Below, piece after piece: positions 1 to 64,000 of a DNA stretch of 64,000 nucleotides. Below the pieces are notes generated by a model that made no database searches, was not told where the DNA came from, and saw only the letters and a program-made list of their open reading frames with translations. Where the stretch lies: the NCBI GenBank assembly GCA_028753945.1, contig JAPNXP010000001.1, positions 4,268,501 to 4,332,500 on the forward strand. Direction: 5' to 3'. The position numbers were made by a program, and so were the translations under genes. The first letter of the stretch is position 1; each line of letters starts with the position of its first letter. Source of the DNA: Hexactinellida sp. DTS-2022. Lineage: Eukaryota > Porifera > Hexactinellida.

Positions 1-999
1 TTTACAGTCCGTTGGTGTTCGTATGAAAGTGGTTCTACTATAGTAGAAACATCCGAAAATTTTACTCAATGTATTGAGTAATTTTAGATTCATAAAATTC
101 AGCATTGGGGTGATTCCACTTGAAATCGACGGAAAATTTCAAACAAATTCTTCAAAATCTCAGAATCGCTTATTAATTTGTATGTGACATATATCACTTC
201 AGATATATCTATACTATTAAAACACAAACCTTTAGATGTATACATAGCCTACTATACATAAGGCCTATTCACTCACTAAGACCAGGGATAACAGGAAGGC
301 GATTTTATTATTCACCCATAATAAAAATTATACAATTATAGACAACAATAACAACCATTTCCTGTTATAATATTACTTGTGTACCTACTTATACTAGGAT
401 TTTGGTTTTATTTCTCACTTTCCTTCTTCTCAGTACATTTATTTCGTCTCTTCTACCTTTTGACTAATTTCCTTATACGTAGTTATTTCTCAATTTACGT
501 ACTAGTATGCCAAATTCTTGTTCTGCACCCAGATGTCAAACTGGTTACTACAATGATCACAGTGGTATACCAGTCTTCCAGATGCCGTCTAACTGTCCAG
601 ACATTGAGCAGAAGTGGAGACTTTTTTGCACAGAGATGGTAAGTTATTTATTTACCAATATACAAATTCATTTCTATAAATTTGTAGATATTCCTCAGGG
701 AAGTGGTACTCAATCTTTTATACTACGTACTCCTTTGTATAATCTGATGCCTTTATTTATTAACACAATCAGTGTTTTTTTTAAGGCAAATTAGAGGCCC
801 AAAATGGTCTTCTAATTTTTCTCAATGGGCCTCTAATTTTTAACGTGCTAAGTACTCAATATCATGAAATGTAGAGTGAGGGCCTCTAATTGTTGGGGTG
901 AGGGCCTCTAATTGTTGGTAGGGCCCTCTAAGCAAATCCTTAAAAAAAACACTGAACACAATACACAGCATTGAGTAATATATAACTATTACATATAAA

Positions 1000-1124
1000 C
1001 AGGGGCGGCGAGAGGGTGGGGCCTGTGCCCCACCTGAGTCGGGCACAGGCATAAATTAATGTTAGTGTGCCCCACCTAAGGTAGGCTGTGCCCCACCAGT
1101 GGTACCGCGCTAGCGCCGCCACTG
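1000..1124. mobile_element. hAT-type MITE (GGCGGCG family)
   Basis: The ends are CAGGGGCGGCG and CGCCGCCACTG, with an imperfect 8-bp duplication (CATATAAA at 992-999, CGTATAAA at 1125-1132). The interior repeats 'gtgccccacc'. It lies in an intron of P transposase 1. Relatives with exact duplications are at 56032-56168 and 58817-58900. Confidence 0.7.
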
Positions 1125-1310
1125 CGTATAAATAATACTTACTAGTTTATTACAGAAATAATATTCGCGTACGTACCCCCTAGAGAACCTCTGCGTACCC
1201 CGAGGTACGTATATCCCCAGTTGAGAACCACTGCCTTAGAGTTTGCATTTATAAAAATTGTTTAACTTCAGATGCTGACCAACTAAAAAAGGTTTACCTA
1301 TGTGCCAAGC

Positions 1311-1616
1311 CATAGGCGTCATTAATGGGGGGGGCAGGGGGGCAGGCCCCCCTAGTTTTTAAAACTGGGGGGGCCGAGTATCCCAGGCCCCCCCAGTTTA
1401 TTAAACTCGATGTTTCATAGATTGATTGTTTTTTACAATGAATGCGACTATTCATTCTACAGATTCATTCGCAAGGTGTTACAAAAACAAATTGTTAATT
1501 TATTGTTAATTGTGTAGTGATATTAATAATGAGATAATATTAATAATGAGGTATAGAGATAAACCTTTTTTGGCCCCCCCAGATTTTGAAGGATACCAAA
1601 AATATCGACGCCTATG
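1311..1616. mobile_element. hAT-type MITE disrupting the THAP exon
   Basis: The 306-bp element has ends CATAGGCGTC / GACGCCTATG and an exact 8-bp duplication TGCCAAGC (1303-1310, 1617-1624). Removing it and one duplicate restores an open frame through the THAP CAKHFDP motif, so it landed in coding sequence. The interior has long G and C runs. Confidence 0.88.
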
Positions 1617-2058
1617 TGCCAAGCATTTCGATCCCCAGGACATAGTCAATTACCCAAACATATTTAGACGTTGATGGCATGTATAAAACTCGAAGTATAC
1701 AAGCTAGATTGAAGAAAGGAGCATTACCTAAATATCTTCCTAACTGTCCTACTTACTTTAATGATACTTCTATAAAACAACAGCGCCTTGATAGGGATAG
1801 AAGGGAATCTGAGCTGCAGATTCAGGTATGTAGAGAAAAATAATTTCGTTTTTATGGCTAACTGAATTTAATTTCTGTTCTATTTATCTTTAGGCAATAC
1901 ATTTAAGTAGTGAGTGTTTTGAAGCGGAACAGAGAAAGTTTGCAATAGGAAGTTTTGATGAACTCATTATCAGATTATCTGATATACAAGTTCCCTCTGG
2001 ATGGATTATTTGGCAACCTGATTCTAGTGCATTGAATTTTGTTAACCTTACATCCACT

Positions 2059-2243
2059 CAGGGTTTCATCTAGGCGTATGCGACGCGCCTCCAGGCGCGT
2101 AATTTCAAAAGAAAAGTTTTCTAGGCGCGCGAAAATCGAGAGATGCTCCCATAGACGTAATACAAATTGAGCATTTTAGGCGCGTGTGAGCGAGCTCAAT
2201 CTTTATCTAGGCGCGCGGGAAATTTTGCCTGGATGAAAGCCTG
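2059..2243. mobile_element. hAT-type MITE in a P transposase exon
   Basis: The 185-bp element runs from CAGGGTTTCATCTAGGCG to GCCTGGATGAAAGCCTG, with an exact 8-bp duplication CATCCACT (2051-2058, 2244-2251). The interior carries several 'aggcgcg' words. Its removal keeps the host exon in frame. Confidence 0.88.
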
Positions 2244-5200
2244 CATCCACTCATCCGATTATACTTCAAAATTATCTTGCAATTGACCATACTCTACAAG
2301 TCAGATGTTGCCACCATGGAACTCAAGTTGATTTTAATATTCCAATCATTAATGACATTCGTCAAATCAGTACTTTGATTGATCTACTGAGAAATTACAG
2401 TGTTGATCGAGTATTAATCGGTAAGTAAAAAGTAATCATTTTGTAATTTGGTGGTTCATTAGAGCTAATCAAATGTCCTTTAGAGGTACAAAAGAGCATA
2501 TCATCTGTAAAACAAGCAATTACACTACTTGAAGATACAGTACACGAGCCAGGTAACTACTAATTATTAACTACACTTACTGCTTTGAATCTCACTTTTT
2601 ATTAACTGACTATAAGTACGCATAATTTTCCAGATCTGTTAACTCAATTGCACTTTATTTTGGGTCAACTGGAGAACTCGATAGTTAAAAAACCTAGGCG
2701 GCGCTATAACATGATTACAATGATTCTTTCACTTAAGTCTCATTTGTCATCCCATGCTTGCTATAAACAACTACGCAATATGGACTGTATCTCCTTGCCG
2801 CACGAGTCATCATTACGACGTTTATACTCTAGTATTGGTCTCGACACAGAGTTTTTAACATTTTTAAAAGCTGAAACGAATGACTTCAATCAATTCGAAC
2901 GTCATCTCTGTCTAAATATGGATGAAATACATATTAAATCTAATATCACATATAAAGGTAAGTTGAATGCTCTATATAACAGTATATCATTATGTTAAAT
3001 ATCCGTTTATGGAACATACAAAAGTATACAAGACCTGTTTTAAACCAAACATCTCTTATTAGGCGGAAGGATCAATGGTTATGCCGAAGGTTCCCAATAT
3101 TTTGGTGGGATAGAACCTGCCAAGACTATTTTATGTTTTATGGTGTCAAGTTTATGTAAGAAATGGTCTTCTGTTGTACGTTTACTCCCGTTAGTTAATC
3201 CGAAAGCTTCTGATCTACTTCCTATTACCGTGCAAGTTATTAAAGATGTCGAACAGTTTGGTCTTTTGGTTGATGTAATTGTCTCTGACAATTATCCCCT
3301 TAATGTCAACCTCTTCAAATTGCTTGGAAATAGCAAATAAATTCTATCTCGTGTGCAACACCCAAACAATGACCAACGATCGCTCTACTTAATGTTCGAT
3401 TTTGTGCATATTATAAAGACCATTAGAAATAATTGGCTCAATCAAAAAGACTTTAATTGTACATACATTTTCCCACACTTTGAAGATATCTTGCACTCCA
3501 ACTATCCAATGAGATTGTCGCAGGCAGCTTATCAGGTAATCTTTGACTATTCTTGTATTACTTATTACATTACAAATAACTCACTACATTATATACTTAG
3601 GATTTGAGGCTACAGTATAAATCTGAACAGCTGTCTGTAGCAAAACTTGCACCGATGCTAACTTACAAGGCTTGTTGGCCATCTATTCTAGAAAGACAGA
3701 ATGTTAAACTAGCTCTACGAATCTTCAATTGTTCCAACGTCGCTGCTCTTAATATCCAGCAATCGAGTATGGACCAAATTAGCAGATCCCAGACCGGTAG
3801 CTTTATTGAAATAATTAGTCGTGTATGGAAATTATTTAACGTCAATACCCCTTGGAAAGGTATCCATCTCAGAGATCGAGATAGCTTGCCACTCAAGCAG
3901 AATAACCTCAGGTTCCAATTCTTATCTTCAATAGTTTGTTGGCTGGATCAGTGGAAAGGATTAGGATTTCGAGAAGGTAAATTAACACCCCAAACTTTTA
4001 CAAGCTTTCGACATTCGTGTATAACTCTTCCCAAACTTGTTGAATACCTGACAGAAGATATCGGGTTTAGTTACGTACTCAGTTCATTTGTGCAGAATGA
4101 TCCTATTGAGCACCACTTTGGGTTGTACAGGCAAATGTCGGGCTCTAATTATAATCTAGCAGTTTGTCAAGTGCTTGAGAATGAGAGAACGTTAAAATTA
4201 TCCAATATACTAAAACTTTTCAATCGCAAAACTACAGTTCGGAAGGATAGAGCTTCTTTTATCGAATTTCTCAACACCTTCACATCTGAACAAGATGACA
4301 TTTCCGATTGTGGAGAAGCTATTGACTTAGAAATATATTCTTCGATCATTAGTAAGGAGTCTCCTGACCCATCTTTGGAAATACAACAAGCATTGGCATT
4401 TATCTCTGGTTACGCAGCCTTCTCTATGATGAAAAAGTTCATTAAAACCTTCGAATTATGTAATGAGTGTATCCTATTTTTAACTCAAGATAAATCTCTC
4501 GATATTGAAGAAATTCCACCTACTTTTAAACTGATTCAGCTGTCTGATCGTGGTGGATTAAAGTGGCCATCGAAAACTATTTTAGGCGTAGTTATTACCC
4601 TTTGGAAATTATTTATCGAGATAGAACAGTCTCCTATTCTATTAAATAACTTTCTCACTTCCAATTCTCGCTCAATTTTAGTCCAACTCGCTCTCTTAAA
4701 ACTTGAAAGCGAAGAAAATGATGAGGTTGCCTATGAGTGTTTCCAGTGTAATGCAACAGGTAGAGAAATGTTACATGGAGTGTTGGTGACTGCGAGCAAC
4801 TGTTTTCTTAATAATAAAGCAAAGAATATCAATCTATCAGCTACCCATGCCCTTTCGAAAGACTCTGAAAGGAAAATTTTAAAACTTAGTTCAAAGTAAT
4901 TATGTATTCTTGATACCTTCTATTCACTTATGTGGTGATTGTAACTCATTTAGTGTAAGTACATATGATATCAGTATCACTATATTTAAATTATAACACT
5001 TATGGAAAACTCGACTTCCTGTTATCCCTGGTTTTAATGAGTGAATAGGCCTTATGTATAGTATGCTATGATGTATATTATTATAAATTTGTTTGTATGT
5101 TCCGAGTTGATTGAAGAAACTGGACGGTTACAAATGTGATTTTGGGCATCTAGGGGTAACTTTTGCCACCCGCCAACAAGTTGAGGTTTCCTCTCAAAAT

Positions 5201-5554
5201 TTCTCAGACCTCGCAAAGTTATGACGTCATTGTCACATTTCGAGAACCCTGAAAAGTCACTTAATCGCACATAATACTCGCCCTCTAAGAGATAAAAATC
5301 TCAAAATTTTATGGAACATGTAGATTAATGATGCGGACACGTTGGTCACACCAGAATGCCAATATGCTTACTCATTATAGCATGATGATGTATTCATTAA
5401 AATTTCATATTATTAAATTTGACTATTTAGGCCTATTTACGCTTTATAATCAATGGTAGAAGTGTATAAACCACACACCAACCGCAAAGCGGTTGGTGTG
5501 TGTTTGTGTTCTGTTGCGAAGCGACCTAGCGAGCGAAGAGGGCTAGTATAAATA

Positions 5555-8500
5555 TAAAATACTAGCTCTTTGTTCTACATAGTTTATGAGAAACCGCCTA
5601 TTGAAAATTTTATGTCGGACATTGTGGATGTGGCCAAAATGTGGATGAAAATTTTCAAAAATTTCGAACAATGTCAGATTCTCTTATAGGGCTGAAAATG
5701 AATATACCGAATATTCGTTGACTACTTTTGCAAACAACTTGACTTTGTTTTGATTGGATAGGTAGTAAATAAAAATTCCTGCATAAAGTAACTGAGTAAT
5801 AGCTAAATAGTGTCTAATGCAGTTTAGTTTTGTATTCTCTATCGTTTTAAATCATAAAATCAATTTTCAAATTTTATGTTGATGACTAGTATGAAAGTCA
5901 CCTTGTTATAACACCGTTCCCCACTTTTAAAAATAGGAATACACCACTGCTTATATCACTAAAGGTATATTAATATATACAATATTAGATCTTTATTACA
6001 CATAGTTTATGAGAAACTGCGTGTTGAAAATTTTGTGATTCAATAATTTATGTCGGACATTAACATCTAAACTCTGCAAAATGATCACAATTTATTTTAT
6101 TTACTTACGAAGCGTACCAAACTTCTACACCAGTATAAACGCATAACAACTAGTGTTTGATACAAATTTGGGATAATATCTCCACATTTTCATGAAGATG
6201 AGAGGCTTGACATGTAGTAATATTTTTATTTTGGTGCTTAAGACAAACAAGATCAAATCTCGATGCCTCCTTGGGTTGAGAACTAAATCTTTAATGACAT
6301 CTTATTATGGTATCTAGGTAAGTTTCGGAAAGGAGTCGCCTTTTAAAAAAATTATGTGTTGAATAAAATTGATAATCTTCACCTAAAATGGTTGCACCTA
6401 TTGATTATTAGCACCTTATAATTGCCTAAATCAGATATATGAGCTATTATTATATTATGCTGTATAGTCAGAAGTCTTAGACAATTTCAATATGACTTCG
6501 TAGTTTTTGTAGTATAAAAATCGAAAATTGGTCAAATTGCTTTTCTTTTGCCTCATTTGTGCTATGAGACATGGAGTGTTATGTGGAGCCAGCTTTACGC
6601 TCACTTCGACACCACTTTGAACTATCCCCAAATCACCCGTGCAAAGTAATTCGGGAACCATTCGATTTACCCCTTCTATCCACCTTCACAGCAATCGAAC
6701 CATTGGTGTTTTATGCGAACTCGCTCCCTATTAAAGTTGCCCTAAAACTCCAACAATTAATGACCTTCGGAGTGGCATTTCAAACCCCGGCTTCGCCCAA
6801 CTCCAACCCATTCCTTACCCCTTTTCAACACCTACTCGACCTTGACCTTAATGCACCGCCACTCACTAGATACCCAGTTCCTGTTTCCCACAGCGCCACT
6901 CATAGAACCTTTGCTTCTTACCTATCATCCTTCCGCAAATACATCTCCCAGTATCAATTACGTATCCTTAACACCGACCGATCTGGGGGTCTTCTTATCT
7001 TAACGAATACAGAATCCAAGTCCTCTACTCTACATATCTTCTAAACCACCAGCAGTGCCCCCTCCTGGTATTATTCCACTACGACTAAACTCCGCAGGTT
7101 ACTCTTAACCTTTGACAACAATCTCAAAGCCTCAACCACCGATGACCGACCTCCAACATTCAATTTCAAGGTGAAAACACATAAGACCTCCTTCCCCTCC
7201 TCCCACACCCCTTACACCAATATACTATATTTTGACCCTTACGCCATCTTTCCCTATGTCCGCCCGATCGCAAACCATTCATCTCAAATACCATCCTAGC
7301 TTCTAAAGTTTTACGACCACTCCTCTCTCCTATAATCTCCCAACACCAATGCTATCCGACGATGTGCATTCAGCTATAACCCAGTTATCAATCTATGGAC
7401 CCCCCGGCAGTTTTTCATTACGACATCTCAAAATTATATCCCTCAATCCCACACACCTTAGCCATCGAGGCTTTCGAACATTATTACCCTAACAACCCCG
7501 ATGAACTTGAGATCCTTAAAACCATTCTCTCCTACAACTTTTAGTCTCGGAGACCTTTATTATATATGGGATCAACTGGAATCCCTATGGGCCTCCCACT
7601 TGCTCCTGAGATCGCACGAATAGTGACAGCCTTCCAACTCGACACCCGCCTCAACATTCATCCACCAGTAGCCCTCTCTCTCTATTTTGATAACCTATAC
7701 ACTACCCATGACCCAGAAACGATCCTTGCAGTCTTTGCCCCTTTCACCCTTTTATCCGAAGAACATATCACCCTACAAGACGCTGGCTACCATTCAGAAC
7801 TAAGAGAGTTATGCCCCAACCCCTACCAACTACGAACACCAATCCCCATTCACCCACATTCTTACCACCCACACCGCCGAATTGTCGCCAAATCTTATCA
7901 TTATACCGTCCATCGTCTCTCCGCATTTTGTAGCGACCCCAACCTCGCTCTATATTCGGCGCTCTCACGATTCCTAGGAAAATTTGCGCCTAACAAGTCG
8001 ACTTCTACTCGCCCCACGACTAACCAACTCCAGCCTTATACAATTCGCCGTTTTCGCCTCGTTCCCATAATTCCCATGGCACCTATTAAGTCCCTTCCAT
8101 CCTACTTAAACCCATCAGCCATCTCTCAATTTACGTCATGTCCCGATCGCTGCGAAGTATGCGAATCATACCACCTTTTCTTCGACACCATTCTCCACCA
8201 CCCCATAATTCCATGCATGATGTATAGATTCGTCCATGCAATTTTTAACCCCAACCACCCCATGGTATACATTGGCCAAATAGGAGCTACTTCACGAACT
8301 CTCAATCAACGCCCACACAACCACCGCTTCTTAAAACACCAGGCGCACTGCCAAACCCCGGATCTACGTTGGCAGATCCTCCGACTTCTATCCCCCCCAC
8401 TTTACAACCTCAACACGAACTTCTACAGAACCCGAGAACGAATGGTCGATTACCTCCGAAGGAAACATCCCACGGTCATCTTCTCTCAAGATACCGACAC

Positions 8501-8656
8501 TTCTACGGATCTTCTACCTCTCCTTCAAACCCCCGCGGACTTTGCGCCCATAGTGCGCCTTCCTCAACCTCGAGGTCAATGTCCCGGAAAATTATTAGCC
8601 TACCTTATTATAGTGAAATTCTGATGTGCCCTAGTCGAAAGATAAATTGTTGTTAG
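5555..8656 (+). mobile_element. Penelope-like retroelement, degenerate
   Basis: A 5' non-coding region of about 1 kb is followed by the remains of an RT plus GIY-YIG polyprotein. Within the 5' region a ~75-bp stretch is repeated directly (5565-5640 and 5990-6065, 'catagtttatgagaaac'), recalling the terminal repeats of Penelope-like elements. The 5' region and first codons recur in inverted orientation at 20550-21200. The coding part (6.6-8.6 kb) is much richer in C than the flanks, as expected for a transferred or separately evolving element. Confidence 0.6.
6571..8624 (+). pseudogene. Reverse transcriptase with C-terminal GIY-YIG endonuclease (Penelope-like)
   Basis: The open part 6571-7044 (157 codons, MECYVEPALRS start) ends in LNTDRSGGLLIL, like the RT 'ADKGGGVV' block. 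7045-7565 is frame-broken but still shows KVKTHKTSFP and FPYVRPIANH, equivalent to the 'PKIHK...RPIVS' block. The part 7566-8624 (352 codons) has TGIPMGLPLAPEIARI (RT block B), LSLYFDNLYTT at the catalytic site, and a C-terminal YIGQIGATSRTLNQR block with a following R and E typical of GIY-YIG nucleases. RT joined to GIY-YIG in one protein is the hallmark of Penelope-like elements. The usual YxDD reads YFDN, so the second Asp is missing. Frame breaks and this substitution indicate a dead copy. Confidence 0.65.
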
Positions 8657-10172
8657 CCATCTCATTAAACTTTTCCTATTACCTATTCGAATCCTTTTCC
8701 GTATATACGTATATATATATCACTAGGAACATCTCACAAATCTTTGAGGACTGCAGTCCTTAGAGATATTATTGGGTCAATAATTTTATGTTCATTTAGT
8801 GACTTTGGTTCATGAGGAATCAAATATTCTGATATTAATGTAAATATCGCCTGTAGCATTTGGAATATACGGTGATGACTTCTAATACCTGGTAACTTTT
8901 TGGTCTTCTTGAATCTTTCTTGCTGCTGAAATATTAGCGATTCGACTTCTTCATTTGATACATAGAAGAATTTAATACCTTAATATTTTAAATTACACCA
9001 CTCAAAAAGGTGCTTTGTATTTATGATTAGACCAGATGTAACTGCTTTCAAACTGGCTCTAGAATCATCTCTTTTTTACGGTACCACCAATGCAGTCAAA
9101 GGCATAATTTCCATGTGACGTCGAAAAAAAATGCCACTCCGCCTTCAAAGCAAAATCACTTTGGTGATAGAGAAGATTGTTAATGTTTTTAAAGTTCTTA
9201 TCTTGTGAAGCAGCTCCATCAGTGAAATAATACAGCTTCGACTATTGATGATCCATCTGTATTAAATACAAAATCCATCTGTTGTAAAATTAGCTACTTT
9301 AAAAAAGCTGTGTACCGTTATTGCGTCGTGTGTCAAACAATCACTAATCACGCACATGCAACATATTTAACAAACGTCTTCGTTAGGTTCTTCATAAAAT
9401 ATTAAAATTAGGTGAATGGTAGACTGGTTATTATTCCAATGGAAACCTTGGACGTCATCTTGGACCACAAAACTATATTTTTCTCAAATTTTTCTGAGAA
9501 GTCTATTATTATGCTTCATGAAGTTCCAGGTTTTGTTTCAAATAATTCAAAAAAAGCGGTTTGATTTTTTGAGATGTATTGATGCGTAGTTAATACTTCA
9601 ACTTCAGATAATAATTTTTCAGTAATTTCTGATAATGGGAGAACATGTTCTTTCAATCTGGTATAATCTGTGCTTACCCACTGTTATAAAAAGATATTTT
9701 CATCTCAATGAATTATCACTTTGTTAAATTTGTTAACTAAAAACGATATAAGTGCACCTCTACTAGGGCTATTTCACATCTGTATAGCATGCATTTTTTT
9801 GAGGAGACGGAGTATATGAGTTCCATTAAATGATGATATGTTAGTTTTTCAACGAATGGTAAAGCTGCAACGAAGAGCTTGATATGTTGATGTGTTTCCA
9901 TCCGTATACATAATGTGTACCTTTAGAGCCAATAGTTATTCAGAACTTGGCCGACGTGCGCAAAGTTTAGATATTCCTATTTTCATATCTCTATTTTCCT
10001 ATTTTTATATCCTTTTAAATTCCAGATGAAGCTCATTTTAATTGATTAACAAAAATCTTTTTTGTTTTTGAACACGTTTGCCATCAACTTTAACAGAGAA
10101 TATTCCATTTTTGGATTCAAATTTTCTAGTTTGCCTTATCATGTCAACTGAAACACTGAACTCGTTAGTTAT

Positions 10173-10780
10173 TAGAGCATTGCGCGGGACGGGTTAATAA
10201 ATGCGGGTTGCGGGACCCGTAACCCGCGGTTCTTGCGGGTCAACGGATCAGAATGTTTTCGGGGTGGGTCGGGTGCGGGTCAGAGATTCTATCTGAAGGG
10301 TCAACGCGGGTTTGCGCAAGAGTTCTCGCAAAGGATTATTTGGGGGCGCAGTGTCCACTAATTGTAACAATGTACCCCTCTATACTTCCTAACAAAAATA
10401 ATGATCAATATAATCTTAAGATGGCAGAAGTCTTGCAATGGAACGAATTGTACGGTGAATTATTTGGTAATCCCGAATAATAAACTCGTAATTCTTCAAA
10501 TTTCTGCACAAAAACGTATTGCCGTCTTCTTTATTCCTTAAGGATGTAAATATTTTTTGTGTCCGCATTGTGCGACGAGTGTTTACACCCTATTATATAA
10601 TCCTAGCGATAATACTGGTCATCGAGTGTTGGTGCGGGCTGGGCGCAGGTTAATGTGAGTTAGTTGCGGGTTGGTGCGGGCTCATTTGTTTACATTGTCG
10701 GATTTGCGGGGCGGGGCGGGTCAATTACTAATAGATGCGGGGCGGGTGCGGGTCCCGCATATGACCCGCGCAGAGCTCTA
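10173..10780. mobile_element. hAT-type element with GCGGGT-rich ends
   Basis: The 608-bp element has ends TAGAGCATTGCGCGGG and CCCGCGCAGAGCTCTA and an exact 8-bp duplication TTAGTTAT (10165-10172, 10781-10788). Many 'gcgggt' words sit inside both ends. Removing it rejoins a coding block of the fossil transposase (WSVEKITNEF), which proves insertion into that older element. A short internal ORF (10253-10480) resembles nothing I know. Confidence 0.82.
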
Positions 10781-11081
10781 TTAGTTATCTTCTCAACACT
10801 CCAACTTGATGGTATTAGTGAGCAATGTATCTTTTTCGTTATTACTTGATACTGCATTATTTTTGCTTTTCAGCATTCAAAATTTCGTCAAGATCTATAC
10901 ATTTCTGACAGAAAGATTGTGCTCTAAGATCTTTTTGACTTACGCCGATGAAGTTTGAAACTGTCTTAGAAAGAAGAATCATCTTTCTATAAGTACAGTA
11001 GAGTCTTCCAAAACGGACACTCCGAGAAGCGTACAACCCCTCTACAACGGACAAACCTGGAATGAAATGAATTGCCATCAT

Positions 11082-11238
11082 CAGGGCCGGTGGAAGAGGG
11101 GCGGTTGCGGCCGCCCCACTTTTTCTGTGATTTTGTGGTACTCTGAATTTCCCGGAGGTGTTTTTTGACTCTGCAATCCTAACAATCATCATCATAATAC
11201 AAGGCCGCCCCACCTCTCATGAGCTTCCGCCGGCCCTG
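11082..11238. mobile_element. hAT-type MITE
   Basis: The 157-bp element has ends CAGGGCCGGTGG / CCGCCGGCCCTG and an exact 8-bp duplication GCCATCAT (11074-11081, 11239-11246). It is inserted in the Tigger-like element. Confidence 0.9.
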
Positions 11239-12103
11239 GCCATCATGTAATAGTTAATCAGTTTCCGAGAAGTGGACGCGGACAACTCTGAATTTCGAAA
11301 AACGGACAAAGGAAATGGCCCGAAAGGTATGTCTTAATATAAAGTTATCTCCAATGAACGGACAACCGGAAACTACATCTAATAATTTTCATGAGGGTAG
11401 AATCACAAATTTTAATGATAATATGTAGGGCATTAGGATCGTACGATTAGCTGAGTATACATTAACAATCAAACCAATTATCTATTAAAAAGATCGTTAA
11501 AGGATCGTGATGGATCGTAGATCCATTTCTAAATTACGATCAGTCATACTCATAGGCTATTCTATACAAGGCCTAACAGTAACCTTGAAATTATGGACTA
11601 GGGATGCACTAATAGATGGTAATATTTAACCAACCACAATATTTTAACCCATATTTCTATTTATAATTAACCACATTTTTTGTTCCAACTACCCCACTAA
11701 ATACTAAGTTTAAATCTTTACTGATTATTAGCCTCTCTTAATATTTATTTTGTTATTTTCTTGTCCACTTACTGTTCCTATTCACTTCTAACTATTAGAT
11801 TAGTTTACATTATGCCCAGCAGTTGCTCAGCCCCCGGATGCAGAAGTAACTACAGCTCAGATGATAGAGTTTCTATATTCAGGATGCCTGAACATCCACC
11901 AGAACTCAGACAAGCTTGGATACTTCACCGAGAGAATATTGATAACCTCAAGGTAGTCAACGTATGCGTGAAGCATTTTCGAGAAGAAGATGTCGAAGTT
12001 TCTCACAAGGTTCCCAATGGAGACGGAACTTTCACTGAAATACCTCGTGCAAAGCCCAAGTTGAGAGACGGCGGAGTTCCCTGTTTGCTTCCTGGTTGTC
12101 AAT

Positions 12104-12403
12104 CAGTGCTCGACAAGATGAAATTTTAATGGTGGCTAATTAAGCCACCACCTCACTTTTTCTGGTGGCTAAAGAATAAACAACGGCCGATTTAACAAAC
12201 CACTGATGAATTAACAAAGTTCTGATGCCGTAAAACAACACTAATATTAATCACGAAAGATTCCACGAAAAATATAATCTATACGAAGTCAATTAATCCA
12301 CAATTTATGGTAAATTAGTTAAGCCAACAAAGGCAAAGTTTGATGGCTCCAATAAGATTTCTGGTGGCTAACGCCACTAAACCACCTAATTTGTCGAGCA
12401 CTG
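12104..12403. mobile_element. hAT-type MITE in the P-like element 2 transposase
   Basis: The 300-bp element has ends CAGTGCTCGACAA / TTGTCGAGCACTG with near-identical 8-bp flanks (TTGTCAAT 12096-12103, TTGTCCAT 12404-12411). The interior repeats 'tggtggcta'. It ends the THAP exon frame artificially at 12129. Confidence 0.85.
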
Positions 12404-12784
12404 TTGTCCATCCTACTATTCTTCAACCTCAACAACCAAACGGACTCGCTTGTCGTATGACGCAAAAGAAGAAGAATTGATGAATCAGACTCTACAGCTT
12501 AGCTTACTATCTGAGAGTGAGGAGAAACATAAGTACATCATTAGAAATTTACAGGATCTAAAAGCTAAGTTAATATTGATTGCATTACCTGATAATTGAT
12601 TAGTAAGGCATCCTGGGGCCATATTCACTAAACTTCTTAAACTTAGTTTATGCTTAAACTAAGCATAAACTTAGTTTGTGCTTAGTTTTGAGATAAAACT
12701 TAGTTCTTGCTTAGTTTTCTGTTGAAAACTAAGCAAAAAATTAAGTCTAGTTCTTACCAGACTTATTAAGTCTACTTCTTACCA

Positions 12785-12915
12785 GACCCTAAATGCCAAA
12801 AATCACATTTGGAAACCGTCCAGTTTCTTGAATCAACTCGGAACATACAAACAAATATATATATATATACGTATAAACACACACACATATACACCCAGCC
12901 CTGTGTTTTAATAGT
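12785..12915 (-). repeat. Helitron-like element A2, truncated
   Basis: This holds only the CTATACTATTAAAACAC-side half of the 0.5-kb A family, ending 'gtgttttaatagtat' directly against copy A3 (head-to-tail). It includes the motif 'gccaaaaatcacatttgg', which recurs 515 bp further on in A3. Confidence 0.6.
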
Positions 12916-12918
12916 ATA

Positions 12919-13439
12919 CTAGCGCGCTTCGCTTGCTAGGTCGCTTCGCGGCAGAACACAACCACACACCAACCGCTTCGCGGTTGGTGTGTGGTTTATA
13001 TACTCGATTATAAAGCGTGAATAGGCCTAAAATAGTAGAATTTAACAATGTGAAATTTAGTGATTACGTCATCATGCGATAATGAGTAAGCATATTGGTG
13101 ATCTGGTGTGACCAACGTGTCCGCATCATTAATGTCCATGTTCTATTAAATTTTCTGATTTTTATCTCTTAGAGTGCGCGAATTATGTGCGATTAAGTGA
13201 ATTTGAGGGTTCTCGAAATGTTACAATGACGTCATAACTTGTCGAGGTGTGAGAAATTTTGAGTGGAAACCTCAACTTGTTGGCGGGTGCCAAAACTTAC
13301 CCCTATATGCCAAAAATCACATTTGGAAACCGTCCACTTTCTTCAATCAACTCGTAACATACAAACAAATATGTACACATATATATATATATATGTACAT
13401 ATAGTACACCCAGGCTTGTGTTTTAATAGTATAGATGTA
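12919..13439 (-). repeat. Helitron/HINE-like element A3, the most complete copy
   Basis: About 520 bp between CTAGCGCGCTTCG and TTTTAATAGTATAG. Reading the minus strand, it begins CTATACTATTAAAACAC, has a TA/CA-rich tract (13370-13400), a body with TGACGTCA at 13227, a 14-bp-stem hairpin around TTC (12967-12997), and ends GCGCGCTAG. It preserves the empty target site GGCGGGTGCCAAAA (13281-13294) that the intact transposon occupies in copy A4. Confidence 0.62.
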
Positions 13440-13666
13440 GATAGTGAAGACATAGGGAAATCACTGTCAAAGCTATGACAAAAAATATTTGGAGTGAATG
13501 AAAGTTCTTTCTGGTACCAGGGGCGGCGGTAACTGTATAACTAATCACTTTGTAACTGCGCCTCCGAGTCGTCATAGATAGCATTTGAAAAGATATAAAA
13601 TCTGGTGCGTTTGTTTGTAAATTAATTCGATCACTTGTTCATTAAAATCACTAACTTTGGAATATA

Positions 13667-14523
13667 ATGGCAATGCCATTGAAAACTCGTTCAAAAAACT
13701 TTTCACACGAAGAAATTTCAATGCTAGTGGACTTAGTTAAAGAAAACAAGTCCAAACTCTTTGGTTCATTGAGTTCATCTTTGACCTACGAAGAAAATAA
13801 CAGCATTTGGAAAGAAATCGCGGAAGCTATATCCCAGGCGCATGGAAGTTTGAGGACTAAAGAAGATGTCGCTAAGAAGTGGTCAAATGTTTTGGCAAAG
13901 CATAAGCCAATTATAAGTGAGAAGATTTCTTCAGCTTCAAAACTGGCTGCGGCTCTCCTGGAGGCCCAGGTGAAGAGCATTAAGGGAAAAGAATTGTTTG
14001 TAGGAGTTGTAGGAGGAATCGACATAAGTACCTCGTCACCAGAGGCGGAGCCAGCATTTTCAGGTAGGTGAGCTCAGGGGGGATTTCAGGGGGGGCACAC
14101 TGTACAACAATGTTATTCTAGGGGGGGGGGCAGCCTCAAAAGATGGGGGGCCATGCCCCCCCCCTGGCACTCAGTCCTCTGAGTGATTCAGATATGTCAA
14201 TTTCTGAAGAGATGAAGCCTCCTAGGAAGCAGAAATTTTTTGATGAGACGAGTGATCCAATTGACCAAACAAAGAAGCTACTATTGGAGAACGAACAAGT
14301 GAAAATAACTCTTTTAAGAAGCATTGACCAAAAGATGGATTACATGGTAGATCTCTTGGGACAGATAGTTGCTGTGCAGAATAAGTTGCTAGCCAACACG
14401 ACACCTCAAATGCACCCACAATATGGATCAAATCCTCCAACGTTTCTCCCACCACTTCCCCCTCAAGTGTACCCTTCTACATTTATGCAACAACATTTTC
14501 CCTGCGGCAGCAAGGACGTGTAA
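13667..14523 (+). pseudogene. Harbinger Myb/SANT-like DNA-binding protein
   Basis: The N-terminal part, 13667-14071, reads MAMPLKTRSKNFSHEEISML with three spaced aromatic/Trp helices (IWKEIAEAI, KKWSNVLAKHK), the trihelix/Myb-SANT-like domain that brings Harbinger nuclease to DNA. The C-terminal part, up to 14523, has a coiled-coil-like KKLLLENEQVKITLLRS and a Pro-rich tail. Between them (about 14045-14160) sits a G/C-run-rich insert beginning GAGGCGGAGCCAG that looks like a small MITE, so the gene is split. The alternative that this insert is an intron is less likely. The partner nuclease is convergent on the other strand. Confidence 0.68.
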
Positions 14524-14620
14524 CCTGTTGTCTTCGATTATTATAAACTCTTATATAATATGTTAAGATTAAATGAAATACATCGTGTCTAAAATTCATG
14601 ACAAATATTTGGGAATTATA

Positions 14621-15654
14621 TTAATCAAAGTAATCTGTAACCACAGACTGTCGTACTATATTTCCGGAATGTGTTGTTTCATCAGGAGCGGCAATAATCT
14701 CATCCTCTTTAGTAACAAAATTTGCTTCCCCTTGTAAGTCATGATCAATGCAGATATTATGCAATACCATTGTTGCAACTGCCAATCTACATACGCGTTC
14801 CGGTGAATAGCAGAGTGTTCCTCCTGTTTTATCCATTGATCGCCATCTACTTTTCCATATTCCAAAAGCGCATTCAATATTTTTTATTGTAAAAAAGGCT
14901 CGATTGTATCGTCTCTGGCCTGGAGTTACTGGAGAATGTATTGGAGTGAGAAGGTTCGGTGTTAGTGGGTACCCGCTATCGCCAAGAAACCAACCATTAA
15001 CTATTGGTATTTCTCCACATAATATTTTTGATTTATACCAGACTGCCTCCATATGATGCATCGTGAGTGCTTCCTGGCCATTTGGCGACGATGTTGATGA
15101 AATTCCATTTACTATCACATATCGCTTGAATATTGCTAGAGTGAAAGTTCTTCCTATTCACAAAAATATCTTCATTCTTTGGAGGTGCCAATGGGTACAT
15201 GCGTACCATCAATACAGCCTAGAACCTTGGGGAAGCAGTGTCTTTCAGCAAACCTTTGTTGGTTTAGCAATTGCTCAGATACGCTAGGGAACACTATGAA
15301 TTATTTAGCATAGAAGCATAATGCGTCTGTTACGGTACGAATACACCTGGACACTGATGGCTGGGATATTCCATGTGATGAAGAGACTACATTTGGAAAG
15401 AACCAGTAGCCAGAAACTGTAACGAGACAGCTAATTGAGTGGCAGCAGGAATAGCATATGATCGGAATGTTGATCGATGCAGGAAGGTTGAGACTTCTCT
15501 TCGAGCTGAATGAAATATCCCTTGTAATTCTGTATCGTGAGATAAACTCGATTTCATCATACACATCTAAAGGATTTAATCTATCTCGAAATACTCTCTG
15601 CCCTGCTAAACTCCGAGAAGAATAGAGATCGAGTACAAAGAGAGCAGCTCCCAT
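14621..15654 (-). pseudogene. HARBI1-type Harbinger nuclease (frameshifted)
   Basis: DDE-superfamily nuclease. The N-terminal part at 15654-15301 contains SFSSKRSLN and HGISQPSVSRCIRTVTDAL, a helix-turn-helix-like region. The catalytic part shows [10 protein letters not shown] at ~15210 (first Asp), LGDSGYPLTPNLLTPI at ~14975 (second Asp) and RYNRAF...ECAFGIWKSRW at ~14880 (Glu), the expected D-D-E order. The stretch 14621-15118 is one open frame ending in a stop. Stops and a frameshift at 15120-15300 separate it from the N-terminal part, so it is inactive. Confidence 0.85.
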
Positions 15655-18600
15655 TTTAAGATAATATATAGATTAACTAAAAATGTTTGTAGATAGCAAA
15701 GGAAAATTGTATTTATACGTATAACTTATCGTGGTTGTATCACTTATAGTGGTTGTATCACTCTGAGTTTAGTTTTGAGAAGTTAAGAAAAGTAAGTAAT
15801 TACGTAATTAGTTTAGACTAAGTTTAAGTTTAAGCAAAACTAAGTCAATACTTAGTTTAGACTAAATTTAAGTTTAAGTCTAAGTTTAAGAAATGTTAGT
15901 GAATAAGGCCCCTGATAATCATTATACTAGGTTCATTCAACCAAACATGGTTGATAGGACTGTTTCTGTCGATTTATATCTGGAAGTAAATAATTATTTA
16001 TCTGTATCCGCCTGGTTCCATGGACAAAGTATTCCCCTTTCGGTAAATTCAATTAATGATATTCGACAAATTAAATCTATACTACATGAAATCTCCTTAA
16101 AATCTGTCTCTGATTCTAGTTGTAACTCACATTCATTCCATGTTCCTCTTGCCAAAAAACATATAAAGAACTTTGTTGATGATTTAGCGCGTATCGACGG
16201 ACCTACACTGTACATACAATTCTTCAGATTTTGCTAAGCTTCAATTTATCCTCTGTCAATTAGATGATACATTTATTCCTAAAAACAGGCGAATATGCAA
16301 TATAATTACACAAATTATGTCCATTAAGACTCATCTCATCTCTCCAGCTTGTTATATTTATCTTCAGGTTTTAGAATGTATTACTCTACCACATGTCCAT
16401 ACATTAGATAAGTTGTATTCTTCCTTCAGTCTTGAAAATGATTTTTGCACTTATCTCACCCAAGCTAATCTGTCTTTAGTTCCGAGGGAAAAAATATAAT
16501 CATTCAAATGGATGAAATCCATGTTAAATCTGATATGCTTATAAAGGGGGGAAAATATTTGCAAAAAATATTGCCAAATTTGAACCCTGAGGATCCGACG
16601 AGAACTGTATTCGCGATTATGGTGTCTAGTTTGCATAGGAAATGGTCTTGTATTACCCGTTTGTTACCATGTGCATATATCTCAGCTTAAAATCTTTCCC
16701 ACTATCAAATCTTGTATAATCGATATTGAGCATTGTGGTTTAAAGGTCCAAATAATTTCTACCGATAACTACCCATTGAATGTTAACTTGTCTAAATTGT
16801 TTTCTCTAAATGGAAAGCTGGAAACTAGAGTACCCCACCCTTTTGATGAAAATATACCTCTCTTCCTTACATTTGATTTTGTCCATATATTGATAAGTAT
16901 ACGCAATAAATGGTTAAATCAGAAATTTTTTGATAAAACATTTCGTTTTCCAAATTTTGAACATATTGACATTGATAAATGCAGCTACCCCCTCAGTTTC
17001 CATTCTGCTTCCTTTCAAGATGTGCGCCTTCTCTACAATTCTGAACGATACAGTTTAGCAAAACTAGCCCCTCAGTTGACTGTAAAAGCTTGTTTTTCCT
17101 TCTAGTTTAGAAAGGCAAAATGTCAAATTGGTTTTGAAGGTTGTTAGCGAGCTCACACTATCTGCTCTTGAAATCCCAAATTAAAGTCGTTGTCCGGAGT
17201 ATCGTAATAATACATTTAGTTTCGTAAGTATCCTTCTTACTCTTTGGAAAATATTCAATATCAATACGCCTTCAAAAAGGGACCCGTTTAAATGATAGCC
17301 TCTCAAGACCATTGATCTTAAACGATGAAAGATTTTTATTTTTAAACGTATAGTATTTTGGCTAGAAGTTGGCAGGATTTAGCTGACAAAACGGGTAAAT
17401 TGAGTAAGCAAACGTATACTAGTTTTAAACACGCCTGTACTGCCATACCACTTATAACTAACCATCTAACTGAATATTGTGGCTTTTCATACGTGTTATC
17501 ATCCTTTTCGCAAACTGACCCGTTGGAACACCATTTTGGTTTATACCGTATGATGTCGGGTTCGAATTACCATATTTCTTACCTTCAGATTCTTGAAACC
17601 GAGCGTCGTCTTAAACTTTATAGTATATTAAACATGTTTGCAGACCAACAAGACGTTTTCCAAACAATTCAGACATTTGTAAAGTCTTTTTCTACTCCCT
17701 CTGATACATCTAGTGATGATGGAATAGCTGTAATGCCTTTTCTTGATGAAATTGGTGATCTATCATCCATTGAATGCTCTCAACAAATCCTTCAGTCGTT
17801 AGCTTTTATCGCAGGTTATACGGTCCATAAATTCTTAAAAAGATCTCCGGAATGCCATGTGTGCACTGATACTTTAACTTAAAAGATAAAGAATTTCTTT
17901 TTGCTGTTAAATCACATACTGAGTTTAAGCTCTTACAATTAACAGCTCGTGGCGGACTTGACTATCCGTCTGAGCCTGTTCTTACTTCAATTATAACTTT
18001 ATGGAAGAAAATGATTGCAATAGAAAATAATAATCAGCTGTTGACTTTGCTGGTAGACGGTCCTTCTAGAAGGTTATTAAGTAGAACTCACCTTGATATA
18101 CATGGAAAATGATGATGATATTGCTATTTGGAAATCAAATTGTATTAATTGCGATGTGTACAGTTGGAGTATTTTGAGCAAATTAATCTTTACTGCTGCT
18201 AATTGTTTTCTTTCCAATAAAATTAAAAACTACAACTCCTCTGTGCTTCAAATAGGCATCGATAAACGTAAATTGAAAAAATTCTCATGAATTATTGTTT
18301 ACCATTACATAATATTTATTGTTGTTAGCACCTAATTTCTTTATATTTGTATCTTAGATTTTGCGCTATCAAGTATACTTAATTGTCAAGTGATGTGAAT
18401 TTGAGAGAGAGAGAGGAGTTCCAAGACATGTTGTGTTTCGTATATGTGTTGTGTATTATAGTAGTTTAAATGTTTGTATTTTGTATGTAGGTTGACTTAT
18501 TATCATTAAAATATATTTATTCCAAATAAATGTATGGGTTTATTCTTCACGGATATACTGAGTTGGGAAATATTTGACTTGAGATGCACTTAAGTGCATT

Positions 18601-18959
18601 TATGTTCACTCCCATAAGATTATTCTATTCCCAAAGTTCATCTATTACCGCATCCATGGTACATCTATTGTTAAGCCTTATATAGAGTAGGCTATGGATC
18701 AGTAAATATAACTTTATTTTGTAATTAATCAACCTTAGTACATGTAAAGATGTAATCAAAATGATGTATATTGGCTGATTTAACATAAATAAGGACTAGT
18801 ACCCGAGAAGCGGACGCGCGGACATCTCTCAACAACGGACAAAAGCCTTGTCCCCAACGTGTCCGTTATTCGGAGACTCCACTGTAATTCTTTTCTTCAT
18901 GGTTAACTTGGACAGTTTTACCGGGGTACAACTCCTACAATCTAATTGCATTAAACCCT

Positions 18960-19440
18960 AATTAATACGGTCCATTTCTTTTTCGTAAACCTCAATATCA
19001 GTATAGTCAGGTTGCGATAATACTTCATCTGATCTGGATTTACCCATTTGTTCGGATAGAATCTCCAATTTTTGATAGCAGTCATAACACATTTTCTGAC
19101 CAGGCTTATATATTAGAAGACTTCTCGAAAACGGCATTAAATCTATCGGTATCAGAATCAGATAAAGCTATGGTTTTAACAGAGCGATAAGATACAGATT
19201 TTGTATGCAGCTTCCACGGATTGCAAAATTTTAATTGCCAATCGGAGTATTTGGTGATATATATTTTGTTTGTGGTGGACCCAAATAGTAGTAATGTCTG
19301 CATCATAACGTTAATCAGTCCTGATCTCAAGCAACTCTCTCGCCTGTTCTTCATGCTCCCCAATGCTAACCAATCCTACTTTCCTAGAATATTTCAGGTT
19401 GTGACACTCTTCTCGAAGACTTTGTTCGAATAGACTTTCC
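18960..19440 (-). pseudogene. N-terminal segment of the fossil DDE-type transposase
   Basis: This is the part of the 8740-19440 fossil on the far side of P-like element 2. It contains HKQIYITKYSDWQLKFCNPW and GQKMCYDCYQKL, aligned with exons 1 and 2 of the intact gene, and ends in a TAA after MDRIN. It is listed separately because 7.9 kb of later insertions separate it from the rest. Confidence 0.7.
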
Positions 19441-19534
19441 CGTGGACTAGTACCATACTTTGAGTTTAATTTTAGTAAATTGCTGAACTTAATGTTATAT
19501 CAGATTTTTAATTAAGTTGGAATTGTAAAATATC

Positions 19535-20123
19535 AAGGTGAAACCGCAAGAACCGAATATCAGTATCCATGAATAGGTGCCCTATCGAATACGAATACTG
19601 ATATACGGTTGAGTAACCGAATACGAATACTGATATTTGGTAGAGTAACCGAATACGAATACTGATAATATTTGGTTACGTCAACCGAATACAATAAGTG
19701 ATAATAATTAGTTAAGTCAACCGAATACCAGGGAATTATTCAGGTGCGCGAGACGCTCCTTTCGGAGTATGATTTAGGAAAAATATTAATTAGGAGCGCG
19801 AAAAATAGTAATCTTCTCCTAGGCTATACCGTAACATTAATTTGTGAATTAGGCATAATTACGAATGGCTGTAAAAGACAATGCCGAATACGAACACTGA
19901 TAATACTCGGTACGTCAACCGAATACGAATACTGATAATATTCGGTTGAGGGACCGAATACCGAATAGAGATATCAGGTTGGCAACCGAATACCGAATAG
20001 AGATATCAGGTTGGCAACCGAATACCAAATATATATATCATATAAAGTTGGCAACCAAATATCAACTATTCGGCAAATAATATTCGGTTCAACCAAATAT
20101 ATCAGTATTCGATTTCAACCTTG
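19535..20123. repeat. Left terminal repeat of the MULE-type element (minisatellite)
   Basis: Imperfect tandem units of about 30-45 bp built on 'accgaatacgaatactgata' and 'ggttg..aaccgaatac'. A non-repetitive insert of about 145 bp lies at 19740-19885. The unit sequence and its order are mirrored at 26968-27367. Confidence 0.75.
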
Positions 20124-20549
20124 AAAAATATAAAGTTTAAGAATAATATAAAATACACAATGAAGATTAACTAATACGTATATTGTTGAATAACCATAGA
20201 AAATATCAAAAGCATATCCAACAAATATCAATAGCCGAACAACATAGGAAGTTAGGAACCACAGTTATTTTAAAGAAAAGTATGGATGTATGCCATTAAA
20301 TTGTTCTAACTTGTTATCATGAAATTGTTGAAGGCATAAAACATTAAGAGTTCTCATTGACACCATAGATTTACAGGTCGACTAGGCATATAATGGGCCA
20401 AAAAACCATTAAAGTATAACAAAGTCGGGTTGCTCGTCAATTTAGTAAATGCAAGTTTTGTTGGGGCTGAATCAGTAGTGAATTTTTATAGATGGTATTA
20501 TCAAATTATTGCAAATCAATAGAAAATGGCTTATAGTACCAATACAACA

Positions 20550-21200
20550 ACCGCGTAGCGATCCTTGCTGGCTCCACATAACACTCCAGGTCTCATAGCA
20601 CAAATGAGGAAAAAGAAAAGATGCAATTTGATTAATTTTCAATTTTTATACAATAACGATGATGTCTTATTGTCTTATTGAAATCACAAAATTTTCAACA
20701 GGCAGTTTCTCATAAAATATGTGTAATAAAGAGCTAATATTGTATATGTTAATATACCTTTAGTGATATAAGCAGTGGTGTATTCCTATTTTAAAAAGTG
20801 GGCAACTGTGTTAAATCAAGGTGACATTCATGCTAGTCATCAATATAAAATTTTAAAATTGATTTTATGATTTAAAACGATAGAGAATACAAAAATAAAC
20901 TGCATTATACACTATTTAGCTATTACTCAGTTAATTTAGGCAGGAATTTATATTTACGACCTATCCAATCAAAACAAAAGTCAAGTTGTTTTCAAAAGTA
21001 GTCAACGAATATCCGTTTCAATCTAATAATATTCTTCCAAACGAATATTCGTTTCGAAACGAACGAATATTCGAATATTCGTTAAATTACTTTCAGCCCT
21101 ATAAAAAAAACTATGTCCAAATTTGAGATTTTTCGAAATTTTTGAATAATTTTGATCCTAAATTTTGGCCACATTCACACTGTCTGGCGTTTGGGCAGTC
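20550..21200 (-). mobile_element. Penelope-like 5' fragment, inverted relative to 5.7-6.6 kb
   Basis: On the minus strand this repeats the 5' non-coding region at 5680-6070 and the first codons (GGAGTGTTATGTGGAGCCAG) of the element at 5.56-8.65 kb. It lacks about 430 bp present there between 6070 and 6500. It stops just after the start codon region, so it is a truncated copy without RT. Confidence 0.7.
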
Positions 21201-21638
21201 TCCGGTTAACTATTAAACTTTCTAATTCCGTACAAAATGTTCTTTTTAAATACTTCATTAAAATTAGTGAGCATGGGAAAAAGTTGGGGAACAGTGTTCC
21301 CCCCAAATTCCAAATATACCACTGGATATAAGTAATATACAAATTATGAAGCGATTCTGAGATATTGAAGATTTGGGCTTGTTGATTTCGCATGAAATAA
21401 CCCTATGGTTTCCAATATCTTCCCAATGAGTTATTCACATTTTCGTTCCTCTAAACGCTTTTTATGTGATACAAATTAATAATGTTTTTTTATAAAAATA
21501 CAAAACTGGCTACACCATACTCTATTTCTATCATATTGCTAAATATTTCATATTTTTATAATTATTATTTACCAATAATCTTATATTGATCCGGTTTAAG
21601 GGGTGATATATACTTACATATATACTTTAATAATCAGG

Positions 21639-21710
21639 GGCGGCGGAAGAGGTCAGGCCGGTCAGGCCATGGCCTGACCACTTTATAACTGATTCCTCCG
21701 GCCCTGCTGT
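21639..21710. mobile_element. Probable short hAT-type MITE
   Basis: CAGGGGCGGCGGAAGAGG and CCTCCGGCCCTG ends enclose 'gtcaggccatggcctgac', a palindrome. No convincing 8-bp duplication was seen. Confidence 0.5.
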
Positions 21711-21782
21711 TATTATCGACTCCGCTTATAATTATTAGAGTTACATAGGAATCAGTCATTCCCTTTAATAGTACTTCTGAAA

Positions 21783-22010
21783 ATGATACTAATTTTATAT
21801 TCACTTGCATGTATTTTCCCAAGTATTTTAATGACCATAGTTATTTGTTATTATATTTTATATATAATAAATAACAGATTTTCAAAAAAGATTTTCAAAA
21901 AGATTTGGGAAAAAATTGGCTCAGGAAAAACAATGAGCGCCGGGCGCTTATTCAAAGCAATATGGTACATGATCAAAAGTATAATAAACAACGATAAGAT
22001 TAAAGAATAA
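21783..22010 (+). CDS. Hypothetical 75-residue membrane or secreted peptide
   Basis: A short intact ORF. Residues 1-30 (ILILYSLACIFPSILMTIVI and following) are strongly hydrophobic and could be a signal peptide or membrane anchor. Residues 31-75 are Lys-rich and amphipathic (FSKKIFKKIWEKIG, then LFKAIWYMIKSI). The layout of a hydrophobic leader followed by a cationic helix resembles precursors of host-defence peptides, but I recognise no family and the ORF may be chance in AT-rich DNA. It lies inside the MULE-type element and converges on the gene at 22090-22627. Confidence 0.25.
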   Translation: MILILYSLACIFPSILMTIVICYYILYIINNRFSKKIFKKIWEKIGSGKTMSAGRLFKAIWYMIKSIINNDKIKE

Positions 22011-22089
22011 TAATGAAACAACCTCAAAAATTTTTGAACATTGTTTTGCCCGTTAAAAAATGAAAATTACGTGGTCTACATAAATTTAA

Positions 22090-22627
22090 TCACGTGGAAG
22101 TACTGGTGTAGATCACGCACAACCTGCAAAAAAGTTCAGAAGAAATACGATTTTGGTATTCATACATATTAAATGCGGTATTTGATCTTTGATTGAGAAG
22201 AACCTACTAAACCAGCAAATTGACATAATCTCAGTTACCTGAAACTTACTCCTTTTGAAAAATTGAACCAATCAAAAACTGGAAATGCTTCATAACCTCT
22301 ATCATTCTTGCCCAATATATAATAATTGGAATTTTGATTAAAAGATTCTCTTCGCCCGATATACTTGTTTTTACTCTTACCAATTGAATTAGTTTCAGCT
22401 AAAACCCAAGATGGCAAGATCTTATTTTGCCTAGATATAGAAGAATAACCTTTCCTCCTCTTCCAAGTGGCGGTTTTATGATCATCTTTAGAATCCATTG
22501 AAGTGTGATTCAAATACAATTTTGGTTTAAACCATGATTGAATCTTTATATCACTCGGAGGATTAATTTTCATAATATTGTAAGTTTTTGAATTATGTGC
22601 GTACAAGCTGACACGTGATTGGTTCAT
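22090..22627 (-). CDS. Hypothetical two-exon gene, 140 residues
   Basis: Exon 1, 22627-22238, is open for 130 codons from MNQSRVSLYAHNSK to WFNFSKGVSF and reaches a strong donor (CAG/GTAACTGAG). A strong acceptor (TTTTTTGCAG) at 22124-22126 leads into exon 2, 22123-22090, which adds RLCVIYTSTST and a TGA. TATA-like words precede the start (22715-22745 on the other strand). The protein is rich in Lys, Ser, Asn and Tyr, with no recognised domain and no hydrophobic leader. It lies inside the MULE-type element, so it could be captured host sequence, element cargo or chance. Confidence 0.35.
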
Positions 22628-23239
22628 AGTGCAGCGAGTAAAAGATTATGAAGAGAAAGTAGTTCAACTAATAATAGAATAAAAGTAACCCTTGAAGATA
22701 AGCAGTGTAAATATAAAAATTAATATAAAAATTAATATAAAAATTTGTTAAGCAACGGAGGCTGGAGTGTCAAGCAGTAGATGGTCGGCCGCTGTAACAG
22801 GTCCCCCGGATCATCCAGGGTAGCCGTGTTGTATTTGGTCCCCTTATTAATTAACATTTTAAATGTAAACTTCACTCAGACGCAGATTTCTGTTTATTTT
22901 TATCCGGGAGGTGTGACCACGACGGTAAGCAACCCAAACACTTCAGGGTCATTTTGGCGTATCCAAAATTCATAACACTTAAATTAGTAACCTAAGTAGT
23001 ATTATCAATTATCGAATTTCGCGGGACCCATAAAAATAGTATTTTATTGGGAGCAGCACCCCTGAAAATCCTGTTAGGAAACACTATTTAACTGCTCAAG
23101 GTTATTCAGATAACAGTTCTGATTTTTTAAATTGGGTCAATATTGTTGTTCCTCAATTATGATTCCAAAACGAAATTCATTATGACAACTAGTAGATGAA
23201 CACTAGAATAGTACCAGTTCGGACTAGTCTTGTTATTAA

Positions 23240-23305
23240 ATACAGGGGTGGTGTAGTCAGTTCAATAGTGGCCAGTCAATGGCCTGACTTGCGCCGCCAT
23301 GTAAT
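23240..23305. repeat. Short GGTGGTG...CGCCGCC insert (possible MITE)
   Basis: Starts 'acaggggtggtgtagtcag', contains 'ggccagtcaatggcctgac', and ends 'cgccgccatgt', like the hAT MITE at 21639. The ends are decayed and no duplication was seen. Confidence 0.4.
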
Positions 23306-23542
23306 AAAATAGTAGATTTTACTTTGTTGTGAGTTTCGTTAGTTTTCTATAAATTGATAAATGAGTCTAAGCAAGGCACATTGTCTAGAAATTAAATTGT
23401 GGCTCTGGGGAATACATTACACTGCAGAGTAGAGTCAGGGGAAATCCATGGTGCAGGGATGGTCGGGGGGAACATCTACAGCGGGGGAAGCTGCACATGT
23501 CAGAATTTATTGCTCTGATTTTGTCAGAATAATCAGTTCTGC

Positions 23543-25330
23543 CACGGACTACTAGATACCCGGACGCGACAAAGCCAAACCACAGTCAAAAATGCGTAGG
23601 CTGAACATTGTATGACTGAAAATATGGTCAATCCTGTATTTTTAGTCACTAAATTTGGTATATAACACAATCTTTGGGCGCTGAATTCAAAAATGACAAT
23701 TTCAAGGTTCAAAAACTCACTCCCCGCCCTAATTTTGGCAAAAAGGCGTGGTCACACCCAAATATGGTCAATTCCATATTTTTGTTCTATTACTTCATCA
23801 TAACACTAAATTCGCAATATCCTCTTAACTAGGAATGATATTGTTGAAAATATGATTAATAAATTGTTCAGCTAAATATATATTACTACGTTACGGTCGT
23901 GACCTTCGGCATACAAGGCCTGACTTGCTAGGCGAAAATTTGTGTACCATTGATTACTTAAAGTGCATTGAAAAATGGAGAATTGATCTTTATTCCAATA
24001 ATTAGCAATGATAGAGCTGAAAAGTGTATTATAGCTATATAGGAATATGGTATCCAGGTATACATAGCACCCTCCAGAATTGTGATATGTCATCATCTGA
24101 TGACGTTATGGTAATTTTGGTTGCGAATTATCTTGTTTTTCTAGCATACTTTTAACATAGTTAAACGCGTTATAAATGTTCAAAATTGGAACATGGTTAT
24201 ACCCAGAAGTAGTAGAATAAAATATATCGAAATTATAAATGGAATGTTGACACATTCCTCGGTTGCCATGAAAAATGTATATTTCCTAAAATGTGCCATA
24301 ACTCAAAAACTATGAATGTTATGTAACTAGACTGGTACTGATCTGCCGGAATAGCTAACTTCCTATTCATCGATAATACATTTTATATGCCTAACTTCAA
24401 TAATCTTTGAGATAGTGAGTCATTACCTAATAATGAATTAAGTGTTAATTATCTCATTATCTCAAAGATTATTGAAGTTAGGCATATAAAATGTATTATC
24501 GATGAATAGGAAGTTAGCTATTCCGGACAGATCAGTACCAGTCTAGTTATATAACATTCATAGTTTTTGAGTTATGGCACATTTTAGGAAATATACATTT
24601 TTCATGGCAACCGAGGAATGTGTCAACATTCCATTTATAATTTCGATATATTTTATTCTACTACTTCTGGGTATAACCATGTTCCAATTTTGAACATTTA
24701 TAACGCGTTTAACTATGTTAAAAGTATGCTAGAAAAACAAGATAATTCGCAACCAAAATTACCATAACGTCATCAGATGATGACATATCACAATTCTGGA
24801 GGGTGCTATGTATACCTGGATACCATATTCCTATATAGCTATAATACACTTTTCAGCTCTATCATTGCTAATTATTGGAATAAAGATCAATTCTCCATTT
24901 TTCAATGCACTTTAAGTAATCAATGGTACACAAATTTTCGCCTAGCAAGTCAGGCCTTGTATGCCGAAGGTCACGACCGTAACGTAGTAATATATATTTA
25001 GCTGAACAATTTATTAATCATATTTTCAACAATATCATTCCTAGTTAAGAGGATATTGCGAATTTAGTGTTATGATGAAGTAATAGAACAAAAATATGGA
25101 ATTGACCATATTTGGGTGTGACCACGCCTTTTTGCCAAAATTAGGGCGGGGAGTGAGTTTTTGAACCTTGAAATTGTCATTTTTGAATTCAGCGCCCAAA
25201 GATTGTGTTATATACCAAATTTAGTGACTAAAAATACAGGATTGACCATATTTTCAGTCATACAATGTTCAGCCTACGCATTTTTGACTGTGGTTTGGCT
25301 TTGTCGCGTCCGGGTATCTAGTAGTCCGTG
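23543..25330. repeat. 1788-bp near-perfect palindrome (foldback structure)
   Basis: Two arms of about 880 bp (23543-24425 and 24448-25330) are reverse complements centred at 24436.5, with a central spacer of about 20-30 bp. I saw only a few differences, e.g. a base indel near 24341/24531 and a substitution near 24325/24548. The outer ends read CACGGACTACTAGATACC and its complement. TTCTGC occurs just outside both ends (23537-23542, 25332-25337), a possible 6-bp duplication. Each arm holds the same 74-codon ORF, which I do not regard as a gene. Confidence 0.93.
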
Positions 25331-25475
25331 CTTCTGCACATGTCAGAATGGGTATTCTAGAGTTCTGTACATGTCAGAATGGGAATTCTAGAGTTCTGCA
25401 CATGTCAGAATGGGAATTCTAGAGTTCTGTACATGTCAGAATGGGAATTCTAGAGTTCTGCACATGTCAGAATGG
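25331..25475. repeat. 31-bp tandem repeat with C/T alternation
   Basis: Five head-to-tail units of 'gttctgcacatgtcagaat' plus 'gggaattctaga'. Successive units alternate GCACATGTC and GTACATGTC, so the higher-order period is 62 bp. A decayed unit lies left of the palindrome at 23491-23542, suggesting the palindrome inserted at the edge of this array. Confidence 0.9.
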
Positions 25476-25907
25476 GATTGATAACATTACCATTTTAGCT
25501 CCTGACACCCTCTTAATTCCCTATATCGAAATACAAGCTTAATTTTAATTTAATTAATCCATAAGCCATACGAATGTTTAATCAAATTAAAAACGCCTTT
25601 ATTATTTCTTCCAAACTATGTCAAAGTTGAGATTTCGTCCACTTTTAATCGGACTTTGTTCACTGTCCGTCCAAAACTGGCTATGGACTGGACAGAACTA
25701 AACCTTGGTCAGAATCCTTCTATTGACTATTACATTTGTCAAAATTTCATAATGGGGTTTGTGGTTAGTTATGCATTGTCACTATAGGATTATATTATTA
25801 GTTAACGCCAGTTATTAGTGTTTATTCATCACATTATCTATACGATAGTGTTGCATCGACAAAATATTAAGTCTATATAAATAGCGACATGTTGCCAACT
25901 AGTAATC

Positions 25908-26759
25908 ATGCAACAAATGGAATACACTTTGGACGAGTACAAACGTTTTATGGGAAAAGTCTTTTCAACTATAGACGGAAATAAATATGTGAGGTCAAAA
26001 ATTAGCGAAAAGTATATCTACCTTAAGTGCGCGTTATTTAGGGATGGTTGCAAAGGAACCGGAAAGCTCAATAATGAGACAAATTTAATCACCCCTCTTC
26101 ACATTCATAATCATCAATTAGAAGGTTACAAAAGTGATGTTTACCAACTGAAAACAAAATGCAAGACAATTGCAAAACATTCTCAAACAAATATAAGAAT
26201 GGTTTTCGATGATGAAACTAGAACTGACCCATGTGCGCGAAATTTCATTCACAGAATGCGAATCAGCCATGTATGGTGCGAGGAGAATGCTACAGCCTAA
26301 AATTCTACAACAACTTTTGGGGAATTCCAACAATGTTCGGTAACATCCGGTACAGAAACAGGTGTAGTTTTTTTTTTCTAATGAGATGAGCACTTTGTTA
26401 TCTGACGTGACCAACATACAATTTGATTTTTCACAGTTCCTACCCAATTCACTCAGTTATGGACCATATCTGTAGCAGTGGGGAGAAACACGTTACCTGC
26501 AATACATTGTCTAATGACATCGAAAAGTCAAGCGCTGTATAAAGCGATTTTAGAAAGTATCACTGTGAAAATCCCTAAATTTAAGCCTCTTGCTTCAATG
26601 TCAGATTGGGAACCGGCATCTAGGAATGCAATCAAGGAAGTCTATCCCCAAATAACAATTTATGGGTGTTGGTTCCACTACACACAATGTATTTGGAGGA
26701 AAACACAAAAGCTCGGACTCAGTCAAGGATTCAAGACTGACGTTCAAATCCAGCAATAA
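25908..26759 (+). pseudogene. FLYWCH zinc finger-MULE transposase remnant
   Basis: The first ORF, 25908-26300, holds a FLYWCH-type finger: residues ~20-65, with KYIYLKC, a second Cys in DGCKGTG and HIHNHQLEG. Then follows VWCEENATA and a stop. 26300-26477 is frame-broken (FLPNSLSYGPYL). The second ORF, 26478-26759, is the MULE domain: MGRNTLPAIHCLMTSKSQAL, MSDWEPASRNAI with a catalytic Asp, and IYGCWFHYTQC. The first catalytic Asp block and the C-terminal catalytic part are missing, so it is inactive. It lies just inside the right minisatellite terminal repeat, consistent with being this element's own transposase. Confidence 0.8.
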
Positions 26760-26967
26760 TCAATTTAGCAATAATTATCAGCAATTGTTTGTAGTAAATA
26801 GCAGCGAACTCCGCAAATAAATGGAGACGCTACAGCCTCCGTTCCTTAAATCGGAGTGTGCTCCTTTATTGTTCTGCAACATTTGACTTGACCCTTCGGA
26901 TGTACCACCCCGGTCTACAAGAATATCCTAAAAATTGTAAGTTTTAAACTATAAACTTAGTTTAGAT

Positions 26968-27367
26968 CAAGGTTGCAACCGAATCTGATATATTTGGTTG
27001 AACCGAATATTATTCGCGAATAGTTGATATTCGGTTGCCAACCTGATATCATTATTCGGTATTCGGTTGCCGGACCGAATATCATTATTCGGTATTCGGT
27101 TGCCCGACAGAATATCATTATTCGATATACGGTCTCCCAAGCGAATATGATCAGATTCATATTAGTTTTTCCATCCGAATATTCTAATTACGTGTATTCT
27201 TATTCGGTTAGGGCAACCAAAGGTTATCGGTATTCGTATTCGTTCTACCAACCGTATATAATCAGTATATTAGTATTTGGTTGACGTAACCAATTATTAT
27301 CAGTATCAGTATTCGGTAGGGCAACTATTCATGAATACTGATATTCGGTTCGAGCGGTTTCAACCTT
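26968..27367. repeat. Right terminal repeat of the MULE-type element
   Basis: Tandem 'ccgaatatcattattcggt' and 'attcggttgcc' units in inverted order relative to 19535-20123. Both the outer boundary ('gaaccgcucg'-like region) and the inner boundary match the left repeat. Confidence 0.75.
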
Positions 27368-28430
27368 TGGTTTATATACATGTATATGATTAATAACTCT
27401 CATATAAATCTGCTGCTAGTAAAAATTATACATGGATTTGTAGTTATAAACTAGATCCAGGGCTGGTGAATAACAGTTAACAATATTTTGAGCTGTTAGC
27501 TGTTAACAAGGCGTCTTCTGATTTTAAACAGCTAATATTATAATATATTAATTAAAGATTTTATTAGGTTTAAAATCATTGTCGTGGAATTTTTTTCTAA
27601 TAAATATTGACCAATGATAGCAAATTTGAGCATTTTCGGTGTACATTTGGTTGGTAACGATATAATTTGGCTACTAACAGAAACATATCTACTGAGGCCG
27701 GGATCGCCTAGAATATAATTTGGGTTTAATTTTAGCTTAGATAGTGAACTCTATTAGCTGTTATTCAATATTAATTAAAAATTGTCTACATATTAAGAAA
27801 TAATCTCTACGACGAGGTCTACTACCAATGCGATTCTGAATACCTACAGAGTTAGTACATACTTGGAGTGTATGAATAATAGAGCGATTTGATAAAAAGA
27901 AAAAGATTCCGATTTCGTGATATAATCGAATCAATTCCTTGTCCAGCTTACATTACACCGACTTGGTTATAGCGGGAGTTGACTGTAATGTGACAGATTT
28001 TCTTATATAATCTCAGAGAATAGAAGCATAGAAGAAATTTCTTGCAGTTCATCTGAATGTGAAAGAGGGTTAGACAGCTATATTTTAATAATGAATTAAA
28101 AACGAAACAGCCTTAGGATTGAACATGTTAATTCGTTGCTTGTCATCCAGCATAAGACCTACCATTATCAATTTGGAGACCTTTGGGAAATAGCAAGTAT
28201 TGGCTATTACATTACCATTCTACAAAAAGACAACGGAGTAAATTCCAAAATTTCCCAATACAGTATAGCCTCGCTAATGCAAACAGAGGTGTTCCGATAT
28301 AAAAAATTATGTTTGATTAGTCAATTCTTTGGGATTAGTTAGGTAATACATTTTCTATAGGCCCCTATAAAATGATACCCCGATAATCCAAACCAAACAT
28401 CTCCAAACCTTTTTAATCCAAACTAAATAC
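27368..28430. other. No recognisable gene
   Basis: AT-rich DNA without convincing ORFs. 'gcgggagttgactg' followed by TA at ~27977-27992 looks like the end of a Tigger-like element, similar to 55918. Confidence 0.5.
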
Positions 28431-28439
28431 AGTGCACCT

Positions 28440-28545
28440 AGCCCGGGCAGGGAGGAAGTTTAGTATAAATCAGGGGCATGCCCTGTGCAATTATACTAAC
28501 GACCTGGGTTCGGACCCGTGGTCAGAATGTTTTACCAGGGCTTTT
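28440..28545 (+). repeat. Possible tRNA-derived SINE head
   Basis: 'agtttagtataaatcagggg' is A-box-like, and GGGTTCGGACCCG about 45 bases later matches the Pol III B-box GGTTCGANNCC except at one base. The arms do not fold into a full cloverleaf, so this is not a tRNA gene. No tail repeat was identified. Confidence 0.4.
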
Positions 28546-28559
28546 GCCACAGCTCACGA

Positions 28560-29985
28560 TTTAGAGTCGAAACGTGTTTTCTAACCAATTTTTTGCATGG
28601 AAATAAAGTAAGAAAAACAAATAGTTAGAATAAACCAATTGAAATTAAAACAAAATTGGAATTTCTTACACATTTAGAACAAATAATTAGTATGAAAAAC
28701 CGGTTTCGGCTGTACTGTAAGCCAGATTTAATATTCAAAGGATCGTGATCGGGTTCTAGATCGCGATTGGAACTAGGATTGTAATCTGGATCTTAGATAA
28801 TTTAAGCCAGAATGGTGATCGAAACCATAGATCAGAATTTCAGCCAGGATTGGGGTTGCGATCCTTTTTTTATAATGCTCTAGATGTGAACCTCTCGTTA
28901 CCAAATATAATATTAGCGAGCTCGTTATAGACAGTTACCATCATCATAAACTGGAAGGAATAATTTAATTCCAAATTTCTTTAACAATTTTTCGGTTAGT
29001 GATGTATAATAATATCGCAAGGATCTTCTACGTAATGAAAGATCTTCCCGAGTTTGTAAAATCTCGGTACCTAATCTATTGATTGAGCTACATGTAATCG
29101 CATCGTGAAAGTAAAGGATTCTGAACTTGGATCAGAAAAACATAAAGTTGACCATGAATGAATATGGCTTCAGGAAAGGGAAAAATGGCGATATTCTCTA
29201 AACTCTGACCCTGGCGCTTGTTTATAGTGATGCAGAAGCAAGACGGACTGGCAACTGCCTTCGCTTTGAAACTAACGGAATACCCGAATCAGAGAGTAAG
29301 GAGTGGTATGGATGCAATAATTGCTCAATTTTCTAGGTGACTAGCTGCGACAATCTCAGAATCTATCAGACTACTGCAAACATATCTCACGGTTTATTCG
29401 AGCCCCATACAATACATGAGTAGAATCGAGACTTTGGAGTTTGAGGTTTTTCAAACTTCGAGCTCCTCGTCAAAGTCTTACTGAGCAGAGAGGATGCCGC
29501 ACAGTGGCTAAAAAATGTTGTTTATAGGAAATAGGCATTTGGGTTGCAGATACTCAAAAGTGAAGTATTACTGAAATATAGGTTATTGATAGCTGGCAAT
29601 TGAAGTTCTGGGTGATCTGTTGTAAATCAATGAAATACACATTTTGGTTTGTTAAAACAATATTTTAATATTCACCCATGGTTAATGTTAGAATATCTTG
29701 AAGATGGGAAAGATATCGTAAAAGCCCAGTTCCCAAGGAATATAAGGATTTATACACTCATGTAAAGGGGGCACTTCGTTGAATTCAAAAGCCAATATGA
29801 GTTCATAATTCGTTGCTCTGAATGATGAAATTTCCCTTAAGTGCTCAGTTGTTCATATTATACAATATCTGCCATACATTTTCGTTATTGTTGCAGTACA
29901 AATGCGTTTTGGTGTAATCGCGATTTATGTTATAGTTGAGCTTGTGGTTAGTTTAAATCTAGGTTGACTAATTCATTGAAAATGG
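28560..29985. other. No recognisable gene
   Basis: Nothing coding was recognised. 29885-29965 is repeated, diverged and inverted, at 33710-33815. Confidence 0.5.
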
Positions 29986-30868
29986 CAAGAATTATTGATA
30001 TTCACGAGCCCTTCGGTCTCAGTCGCTTCGCGACGGATCACTGTCACAAAAGTCGCTTCGAGACTTTTGTTCGTTCGTATTAGACACTACGCAACACAAT
30101 TAATTAACGGCCGCTTCGCGGCCTTACTCTCCTTAAATATCACTCTTAAATAAGTTAAACCTGTGACTTGTAAATTACACGTACTCAATTCAGTATGCTG
30201 CTATATGGGACCCAAGTATGTCAACTAATTAATTAATTCATTCATGCTATTTCCTAACTCAGGATTTACTGTATAGTAAATTGTTTGATTATTATTTAAT
30301 TTGCTGCATCATCAATTTGTAATTTATTATGCAGAAGATATAGGTATAGTAAATAGTTGAATTACATTGATAGTAATATTATGCTACTTATGCGATTGAC
30401 GTAAGCTAAATACATCACGAATATAAATAGACTTGATAGAAGCCAAACTGGAAAAATCAGGTATGCAATTCGGAAAAAATGTAGGTGAAGATTAAATCAT
30501 CAAACCTCAATATATGCAATGACGCAGCAATAGGAGGTTACATTTTCTAGAGACATGCAACACATTATGTTTCATAATGTGACAAAAATGTTTGATGATC
30601 GAATCAAAATGTAAGAGCTGAATCCAAATTAGTTCCTACGTGACGTCACAATCCCATAAATCGGTTTACGTGTGTCTCATTTCATGTCTTGTCATAAAAA
30701 ATTGAGGCGAATCGGATAAAAACTGAGAGTTATTCCCAAATAAGTGCATTTATGACGTCATAATCCGTTATTTTGTTTCAAAAACAATAGATCGTTGTCG
30801 CAATACAAAATTACCCCTGCATATAAATTTTCAGCTTTCTAGAACTCGTAGTCTTTCCAATTAATTCT

Positions 30869-31164
<296 letters not shown>

Positions 31165-31938
31165 CAATTCCGCTTGTTAATATACGAGCCCTTCGTTCTC
31201 GGTCGCTTCGCGACTTTTGTTCGTTCGTGTTAGGCACTACGCGATACAATTAACGGCCGCTTCGCGGCCTTCCCTCTCAAAAGCTCGAATAAAAATAATA
31301 CTAAAAGAAAAACAGGCAATAGAATAGACAAATGATTGATTGGTTAAATGAATTAATTTTCAATCAATCAAATTGGAGACTCAGAAAATATTTCTATTAT
31401 GCACAATCTATTTATACTAATTGATGAAATCTGCTAATCCATAATAACAAACCCTCGAATTTAATTGACTAACATATTTTGTCACCTTCAAATGTGAATA
31501 TTTCTCTTCAAAAACCAATAGATCGTTGTCGCAGTACAAAATTAACCGGTCGCCTGTATACAAATTTTCAGCTTTCTAGGACTCGTAGTCTTTCCAATCA
31601 ATTCTGGACAAACACACAAACACACAGACAACAATTGCGCTTATAATATACGAGCCCTTCGGTCTCGGTCGCTTCGCGACGGATCACTCTCTCACAAAAG
31701 TCGCTTCGCGACTTTTGTTTGTTCGTGTTACACACTACACAGCACAATTTATTAACGGCCGCTTCGCGGCCTCACTTTCCTCAAATATCACTCATATATA
31801 TCTGTGATTTGTAAAATAAAGGTACTCAATTCAGTATGCTGCTATTTGGGACCCAAGTATGTCAACTAATCAATTCATTAATTCATGTTATTTACTAACC
31901 CAGGATTTACTGCATAGTAAATTTTTGATTATTATTTA

Positions 31939-32203
31939 CCGTATATACTAATAGTAGCCCCTATTCGAATAATCGCCTACCTCCAATAATAGCCCCCCCC
32001 CCCCCCAAATTAGCAAATACAAATTTACCACGGGTACCCTGAGAAAATTTCTTCATCTAATATTAGCCGCAATACGATTATCAACCGACTATACTAAACA
32101 AATTGTATCAGCATGTGATATTCTCGAAAAGTAACAATAATTAATGATCAGAAAATGGCCTAAGAAACAATAATCACCTAGGATACTATTCGAATAAATA
32201 CGG
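31939..32203. mobile_element. Mariner-type MITE with TA duplication and empty site
   Basis: The 265-bp element has ends CCGTAT and ATACGG (inner 'ttcgaata' is also inverted), flanked by TA (31937-31938, 32204-32205). The paralogous body segment at ~30294-30302 reads straight through the insertion point with a single TA, proving the insertion. It contains a 14-bp C run. Confidence 0.88.
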
Positions 32204-32749
32204 TAATTTGCTGCATCATCAATATGTAATTTATTATGCAGAAGATATAGGTATAGTAAATAGTTGAATTACTTTAATAGTAATATTATGCATACTTATG
32301 TGATTGACGTAAGCAAATAATACATCAATCACAAATAAACTGATAGAAGCCAAACTGGATTATTACACTTGCACTTTGCCAGTGTTGGTACGATACACTA
32401 TTAAGGTGATTAGTGTAGGAACTAATTAATTAACTGTGTCACAATCAGAAGAAAAATGGGAATTCGTGAACTGCTATCAGGTGTAGAATTTTAGTGTCGT
32501 CTAATGCTTTGAATTTTCTACAAATCGGAGCAAAATTGGGAAGCTAGTACAAAATATCTGTTTTTCGCAACTGTGACGTCATAATCCCGTTATTTTGTTT
32601 CAAAAAGCAATAGATCGTTGTCGCAGTACAAAATTACCCCTGCATACCAATTTTCAGCTTTCTGGGACCCGTAGTCTTCCTATTAATTCTGGACAAACAA
32701 ATACACAAACACACAAACAAACAACAATTCCTCTTTTAATATATAGATA

Positions 32750-33590
32750 GATAGAATGATAGGGGATGTATATATCCCATACTATATCAACTCTTTTGGT
32801 ATTTGATAGTTGGTTAATAATGTGTGGGACAAATACTTGATTAGCATTTTAAGTACGCTTTATTTTATTTGGGCTACATAAGAAAATTTAAACGAAGGGA
32901 CATTATAACAAAGCATCTATATATTTGTGGCGTGTCCACTTTCATTCTTAAACTAGCTAATCATTAACCACTAAATGTAATATAACTTTTCAAGTGATAT
33001 TCAATCCAATCTGGAAATAAGATATTCGTAATCAGCATGGAATTTCCGCTAATTAGAGGAGTCACATGCCCATATTAGATTAAAAAAGTTTCCTTGACAA
33101 TGGTGGAATGTTGAGGATTCCATTCTCAAAAATGATAGCAACCCCACAGAGTGACCCATCTTTCGACAGTGCACACTGTTCTGATAACAACTATGCATAT
33201 AATAACCTTATACGAAGTCATCTGATATGAGTTCGTGAATGCGGACTTTTGTCCGAATATTATTAAAGTGGCCATCTTTTAAATGCATGATGGAGGACAT
33301 AATGTATCCGGCGGGAGTGGATCCTACCAAAAATCGAGTGCCGAAGAAATGGTCTATATGTGGAAAAAATCTGGTGCTTTGGTCCGGGATGTTCACATCC
33401 ATCCAAAATATGGGCTTAAGTTGCCCTACTATATGTGATTATTAAAATACTTTCCTACCTTACCAAATAAATACTATTCTTCTCACGAAAAATCAAGACA
33501 GGTAATAGTGTACCACCAACTTACCTAACCTCTTTCAGCCTTAGTGGACCCCTTCCAAAGTCCTTATTACAAATTTTGAGATTCTGTGCT
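32750..33590. other. No recognisable gene
   Basis: AT-rich, without a supported ORF. The small overlapping ORFs on both strands at 33208-33445 match nothing I know. Confidence 0.5.
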
Positions 33591-33601
33591 ACCCCCGTAG
33601 A

Positions 33602-33670
33602 CATGGGCGTAGGGAGGGGGGTCAGGGGGGGCAGTTTCCCCCCCTAGAGTTTGGCCTGGCTACGCCCTTG
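33602..33670. mobile_element. 69-bp hAT-type MITE
   Basis: Ends CATGGGCGTAG / CTACGCCCTTG with an exact 8-bp duplication CCCGTAGA (33594-33601, 33671-33678). Very short, with G and C runs inside. Confidence 0.87.
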
Positions 33671-34280
33671 CCCGTAGACCCCAAGTTAGGAACCACTATT
33701 CTAAACTAACCACAAGCTCAGCTATAAACATAAATCGAGATTACACCGGAGTAAACGCAATTACATCATATATCAGTGTAATCGTGATTACACCAAAAAG
33801 CGTTTGACTGCAACATAATCATTAAGATATACTACTGAATAGCAACGAATAAAGTTTCTGCATTTTCAAAGCAACACAAAGTGCCAATGGAATTCACTAA
33901 AATATTCAAAGTTGCGCACTGTTTCGGAAGCGAAGATTTCATAACTAATTCTAACAATACTGATCAATTATATGTAACTAGCGCGCTTCGCTTGCTAGAT
34001 CGCTTCGCGGCAGAACACAAAAATCGGTTGGTGTGTGTGGTTTATATACTTCTAACATTGATTATAAAGCGTAAATAGGCCTAAATATTCAAATTTAACA
34101 ATGTGAAATATTAATGATTTCGTCATCATGCGATAATGAGTTATTGGCGATCTGGTGTGGCCACCATGTCCGCATCATTAATGTGCATGTTCTACTAAAT
34201 TTTCAGATTTTTATCTCTTAGAGGGCGTGAATATGTGCGATTAAGTGAATTTTCAGGTTTCTCGAAATGTGACAATGACG

Positions 34281-34750
34281 CATACTTGCCAACCTATAGC
34301 AAGTCTTTGGCGGGATGGAGGAATGAATTTTGGCGGGATGGAGGAATGAATTTTGGCGGGACATAAGGAAGTTTGGCGGGACAAAGAACATTAGTACGTA
34401 CATAAATAAGTGAAGTAGCATTACTATTACTAGTTAATAATAATTAATATACTATATATTCTATGATTAGAGTTCAAAATATATTAAGTATCACATTTGG
34501 GGAATCAGAATAAAACGAAAAACGAGACGTCCCGTAAATAAAACGGGACGCTAGTCAATTCTACAGATTTATTACCAAATTGGAAGAAGCAATGCTCAGA
34601 TCTTTATATTTTATTGTTATTGTCACTAAAATGAAATACAGGGTACAAAAAGCGGGACAAACGTGTCTAAATGCGGGACACGGGACAATTCACAAAATCT
34701 TTGCCAAAAGGCGGGGCGTCCCGCCAAAAGCGGGACGGTTGGCAAGTATG
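34281..34750. mobile_element. MITE with CATACTTGCCAACC ends
   Basis: 470 bp, ends CATACTTGCCAACC / GGTTGGCAAGTATG, with internal repeats of 'ttggcgggatggagg' and 'cgggac'. The uninterrupted target is visible in copy A3 at 13225-13240. The flanks ATGACG / ATAACG suggest a decayed duplication. A hAT origin is probable. Confidence 0.72.
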
Positions 34751-34814
34751 ATAACGTGATAACTTGTCGAGGTGTGATAAATTTTTAGTGGAAACCTCAA
34801 CTTGTTGGCGGGTG

Positions 34815-35489
34815 TGGAATTCTTCGTCAAATCATAGTGTCATTTCACCAACATTCTCAGATTTGTCTGAAACTTTGCGAGTCGAGAGTACTTAGCTGTT
34901 CATTGTATTCCTGCAAGTTTCTAAAATTTCCGCAATGCTGTTCTCAAATTATGACGTCACGAAATTTGGCATTTTCATCATTTTTTTAAAACTTTCAAGA
35001 ATACTATTTGACTGCCATATTTCAAACTGCTATATTTTTGTCAGTTTTAATGCTAGCAATATGATCTTTACACTACACACAGTTTATAATTCGTAGATTC
35101 CTATGAATATAATAGTTATTTGATTTATGTCATTATATCATTTATTTTTTGGACTGGAACTCACTCATGCTATGTAACCGGAACTATGACGTAACTCTAG
35201 GGGGAATGTTGGGAAGTGAAATTTATTTTTCTAACACATTCCTTATTCGACTCTTTCAATATGGTGAAAGTTTCAAAAATTTCCCATTTTTCCCCTCTTA
35301 GATATTAAACACTTTATGTCACTAACTCAATTTTACAGTTAGCAAATTGGAAATATATTTTCCCAAACTTTCCAAAATTAATAATTTGATTTATCAAAAC
35401 TAAATTTGCCGTTTTTTTATTCTTGGCAGTGATACAATTCTTTTGTAGTTACTAAATCTGGCAAAGGTATGTATATAATTGAATCAATT
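34815..35489. repeat. Left terminal inverted repeat of the intact transposon
   Basis: 675 bp, starting TGGAATTCTTCGTCAAATC. Differences from the right copy that I could find are a C/T difference at a CpG near 34879 and single-T length changes near 35288 and 35341. It contains TGACGTCA at 34952. Confidence 0.93.
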
Positions 35490-35714
35490 ACTAACCATAT
35501 CTCAAACTTTATTTTTGTGATTGGTTGTTTTTCAAATAAATGTACATATCACGTATTTACTTATATTAATATACTGAGTTCTGATGATATTACTATCAAG
35601 GTAGCTAAAACAGGTGCAAATACGTAATAATAAGAATTATATATATTTAATTACAAAGGAATTATTATTTTTATGAAGAAACAAGGAAAAATATTGTTGA
35701 GATTGATATAAACC

Positions 35715-38700
35715 TTATTTCTTTGATTGTAAGCGTGTTGTCATCAAATCACTAATAGATTTGGCATCAATTAAAGAAATCTTGTATTTTCGTGCAGCTT
35801 TTGATGATGGAGTTGGTGCCGAAATCTTGCAAAGGATGTCATTATTCGGTATATAGCAATTATCTTCTTTTGGAGGCCAGAAAAAGCAATTCATAGGTCT
35901 CCCTGGTCCTTTTGGGTGCATAAATTTAATCTGTAGATCACCTTCTTCCTCGCACACCATTTCAACTATCCCTATATACCAGTCATGGTCATATATACAG
36001 GCGACATAATCACCGATATTCAGGTATGAAACCTCATGATATTCTATAATATTATAGTTTTTCGCTCTTCTTTGTTTTGAGAAATCAAAAGTCATGGTAA
36101 AATCTACTTGTCTACTGTACCTCTTAGCTCCAATTAGTGTTGTATCCAATGGAACAAATTGATGATAACTACGTGTTCCAGGCAAAGCCTTGATATCTAA
36201 ATTTCTAAGAGAATATTGTATTGAAAGTAAAAAATAAGTAGAACGAATTTATAAGTTGGGAATTAATTTGCATACAACATACCTGGCTTCAAATGTCTTT
36301 CTTAGTTCAGTCAGCTGATATTGAGGTATATAAAAGAATTTAATGGTTGAGAGGCTAGTGGTAGTTGAGCAAAATTCAAACATCTCCAATGATGTTAATA
36401 TCTGATTAACTCTCGGTCTTTGTAAACTGGCTCTTGCAGTTACTCTCTTTACAGTACCTCCTATAGCATCACAAGGTGATTTCCCGTGAGAAGTTGCAAA
36501 AAAGTTCCATTCTGCTTCAATTCCAAATTCTGCTTTATGTTGACACAGGTTATAAAAATTCTTCTTATTTTTATATTGAGCTGCACACCCATCACTAAAA
36601 TATATGACTTTTTCGATACATGGTAATATTCCCCTCAAAAATTCTGTAAATACTTGTTGGATTTTATATACCATGATGACATCGTGTTCTGTATCATCAG
36701 AAATGAAGCAGAAAGATTTGTTGCATAGAATATCTACAGTATAATGTAAGGAAACTTGCATTCGAATAATTTATTTTAATCGAAGTAATGTTCGACTCAA
36801 TTACAAATGCAAAAACTCATATTAAAATGTTACCATTTTGTTTATAATAGATGACAATTGGATGCAACGTGGCTTGCGAATTATTCCAATGAAATCCTTG
36901 AACTTCATCTTGAACAACAAAGGAATAGTTCTCAGCAAAGTCAACAAGAATAATAGCTGTATCATCTTCAAGGTTATTCTTCAGTTCTTTACAATAAGAA
37001 CTCTGAACTTTGGATAAGAATGAGTGTGACGTCAATTTCTCGATGGAAGCAATAAGAACATCATAAAACTTATCTAATGGCAATGTGTGTGTCTCTAAGG
37101 TCGTTCTATCAGTGCTCTCCCATTGTTTATACTCAATTAGTGCCTAGAATGTAAAATACACTAAGTTCAAATGGGAGGAATATAATACAAGTATTTGTAT
37201 AGTTGTCTTCCACCGAATATAATAAATTATGTCACATGCTCAATAAAGAGTATTCCAAAATTGTTATATAAATAAATAGCAATACCTGTTCATCTTTTTC
37301 TTTCACTATCGTAGTTAGATATTGTCTGAGGTTGCCGTCTCCAGGACATTTCTCACATCGATGGATCATGCATTCATGATTATCAAGAGAACACACCAAC
37401 TTCGACATCAATGTTTTGTATGAGTCGGGAATGTCTAGAGCATCGATTAGAAGAATACTGTTTTGGTGGATAGAGCATACACATACTGAGTGAGTTCCAC
37501 ATGAGTCAGCAAGTACGCACCACTTTGGGCGTAAAGTGCAGAACTTAGAAAAAGAAATCTAGAAAGATTAAGTTGGATTAACGTCAATATAATGATTATC
37601 TCTGTACTACAGTGAAATTCTATTAGCGCATCCTATTTGTAGAATTGTCTAATTCGAAATTTATTGATGAATGGTGCACAACATAACGAACTACATATGA
37701 CCACACATTGTTTTATTACATCACACATATTACGCATTCACAGCAATTAGTGAAAAAGTATCCTGACCTTTTTATCTGGATGACTTCTTTTAAATTCTCC
37801 ATGTAATTCTTTTAAATTTGACAAAATTAATCTCTTTTGGACGTGAACATTTTTCGCGATACTAACATAATCCTTCTTTCCTGGCATCTGACGTGTGAAT
37901 TCGTCATCTTCGTAACAATATTCAACAGCTCTGGTAATTTCTTCAGGCAACTTTCTCCCTATTACAGATTGTTTTCATTTAACCAGATGGAAGTAAGTAG
38001 GTGTATCGTAAAATCTTATATCTTACCATTTTTAGATTCAACTTCTCCAAGGATACCCTTATTTTGCAATAATTCCCGTGAGAGATCTACCAAGTATAGT
38101 GAAGTACCAAAATACTTAGATACAGCTTCACGAGAGCAATTCTGCGGGGCTAAAGTAAGTAACTGCGTTTGCTTACGAGTATCAGAATGAGAAATTTCAT
38201 TCTTGATCAAATACATTAGACGATCATATTCTTCAGCTTTTTCCTCAACTGTTAAGTTTCCGATATTGCTGCTCGTAGTTGAATATGAAATTTCTTGACC
38301 TTCCTCTATAGACTAATCTCAGGATTGTGTTAAAATCGAATTTAGAAAATTGTATACAGGGTTGCCATGGGTTTGGGAATTACCATGGGATCCCCATACG
38401 CATAGAAATGGGATCGAAATGGGAATCAGATTATCCCCTATGGGGATCCCCATATGGAACTTACAATCTATAGAAGATATTCAAATTCTGAAAGCGAACC
38501 ATTTCGAAAAACGAATGGAAACCCATATGATGATCCCCACAAAATTATTGTGGGATTGAGATGGGAATAGAAATTCCACTCCCACGGCAACCCTGAATTC
38601 GTATATACTCACCTCTAAACAATCTTGCAATCTTGTTAATTTTTTTTTTAATTCAATTTGTCTTCCGTGAAATTGCTTACCATGTTTATTTACTGGTGAA

Positions 38701-39686
38701 ATACCAAGGGCAATAGGGAGTTCATCTATAACAATTTCTAGCATATCCTAGATAAATTAATCAAATACATTAATTACAATAACCATAATACGGTGAAAAT
38801 TAAATGGGTAAATTTGAGATGGTCAACTTGGGGATTCAAAAAAGCACTATTATACAGTAGAGCAGTGGTTCTCAACATGTGGGTCGCGAAATAAAATATT
38901 CGAGAAAACCTCTGCAGTATAGTGTATACTCAACACTAATTAATAATTTCATTTATCTGTTACTTATTATACTACTAGTTGTCACAAATAGTATAAATAT
39001 TTGTGAAAACTTGGAGTATATTAATAAGTTTGCAGTATCCGCTACCTCCAGAGTCCATACTCAATAGATTTTGGACTATAAAATCAATCAGTTTAAATGG
39101 AATACCTGAGTTAATCTTGTATCAATCGTTTGAATATCAATATCCTGATCTGTTATATTCGAATCTGTATATCCTGGTACTCTAATTGTTGTATTTGGCG
39201 AATGAAATGATTTAGACATTCTATATTCTCTAGGTTCTTTCAAAATATCCGATAATTGAGAATAACAACGGGAGCATACTTTCCGCCCAGGCACAACTGA
39301 TACATCAAAACTTGACAAATTCATTGCATTACATTGAGTAATAGTGATTGTACCTAATTTTGTATAATATACAATTACATACGTATATTAGCATAATAGT
39401 TAATAATAAACTCACCTTTGCAATTCTGGTTATTGGTACTGTGCTTATTAAATGGGTCACAACAATATGGATTTAATTTAGAATATTTATCCAAATATAT
39501 TTTTTGATGATGAAGACAGATTGTCTTTAAGTTACGCTTACGAACTCCTGTTCTCCAAATTAACAAGTCAACGTCCTTAGTTGAAAGATCAGTTATTAAC
39601 AATAGAGCACATTTTCCATGAGTGTAAATTGTGCTATGACAATTAGAGTCACCAATCTCACCAAATGAACAATTAGTTAAAGACAT
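35715..39686 (-). CDS. Putative DDE-type transposase, 891 residues, nine exons
   Basis: Exons (minus strand): 39686-39416, 39353-39106, 38747-38613, 38312-38027, 37958-37768, 37558-37286, 37143-36834, 36754-36283, 36204-35715. All borders are GT-AG, all phases agree, and the sum is 2676 nt with no internal stop. Residues ~1-90 include CLHHQKIYLDKY and CCDPFNKH. Residues ~91-173 include GRKVCSRCYSQL. Exon 6 has Cys/His blocks (CGTHSVCVCSIHQN, CMIHRCEKCPG), likely zinc-binding. Candidate catalytic acids lie in LVDFAENYSF (~D536), YFSDGCAAQYKN (~D626) and SHGKSPCDAIGGTVKR (~D667), in an RNase H-like order. The C-terminal exon has YLNIGDYVACIYDHDWYIGI, resembling an SH3/Tudor-type fold. The role as transposase is inferred from the flanking inverted ends. 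The start codon is the first Met after the right terminal repeat. Confidence 0.8.
38357..38595. mobile_element. hAT-type MITE in an intron of the intact transposon gene
   Basis: 239 bp, ends CAGGGTTGCC / GGCAACCCTG, with 'gggatccccat' words inside. The flanks AATTGTATA / AATTCGTATA look like a duplication with one indel. It sits between exons 3 and 4, ending 17 bp from the exon 3 donor, and leaves the reading frame intact. Confidence 0.8.
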
Positions 39687-39854
39687 TGAAGAGAATAAAG
39701 TATTTAGAAATCTTGATTGCAGAATGAATATTTGAATACAATAATATGAATATAACGTGTATATATTTACCTACAATATCATTTCCTTTAAAGTATAAAT
39801 ACATACCATAGTTACCAGGTTGTAGTTAAGATATCGTCAACACAATTGTTCAGC

Positions 39855-40529
39855 AATTGATTCAATTATATACATACCTTTGCCAGATTTAGTAACTACA
39901 AAAGAATTGTATCACTGCCAAGAATAAAAAAACGGCAAATTTAGTTTTGATAAATCAAATTATTAATTTTGGAAAGTTTGGGAAAATATATTTCCAATTT
40001 GCTAAACTGTAAAATTGAGTTAGTGACATAAAGTGTTTAATATCTAAGAGGGGAAAATGGGAAATTTTTGAAACTTTCACCATATTGAAAGAGTCGAATA
40101 AGGAATGTGTTAGAAAAATAAATTTCACTTCCCAACATTCCCCCTAGAGTTACGTCATAGTTCCGGTTACATAGCATGAGTGAGTTCCAGTCCAAAAAAT
40201 AAATGATATAATGACATAAATCAAATAACTATTATATTCATAGGAATCTACGAATTATAAACTGTGTGTAGTGTAAAGATCATATTGCTAGCATTAAAAC
40301 TGACAAAAATATAGCAGTTTGAAATATGGCAGTCAAATAGTATTCTTGAAAGTTTTAAAAAAATGATGAAAATGCCAAATTTCGTGACGTCATAATTTGA
40401 GAACAGCATTGCGGAAATTTTAGAAACTTGCAGGAATACAATGAACAGCTAAGTACTCTCGACTCACAAAGTTTCAGACAAATCTGAGAATGTTGGTGAA
40501 ATGACACTATGATTTGACGAAGAATTCCA
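39855..40529. repeat. Right terminal inverted repeat of the intact transposon
   Basis: 675 bp, reverse complement of 34815-35489. Its inner end lies 168 bp upstream of the transposase start codon, so it probably contains the promoter. It contains TGACGTCA at 40385. Confidence 0.93.
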
Positions 40530-41341
40530 CGGGTGCCAAAAGTTACCCCTATATGCCAAAAATCACATTTGGAAACCGTCCAGTTTCTTCAATCAACTCG
40601 GAACATACAAAAAATATAGCACACATACGCACATACACCCAGCCTTGTGTTTTAATAGTATAGATTTTTTTAGTACACGTGTTGCTCGTATTAACGAGGT
40701 TCCAATGTATAATGTAATTCAGAGTGATGTTAAATATTTTGTATTTATAGAATTCTCAAAACCAAAATGGAACTACACATTTGAAATAATTCAAAAGTAC
40801 ATTTATAGGCGTAGTTTGTGTTCGAGTCATAATAAATTCCAGATGAAACTTAGTATTCTATCTAACTTGGTTTGAAATCATTTAGAAGCATTTTGAATAT
40901 CATAAATATTTGCCTATACCTAAGTGATAAGCCACTGTGTGTCGCTCCTAGAATCATTTTTTAGCTATGGGACAAAAAATTGTAAATCCAAAAATACGTT
41001 TGAAAATTCGAAATTCAATAATCCGGCCAAGAGATCCACAATAATTCCACAGCCAGAAGCCTACCGGGAAATTTCAGAACTAGTCATTTACGGTCTTAGC
41101 AGAGAGGCGAGAATAAAAACAAACAATGAAGGGATTTCAAAACTGGCCACATTCCATTGTATTCGGTTCCATAAAGACAGTTACTATATACTAGCTAAGT
41201 TCGCTAAGTTTTAGTCACAAAGAAGTAAATAATAATTTTTAATAATTTAATTAATGGGCTTGGATTTTTAAACATGAGTTGGCATGCAAAATCAACAATT
41301 TCCATTAATATCAATATTCAAATACAATTTAATAATATTAA

Positions 41342-41673
41342 CTAGTGATGAACTGTAACTTCGCCCTCATAATCGTTTTCAAAGTGTTCGGTCAGTATAC
41401 GCATCAGTAAATGAATTTGCTTCCACCAAATAATTGAATGAGTTCGTTTTTCAAAATTAGTATCTTCTTTCAAATCCTTAACAGGGCTTAATTTGAAAGA
41501 GTTCCGAATTAGGCCAAGTACATAAACTGTTTTGTGATCCGCAATATCTTTTTCTTTAGAGTCTGTAACTGAATTAGAGACAAATTCATTTACACAATCG
41601 ATGCATTTTATAGCCACCCTGCACCCATATAATCGATCAATTGGAGAGGGAGAACCTCCTTGTTGTAAGTGCC
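41342..41673 (-). CDS. PFK: PFK last exon
   Basis: 332 nt. It completes the split Gly codon, then HLQQGGSPSPIDRLYGCRVA, a variable region, NFEKRTHSIIWWKQIH and LMRILTEHFEND, ending VTVHH-stop (TAG at 41342-41344). The WWK motif and following helix match the tail of animal PFK. ATTAAA-like words downstream (41220-41260, minus strand) could serve polyadenylation. Confidence 0.94.
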
Positions 41674-44600
41674 CTAAAATATTAGAAAATTATATTCAAA
41701 CGGGATACCAAACATTAAGGTTTCTAGCACACAATGACATTTGTAGATGATTCAGTATGGTTATTAACATAACTCGATATGTCAACCCAAAAAAAATAAC
41801 ATTATTTTGTTTTGAAAACTCATTAGATAAATAATGAGGTAATTTAATATATAATTTCTGATCATAATGAGGCAATATTGCACATTAGAATATCAAATTG
41901 TCGATTACTTTAGGTGTATAAATCGAATCATTACGATTATTGTATACTGGGATAAAGCTAGTGCCACGTGGCAGGGACACTTATGCCACCTGATGGATAT
42001 TGGCTGAAACGATTAAAATCACAATATATTAAAATTTAGAATTATATCAAGATATTTATAGTGATTTTAGAGAACACTCACCTACTAAAGTATTCGTACC
42101 GATCAATAATTTCCATGCTCATTTTGCCACCAACATTTAAATAGAATTTCAATAGAAATTGGAATTCGATATGACGAGACTCATAATTTGGTATATTAGG
42201 GCTAATTAATATTTATTTTAAATAAATTATTGGAATTTTAAGGGTTTTTTTGAGGTATTAACCAAATTAACTAGATAATGAGCTCATTAAATATTTGTTT
42301 CTGTTTACCAAAAAGAGTTTCGCATTAAGAAAGCCTGAATGCAGTCTTGAATTCTTTATGTCAGAATTACTCTTGCTGATAATTTTTATACCTCGATCTA
42401 TAAAAGTGCGTCCAGGCACCGTCTACGGGAAAAAATATTTAAAGGAAGTGATTTTAATACTGGCCTGCTATGTAGTAGTCGGCACAGTAAAATGAATTAT
42501 TGAGAGCTGAAAACAGTAATAAAAAATGATGCAAGTGATCTGATAACAGCAGTTTTGGGATCAATGCTGATTTCAGAATTAATTAGATTGGTGGTTTGTT
42601 GATACATTCGTTATTCACCCATGACAATTGGGGAATTCCAGGTCAATTCATCCAGTCATTTCACCAACATGAAACGATTTGTTTGAAAGTAGGTAATACA
42701 GTAGCCCACACTATTCATTAAACATGTGTGAGTTCTGAATCATTTTATAGTAGAGTCGGCACAATATTATTATAAAGGCAGTGATTTCAATACTGGCCGG
42801 TATACTATAGTATAATCGGCACATTAAAATGTGAAAATATTGGTTGTTAAAATTAAGGTATTTTACCTCTTTTGGATTCAGAATAGTCGAAAACCTAGAA
42901 AAACGTTTCATTAGTGGATAATCATCAGGGATACATTCTAATTTAACCTAAGTGAAGTCATAGATATGATATCAACTTGTTGGTTTAAATTTAAGTTGGC
43001 AAAAATACCATTTTCTCTTTCAATTTCTAGGATACCTTATTAAAATAGTACAACAATGTGATGACATGTTTCGCAAGTATTTTCTCTCCTCTCTCTAATG
43101 ATAATAACAGCGTACAGATTTATCAGCTAATTATACCGATTTTCCTCTTCTCCACTTACACTTCGTATGAATTAATTTAATTGTATTGTTAGCTCATCAA
43201 AAGCCAAAATATATAATTGAGAAAAATTGAAAGATGCAGTATCAACATGAATCATTAGTCTTTCATCTACATTATTAATTAAAACCATATTTAGTCCCGC
43301 AGATACCCGCATACATTATTATTTTAAAGTCCGAGAAAATACACTAATTTTCGAATTTTTCTCTATTTAATAACATTATTATAATATATAATGGGTATGT
43401 TTATAATATATAGCTATGATGATATATTTCATGACTCAACCGACTCTAGACGATATAACATATAACATAATTACATTCCTTTTGATCAGCGATAACCTGT
43501 GTTTGTCATATACTATTGTTGTAATTTTAGTTGTTTTATTTTATTGATAAATCGGTTTCAAAGGTCTCAAACGTCATTAATCGTTTTTGAAGCATCATAG
43601 TGACGTCATAATTCGAAATGTTGAAGCCATACACTTCCTGGCCAAAAGTATTTGAACAAGAGGTATTTAAATGAAGACAAATTATTCTTCTAGCAGAATT
43701 TTCAAGATTATTTAAAATATCCTAATTACTTTACATTTAGTGCTATATTTATATATTAAAAAAAAAATGATTTTAGGAAATTTTCAAAAAATATCCATCA
43801 AGTGGCAGTGTCGTTGCCACGTGCCACTTGTGGCGCAAGTGGCATCAATGGGAATGAGGCTGTATCTCAGTATAAAATGTTCGTAATGATTAGATATTTA
43901 GCACCTAGAGTAGTTCGATTGTGAGGAATTTAAATCCGAAATGAGAATTTGTATATTTTAATTGCCTCAATTATCCGAAATTAAATATTTAATTAGCTCA
44001 TTATATAGTTAATGAGTTTATCACCTCTATAGAAATTTAAATTTAAAAAAATTGCTTTATTCTTATACTTAACATATCGTTTCATAAAAATAGTATTGTA
44101 AAAGCACCCAGAAACGTTGGTATGTTGCTAGGTACCCTGACTGTTTATAAAATAATTATTGTTGTACTAATACTTTGGCCAGGCAGTGTATAAAAAATTA
44201 GATATGTTCAATCGACACCTTATAAACTAGAGTGCGCCCCGTAAAGCCCGTGGCCCACTATTCAAAGTCCGCGGGCAGCTTATTTATTCCGCCAGCCCGA
44301 GATTTAGGAAATTTGTTATTTTATGGCACCATTGGCTGAATTCGTGATAGAGAATTCATAAAATTTCCGCGTTATAAGATACGGGAAATCGTATGCGCAA
44401 ATAGTATATATATAAAATATTTTATACCGGCACCACTTTGATAGTTTCGTTAGTTATTTCCGTTTTCTTCCAATTAATGGTGGAAGTTAGTAGCTTTAGT
44501 GCATCTAGACTTTTTGATTTATTTGTTATTGAAAAATTTAAATTTGATCTTTTTGACTCTTTTCGGCCCGTTTTGGGCCCGCGGCCTGTGGAAAAAGGCC

Positions 44601-47600
44601 CGCAGCCCGTGATTTACAATAAATCCCGCACGGGTCGCACCCTAGCTTATGAATGAGATAGTATACAAGAATAATATATTGTATTGTTCAAAAACGTCTT
44701 TTTATATCGATTTCTCCTGATTTGACATTTTTCCGTCGAGAAGCGACCAAGACCGAAGGGCTCGTATCATATGAAATAACAGATAAATAGATAATAAACA
44801 AATTCTTCGATGAATTATATAAAATCTTAGTTGACTAATTCATTGGATTATATAAATGTTTGACAAACTTGAATCGTGATAATTTACTTTTCCAATTGTG
44901 ATTCTTGATAGATAATGGTAGATATACTATAACATAATTATATGATAAGTATAGTAACGTACGTATTAGACGAGTGATTTTGCTTGAAGATTCACTGATT
45001 ATAAAAATTAAAAATAATCCTGAATTATTAATTTCTTGGCTATAACTCAATGAATTAGTCAACTTAGATTAAAATTCACCCAGTATGTTAGTCCTGCAAA
45101 CATAATTGTTTTCACTTTGTCCCTCATAGATATTTTGCAAAAAACTTGTAGTGTAGTGAGGATTAGCGTTCTCATTTCGCACAACAACTCCACGCATATT
45201 TCCACGCTTAAACTTTTGAATAATTTTCTCAATGTCGTCAGAGATTGAAAATACATTAAATGGAACTTCCGGTATATAAGCATTATCAGCGCCTCCAGCT
45301 AATGCACTCATTGTAGCAAGATATCCAGAAAAGCCTCCTTGAACCTATTGAAAAATTTAACAATTACTTATATAAGTACAATTATAAAGATAACAAACAC
45401 TTGAATGAGGTAGCCGTAGCAACATGGAAATTATTTCCTACAATTCAGTTGTTTATTGATTTGTCGAGTAAATTTAACGGGAAAATCTATAAAGTTATTT
45501 TACAGATTATTATAAATTAAGAATTTCCTGCGGAAAAAACTACCCTCTTCATAATTATCCCATATAAAATAAGTAATTGACTGAATTCAAAACAGCAATT
45601 TCCAACATTTCTTAAAAACATGATGACTATGCAATTATTAACCGAAAAAAGATATTTACCACATAATGTAATAAATTGAGACAAGAAATGTAGTAAAGAA
45701 CACTTATAAACTATTTAATTGAATGTTTAAAAATCTATATTATTAAATCTCGATTGTTGTGTGTGTGTTTGTGTGTTTGTTTGTTGGAATTCTGTTTTGG
45801 AGAAGAAATAGTATTTAATGAAGAAATTAATGATCTTTAATAAAAGTATTTCTCCTAGTTGTTTAATTACGTATAATCATAGCCTACTATAAAAGGCCAC
45901 TTCACTGAGCAAATTTCCAGTGTACCAGGGATAAGATTAAGGCTATTTTATTATCTACCCATAATGTTCATATAGTCAATTTGATTGAAACTCAAATCAA
46001 AAATCCGTTGAAAGATTTAACTAATAGTAGGGATTTGTATATGTAAATACTGTACAATTTATTTACAAATTACATATTTATTAATTACTTCCCTTAACTT
46101 TTTGATTTTAGCTTCTTATTCATATTCTTTCTTGGAGGCCTAACTAGCCTTGTTCTGCCCCTAGTAACATTATTACAATGTTCATAGTGCAGGGGCGCCG
46201 CACGGCTCTGAAAAGTCTCCGGCCCAACAGTTAAAGTGGTCCGGCCAGAAATGGACCCTCTTATAAAATATAGTGCAATAAATAAAATTGGTCGGCCATT
46301 GCCGGACCAGCCGAACGAGTGCTACGCCTGTGCATAGTGGTATTCCAATATTGCACATTCCTTCAGGATTGCAAGTCATAGTTCAGAAATATAAACGGTT
46401 TCTGCATAGAGATGATAGATATTTCAGTGTATATTTGATGACCTCAGTATTCAACATCAGCGGCGGAAATAAACAAAAGCGCTGAATGAACAGCGATAAT
46501 TCTCTAATCTCTACATTTTATGAAATAATTGACAAATCTAAAGATCCCCAAGGATGGATTATTTAGCATCTTGATCAGGCGGCGCCAGAGGGGGGGCAGT
46601 CTCCCCCCTTAGTTTAAATTCTGTCCCCCCGCAGGGGGGTCAGGATTTTTGGATATTCTCAAGTTAAAATCATATGTGGTAACTTCGCCCAGGCTAATCC
46701 CTGGAATCATGCCAAGAATTCCTCATTCCCCTGGACACATTTCTAGAGGCTCGAATGTCTAAAGATTTTAGCTCGCTCACTACGCTCGCTCGAGTATCAT
46801 AGAGACACATATATTATTACCGTATATCTCGGATAGTAACATCACCGAACCGCCAAATAAAAATTTAGTAACACTATTTGTGATACTTATTTCTTCAAGA
46901 ATAACATTATTTGAAATACAATGCTTATTTAGTAATGGGAATTTATATAAGCAAATATAATTTCAAAAAAATTCAAAATTGCAGCTGTGCCGACGCATTT
47001 CCCTTTGGTAGCACTATCTTTTTGTGGCAACCGGTTGGGTAAATGATAGTGCCTCCAAGGCAAATGCTGTCGCCACAGCTGCAATCACTATCAAGGAGTT
47101 AAATTATTTCAGAAAGGTGTTTCAAAAGGCAACGACCATTAGTGAGTAGGAAGTTTCATTTTAGCTCACTTCATTCAATTATTTGCAATAATTATTAATC
47201 TAAATTGAATTTCACTAAAATAATTGAATTCAGCGCTGTCGATAACCCCAAAAATCTAATCGGAACCGTCTGTATAAGTCAAACACAGAGCGAATTAATT
47301 ATGTCAGTGTATCCATTGTGCAAGAATATTCTCGCAGAAGTAGTATACTAATCACATAATCTGTTGTTGTTATGGAATGTAAAATCTTAGTTTCAATTGG
47401 AAATAGAAGACTACTCGATCTCACAAGTTAAATCAATATAATTATCGCAAGTTGAAAGAATGGAATTAGATTTAACAGTTTTATTGAAATTGAAGTGTGA
47501 GAAAACAAAGAAATTTCAACCCCAATTTATGGCAGAAATTAAACCCATTATTTAAAAAATTTGTTATCCCATCAGACGCAGAATTTTATCATGAATCCAA

Positions 47601-50600
47601 TGGTGAAATAAAAATTGGGGGTTTAGTAAAACATTTCTTGAGTTATGGACCAGACAAATTTTGAAAGGTGTTAATAATGTGACCAAAATTTGTTAATCAA
47701 AAATCGTAACCCCAGGGGCAAATTAGACGGTCCATCCGCACCTACATGCCAAGTTTCAGCTCATCAACTATAAAGCTCTGGCCAGGGGACCGTCTACGGA
47801 GAAAAAGAAATCCAAAATCGCAGCTGTGCCGGCACATGCTCCGCTCCTTTGGTGGCACTATATTTTGGGGGTGGTTTATTGATAGTGCTTTCCAAAGGAA
47901 CATATAGTATTACTGCGATTGAAGAGAAGCCAGCTCGAATTCACAAGATAAATAAAAGTAATTATCGCAAGTTGAAACAATAGTGAAAGATTTATCAAGT
48001 TAAATCAATAAATTTATTACAAGTTGAAATCAACCATTGCGAGTCGAATGGAACCACTTTTTAGAATCTCAGATTTGTGGTTAAGCTGTTTAGGCGCCAA
48101 TTCATGGTGACGGTAACAATTTATGGTAAAATGAAAAAAATTGAAATATCATAAATTTCATTTTCTTCCTACTTTCTAATGGTTTTATAATAGAAATACT
48201 AAATAGGGATATATTTCATACCCCAAAAAGCTACTAAATCCCAAAATGGCGACATTCTAAAAAATTTATAAATTTATAAAGCAACCACATGCTAAATTAC
48301 AAATAGTATCCGAGTTACAACTTAATATTTTCGTCCATAAAACGTATATAATTGCTGGTTTATCTACATGAATTCTCATTATATATTATGAAATGTTTAC
48401 TAAGCATATTAGCAAAATATCTTCATTTTCTCGTAGTTCTTTTAGACTCGAATTGTATATTTTGTATATTTGTTGTGTCATCATTAAATGGCGCCTAAAC
48501 AGCTTAACCACAAATCTGAGATTCTCAAAAGTGGTTCCATTGGACTCGCAATGGTTGATTACCCCATGTACATTGCAAATAGTAACAATAGGAGACGTAG
48601 TTTAGCTAGGAATGAAATTTATAAACTGGCTCTATTTTTTTGGCCTTCTCGGTGACATACACGGCCGTATAATAAGTAGGCCATGGATGGTCCATCCGCA
48701 CCTACATGCCAAGTTTCACGGAGAAAGAATATCGATAATAATAATAATAAAGGCAGTGATTTCAATACTGGGCCACTATACTAGTATAGTATAGTCGGCA
48801 CAGTAAGAATCCAAAATTGCAGCTGTGCCGACGCATTTACCTTTAGTGGCACTATCTTTTGGTGGGTACTGGTTCGGTAATTGATAGTGCCTCCAAGGAA
48901 AATGCTGTCGGCACAGATGCAATTTAGGATATTTTTTCCCCGATTGTCATCATCACTATGAAGGTGCTAAATTATTTCAGAAAGGTGTTTCAGAAGGCAA
49001 CGACCCTTAGAGTGGTGGAAGTTTCCATTTAGCGGACTTTTATTTGAGAGATATTCAAGTTTCAGTAGAATTTAATAGGTGATGACTCAGCATTTTTACT
49101 GTGCCGACTATACTATAGTATAGTGGCCCAGTATTAGAATCACTGCCTTTATTATTATTATTATTACTGTGCCGACTATACTATAGTATAGTGGCCCAGT
49201 ATTGGAATCACTGCCTTTATTTTTATTATTATTTTTACTGTGCCGACTATACTATAGTATAGTGGCCCAGTTCTAATCTCACTGCCTTTATTTTTTTTTT
49301 TTTTTTTTCTCCGTAGACGGTACCCTGGCCAGAGCTCTATAGTTGATGGGCTGAAACTTGGCATGTAGGTGCGGTGGGACCGTCTAATTTGCACCTGGGG
49401 TTACGATTTTTTATTAAGAAATTTTTGACACATCTTTAACACCTTTCAGATTTTGTCTGGTCCATAACTCAAAATATGTTTTACTAAACCCGAAAATTTT
49501 ATTTCATATTTGGATTCCCCATAAAATTCTGCGTCTGATGGGAGAAGAAAACCTTCAAAAAAGGTTTTATTCCTGCCATTAATGGGGGTTGAAATTTCTT
49601 TGTTTACTCACACTTCAGTTTCAATAAAACTGTTAAATCTAATTCCATTGTTTCAACTTGTAATAATTATATTGATTTAACTTGTTAAATCCTACTCTAG
49701 TGATTCAACTTGCGATAATTATATTGATTTAACTTATAAATTCCAGCTGGCTTCTATTTAATTCTAGCATTACTATACAATGGATTAAATTAAATTAATT
49801 TATATAAGGAATTTGTTGACTTTACTCAACTCACCGTGGATAACATTGCTAAAATAAATACCTAATAATTTAATTTATTATCAATAAGTAATGAATGGCA
49901 TTAAACTAAAGATGGTTTATGATAGAACCGTTAACATTTTACATTCCACAACAACGACAGATAAAGTGATTATATTTATTTCGCGAGAATATTCTTGCAC
50001 AATTAATGTACTGACGAAATTTATTATAATTAATTCCTTTTGTATTTAACTTATAGACGGTTCCAATTGGATTATTGGGGTTATCGAGTGCGCTGAATTC
50101 AAATATGATAGTGAAATTCGATTTAAATTAATAATAAGTGCAAATAATTGAACTTTATTTATTTTGCTGTACATAATAATGATGTTAAATTATTAATTTA
50201 TTAATTAAATATTTATACTAATTAGCTAAATTTCATTAATCTCAGAGATGATACAAGATAGAAACAAACTTTCAATTTATCAATTGGTCCTTATGCCACG
50301 TACCACCTATACAAGTGAGTCTTGACACCTTGAGGTGATGATGACATCGTTAAAAAAATGTGTTTTTACAATTTTGTTAATTCGATATTAAAAATGGGTT
50401 AGTTCATGTTGGGTGATGACCCAACACTCACATAAAAAATGCTGAGTCATCAGTTGTTATATTCTACTCAAACTGGAATATCGCTAAAAGGAAGTGAACT
50501 AAAACGAAACTTCCGCCACTCTAAGGGTCGATGCCTTCTGTAACACCTTTTTGAAATGATTTAACACCTTTATAGTGATGATGACTTGGCGAAAAAAAAA

Positions 50601-53600
50601 TCCAAAATTGCATCCTGTGCCGACAGCATGTTCCATTGGAGGCACTATCAATAAACCACCAACAAAATATAGTGCCACCCAAGGAACATGCGTCGGCACA
50701 GGATGCAATTTTGGATTATTTTCTCCGTAGACGGTGCCCTGGCCTGAGCTTTATAGTTGATGGGCTGAAACTTGGCATGTAGGTGCGATGGGACCGTCTA
50801 ATTTGCACCTGGGGTTACGATTTTTGATTAACAAATTTTTGACACATCTTTAACACCTTTCAAAATTTGTCTGGTCCATAACACAAAATATGTTTTACTA
50901 AACCCCCAAATTTTATTTCACATTTGGATTCACCATAAAATTCTGCGTCTGATGGGAGAAGAAAACTTTCAATAAAGAGTTTTATTTCTGCCATAAATGG
51001 GGGTTAAAATTTCGTTGTTTACTCACACTTCAGTTTCAGTATAACTGTTAAATCTAATTCCATTGTTTCAACTTGTAATAATTATATTGATTTAACTTGT
51101 TAAATCTTACTCTATTGATTCAACTTTCGATAATTAAATTGATTTAACTTATAAATTGCAGCTGGCTTCTATTTAATTTACCATACAATTGATTAAATAA
51201 AATAATATAATATAAGGAATTTGTTGACTTAATTCAACTCAACCGTGGATAACAATGCTAATATAAATAACTAATAATATAATTTATTATCAATACATAA
51301 TGAATGAATGGCATCAAACTCAAGATGGTTTAAGATATAAACAAACTTCAAATTTATCTACCGTTCCTTGTGACTCGGACCAATTAACAAATGCTTCTTC
51401 ACACCTTGGGCGTTGATGACTTGGCGAAAAAAAATCCAAAATTGCAGCCTGCGCCGACAGCATGTTCCTTTGGAGGCACTATCAATAAACAACCAACAAA
51501 ATATAGTGCCACCAAAGGAACATGCGTCGGCACAGGGTGCAATTTTGGATTTTTTTTTTTTTTCTCCGTAGACGGTGCCCTGGCCTGAGCTTTATAGTTG
51601 ATGGGCTGAAAGTTGGCATGTAGGTGCGATGGGACCGTCTAATTTGCACCTGGGGTTACGATTTTTGATTAACAAATTTTGGACACATCTTTAACACCTT
51701 TCAAAATTTGTCTGGTCCATAACTCAAAATATGTTTTACTAAACCCCCAAATTTTATTTCATATTTAGATTCATCTTAAAATTTTGCGTCTGTTGGGAGA
51801 AGAAAACTTTTTAAAATGAGTTTAATTTTTGCCATAAATGGGGGTTGAAATTTATTTGTGTACTCACACTTCAATTTCTGTAAAAGTGTTAAATCTAATT
51901 CCATTGTTTTAACTTGTAATAATTATATTGATTTAACTTGTTAAATCTTTCACTATTGTTTCAACTTGCGATAATTAAATTGATTCAACTTATAAATTCC
52001 AGCTGGCTTCTATTTAATTGTAGCATTACTATACAATGAATTAAATTAAATTAATTTATATAAGGAATTTGTTGACTTTTCTCAACTCACCGTGGATAAC
52101 ATTGCTAAAATAAATAACTAATAATTTTATTTATTATCAATAAGTAATGAATGAATGGCATTTAACTAAAGATGGTTTATTATAGAACCGTTAAGATTTT
52201 ACATTCCACAACAACGACAGATTAGGTGATTATATTTATTTCGGCGAGAATATTCTTTTTGCACAATTAATGTACTGACGTAATTTATTATAATTAATTC
52301 CTTTTGTATTTAACTTATAGAATTTTCCAATTCGATTATTGGGGTTATCGAGTGCGCTGAATTCAAATATGATAGTGAAATTCGATTTAAATTAATAATA
52401 AGTGCAAATAATTGAACTTTATTTATTTTGCTGTACATAATAATGGTGTTAAATTATTAATTTATTAATTAAATATTTATAATAATTAGCTAAATTTCAT
52501 TAATCTCAGAGATGATACAAGATAGAAACAAACTTTCAATTTATCAATTGGTCCTTATGCCAGGTACCACCTATACAAGTGGGTCTTGACACCTTGAGGT
52601 GATGATGACATCGTCAAAAAAATGTATTTTTACATTTTTCTGAATTAAATAATTCGCATGGGTTGGTTGGAGTTGGGTGAATACCCAACACGCACTTTAA
52701 AAATGCTGAGTCATCACAGATTATATTCTACTGAAACTTGAATATCTCTCAAATGAAGTGAGCTAAATGGAAACTTCCACCACTCTAAGGGTCGTTGCAT
52801 ACTGAAACACCTTTCTGAAATATTTTGACACCTTCATAGTGATGATGACTAGGCGAAAAAAAAATCCAAAATTGCAGCTGTGCCGACAGCATGTTCCTTT
52901 GGAGGCACTATCAATAAACAACCACCAAAATATAGTGCCACCAAAGGAACATGCGTCGGCACAGCTGCAATTTTGGATTTTTTAAAGTGCGTGTTGGGTG
53001 ATAACCCAACACCAACCAACCATTTAAATTTTATACTTCACAAAATTGCAAAAAACCCATTTTTTTAGCGATGTCATCATCACCTCAAGGTGCCATGACC
53101 CATTTGTAGAGGTGTTACGTGGTATAAGGATCAATTGATAATTTGAAGTTTGTTTCTATCCTACATGATTTCTGAGATTAATGAAATTTTGGTAATTAGT
53201 GCAAAATAAATTAGCTGAATTATTTGCAATAATTATTAATCTAAATTGAATTTCAATATCATATTTGAATTCAGCGCACTCGATAACCCCAATAATCTAA
53301 TTGGAACCGTCTCTATAAGTTAAACACAAGCGAATCAATTAGAATTAAATATGTCATGTATCGATTGTGCAAGAATATTCTAAGTAGAAATAAATAAAAT
53401 TACATAATCTATGGTTTTTATGGAATGTAATATCTTAGTTTTCAATTGGAAAATAGAAGCCTATATATAGTCCAGCGTCATCGACATAAAATTTCACAAG
53501 ATTGTTCATTTTTTTGATAAAAGCACCAAAATTTGTACACATGTACTTTGATGTAGTGCGAACATTTTTGGATATTGAGGCAATTGAAAGAGTGTCTATA

Positions 53601-56600
53601 TCGGCCATGACAGCTCGCCAAAGTAACCACGTCCGATAGTGTTCGCCGGACGTGTTTCCCATAAAAACTTGTTCAAATTAAGTTATATCGTCTTTTTATT
53701 GTTGAATTCGGTTTCGAAGTAAAATTTCCGATAATTTGATATATCACATGACCATATTTGGAAGAATTTTTCCATAGCAACGCTGGAATGTATCAGGAAT
53801 GTGTCAAAAATTCCATTCTCCAATTGTGTCCTTACCCAATCGAGTGACCCCTCTTTCGACTCCACTCAACTACCTGAGTATACTTATGCTCACACCGACC
53901 CTGTAAAACGTGATTTGATAAAATTATTCGATATTTATGGTAAATCACGGTGAATATTGAATAATTTTATCATATGTACAAATTTTGGTGCTTTTATCAA
54001 AAAAATGAACAATTATATGGTTGTGCCGCTGCACTACTACTCGATCTCACAAGTTGAATCAATTTAATCATCACAAGTATAGAAACAATAGAATTAGATT
54101 TAAGACTTTAATTGAACTGAAGTGTATGTAAACAAAGGAAATTTGAAACTCAATTGTGGCACATTCCATAACAACAAAAGATTATGTGATTAGATTTATT
54201 TCTGCTTAGAATATTCTTGCACAATCGATACATGACATATTTAATTCTAATTGATTTGCTTGTGTTTAACTTATAGAGACGGTTCCAATTAGATTATTGG
54301 GGTTATCGAGTGCGCTGAATTCAAATATGATATTGAAATTCAATTTAGATTAATAATTATTGCAAATAATTCAGCTAATTTATTTTGCACTAATTACCTA
54401 AATTTCATTAATCTCAGAAATAATATAAGATAGAAACAAACTTCCAATTTATCAATTGATCCTTATACAACGTAACACCTCTACAAATGGGTATTGATAC
54501 CTTGAGGTGATTATGACATCGATAAAAAAATGTGTTTTTACAATTTTGAGAATTATTTAATTCGAATGGTTTGGTTGGTGTTGGGTGGTCACCCAACACA
54601 CACATAAAATTGCTCAATCATCACCTATTAAATTCAACTCAACCTTGAATATCTCTAAAATTAAGTGAGCTAAATGGAAACTTCCACCACTTTAAGGGTC
54701 GAATCCTTCTGAAACACCTTTCTGAAATAATTTAGCACCTTCACAGTGATGATGACATGGCGGAAAAAATCCAAAATAGCGCTGTGCCAAAGCATGTTCC
54801 TTTGGAGGCACTATCAATAACCCACTACCAAAATATAGTGCCACCAAAGGAGCATGTGTCGGCACAGCTGCAATTTTGGAATTTGTTTTCTCCGTAGCCG
54901 GTGCCCTGGCCACACCTTTATAGTTGATGAGCTGAAACTTTGCATGTAGGTGCGATGTTACCGTCTAATTTGCACCTGGGGTAACGATTTTTTATCTACA
55001 AATTTTTGACACATTTTTAACACCTTCCAAAGAATTTTTGGACCATAACTCAAAAGATGTTATACTAAAGTAACTAAACCCTCAATTTTTATTTCACCAT
55101 TGAATTCACCATAAAATTCTGCGTCTGATTTAAGAAGACAAATTTTAATAATGGGTTTAATTCATGCCATAAATGGAGGTTGAAATTCACATTGTTTATT
55201 AACACTTCAGTTCAATTGAAAGTGTTAAATCGAATTCTATTGTTTCAACTTGTAATAATTATATTGAATTAACTTGTTAAATCTTACTCTATTGATTCAA
55301 CTCGCGATAATTATATTGATTTAACTTATAAATTCCAGCTGGCTTCTATTTAACTGTAGTATTACTATACGATGGATTAAATTAAATAATATAATACATG
55401 TATAAGGAATTTGGTCACTTAACTCACTCACCGTGGATAACATTGCTAAATAAATAACTAATAATATAATATATTATCAATACATAATGAATGAATGGCA
55501 TTAAACTCAAGATCGTTTATGATAGAAACAAACTTCAAATTTATATACCCTTCCTTCTGACTCGGACCAATTAACTAATGGTTCTTGACACCTTGAGGCG
55601 TTGATGACTTGGCGGAAAAAATCCAAAATTGCAGCTGTGCCGACAGCATGTTCCTTTGGAGGCACTATCAATAAACCACCACCAAAAAATAGTGCCACCA
55701 AAGGAACATGCGTGGCACAACTGCAAATTTGGATTTTTAGATTTGTAATTAAATTTTGAGATTGTGATTTTTTGAAAGTTTTTCAATGTAACAATGATAT
55801 CATAACTTGAATACCTGAAGCCATGGAAAAATCTGATTCCACGAATAGATTTTTTAGGTAGGATCATCCAAATGTCAATAATATAGTTCATTGCACTATA
55901 TGTGACCAAACAACTACAGTCAACTCCCGTTATAACGAAGTGCTCGGGACCGTAGTTTCATTTCGGTAAATGCGGAGTTCGTTATAAGCGGAGTTCGTTA
56001 TAAGCGGGATTCGATCTTAAAAGAGTTCATTCAGAGGCGACGCTAGGGTGGGGCCAGGTGGGACCTGTGCCCCACCTGAATTTAAGTGTTCCCCACCTCA
56101 TTAATGTAAGTGTGCCCCAGTTTAATAGCCTGTGCCCCACCAGTTGCAGCTGTCTGGCGCCGCCACTGAGTTCATTACAAGCTGATTATGTTATAACCGG
56201 AGTTCGTTATTTAGTTCGACACGAACCTATTTGGTGAAAACAACTTTTTCGGAAAAACACGTTTTATTAGGTGAAATAGAATTTCATAACTCGCCCCGAT
56301 CATGATTTTCCGAAAATAGAAAGTTCGACTCCACTGCCTAAACTGTAAAAAATATTCCAGTCGTACTCGTAATAGTAAGTCTTAACAAGAATCTTCGAAG
56401 AAGAATTTTCTATTTTCATTCAAATATGAGTCAATTTTAAAACCCTAATCCGTGGCTACATTAAAAATTTACATCCAGATATATAACATAATACAATCAA
56501 AGAGAACCTACCTCCACAATAAAAACGCGTTTCCTAGAAGCGGAAGCTGACTGTTTAAGATAATCAATACATTGTTGTATAACATTCAAAGCAGTATCAG

Positions 56601-59600
56601 AACCAAGCGTGTACTCTGTACCAGGAACATTATTACTAATTGTTGAAGGGATCAGAACAATTGGTATCCTGAAATTTGGATAGGTATCTCTAACAGACTC
56701 AAGCCTAGAAAGACTGAGATATCCTTCAAAACCTCCAATAATGATGAGAAATCGGATATTAAATATATTTAGATTTGTAGCTATATCAGAAAAATTATTC
56801 TTGTCTGGTAGCTGACGATTTGTACCCAACATTGAGCCTCCACAAGCCATCCAGTTAAATAGGTCATTTTTATCAATCTGATGCAAATCTCCTTTAGCAA
56901 AGCCTTCAAATCCATTATGAACAACATAAATCGAATGACCATAACTAATGGCAAGTCTAGAAATTGCATAAGTAACAGAATTTTGTCCACCTGCGGGAGC
57001 ACCAATATGAAGAATACATATATTAATCGATTCAGCTGATTTGATCTTAAGTAATGGTGATTGAAGTCGCAAATAAAGATCTAAGTGTTTGTGAAATAGT
57101 GTGCCTCTAAGTTCTAATAACTGGGAAAATAATAATTCATTGAATAAAATTAGGGGAAAATATACAAAGGAATGTAAAATAATGTGATAATAAGTTGAAT
57201 CAGGGTTCTCGCTAGGCCTCTATCAATAGGTACATGCCCTTCTTCAAAGCTATTGTACACTTTATTCACATGTCGTAAGTGGGCATGTACCCTTTGAGTC
57301 AATATTATTATTTGAAGGTTTCATAAAATCATTGACATTAAGTAACATCTCACTCTCATGTACCTTTACATAAAAAATCCTGGCGAGAACCCTGAGTTGA
57401 ATTAAATCGATATTCTAGTAAATAAAGAGTTTTCAACACAGAGTATCACAGGTCAGTATTGGAAGGATAATTATCCTAGTAACTATCAATTAATAGAATT
57501 AAAATAATCCAGGGGTCAATCCAAGATATAATTAGGCAAATATTTCTGAGCGCATAGTTTGAGACTGAGCTCATAAATATTGTCACAGTATAAAATATTT
57601 TGTTATTTTCATGATTTTCACTTTTAATCTGGGACAGTTTTATACAAAAATGTAACCACCTACTGCTGCTTCACTGGAAAAAAAGAGTGAGAGAGCGATT
57701 CGTCGCGAAATGACCGAGAAAAAAGGGCTAGTGTATATTAATGATACGGTCATGTTGACACACATTCTTATCGATAAGCTTACTAATTATTATAATAGTT
57801 AAAATGTCACTTTATGTTATTTGACTATTTGATGCATATTTTATCGATAATTCCGTTGGAAGAGTTAAGACAGAGCAACCAAGAAGCGGTTTGTGTGTGG
57901 TTGTGTTCTGGCGCAAAGCGACCTAGCAAACGAAGCGCGCAAGTATATATAACAGTAAACCTTTAGAAAGTGAACACACTGGGGACCAGCCAAAACCTTC
58001 ACGGTGTTCACTTTTCATGATTTATCATAACGTGTGTCTAAAACAATGGGGAAATTTTGGGACCGAGAAAAAGTGTTCATATTTTGGAGTTGTTCATTTC
58101 TTGGAGCTGCACTTTTGGAGGTTTTACTATATATATAAATATAAATATGTGTATCTAAAAAGAGTCCCAAAATCTCAGCCAGTGTCTTTAAGTGTGTTTT
58201 AACTTTTATGGTTATTATCCAGCAAAAGTGTATTTACTCGGCAAAATGAGCCATATGATACGCTTCTGTTTTGCCTAGGTAAAACCCTAGATCTTGGGAC
58301 AAAAAACTTGCTTTTGGGACAGTTTTTATATATATATATATATACAAGTATATATATGTATATATTCGTTTGTATGTTCGAGTTGATTGAAAAAACTGGA
58401 CCGTTTCTAAATCTGAATTTTGGCATATATGGGTTACTTTTGGCCCACGAAATTAAATTGCGGTAACCACTCGAAATATTCCATTCTTGCCAAGTTATGA
58501 CTCCATTGTCACATTTTGATATTCTTTAAAATTAACTAAATCGCTCATTAATCGCACCCTCTATGATATAAAAATATGAAAATTAAATCGGTACCTGCGA
58601 GGTTCGCTTGCTAAATCGCTTTCCTAGAGAAACAACCACACACCAACCGCTTTGCGCTAGGTGTGCGGCGAATTAATTCTTATCGCGTCTTAGCGCGTTA
58701 TCCGTAAATAACAATATAAAATTACTTATTACGTCCTCACTAGATACCGAGTAAGCATATTGATAATGATGCAGACATATTGGTCACACTTAATTATTAA
58801 TGTGCTTACTCATATCCAGGGATGGCGGGAGGGTGGGGCCAGGTGGGGCATGTGCTCTACCTAATGCCCCACCTGTGATACCGCGCTAGCGCGGTCACTG
58901 CTCATATCGAATGATGAGACAATCATTAAAATTCCACATTGATAAATTTGACTAAATCCAATTCGTATATTGCAATGCTGAATCCAGTTATGCTAATATT
59001 GTAAAGAAAAAAGAGCGAGAAAAAACATCAATTTCTCCCTTTTTCGATAGTATTGCAGGTAATCTTAAACAGAGAAAAAATGCTAATTTCCAATATGTAT
59101 TCAAATTCGTACGAACAAGAGGGCCTTCCATCAGTATTTATAAGTATAAATCCACTTGTATATGTTTATTCATTGGTGTATGTAGGTTTGTAGGACCCTA
59201 TCAACAATGCCTCATAGCCCAATGTCACTACCAATCTACAACCACCAAATACAAGAGCTCTACGAGGGTGAGAAGGCCCCCCCCCCCCCCGAATTTGCAA
59301 TCTCTGACCCGCCCCACTAGCAACACACTGTGATTAACCAGCACAAACCGGCACTAAATTAACTAGCATATAGTTTTCGAAATATATCGTGGGTATCGTG
59401 GAGTTTTAATCGGTTAATAGAAGATTGCTGTGACTAAAAATTCTCCCTAGTAATACACCAAATATCGTATTCAGATGATGACTCTTCAAATCAACTTACT
59501 TTAAAAATCACAGCACTCTTGTAAAGGGTTCAAAATGCTTAAGCACCCAACCAGTTGCTAATGAATGCAATCGGCAGCAATCAATTGAATTGATATACAA

Positions 59601-60183
59601 TCTTTCTGAAAATTTCCTTGCATTACCTAAATTTATGGAAATTTTGCATCATTAGTTTGTTTGCCCAGAATTTATGAGATACAATATGCTACACAAATCT
59701 GAAAGTTCGCATACAGGTGTAATTATACGCAAACAACGATCTATTATTGGTTTTGTAAAATTTTTGACAAACCTTAGTGTAGCAACGTTTCTGGATAGCT
59801 TCATTACTTGCACGAGTTCTCATCACGGTATCCAATAACGGAAGATAGATAATTTTATTACCTTGTAAAGCTATAATAATAGGCTTTGCAGGCTCATTAT
59901 TTCGAAAAACAAAATTTGCAGCTTCTGCACCTAAACGTGAACTAAATATTCTATCGTGAGCTGAGGGTCTACCACCTCGCTGAACATGACCCAAAACAGT
60001 AATACGCGTATCGTAATCAAGACGATCAACGATAACCTGTTTTACATAAGAGGGTAATAGTGAATTGTTATTTTCGTCCTTCGCTCCTTCAGCAATAATA
60101 ATAATATTGAACCGCTGGCCATTCTTTCGAGATTCGACAAGTAATCGACACAGGTTATCTTCCCAGCCTGGACAAAGTCCTAT
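41342..60183 (-). CDS. PFK: 6-phosphofructokinase, C-terminal four exons (gene continues upstream)
   Basis: Glycolytic enzyme of the cytosol, which transfers phosphate from ATP to fructose 6-phosphate. Exons 60183-59773, 57120-56512, 45344-45080 and 41673-41342 join in phase (0, 0, 1) to about 536 residues plus a stop. The order matches animal PFK of about 780 residues: N-half GHVQRGGRPSAHDR, the inter-half linker, then C-half INICILHIGAPAGGQNSVTY, IIIGGFEGYLSL, STISNNVPGTEYTLGSDTAL, GGFSGYLATMSALAGGAD, GHLQQGGSPSPIDR and a short variable tail. The first ~250 residues (GGDGS region and N-half active site) are not in the window. Introns of 2.65, 11.2 and 3.4 kb are packed with repeats. No lesion was seen in the exons, and the gene looks functional. 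Confidence 0.93.
42440..42490. repeat. Palindromic satellite motif, decayed
   Basis: 'agtgattttaatactggcct' then 'gtagtagtcggcacagtaa'. A single decayed copy. Confidence 0.6.
42745..42835. repeat. Palindromic satellite motif
   Basis: 'ggcagtgatttcaatactgg', 'tatactatagtataatcggc', preceded by another 'gtcggcaca'. Confidence 0.7.
43632..44188. mobile_element. Tc1/mariner-type non-autonomous element
   Basis: 557 bp, ends CACTTCCTGGCCAAAAGTAT and ATACTTTGGCCAGGCAGTG, flanked by TA (43630-43631, 44189-44190). The CTGGCCAAAAGTAT terminus is typical of Tc1-like elements. The interior repeats 'gccac..gtgcc' words. No transposase remains. Confidence 0.8.
44227..44645. mobile_element. hAT-type element with GCCCGC-rich interior
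   Basis: 419 bp, ends CTAGAGTGCGCCCCG / CGGGTCGCACCCTAG, with near-identical 8-bp flanks (CTTATAAA, CTTATGAA). Many 'ggcccg' words. Related in style to 10173-10780. Confidence 0.75.
44725..44775 (+). repeat. End fragment of hairpin repeat family B
   Basis: 'gagaagcgaccaagaccga' followed by 'agggctcgtat' is the terminal motif of the repeats at 29990-32745, in inverted orientation. Confidence 0.55.
45080..45344 (-). CDS. PFK: PFK exon: GGFSGYLATM block
   Basis: 265 nt. It begins VQGGFSGYLATMSALAGG after a CAATAG acceptor, continues with AYIPEVPFNVFSI, GVVVRNENANPHYTTSF and ends in NILG at CTGG/GTGAAT (phase 1). It joins the previous exon as VFIVE-VQGGFSGYLATM, matching the animal protein. Confidence 0.95.
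46148..46420 (+). pseudogene. THAP exon remnant, cut by a MITE
   Basis: The nucleotide sequence aligns with the THAP exon of element 1: TGTTCTGCCCCTAG near 46151, then after the MITE GIPILHIPSGLQ and KYKRFLHRD. The THAP Cys pair and the 'GIPxxxxP' loop are recognisable. It is frame-broken, with no catalytic part in the fragment. Confidence 0.65.
46190..46331. mobile_element. hAT-type MITE in the THAP remnant
   Basis: About 142 bp, CAGGGGCGCCGC to GCTACGCCTGT, flanked by TCATAGTG / GCATAGTG. Contains 'ggtcggccattgccggacc', an imperfect palindrome. Confidence 0.72.
46970..47088. repeat. Hairpin MITE, copy 1
   Basis: Arms contain 'aattgcagctgtgccgac' and the inverse ending 'cacagctgcaat', with 'ggcactatc' in both arms and a ~30-nt loop. 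A decayed copy. Confidence 0.8.
47808..47922. repeat. Hairpin MITE, copy 2
   Basis: Left arm 'aatcgcagctgtgccggcac'; the right arm is decayed ('tatagtattactgcgatt'). Confidence 0.7.
48745..48806. repeat. Palindromic satellite motif
   Basis: 'ggcagtgatttcaatactgg' then 'gccactatactagtatagta' and 'gtcggcacagtaa', immediately before hairpin MITE copy 3. Confidence 0.75.
48808..48931. repeat. Hairpin MITE, copy 3
   Basis: 'aatccaaaattgcagctgtg' left arm and 'ctgtcggcacagatgcaatt' right arm. Confidence 0.82.
49098..49295. repeat. Three tandem copies of the palindromic satellite motif
   Basis: Units of about 66-70 bp, each 'actgtgccgactatactata', 'gtatagtggcccagt', 'cactgcctttatt', separated by ATT/TTT tracts. 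The core ACTATACTATAGTATAGT is a perfect palindrome. Confidence 0.88.
50599..50717. repeat. Hairpin MITE, copy 4
   Basis: 'aatccaaaattgcatcctgt' and its inverse. The variant 'catcctgtg' appears in both arms, i.e. the arms changed together. Confidence 0.88.
51433..51552. repeat. Hairpin MITE, copy 5
   Basis: 'attgcagcctgcgccgacag' left arm; the right arm ends 'ggcacagggtgcaatttt'. Confidence 0.88.
52863..52982. repeat. Hairpin MITE, copy 6
   Basis: Stems of about 45 bp with few mismatches; 'ccaaaattgcagctgtgccg' and its inverse. Confidence 0.9.
52985..54765. repeat. Large inverted repeat bounded by hairpin MITEs 6 and 7
   Basis: The left arm 52985-53440 (e.g. 'ttgcaataattattaatcta') is inverted at about 54150-54600. 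An inner pair, 53500-53545 and 53985-54022 ('caccaaaatttgtaca'), is also inverted. The centre is near 53790. No coding sequence. It could be a foldback element or two units fused head to head. Confidence 0.72.
54768..54882. repeat. Hairpin MITE, copy 7
   Basis: 'atccaaaatagcgctgtgcc' left arm; the right arm 'gtcggcacagctgcaatttt' is better preserved. Confidence 0.85.
55620..55738. repeat. Hairpin MITE, copy 8
   Basis: 'atccaaaattgcagctgtgc' left arm, near-perfect stem with 'aaaaaatagtgcc' at the loop. Confidence 0.88.
55918..56031. repeat. Tigger/pogo-like end fragment
   Basis: 'cagtcaactcccgttataac' preceded by TA, followed by three 'gcggagttcgttataag' units. Related sequence continues after the MITE (56177-56220). 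The far end was not resolved. Confidence 0.55.
56032..56168. mobile_element. hAT-type MITE (GGCGGCG family)
   Basis: 137 bp, CAGAGGCGACG to CGCCGCCACTG, with an exact 8-bp duplication AGTTCATT (56024-56031, 56169-56176). Same family as 1000-1124. Confidence 0.9.
56512..57120 (-). CDS. PFK: PFK exon: linker and start of the C-terminal (allosteric) half
   Basis: 609 nt, 203 codons. It begins LLELRGTLFHKHLDLY after TTTTCCCAG and continues through INICILHIGAPAGGQ, VVHNGFEGFAKG, IIIGGFEGYLSLSRL, PSTISNNVPGTEYTLGSDTA and KRVFIVE, ending at GAG/GTAGGT. The block order is that of the animal PFK C-terminal half, where activators and inhibitors bind. Confidence 0.95.
57201..57394. mobile_element. hAT-type MITE
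   Basis: 194 bp, CAGGGTTCTCGC / GCGAGAACCCTG, with an exact 8-bp duplication AGTTGAAT (57193-57200, 57395-57402). It lies in the PFK intron near the exon boundary at 57120. Confidence 0.9.
57880..57945 (+). repeat. Helitron-like A-family hairpin end, fragment
   Basis: 'gtgtgtggttgtgttctggc' then 'gcaaagcgacctagc' and 'gaagcgcgcaag', the CTAG-side end of the A family with decay. Confidence 0.6.
58325..58690 (-). repeat. Helitron-like A-family copy, diverged
   Basis: The TATATA tract, 'gtatgttcgagttgattga', 'ccaaaagtaacc'-like body and 'ctttgcgctaggtgtg' hairpin remnant follow the A-family order but are heavily diverged. Confidence 0.5.
58817..58900. mobile_element. hAT-type MITE (GGCGGCG family)
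   Basis: 84 bp, CAGGGATGGCGGGAGGG to GCGCGGTCACTG, with an exact 8-bp duplication CTCATATC (58809-58816, 58901-58908). Confidence 0.9.
59773..60183 (-). CDS. PFK: PFK exon: end of the N-terminal half
   Basis: 411 nt, phase 0 in and out. It begins IGLCPGWEDNLCRLL after an acceptor (TTTAG) at 60184 and contains NIIIIAEGAKDENN, then LGHVQRGGRPSAHDRIFSSR, the conserved block near the end of each PFK half. It ends IQKRCYTK at a GTTTGT donor. An upstream exon must supply the preceding residues. Confidence 0.95.
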
Positions 60184-60243
60184 CTAAATTGAAAGAAGAA
60201 ATATAATTTAGTTAAATGACTAATCTGGATGCGTTGAATCTAA

Positions 60244-60367
60244 AAATCCAAAATTGCAGCCTGTGCCGACAGCATGCTCCTTTGGTAGCACTATATTTTG
60301 TTGGTTGATTATTGATAGTGCCTCCAAAGGAGCATGCTGTCGGCACAGGCTGCAATTTTGGATTTTT
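60244..60367. repeat. Hairpin MITE, copy 9 (best preserved)
   Basis: Arms of about 48 bp, nearly perfect ('attgcagcctgtgccgacag' and inverse), with a loop of about 28 nt. It lies 60 bp upstream of a PFK exon, in the preceding intron. Confidence 0.93.
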
Positions 60368-60423
60368 TTCACCAAGTCATCAAAGCCTCAAGGTGTCAAG
60401 AACCATTTGTTAATTGGTCCGAG

Positions 60424-61231
60424 CATGGCCTACTATATTATACGGCTAGATAAGTCAAGTATTTGCCCATTTCATTTCCAGGCCAGTGTTTACTTTCTAA
60501 TTGCTCGTAAAATGAATTACCTATCGTCATGGAATAAACTAAACTGAGGTTTTCAAATACGCTGGAAACATCTAAAATACTTTTGAGAATGATATCCCAT
60601 CGTATTTAACCACAATGACGTAATAATATACATACCCATATATGACAATCATGTTAAATAAATGTTAATTTTTTAGATAATTTGAGAATCTAACTTTGTC
60701 GTTTTTATCCTAATGCATTTTTCTTGTCAAAAACTAACTACAGTAACAAATTATGTCATTCCTTTCACTCAAATTCTTTTCAACGTCAATGTAAGTAAAT
60801 AATTATACTATTGTTATCAAACCATATATTTTGTATTTTTTTGAAATGTATAGTTAGATTTTAATCGAAGTCTTAAAAGTGCTGTTTGACGACGTACATG
60901 TTGCCCAGTCAGTTTAATGACCGTTATTGTGACTTATTTATCTAATGTTCACTGAATGTCTACTTCAATCTCTACTTCAAATCTTTACTTCATAATTAGT
61001 ATTCATTACCATATATGGGTATGTATATTTGATTACGTCATTGTGGTTAAATCCGATGAGAAATCATTCTCAAAAGTATTCTAGATGTTTCCGGCTTATT
61101 TGAAAACATAAGTTTAGTTTATTCCATGAAGATAGGTAATTCATTTTACGAGCAATTAGAAAGTAAACACTGGCCAGGAAATATATTAGCAAATACTTGA
61201 CTTATCTAGCCGTATTATATAGTAGGCCATG
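60424..61231. mobile_element. Non-autonomous P-like element (808 bp)
   Basis: Ends CATGGCCTACTATATTATAC and the inverse. The terminal inverted repeats are about 220 bp (60424-60650, 61010-61231). A 7-bp duplication GTCCGAG (60417-60423, 61232-61238) flanks it. The uninterrupted target is present in the repeat copies at ~51372 and ~55560 ('gactcggaccaattaac'). The ends resemble those of P-like elements 1-3, which could have supplied transposase. Confidence 0.87.
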
Positions 61232-61239
61232 GTCCGAGT

Positions 61240-61895
61240 CACAAGGAACGGTAGATAAATTTGAAGTTTGTTTCTATCATAAACCATCTTAAGTTTACTG
61301 CCATTCATCTATTATGTATTGATAATAAAATATATTAATAGTTATGTATTTTAGCAATGTTATCAACGGTGAGTATTGTAAAGTCAATAAATTCCATATA
61401 TAATTATATTATTTAATTTAATCCATTGTGTTACTAGAATTAAATAGAAGCCAGCTGGAATTTATAAGTTAAAGCAATTTAATTATTGCAAGTTGAAACA
61501 ATAGAGTAAGATTTAACAAGTTAAATCAATATAATTATTAGTAATTTATTACAAGTTGAAACAATGGAATTAGATTTAACACTTTCAATAGAACTGAAGT
61601 GTTAGTAAACAAAGGAAATTTGCAACTCAATTGTGGCACAAACGAAGCCCAATTTGAAAATTCGTGCACTGTGAAAAGGTGTAGAATTTAATTCTCTATC
61701 TAATGCATATATATTAAATATTCGGGCACCATTTATTGTTCCTTTTCTAACATTAAACAGGTTTAAAAATGTGTAAAAAAATTTAATAAAAAATCGTGAC
61801 CCCAGGTGCACATCTGTAACCCACGAGACACCTGTCCTGAAAATTCCCGTTCTTAGTAAATATAACTCTGTTCTGTGGAGAGGATACGGAAGGAT
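61240..61895. repeat. Copy of the PFK-intron composite repeat, inverted
   Basis: 'gaagccagctggaatttat' and 'caatggaattagatttaaca' blocks as in 51-55 kb but in the opposite orientation. No gene. Confidence 0.7.
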
Positions 61896-61899
61896 AATA

Positions 61900-62032
61900 A
61901 TAATAATTACCAACCAAAGCACTAAGACCAATACTGGGCCACTATACTATAGTATAGTCGGCACAGTAATAACAAACCAAGGCAGTAAGATTAGAACTGG
62001 GCCACTATACTAAAGTATAGTCGGCACAGTAA
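61900..62032. repeat. Two tandem copies of the palindromic satellite motif
   Basis: 'gggccactatactatagtat' and 'gggccactatactaaagtat', each followed by 'agtcggcacagtaa', in a ~65-bp period. Confidence 0.85.
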
Positions 62033-62267
62033 AAGGTCAAAACAAGTGTAACTGACAACTCTACAGATATTTGAGAAGTAAAGGTTATGAGCTAAGTAGA
62101 GTAATTTCTTGAATAATAGCTCAGAAATGAGTAATTTAGGATCATTGGTAATTTGTTAATCAGTGAATCTTCCAGTAAATTATTCGTAAAATAGGTACGT
62201 TATGTATATTATAAATATTTTACATAGAATCTGCCATTATCTACGTATCACGGATCACTATTTGAAA

Positions 62268-62390
62268 AAAATCCAAATTGCAGCCTGTGCCGACGCATTT
62301 CCCTTTGTAGGCACTATCCTTTGGTGGTTGGGTACTAATAGTGCATCCAATGGAACATGCTATCGACACAGGCTGCAATTTTGGATTTTT
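62268..62390. repeat. Hairpin MITE, copy 10
   Basis: 'aatccaaattgcagcctgtg' and the inverse 'acaggctgcaattttggatt'. Mid-arm decay ('cgacgcatttccc'). Confidence 0.85.
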
Positions 62391-62399
62391 TCGCGATGT

Positions 62400-62975
62400 C
62401 ATGAACGTCTCATTAGACTCATTTAACAAGTTGTTGCGGGAGAAAGGAAAGATTGTTGAATTTGAAGTTTATTTCTATCTTGAACCATCTTGAGTTTAAT
62501 GTCTTTGTTACAGTGTATATGCACTTTCGGTGTACATGCATGTACACTGGTGTATATGCACTTTGAGAAGTCACTTTTAATTAAGTACATACTATACACC
62601 AGTGTAAACGCACTGGAAATATATATTTTAGATAATGGGCGGCTAAAATGTGAAATTTTGAACAATAACTAAATAACAATGTGTCCAATTATATTTGTCA
62701 AATTTCTAGATTATAATTGGGTTATATTAATTTATTTTTTGCAATTGTTAATATAGAAGTGCTCAGTCAAATATTCTTGTGACATGGAGCTCAACCCAGG
62801 AGGTCAATCTCCCGTCTAATTCTATATATCTTTTCTCTAATCCCAAATTTTCAAAATGAAACGAAATATGCATGTTTGTTAAAAGTTGATGCCCAAACAA
62901 TTTTATTTATTGTTAACTAAGTAATATAAGGGTCATATAGAAACACGCTATCTAGCTGCGTCCAAAACTATCTAT
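62400..62975. other. No recognisable gene
   Basis: A short inverted repeat ('agtgtatatgcactttcggt' / 'accagtgtaaacgcact', 62512-62610) is the only structure seen. Confidence 0.5.
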
Positions 62976-62978
62976 TTA

Positions 62979-63920
62979 TTAATTGAAGCATGTTTTTCCC
63001 CCATGGCATTTACTATTGCATTTTCGCTCTGCTTTTTTGCAAGGGCATCAGTTTGTTCTGCATATCTTGCATCTACAGGCAGAACCTGACTCAATGCCTA
63101 GTGACGCCTTGCGCATCGTTTCTGTTTGCGATATTGTTCTGAGGGGTACATCTTCAGGTGAAATTAAATGAGGACATATATTAAATTGACTCCTTAAGTA
63201 CTTGGTTGATAGAGTGCCAACTGTTCCAATAGTGTAGAGATCATTGTCTTTTTGTGTAATACAGCCTGTTAAATTTCTAGGGCCAATTGAGCTCATCTTG
63301 TCAGGACAAGTTATAGGTATGAGAATTGAGTCACCTATCTGTGCTTGTTTGAATTTTTTACTAGAATTACTCAGCATCCTAGTATGGAGTTTTTCTTGGC
63401 TTCTCTTGATCCCCAATCTCAATTCATTGCACTTCTCATTCTTTTTTCTCATATCACAGGCTGGATACCAAACTGAGCAACCAAATCCTTCTTCTCCTTC
63501 AGCATCAGGGCGACCACAAATGATGTGTATGTATCTGAAACATCCCGGACATGAATGTGCTTGACTCATCTCTCCCCCACATACTGTACAGTTTATACTA
63601 GCTGTACTCGTTGATTCGAAATTCGGCCTATTCGAGTATGAATATCCTTTTGAACTCTGGGGTCCTGCGAGAAAGTTAGTTTCAAGAGTTGTGTCATATA
63701 TATTGGCAGTTGACGAACTAGTACTTGTAGGATGAGGACTAGAATATGGGGAACGTGAGTTATAAATTACTACCTCTGAGTTAACTAGATCTGAAGCTAG
63801 ATAATCGTTGTTTTCATTTATGAAGTTATAGTCCGTTATGATAGTTCCCAGGGGAGGAGGGAGCGAAATTTGACTTTCGTAATCATCTACTATAGAGGGT
63901 CGTGGGAACTTGGAAAGTGG
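62979..63920 (-). pseudogene. KRBA2/SCAND3-like integrase-derived protein, C-terminal part with nonsense codon
   Basis: The frame is open on the minus strand from 63920 to TGA at 63048-63050. An N-terminal Ser/Tyr/Asn-rich stretch leads to a zinc-binding module, INCTVCGGEM, AHSCPGCFRYIHIICGR and GFGCSVWYPAC, then KFKQAQIGDSILIPI and CPHLISPEDVPLRTISQTET. This is the order seen C-terminal to the integrase core in animal KRBA2/SCAND3-like proteins. After the TGA the same frame continues with CPCKKAERKCNSKCHGGKTC to a TAA at 62979-62981, the usual Cys-rich tail. The TGA sits where Arg (CGA) is expected. The integrase core is not in the window; a stop at 63921-63923 marks an intron or decay. Confidence 0.65.
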
Positions 63921-64000
63921 TTAGTGCTCATGAGTTTCCGTCAGATATAAGTCTCATCTATCAGTGGAGGTGTTGTTTCGCGTGTTTGTACTGTATTCAC

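Follow-up and report, generated by a model that had tools for sequence, protein, structure and literature searches.

The locus and its element

The window (the whole stretch of 64,000 nucleotides that was analysed) contains a complete DNA transposon consisting of two long inverted arms and a transposase gene of nine exons on the minus strand, flanked by a short target-site duplication and carrying a nested miniature element in its third intron (Table 1). An intact and possibly still mobile element with a gene of several exons had been predicted. The element does look intact and appears to have moved recently, and the host genome contains three near-identical full copies with open frames. Pfam also detects other transposase pieces within the same window (DDE_Tnp_4 and TNP-like RNase H).

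Table 1. Features of the transposon, in window positions
Feature	Position	Strand	Remarks
Complete transposon	34814..40530	minus (gene on minus strand)	5717 bp; ends GTGGAATTC...GAATTCCAC; termini common to three full copies
Left target-site duplication GGGT	34810..34813	.	4-bp length from comparison with two C3 copies
Right target-site duplication GGGT	40531..40534	.	copy comparison
Left terminal inverted repeat	34814..35489	+	676 bp; 3 differences from right arm
Right terminal inverted repeat	39855..40530	minus	676 bp
Exon 1	39416..39686	minus	ATG start; C/H-rich N-terminal segment (ICLHH..CC..H)
Exon 2	39106..39353	minus	contains PGRKVCSRC
Exon 3	38613..38747	minus	gene model
Nested hAT-like miniature element, intron 3	38357..38595	+	present in all three copies
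Exon 4	38027..38312	minus	gene model and comparison with relative
Exon 5	37768..37958	minus	gene model and comparison with relative
Exon 6	37286..37558	minus	invariant C/H cluster (SKFC..RPKWC..HSVCVCxxHQN..C..C..CxxCPG)
Exon 7	36834..37143	minus	first putative catalytic block; D536 codon 36942-36940
Exon 8	36283..36733	minus	corrected acceptor CTGTAG|AT; second and third putative catalytic blocks
Putative catalytic codons in exon 8	D619 36593-36591, D660 36470-36468	minus	conservation
Exon 9	35715..36204	minus	C-terminal part (conserved YDxxWxIGI...WP..D.C..P..DI) and stop

Copies, termini and target-site duplications

The original prediction proposed a search for further copies with the same ends, and two full-length copies were found, at C3:889861-895577 and C3:2766980-2772697, with 99.3-99.4% identity (30-38 substitutions over 5.7 kb among the three). 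The 884-aa frame (checked with the corrected exon 8 described below) and the GT/AG splice sites are intact in all three copies. The family is new and probably recently active, and the element may still be active at present.

Comparison of the copies also sets the limits of the element. Outside TGGAATTC the next base is G and outside GAATTCCA it is C in each of the three full copies, and a 20-base end starting with GTGG is matched exactly at seven termini in the host genome; the terminus is therefore placed at GTGG...CCAC. The same 20-base end is found at 16 more places with three mismatches each; the reversed control gave eight matches in all, whether exact or not. The main arms are 98-99% complementary, with 3 differences in the first 676 alignment columns. 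The long, near-identical inverted ends described earlier are retained with a length of 676 rather than 675 bp, the whole span being one base wider at each end.

The duplications of the three full copies are GGGT in the window and GAGA and ATAA on C3, all of 4 bp. The exact 6-bp duplication CGGGTG reported originally is GGGT extended on each side by a base of the element and a base that agrees by chance (a coincidence of about 1/16 by our own estimate), and the 6-bp reading breaks down in both C3 copies (GGAGAG/CGAGAA and CATAAG/CATAAA). Eight insertions, belonging to about four families of the host genome, could be read at both ends, and each of them shows a duplication of 4 bp. The five insertions of related families contributed TAAT and AATA, TATA (C16), TATA (C7) and CTAG (C11); two C16-family relatives (C1:7970399 and C11:8839448), in which the left end was found and the right end was not, are omitted from the count. 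Five of the eight duplications are non-palindromic and hence unambiguous, and the remaining three (TATA twice and CTAG) could also be counted as bases of the inverted repeat.

The earlier leaning toward IS3EU, Dada or Polinton was based on the 6-bp duplication and falls with it; the CGGGTG repeat at the window insertion is the one observation in favour of these superfamilies, which are now extremely improbable given the eight 4-bp duplications and the contradicting C3 copies. Dada elements leave duplications of 6-7 bp and target multicopy small RNA genes. In the window, a search of Rfam at gathering scores and one for tRNAs were both negative, and Dada was rejected on this and on the 4-bp duplication. 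Polintons leave 6-bp duplications and carry polymerase and capsid genes; this candidate was likewise rejected on the duplication, the element size of 5.7 kb and a longest frame outside the transposase exons of 119 aa. Complete IS3EU families are described with a 6-bp duplication and TA..TA ends (PMC10045372), whereas the window element ends in GTGG...CCAC. The case shows that one duplication lengthened by chance can misdirect a superfamily assignment.

Transposase gene and protein

The nine-exon model of 2676 nt and 891 aa was reproduced exactly, with no internal stop. Its exon 8, however, which had been started at 36754, more likely starts at 36733, 21 nt further in and with the frame kept. 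This placement follows the C16 relative, whose exon 7 ends in YYREN and whose next block starts with ILCNKS, and three more relatives, the frames of which likewise join the shared block at ILCN. This acceptor probably removes seven residues and would give a protein of 884 aa instead of 891.

The transposase protein is under purifying selection: a comparison of 775 codons with the C16 family gives a dN/dS of about 0.15, at a dS near saturation. The three blocks previously taken for the acidic residues of an RNase H-like nuclease do carry invariant acidic residues in the order seen in such nucleases. D536, D619 and D660 are invariant across the three families compared, as are D584 and E646 to the same degree. 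By a crude propensity calculation, one strand ends with the first aspartate, a later one ends with the second, and the third precedes a helix; the calculation also assigns strand to part of the expected first helix. Conservation and order of these residues are consistent with an RNase H-type fold in which D536, D619 and D660 may form the catalytic triad; the equal invariance of D584 and E646 and the strand assigned to the first helix count against this reading.

A Pfam search with the whole protein gave no match, for the putative Tudor/SH3-like tail as for the rest, and a search with an 11-member alignment of relatives gave 12 families, each in one member only (best DUF3881, 4.6e-05). Searches of PDB by sequence and profile, with matches accepted up to an E of 10, returned 3, 1 and 4 sequences, none of them convincing. 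The best of these is weak (E 0.038) and corresponds to a zinc-associated domain of Serendipity delta.

Related families and wider searches

Relatives were sought in the host genome, which was the sole eukaryotic collection, and in viral, bacterial, archaeal and phage sequences. Related elements of the host genome at C16:2049095-2053762, C7:2146199-2151192, C11:11876010-11880975, C17:332911-338713 and C8:556313-562128 share with the window element the 4-bp duplication, long inverted ends (about 0.6-0.85 kb in these families) and a homologous transposase. The C7 and C11 elements look like one family. Protein identity to the window element is 60% for C16 (469/775 codons) and about 42% for C17 and C7, and the termini are similar among the families (GTGGAATTC, GGGGAATTCC, GGGTTATTCC with one arm GGGTTATTAC, and GGGTCATTCC). 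The transposase gene is uninterrupted in C7 and has one interruption near the N-terminus in C17 and C8.

Among viral contigs, 16 stretches matched the pattern with exon 8 as the query and 73 with alignment A2, and none was confirmed; the same was true of 80 stretches found with alignment A2 in bacterial and archaeal genome contigs, and phage records gave no match. Literature searches with the protein motif strings found nothing, and with the end sequences the titles among the matches listed were unrelated to transposons. Proteins with these motifs are familiar from animal genomes and so may already be filed in Repbase, which counts against a separate superfamily.

Superfamily assignment and proposed mechanism

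The Sola superfamily (Sola1, Sola2 and Sola3) was reportedly defined by Bao et al. in 2009. Sola elements are described as encoding a DDD transposase and leaving 4-bp duplications; their ends measure 11-1124 bp, and most of them are 2-9 kb in size (PMC10741241). The 4-bp duplication, the 676-bp ends and the 5.7-kb size of the window element agree with this description, and its candidate DDD triad would do so too. An RNase H fold is also stated for Sola (PMC8230255). The complete element is likely a Sola transposon that moves by cut and paste and has been mobile recently, an assignment made by published description. The transposase had been called little described, which holds with respect to Pfam and PDB; on the other hand, the published Sola features fit.

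Superfamilies other than Sola can leave 4-bp duplications too, and those of Academ, Chapaev, Ginger and Kolobok are about 4 bp long. Membership in one of these four has the duplication length in its favour and is very unlikely, since the protein has no Pfam match and the matches of its relatives are scattered over one member each. Kolobok specifically duplicates TTAA (PMC9587614), whereas the targets here are GGGT, GAGA, ATAA, TAAT, AATA, TATA and CTAG.

The element might also represent a separate, unnamed DDD superfamily whose members have long inverted ends, encode a C/H-rich transposase and duplicate 4 bp of the target. The lack of a convincing Pfam or PDB match at permissive cut-offs, while Pfam recognises other transposase pieces in the window, argues for this, as does the fact that the Sola likeness involves a description and not a named Sola protein. 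It is nevertheless unlikely, because those published Sola features that can be checked are present, the DDD pattern tentatively. A more specific version is likewise unlikely: these families would form their own DDD-transposase superfamily, which neither belongs to Sola nor has a Pfam family, and within it the branch of the window and C16 families has about eight introns against one or none in other branches of the same genome. If true, this would be a natural example of introns gained or lost within an active transposon.

As a Sola element, the transposon would be mobilized by its 884-aa transposase, which may bind the long inverted ends via its cysteine/histidine-rich segments; the putative DDD active site (D536, D619, D660), carried by an RNase H-type core, would excise the element, and insertion would proceed by a 4-bp staggered cut, the repair of which would leave the 4-bp duplication. 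Three almost identical copies with exact ends provide a clean substrate to test a Sola-type active site and the 4-bp cut; otherwise, this is an ordinary, well-preserved transposon.

Within Sola, placement in Sola2 is a guess. The Sola2 elements of Dictyostelium and Polysphondylium have ends of 12-21 bp and AT-rich targets and carry Fanzor genes, unlike the window element with its 676-bp ends, its GGGT target and no non-transposase frame above 119 aa (PMC3627910). The same source gives their transposase as 888 aa, compared to 884 aa here, and their duplications as 4 bp (PMC3627910).

Target-Site Duplication and Exact Termini

The main results of this analysis are a corrected length for the target-site duplication of the window element and a corrected start for exon 8 of its transposase gene. 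Recomputation confirmed the inverted ends at the element termini, and their exact limits were read from a comparison of flanks, in which G precedes TGGAATTC and C follows GAATTCCA in all three full copies, a remnant on contig C12 likewise having C after GAATTCCA. A 20-base pattern beginning with GTGG also matched exactly at seven termini. Because the base outside TGGAATTC and GAATTCCA is common to all three full copies and the pattern recurs at these termini, the element is GTGG...CCAC, and the full copies are flanked by GGGT, GAGA and ATAA. In the 6-bp duplication CGGGTG of the original prediction, only GGGT is thus duplicated; of the two additional bases on each side, one belongs to the element and the other matches by chance. 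A host-genome search with the window protein (51 of 252 candidates scored) returned at least 94 matches; from this genome eight insertions, of the window family and related elements, were read at both ends, and all eight carry a 4-bp duplication, the four bases being palindromic in three, where they could equally count as inverted-repeat sequence. The right end was sought in two more related elements and was not found.

Copies of the Element and Their Divergence

The host genome assembly that was searched comprises 18 contigs (112.4 Mb), the window being C1:4268501-4332500. The left end, used as a DNA query, matched at least 11 places: the three full elements at each of their ends, a partial copy on C12 at 88%, and another four weakly, at 70-80%. 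Pairwise comparison of the full copies over 5.7 kb shows 30, 38 and 30 substitutions, with 2, 3 and 1 gap columns; when the two ends of a copy are set against each other over the first 676 alignment columns, the three copies show 3, 8 and 8 differences. All three have an intact 884-aa frame with GT/AG splice sites. Changed codons between the window copy and the other two (synonymous to non-synonymous, 4:4 and 3:8) are too few for judging selection between the copies. Their low overall divergence suggests that they moved recently. The related elements on C17 and C8 make up another family of this type with recent movement: the two copies are 99.6% identical, and their inverted ends agree at 99.7% over 706 bp but differ in the outer ~40 bp.

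All three full copies contain the 239-bp miniature element of intron 3, which we infer to be hAT-like and whose first ~100 bp give matches of 84-90% at 37 further genomic loci; it was therefore carried along with the larger element. Intron 2 holds a motif that resembles hAT ends; a DNA search of the host genome with window 38820-39080 found no match beyond the three element copies.

Features of the window element, its relatives and the rest of the window (C-numbers are host-genome contigs; other positions are those of the window)
Feature	Location	Strand	Duplication	Ends	Basis
Window element	34814-40530	minus (gene)	GGGT	GTGG...CCAC	
Full copy	C3:889861-895577				
Full copy	C3:2766980-2772697				
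C17 element	C17:332911-338713		TAAT	GGGTCATTCC	
C8 element	C8:556313-562128		AATA	GGGTCATTCC	
C16 element	C16:2049095-2053762		TATA	GGGGAATTCC	
C7 element	C7:2146199-2151192		TATA	GGGTTATTCC	
C11 element	C11:11876010-11880975		CTAG	GGGTTATTAC and GGGTTATTCC	
Older relative, fragments	C11:6957204-6966006				
Miniature element, intron 3	38357-38595			CAGGGTTGCC...GGCAACCCTG	
Motif in intron 2	38863-38900			CAGTGGTTCTCAAC..GTGGGTCGCG	
TNP-like RNase H piece	2606-2995				Pfam
359-aa frame	7545-8621				
THAP domain	11725-12126				Pfam
Myb/SANT	13655-14068				Pfam
DDE_Tnp_4	14624-15157	minus			Pfam
Long CA/GT dinucleotide repeat tract	30852-31253				
Host phosphofructokinase exons (56497-60183)	56497-57219	minus			by eye only
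	59692-60183	minus			Pfam

The Transposase Gene and Its Protein

The predicted nine-exon gene (2676 nt, 891 aa) was recomputed with an identical result, and exon 8 was then compared with the relatives. The C16 relative has a block ending in YYREN followed by one starting with ILCNKS, in three further relatives the frame likewise joins the shared block at ILCN, and seven residues of the 891-aa model (VSLHYTV) are without counterpart in these relatives. Since an acceptor, CTGTAG, also lies exactly where ILCN homology starts, the start of exon 8 is put at 36733 instead of 36754, for a predicted coding length of 2655 nt (884 aa).

Between the window and C16 families, 775 codons (stops excluded) differ at 221 first, 161 second and 392 third positions, with a dN of 0.29, a dS of 1.94, which is near saturation, and a ratio of 0.15 (Nei-Gojobori estimate); the protein has stayed functional throughout their divergence. 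Homology in C16 is interrupted close to each of the eight introns of the window gene; a further break lies near residues 413-420 and there is a stop at the beginning of the third block, so the C16 gene is not claimed to be intact. The C7 relative has an 861-aa frame without interruption (C7:2147604-2150144), the single stop counted in its match appearing to be the terminal stop, and the C17 and C8 relatives have 755-aa frames with one interruption close to the N-terminus. One genome thus holds related transposase genes with zero, one and about eight interruptions, differences that may reflect intron gain or loss.

A Pfam search with the window protein (E up to 1) gave no match, Pfam does recognise other transposase pieces within the same window, and PDB searches with the protein gave no convincing match. 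In alignment the window protein is ~42% identical to those of C17 and C7, and among the positions that are invariant in the three are a C/H cluster (C384, C391, H400, C403, C405, H408, C433, C440, C445, C448) and the acidic residues D536, D584, D619, E646 and D660. For these families a crude propensity estimate, which labels part of the expected first helix as strand, places D536 at a strand end, D619 where a later strand ends and D660 ahead of a helix. The described RNase H order has D1 in strand one, D2 at strand four and D/E in helix four, and Sola transposases are stated to have this fold too (excerpt of PMC8230255); the window protein may likewise adopt an RNase H fold.

Probable Assignment to Sola and Proposed Mechanism

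Sola transposons are described as having a DDD transposase, 4-bp flanking duplications, ends of 11-1124 bp and mostly a length of 2-9 kb (excerpt of PMC10741241), and the window element shows these superfamily features where they are testable, the DDD pattern only tentatively. Sola2 has 4-bp duplications and, in Dictyostelium, an 888-aa transposase, whereas the Sola2 elements in PMC3627910 have short ends and AT-rich targets, unlike the window element. IS3EU is described with 6-bp duplications and TA..TA ends (excerpt of PMC10045372), neither of which the window element has. Based on anatomy, and compared with Sola by description, the window element most likely belongs to this superfamily; it is a new, well-preserved family of a known kind that was probably mobile recently. 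Sola2 in particular may be the bearer of this protein signature.

The ends, duplication and coding capacity are read directly from the DNA. By analogy with other DDE/D transposases, the spliced transposase would most likely bind both long ends and pair them, cleave at the GTGG termini and attach the 3' ends to the target strands at positions offset by 4 bp.

Other Features of the Window

The TNP-like RNase H, THAP, Myb/SANT and DDE_Tnp_4 matches are pieces of other transposons, the last two perhaps from a single element, putatively of Harbinger type. A Pfam search with the 359-aa frame gave no match; by eye its C-terminal part resembles a GIY-YIG nuclease (YIGQIGATSRTLNQR), and the frame is perhaps a Penelope-like element.
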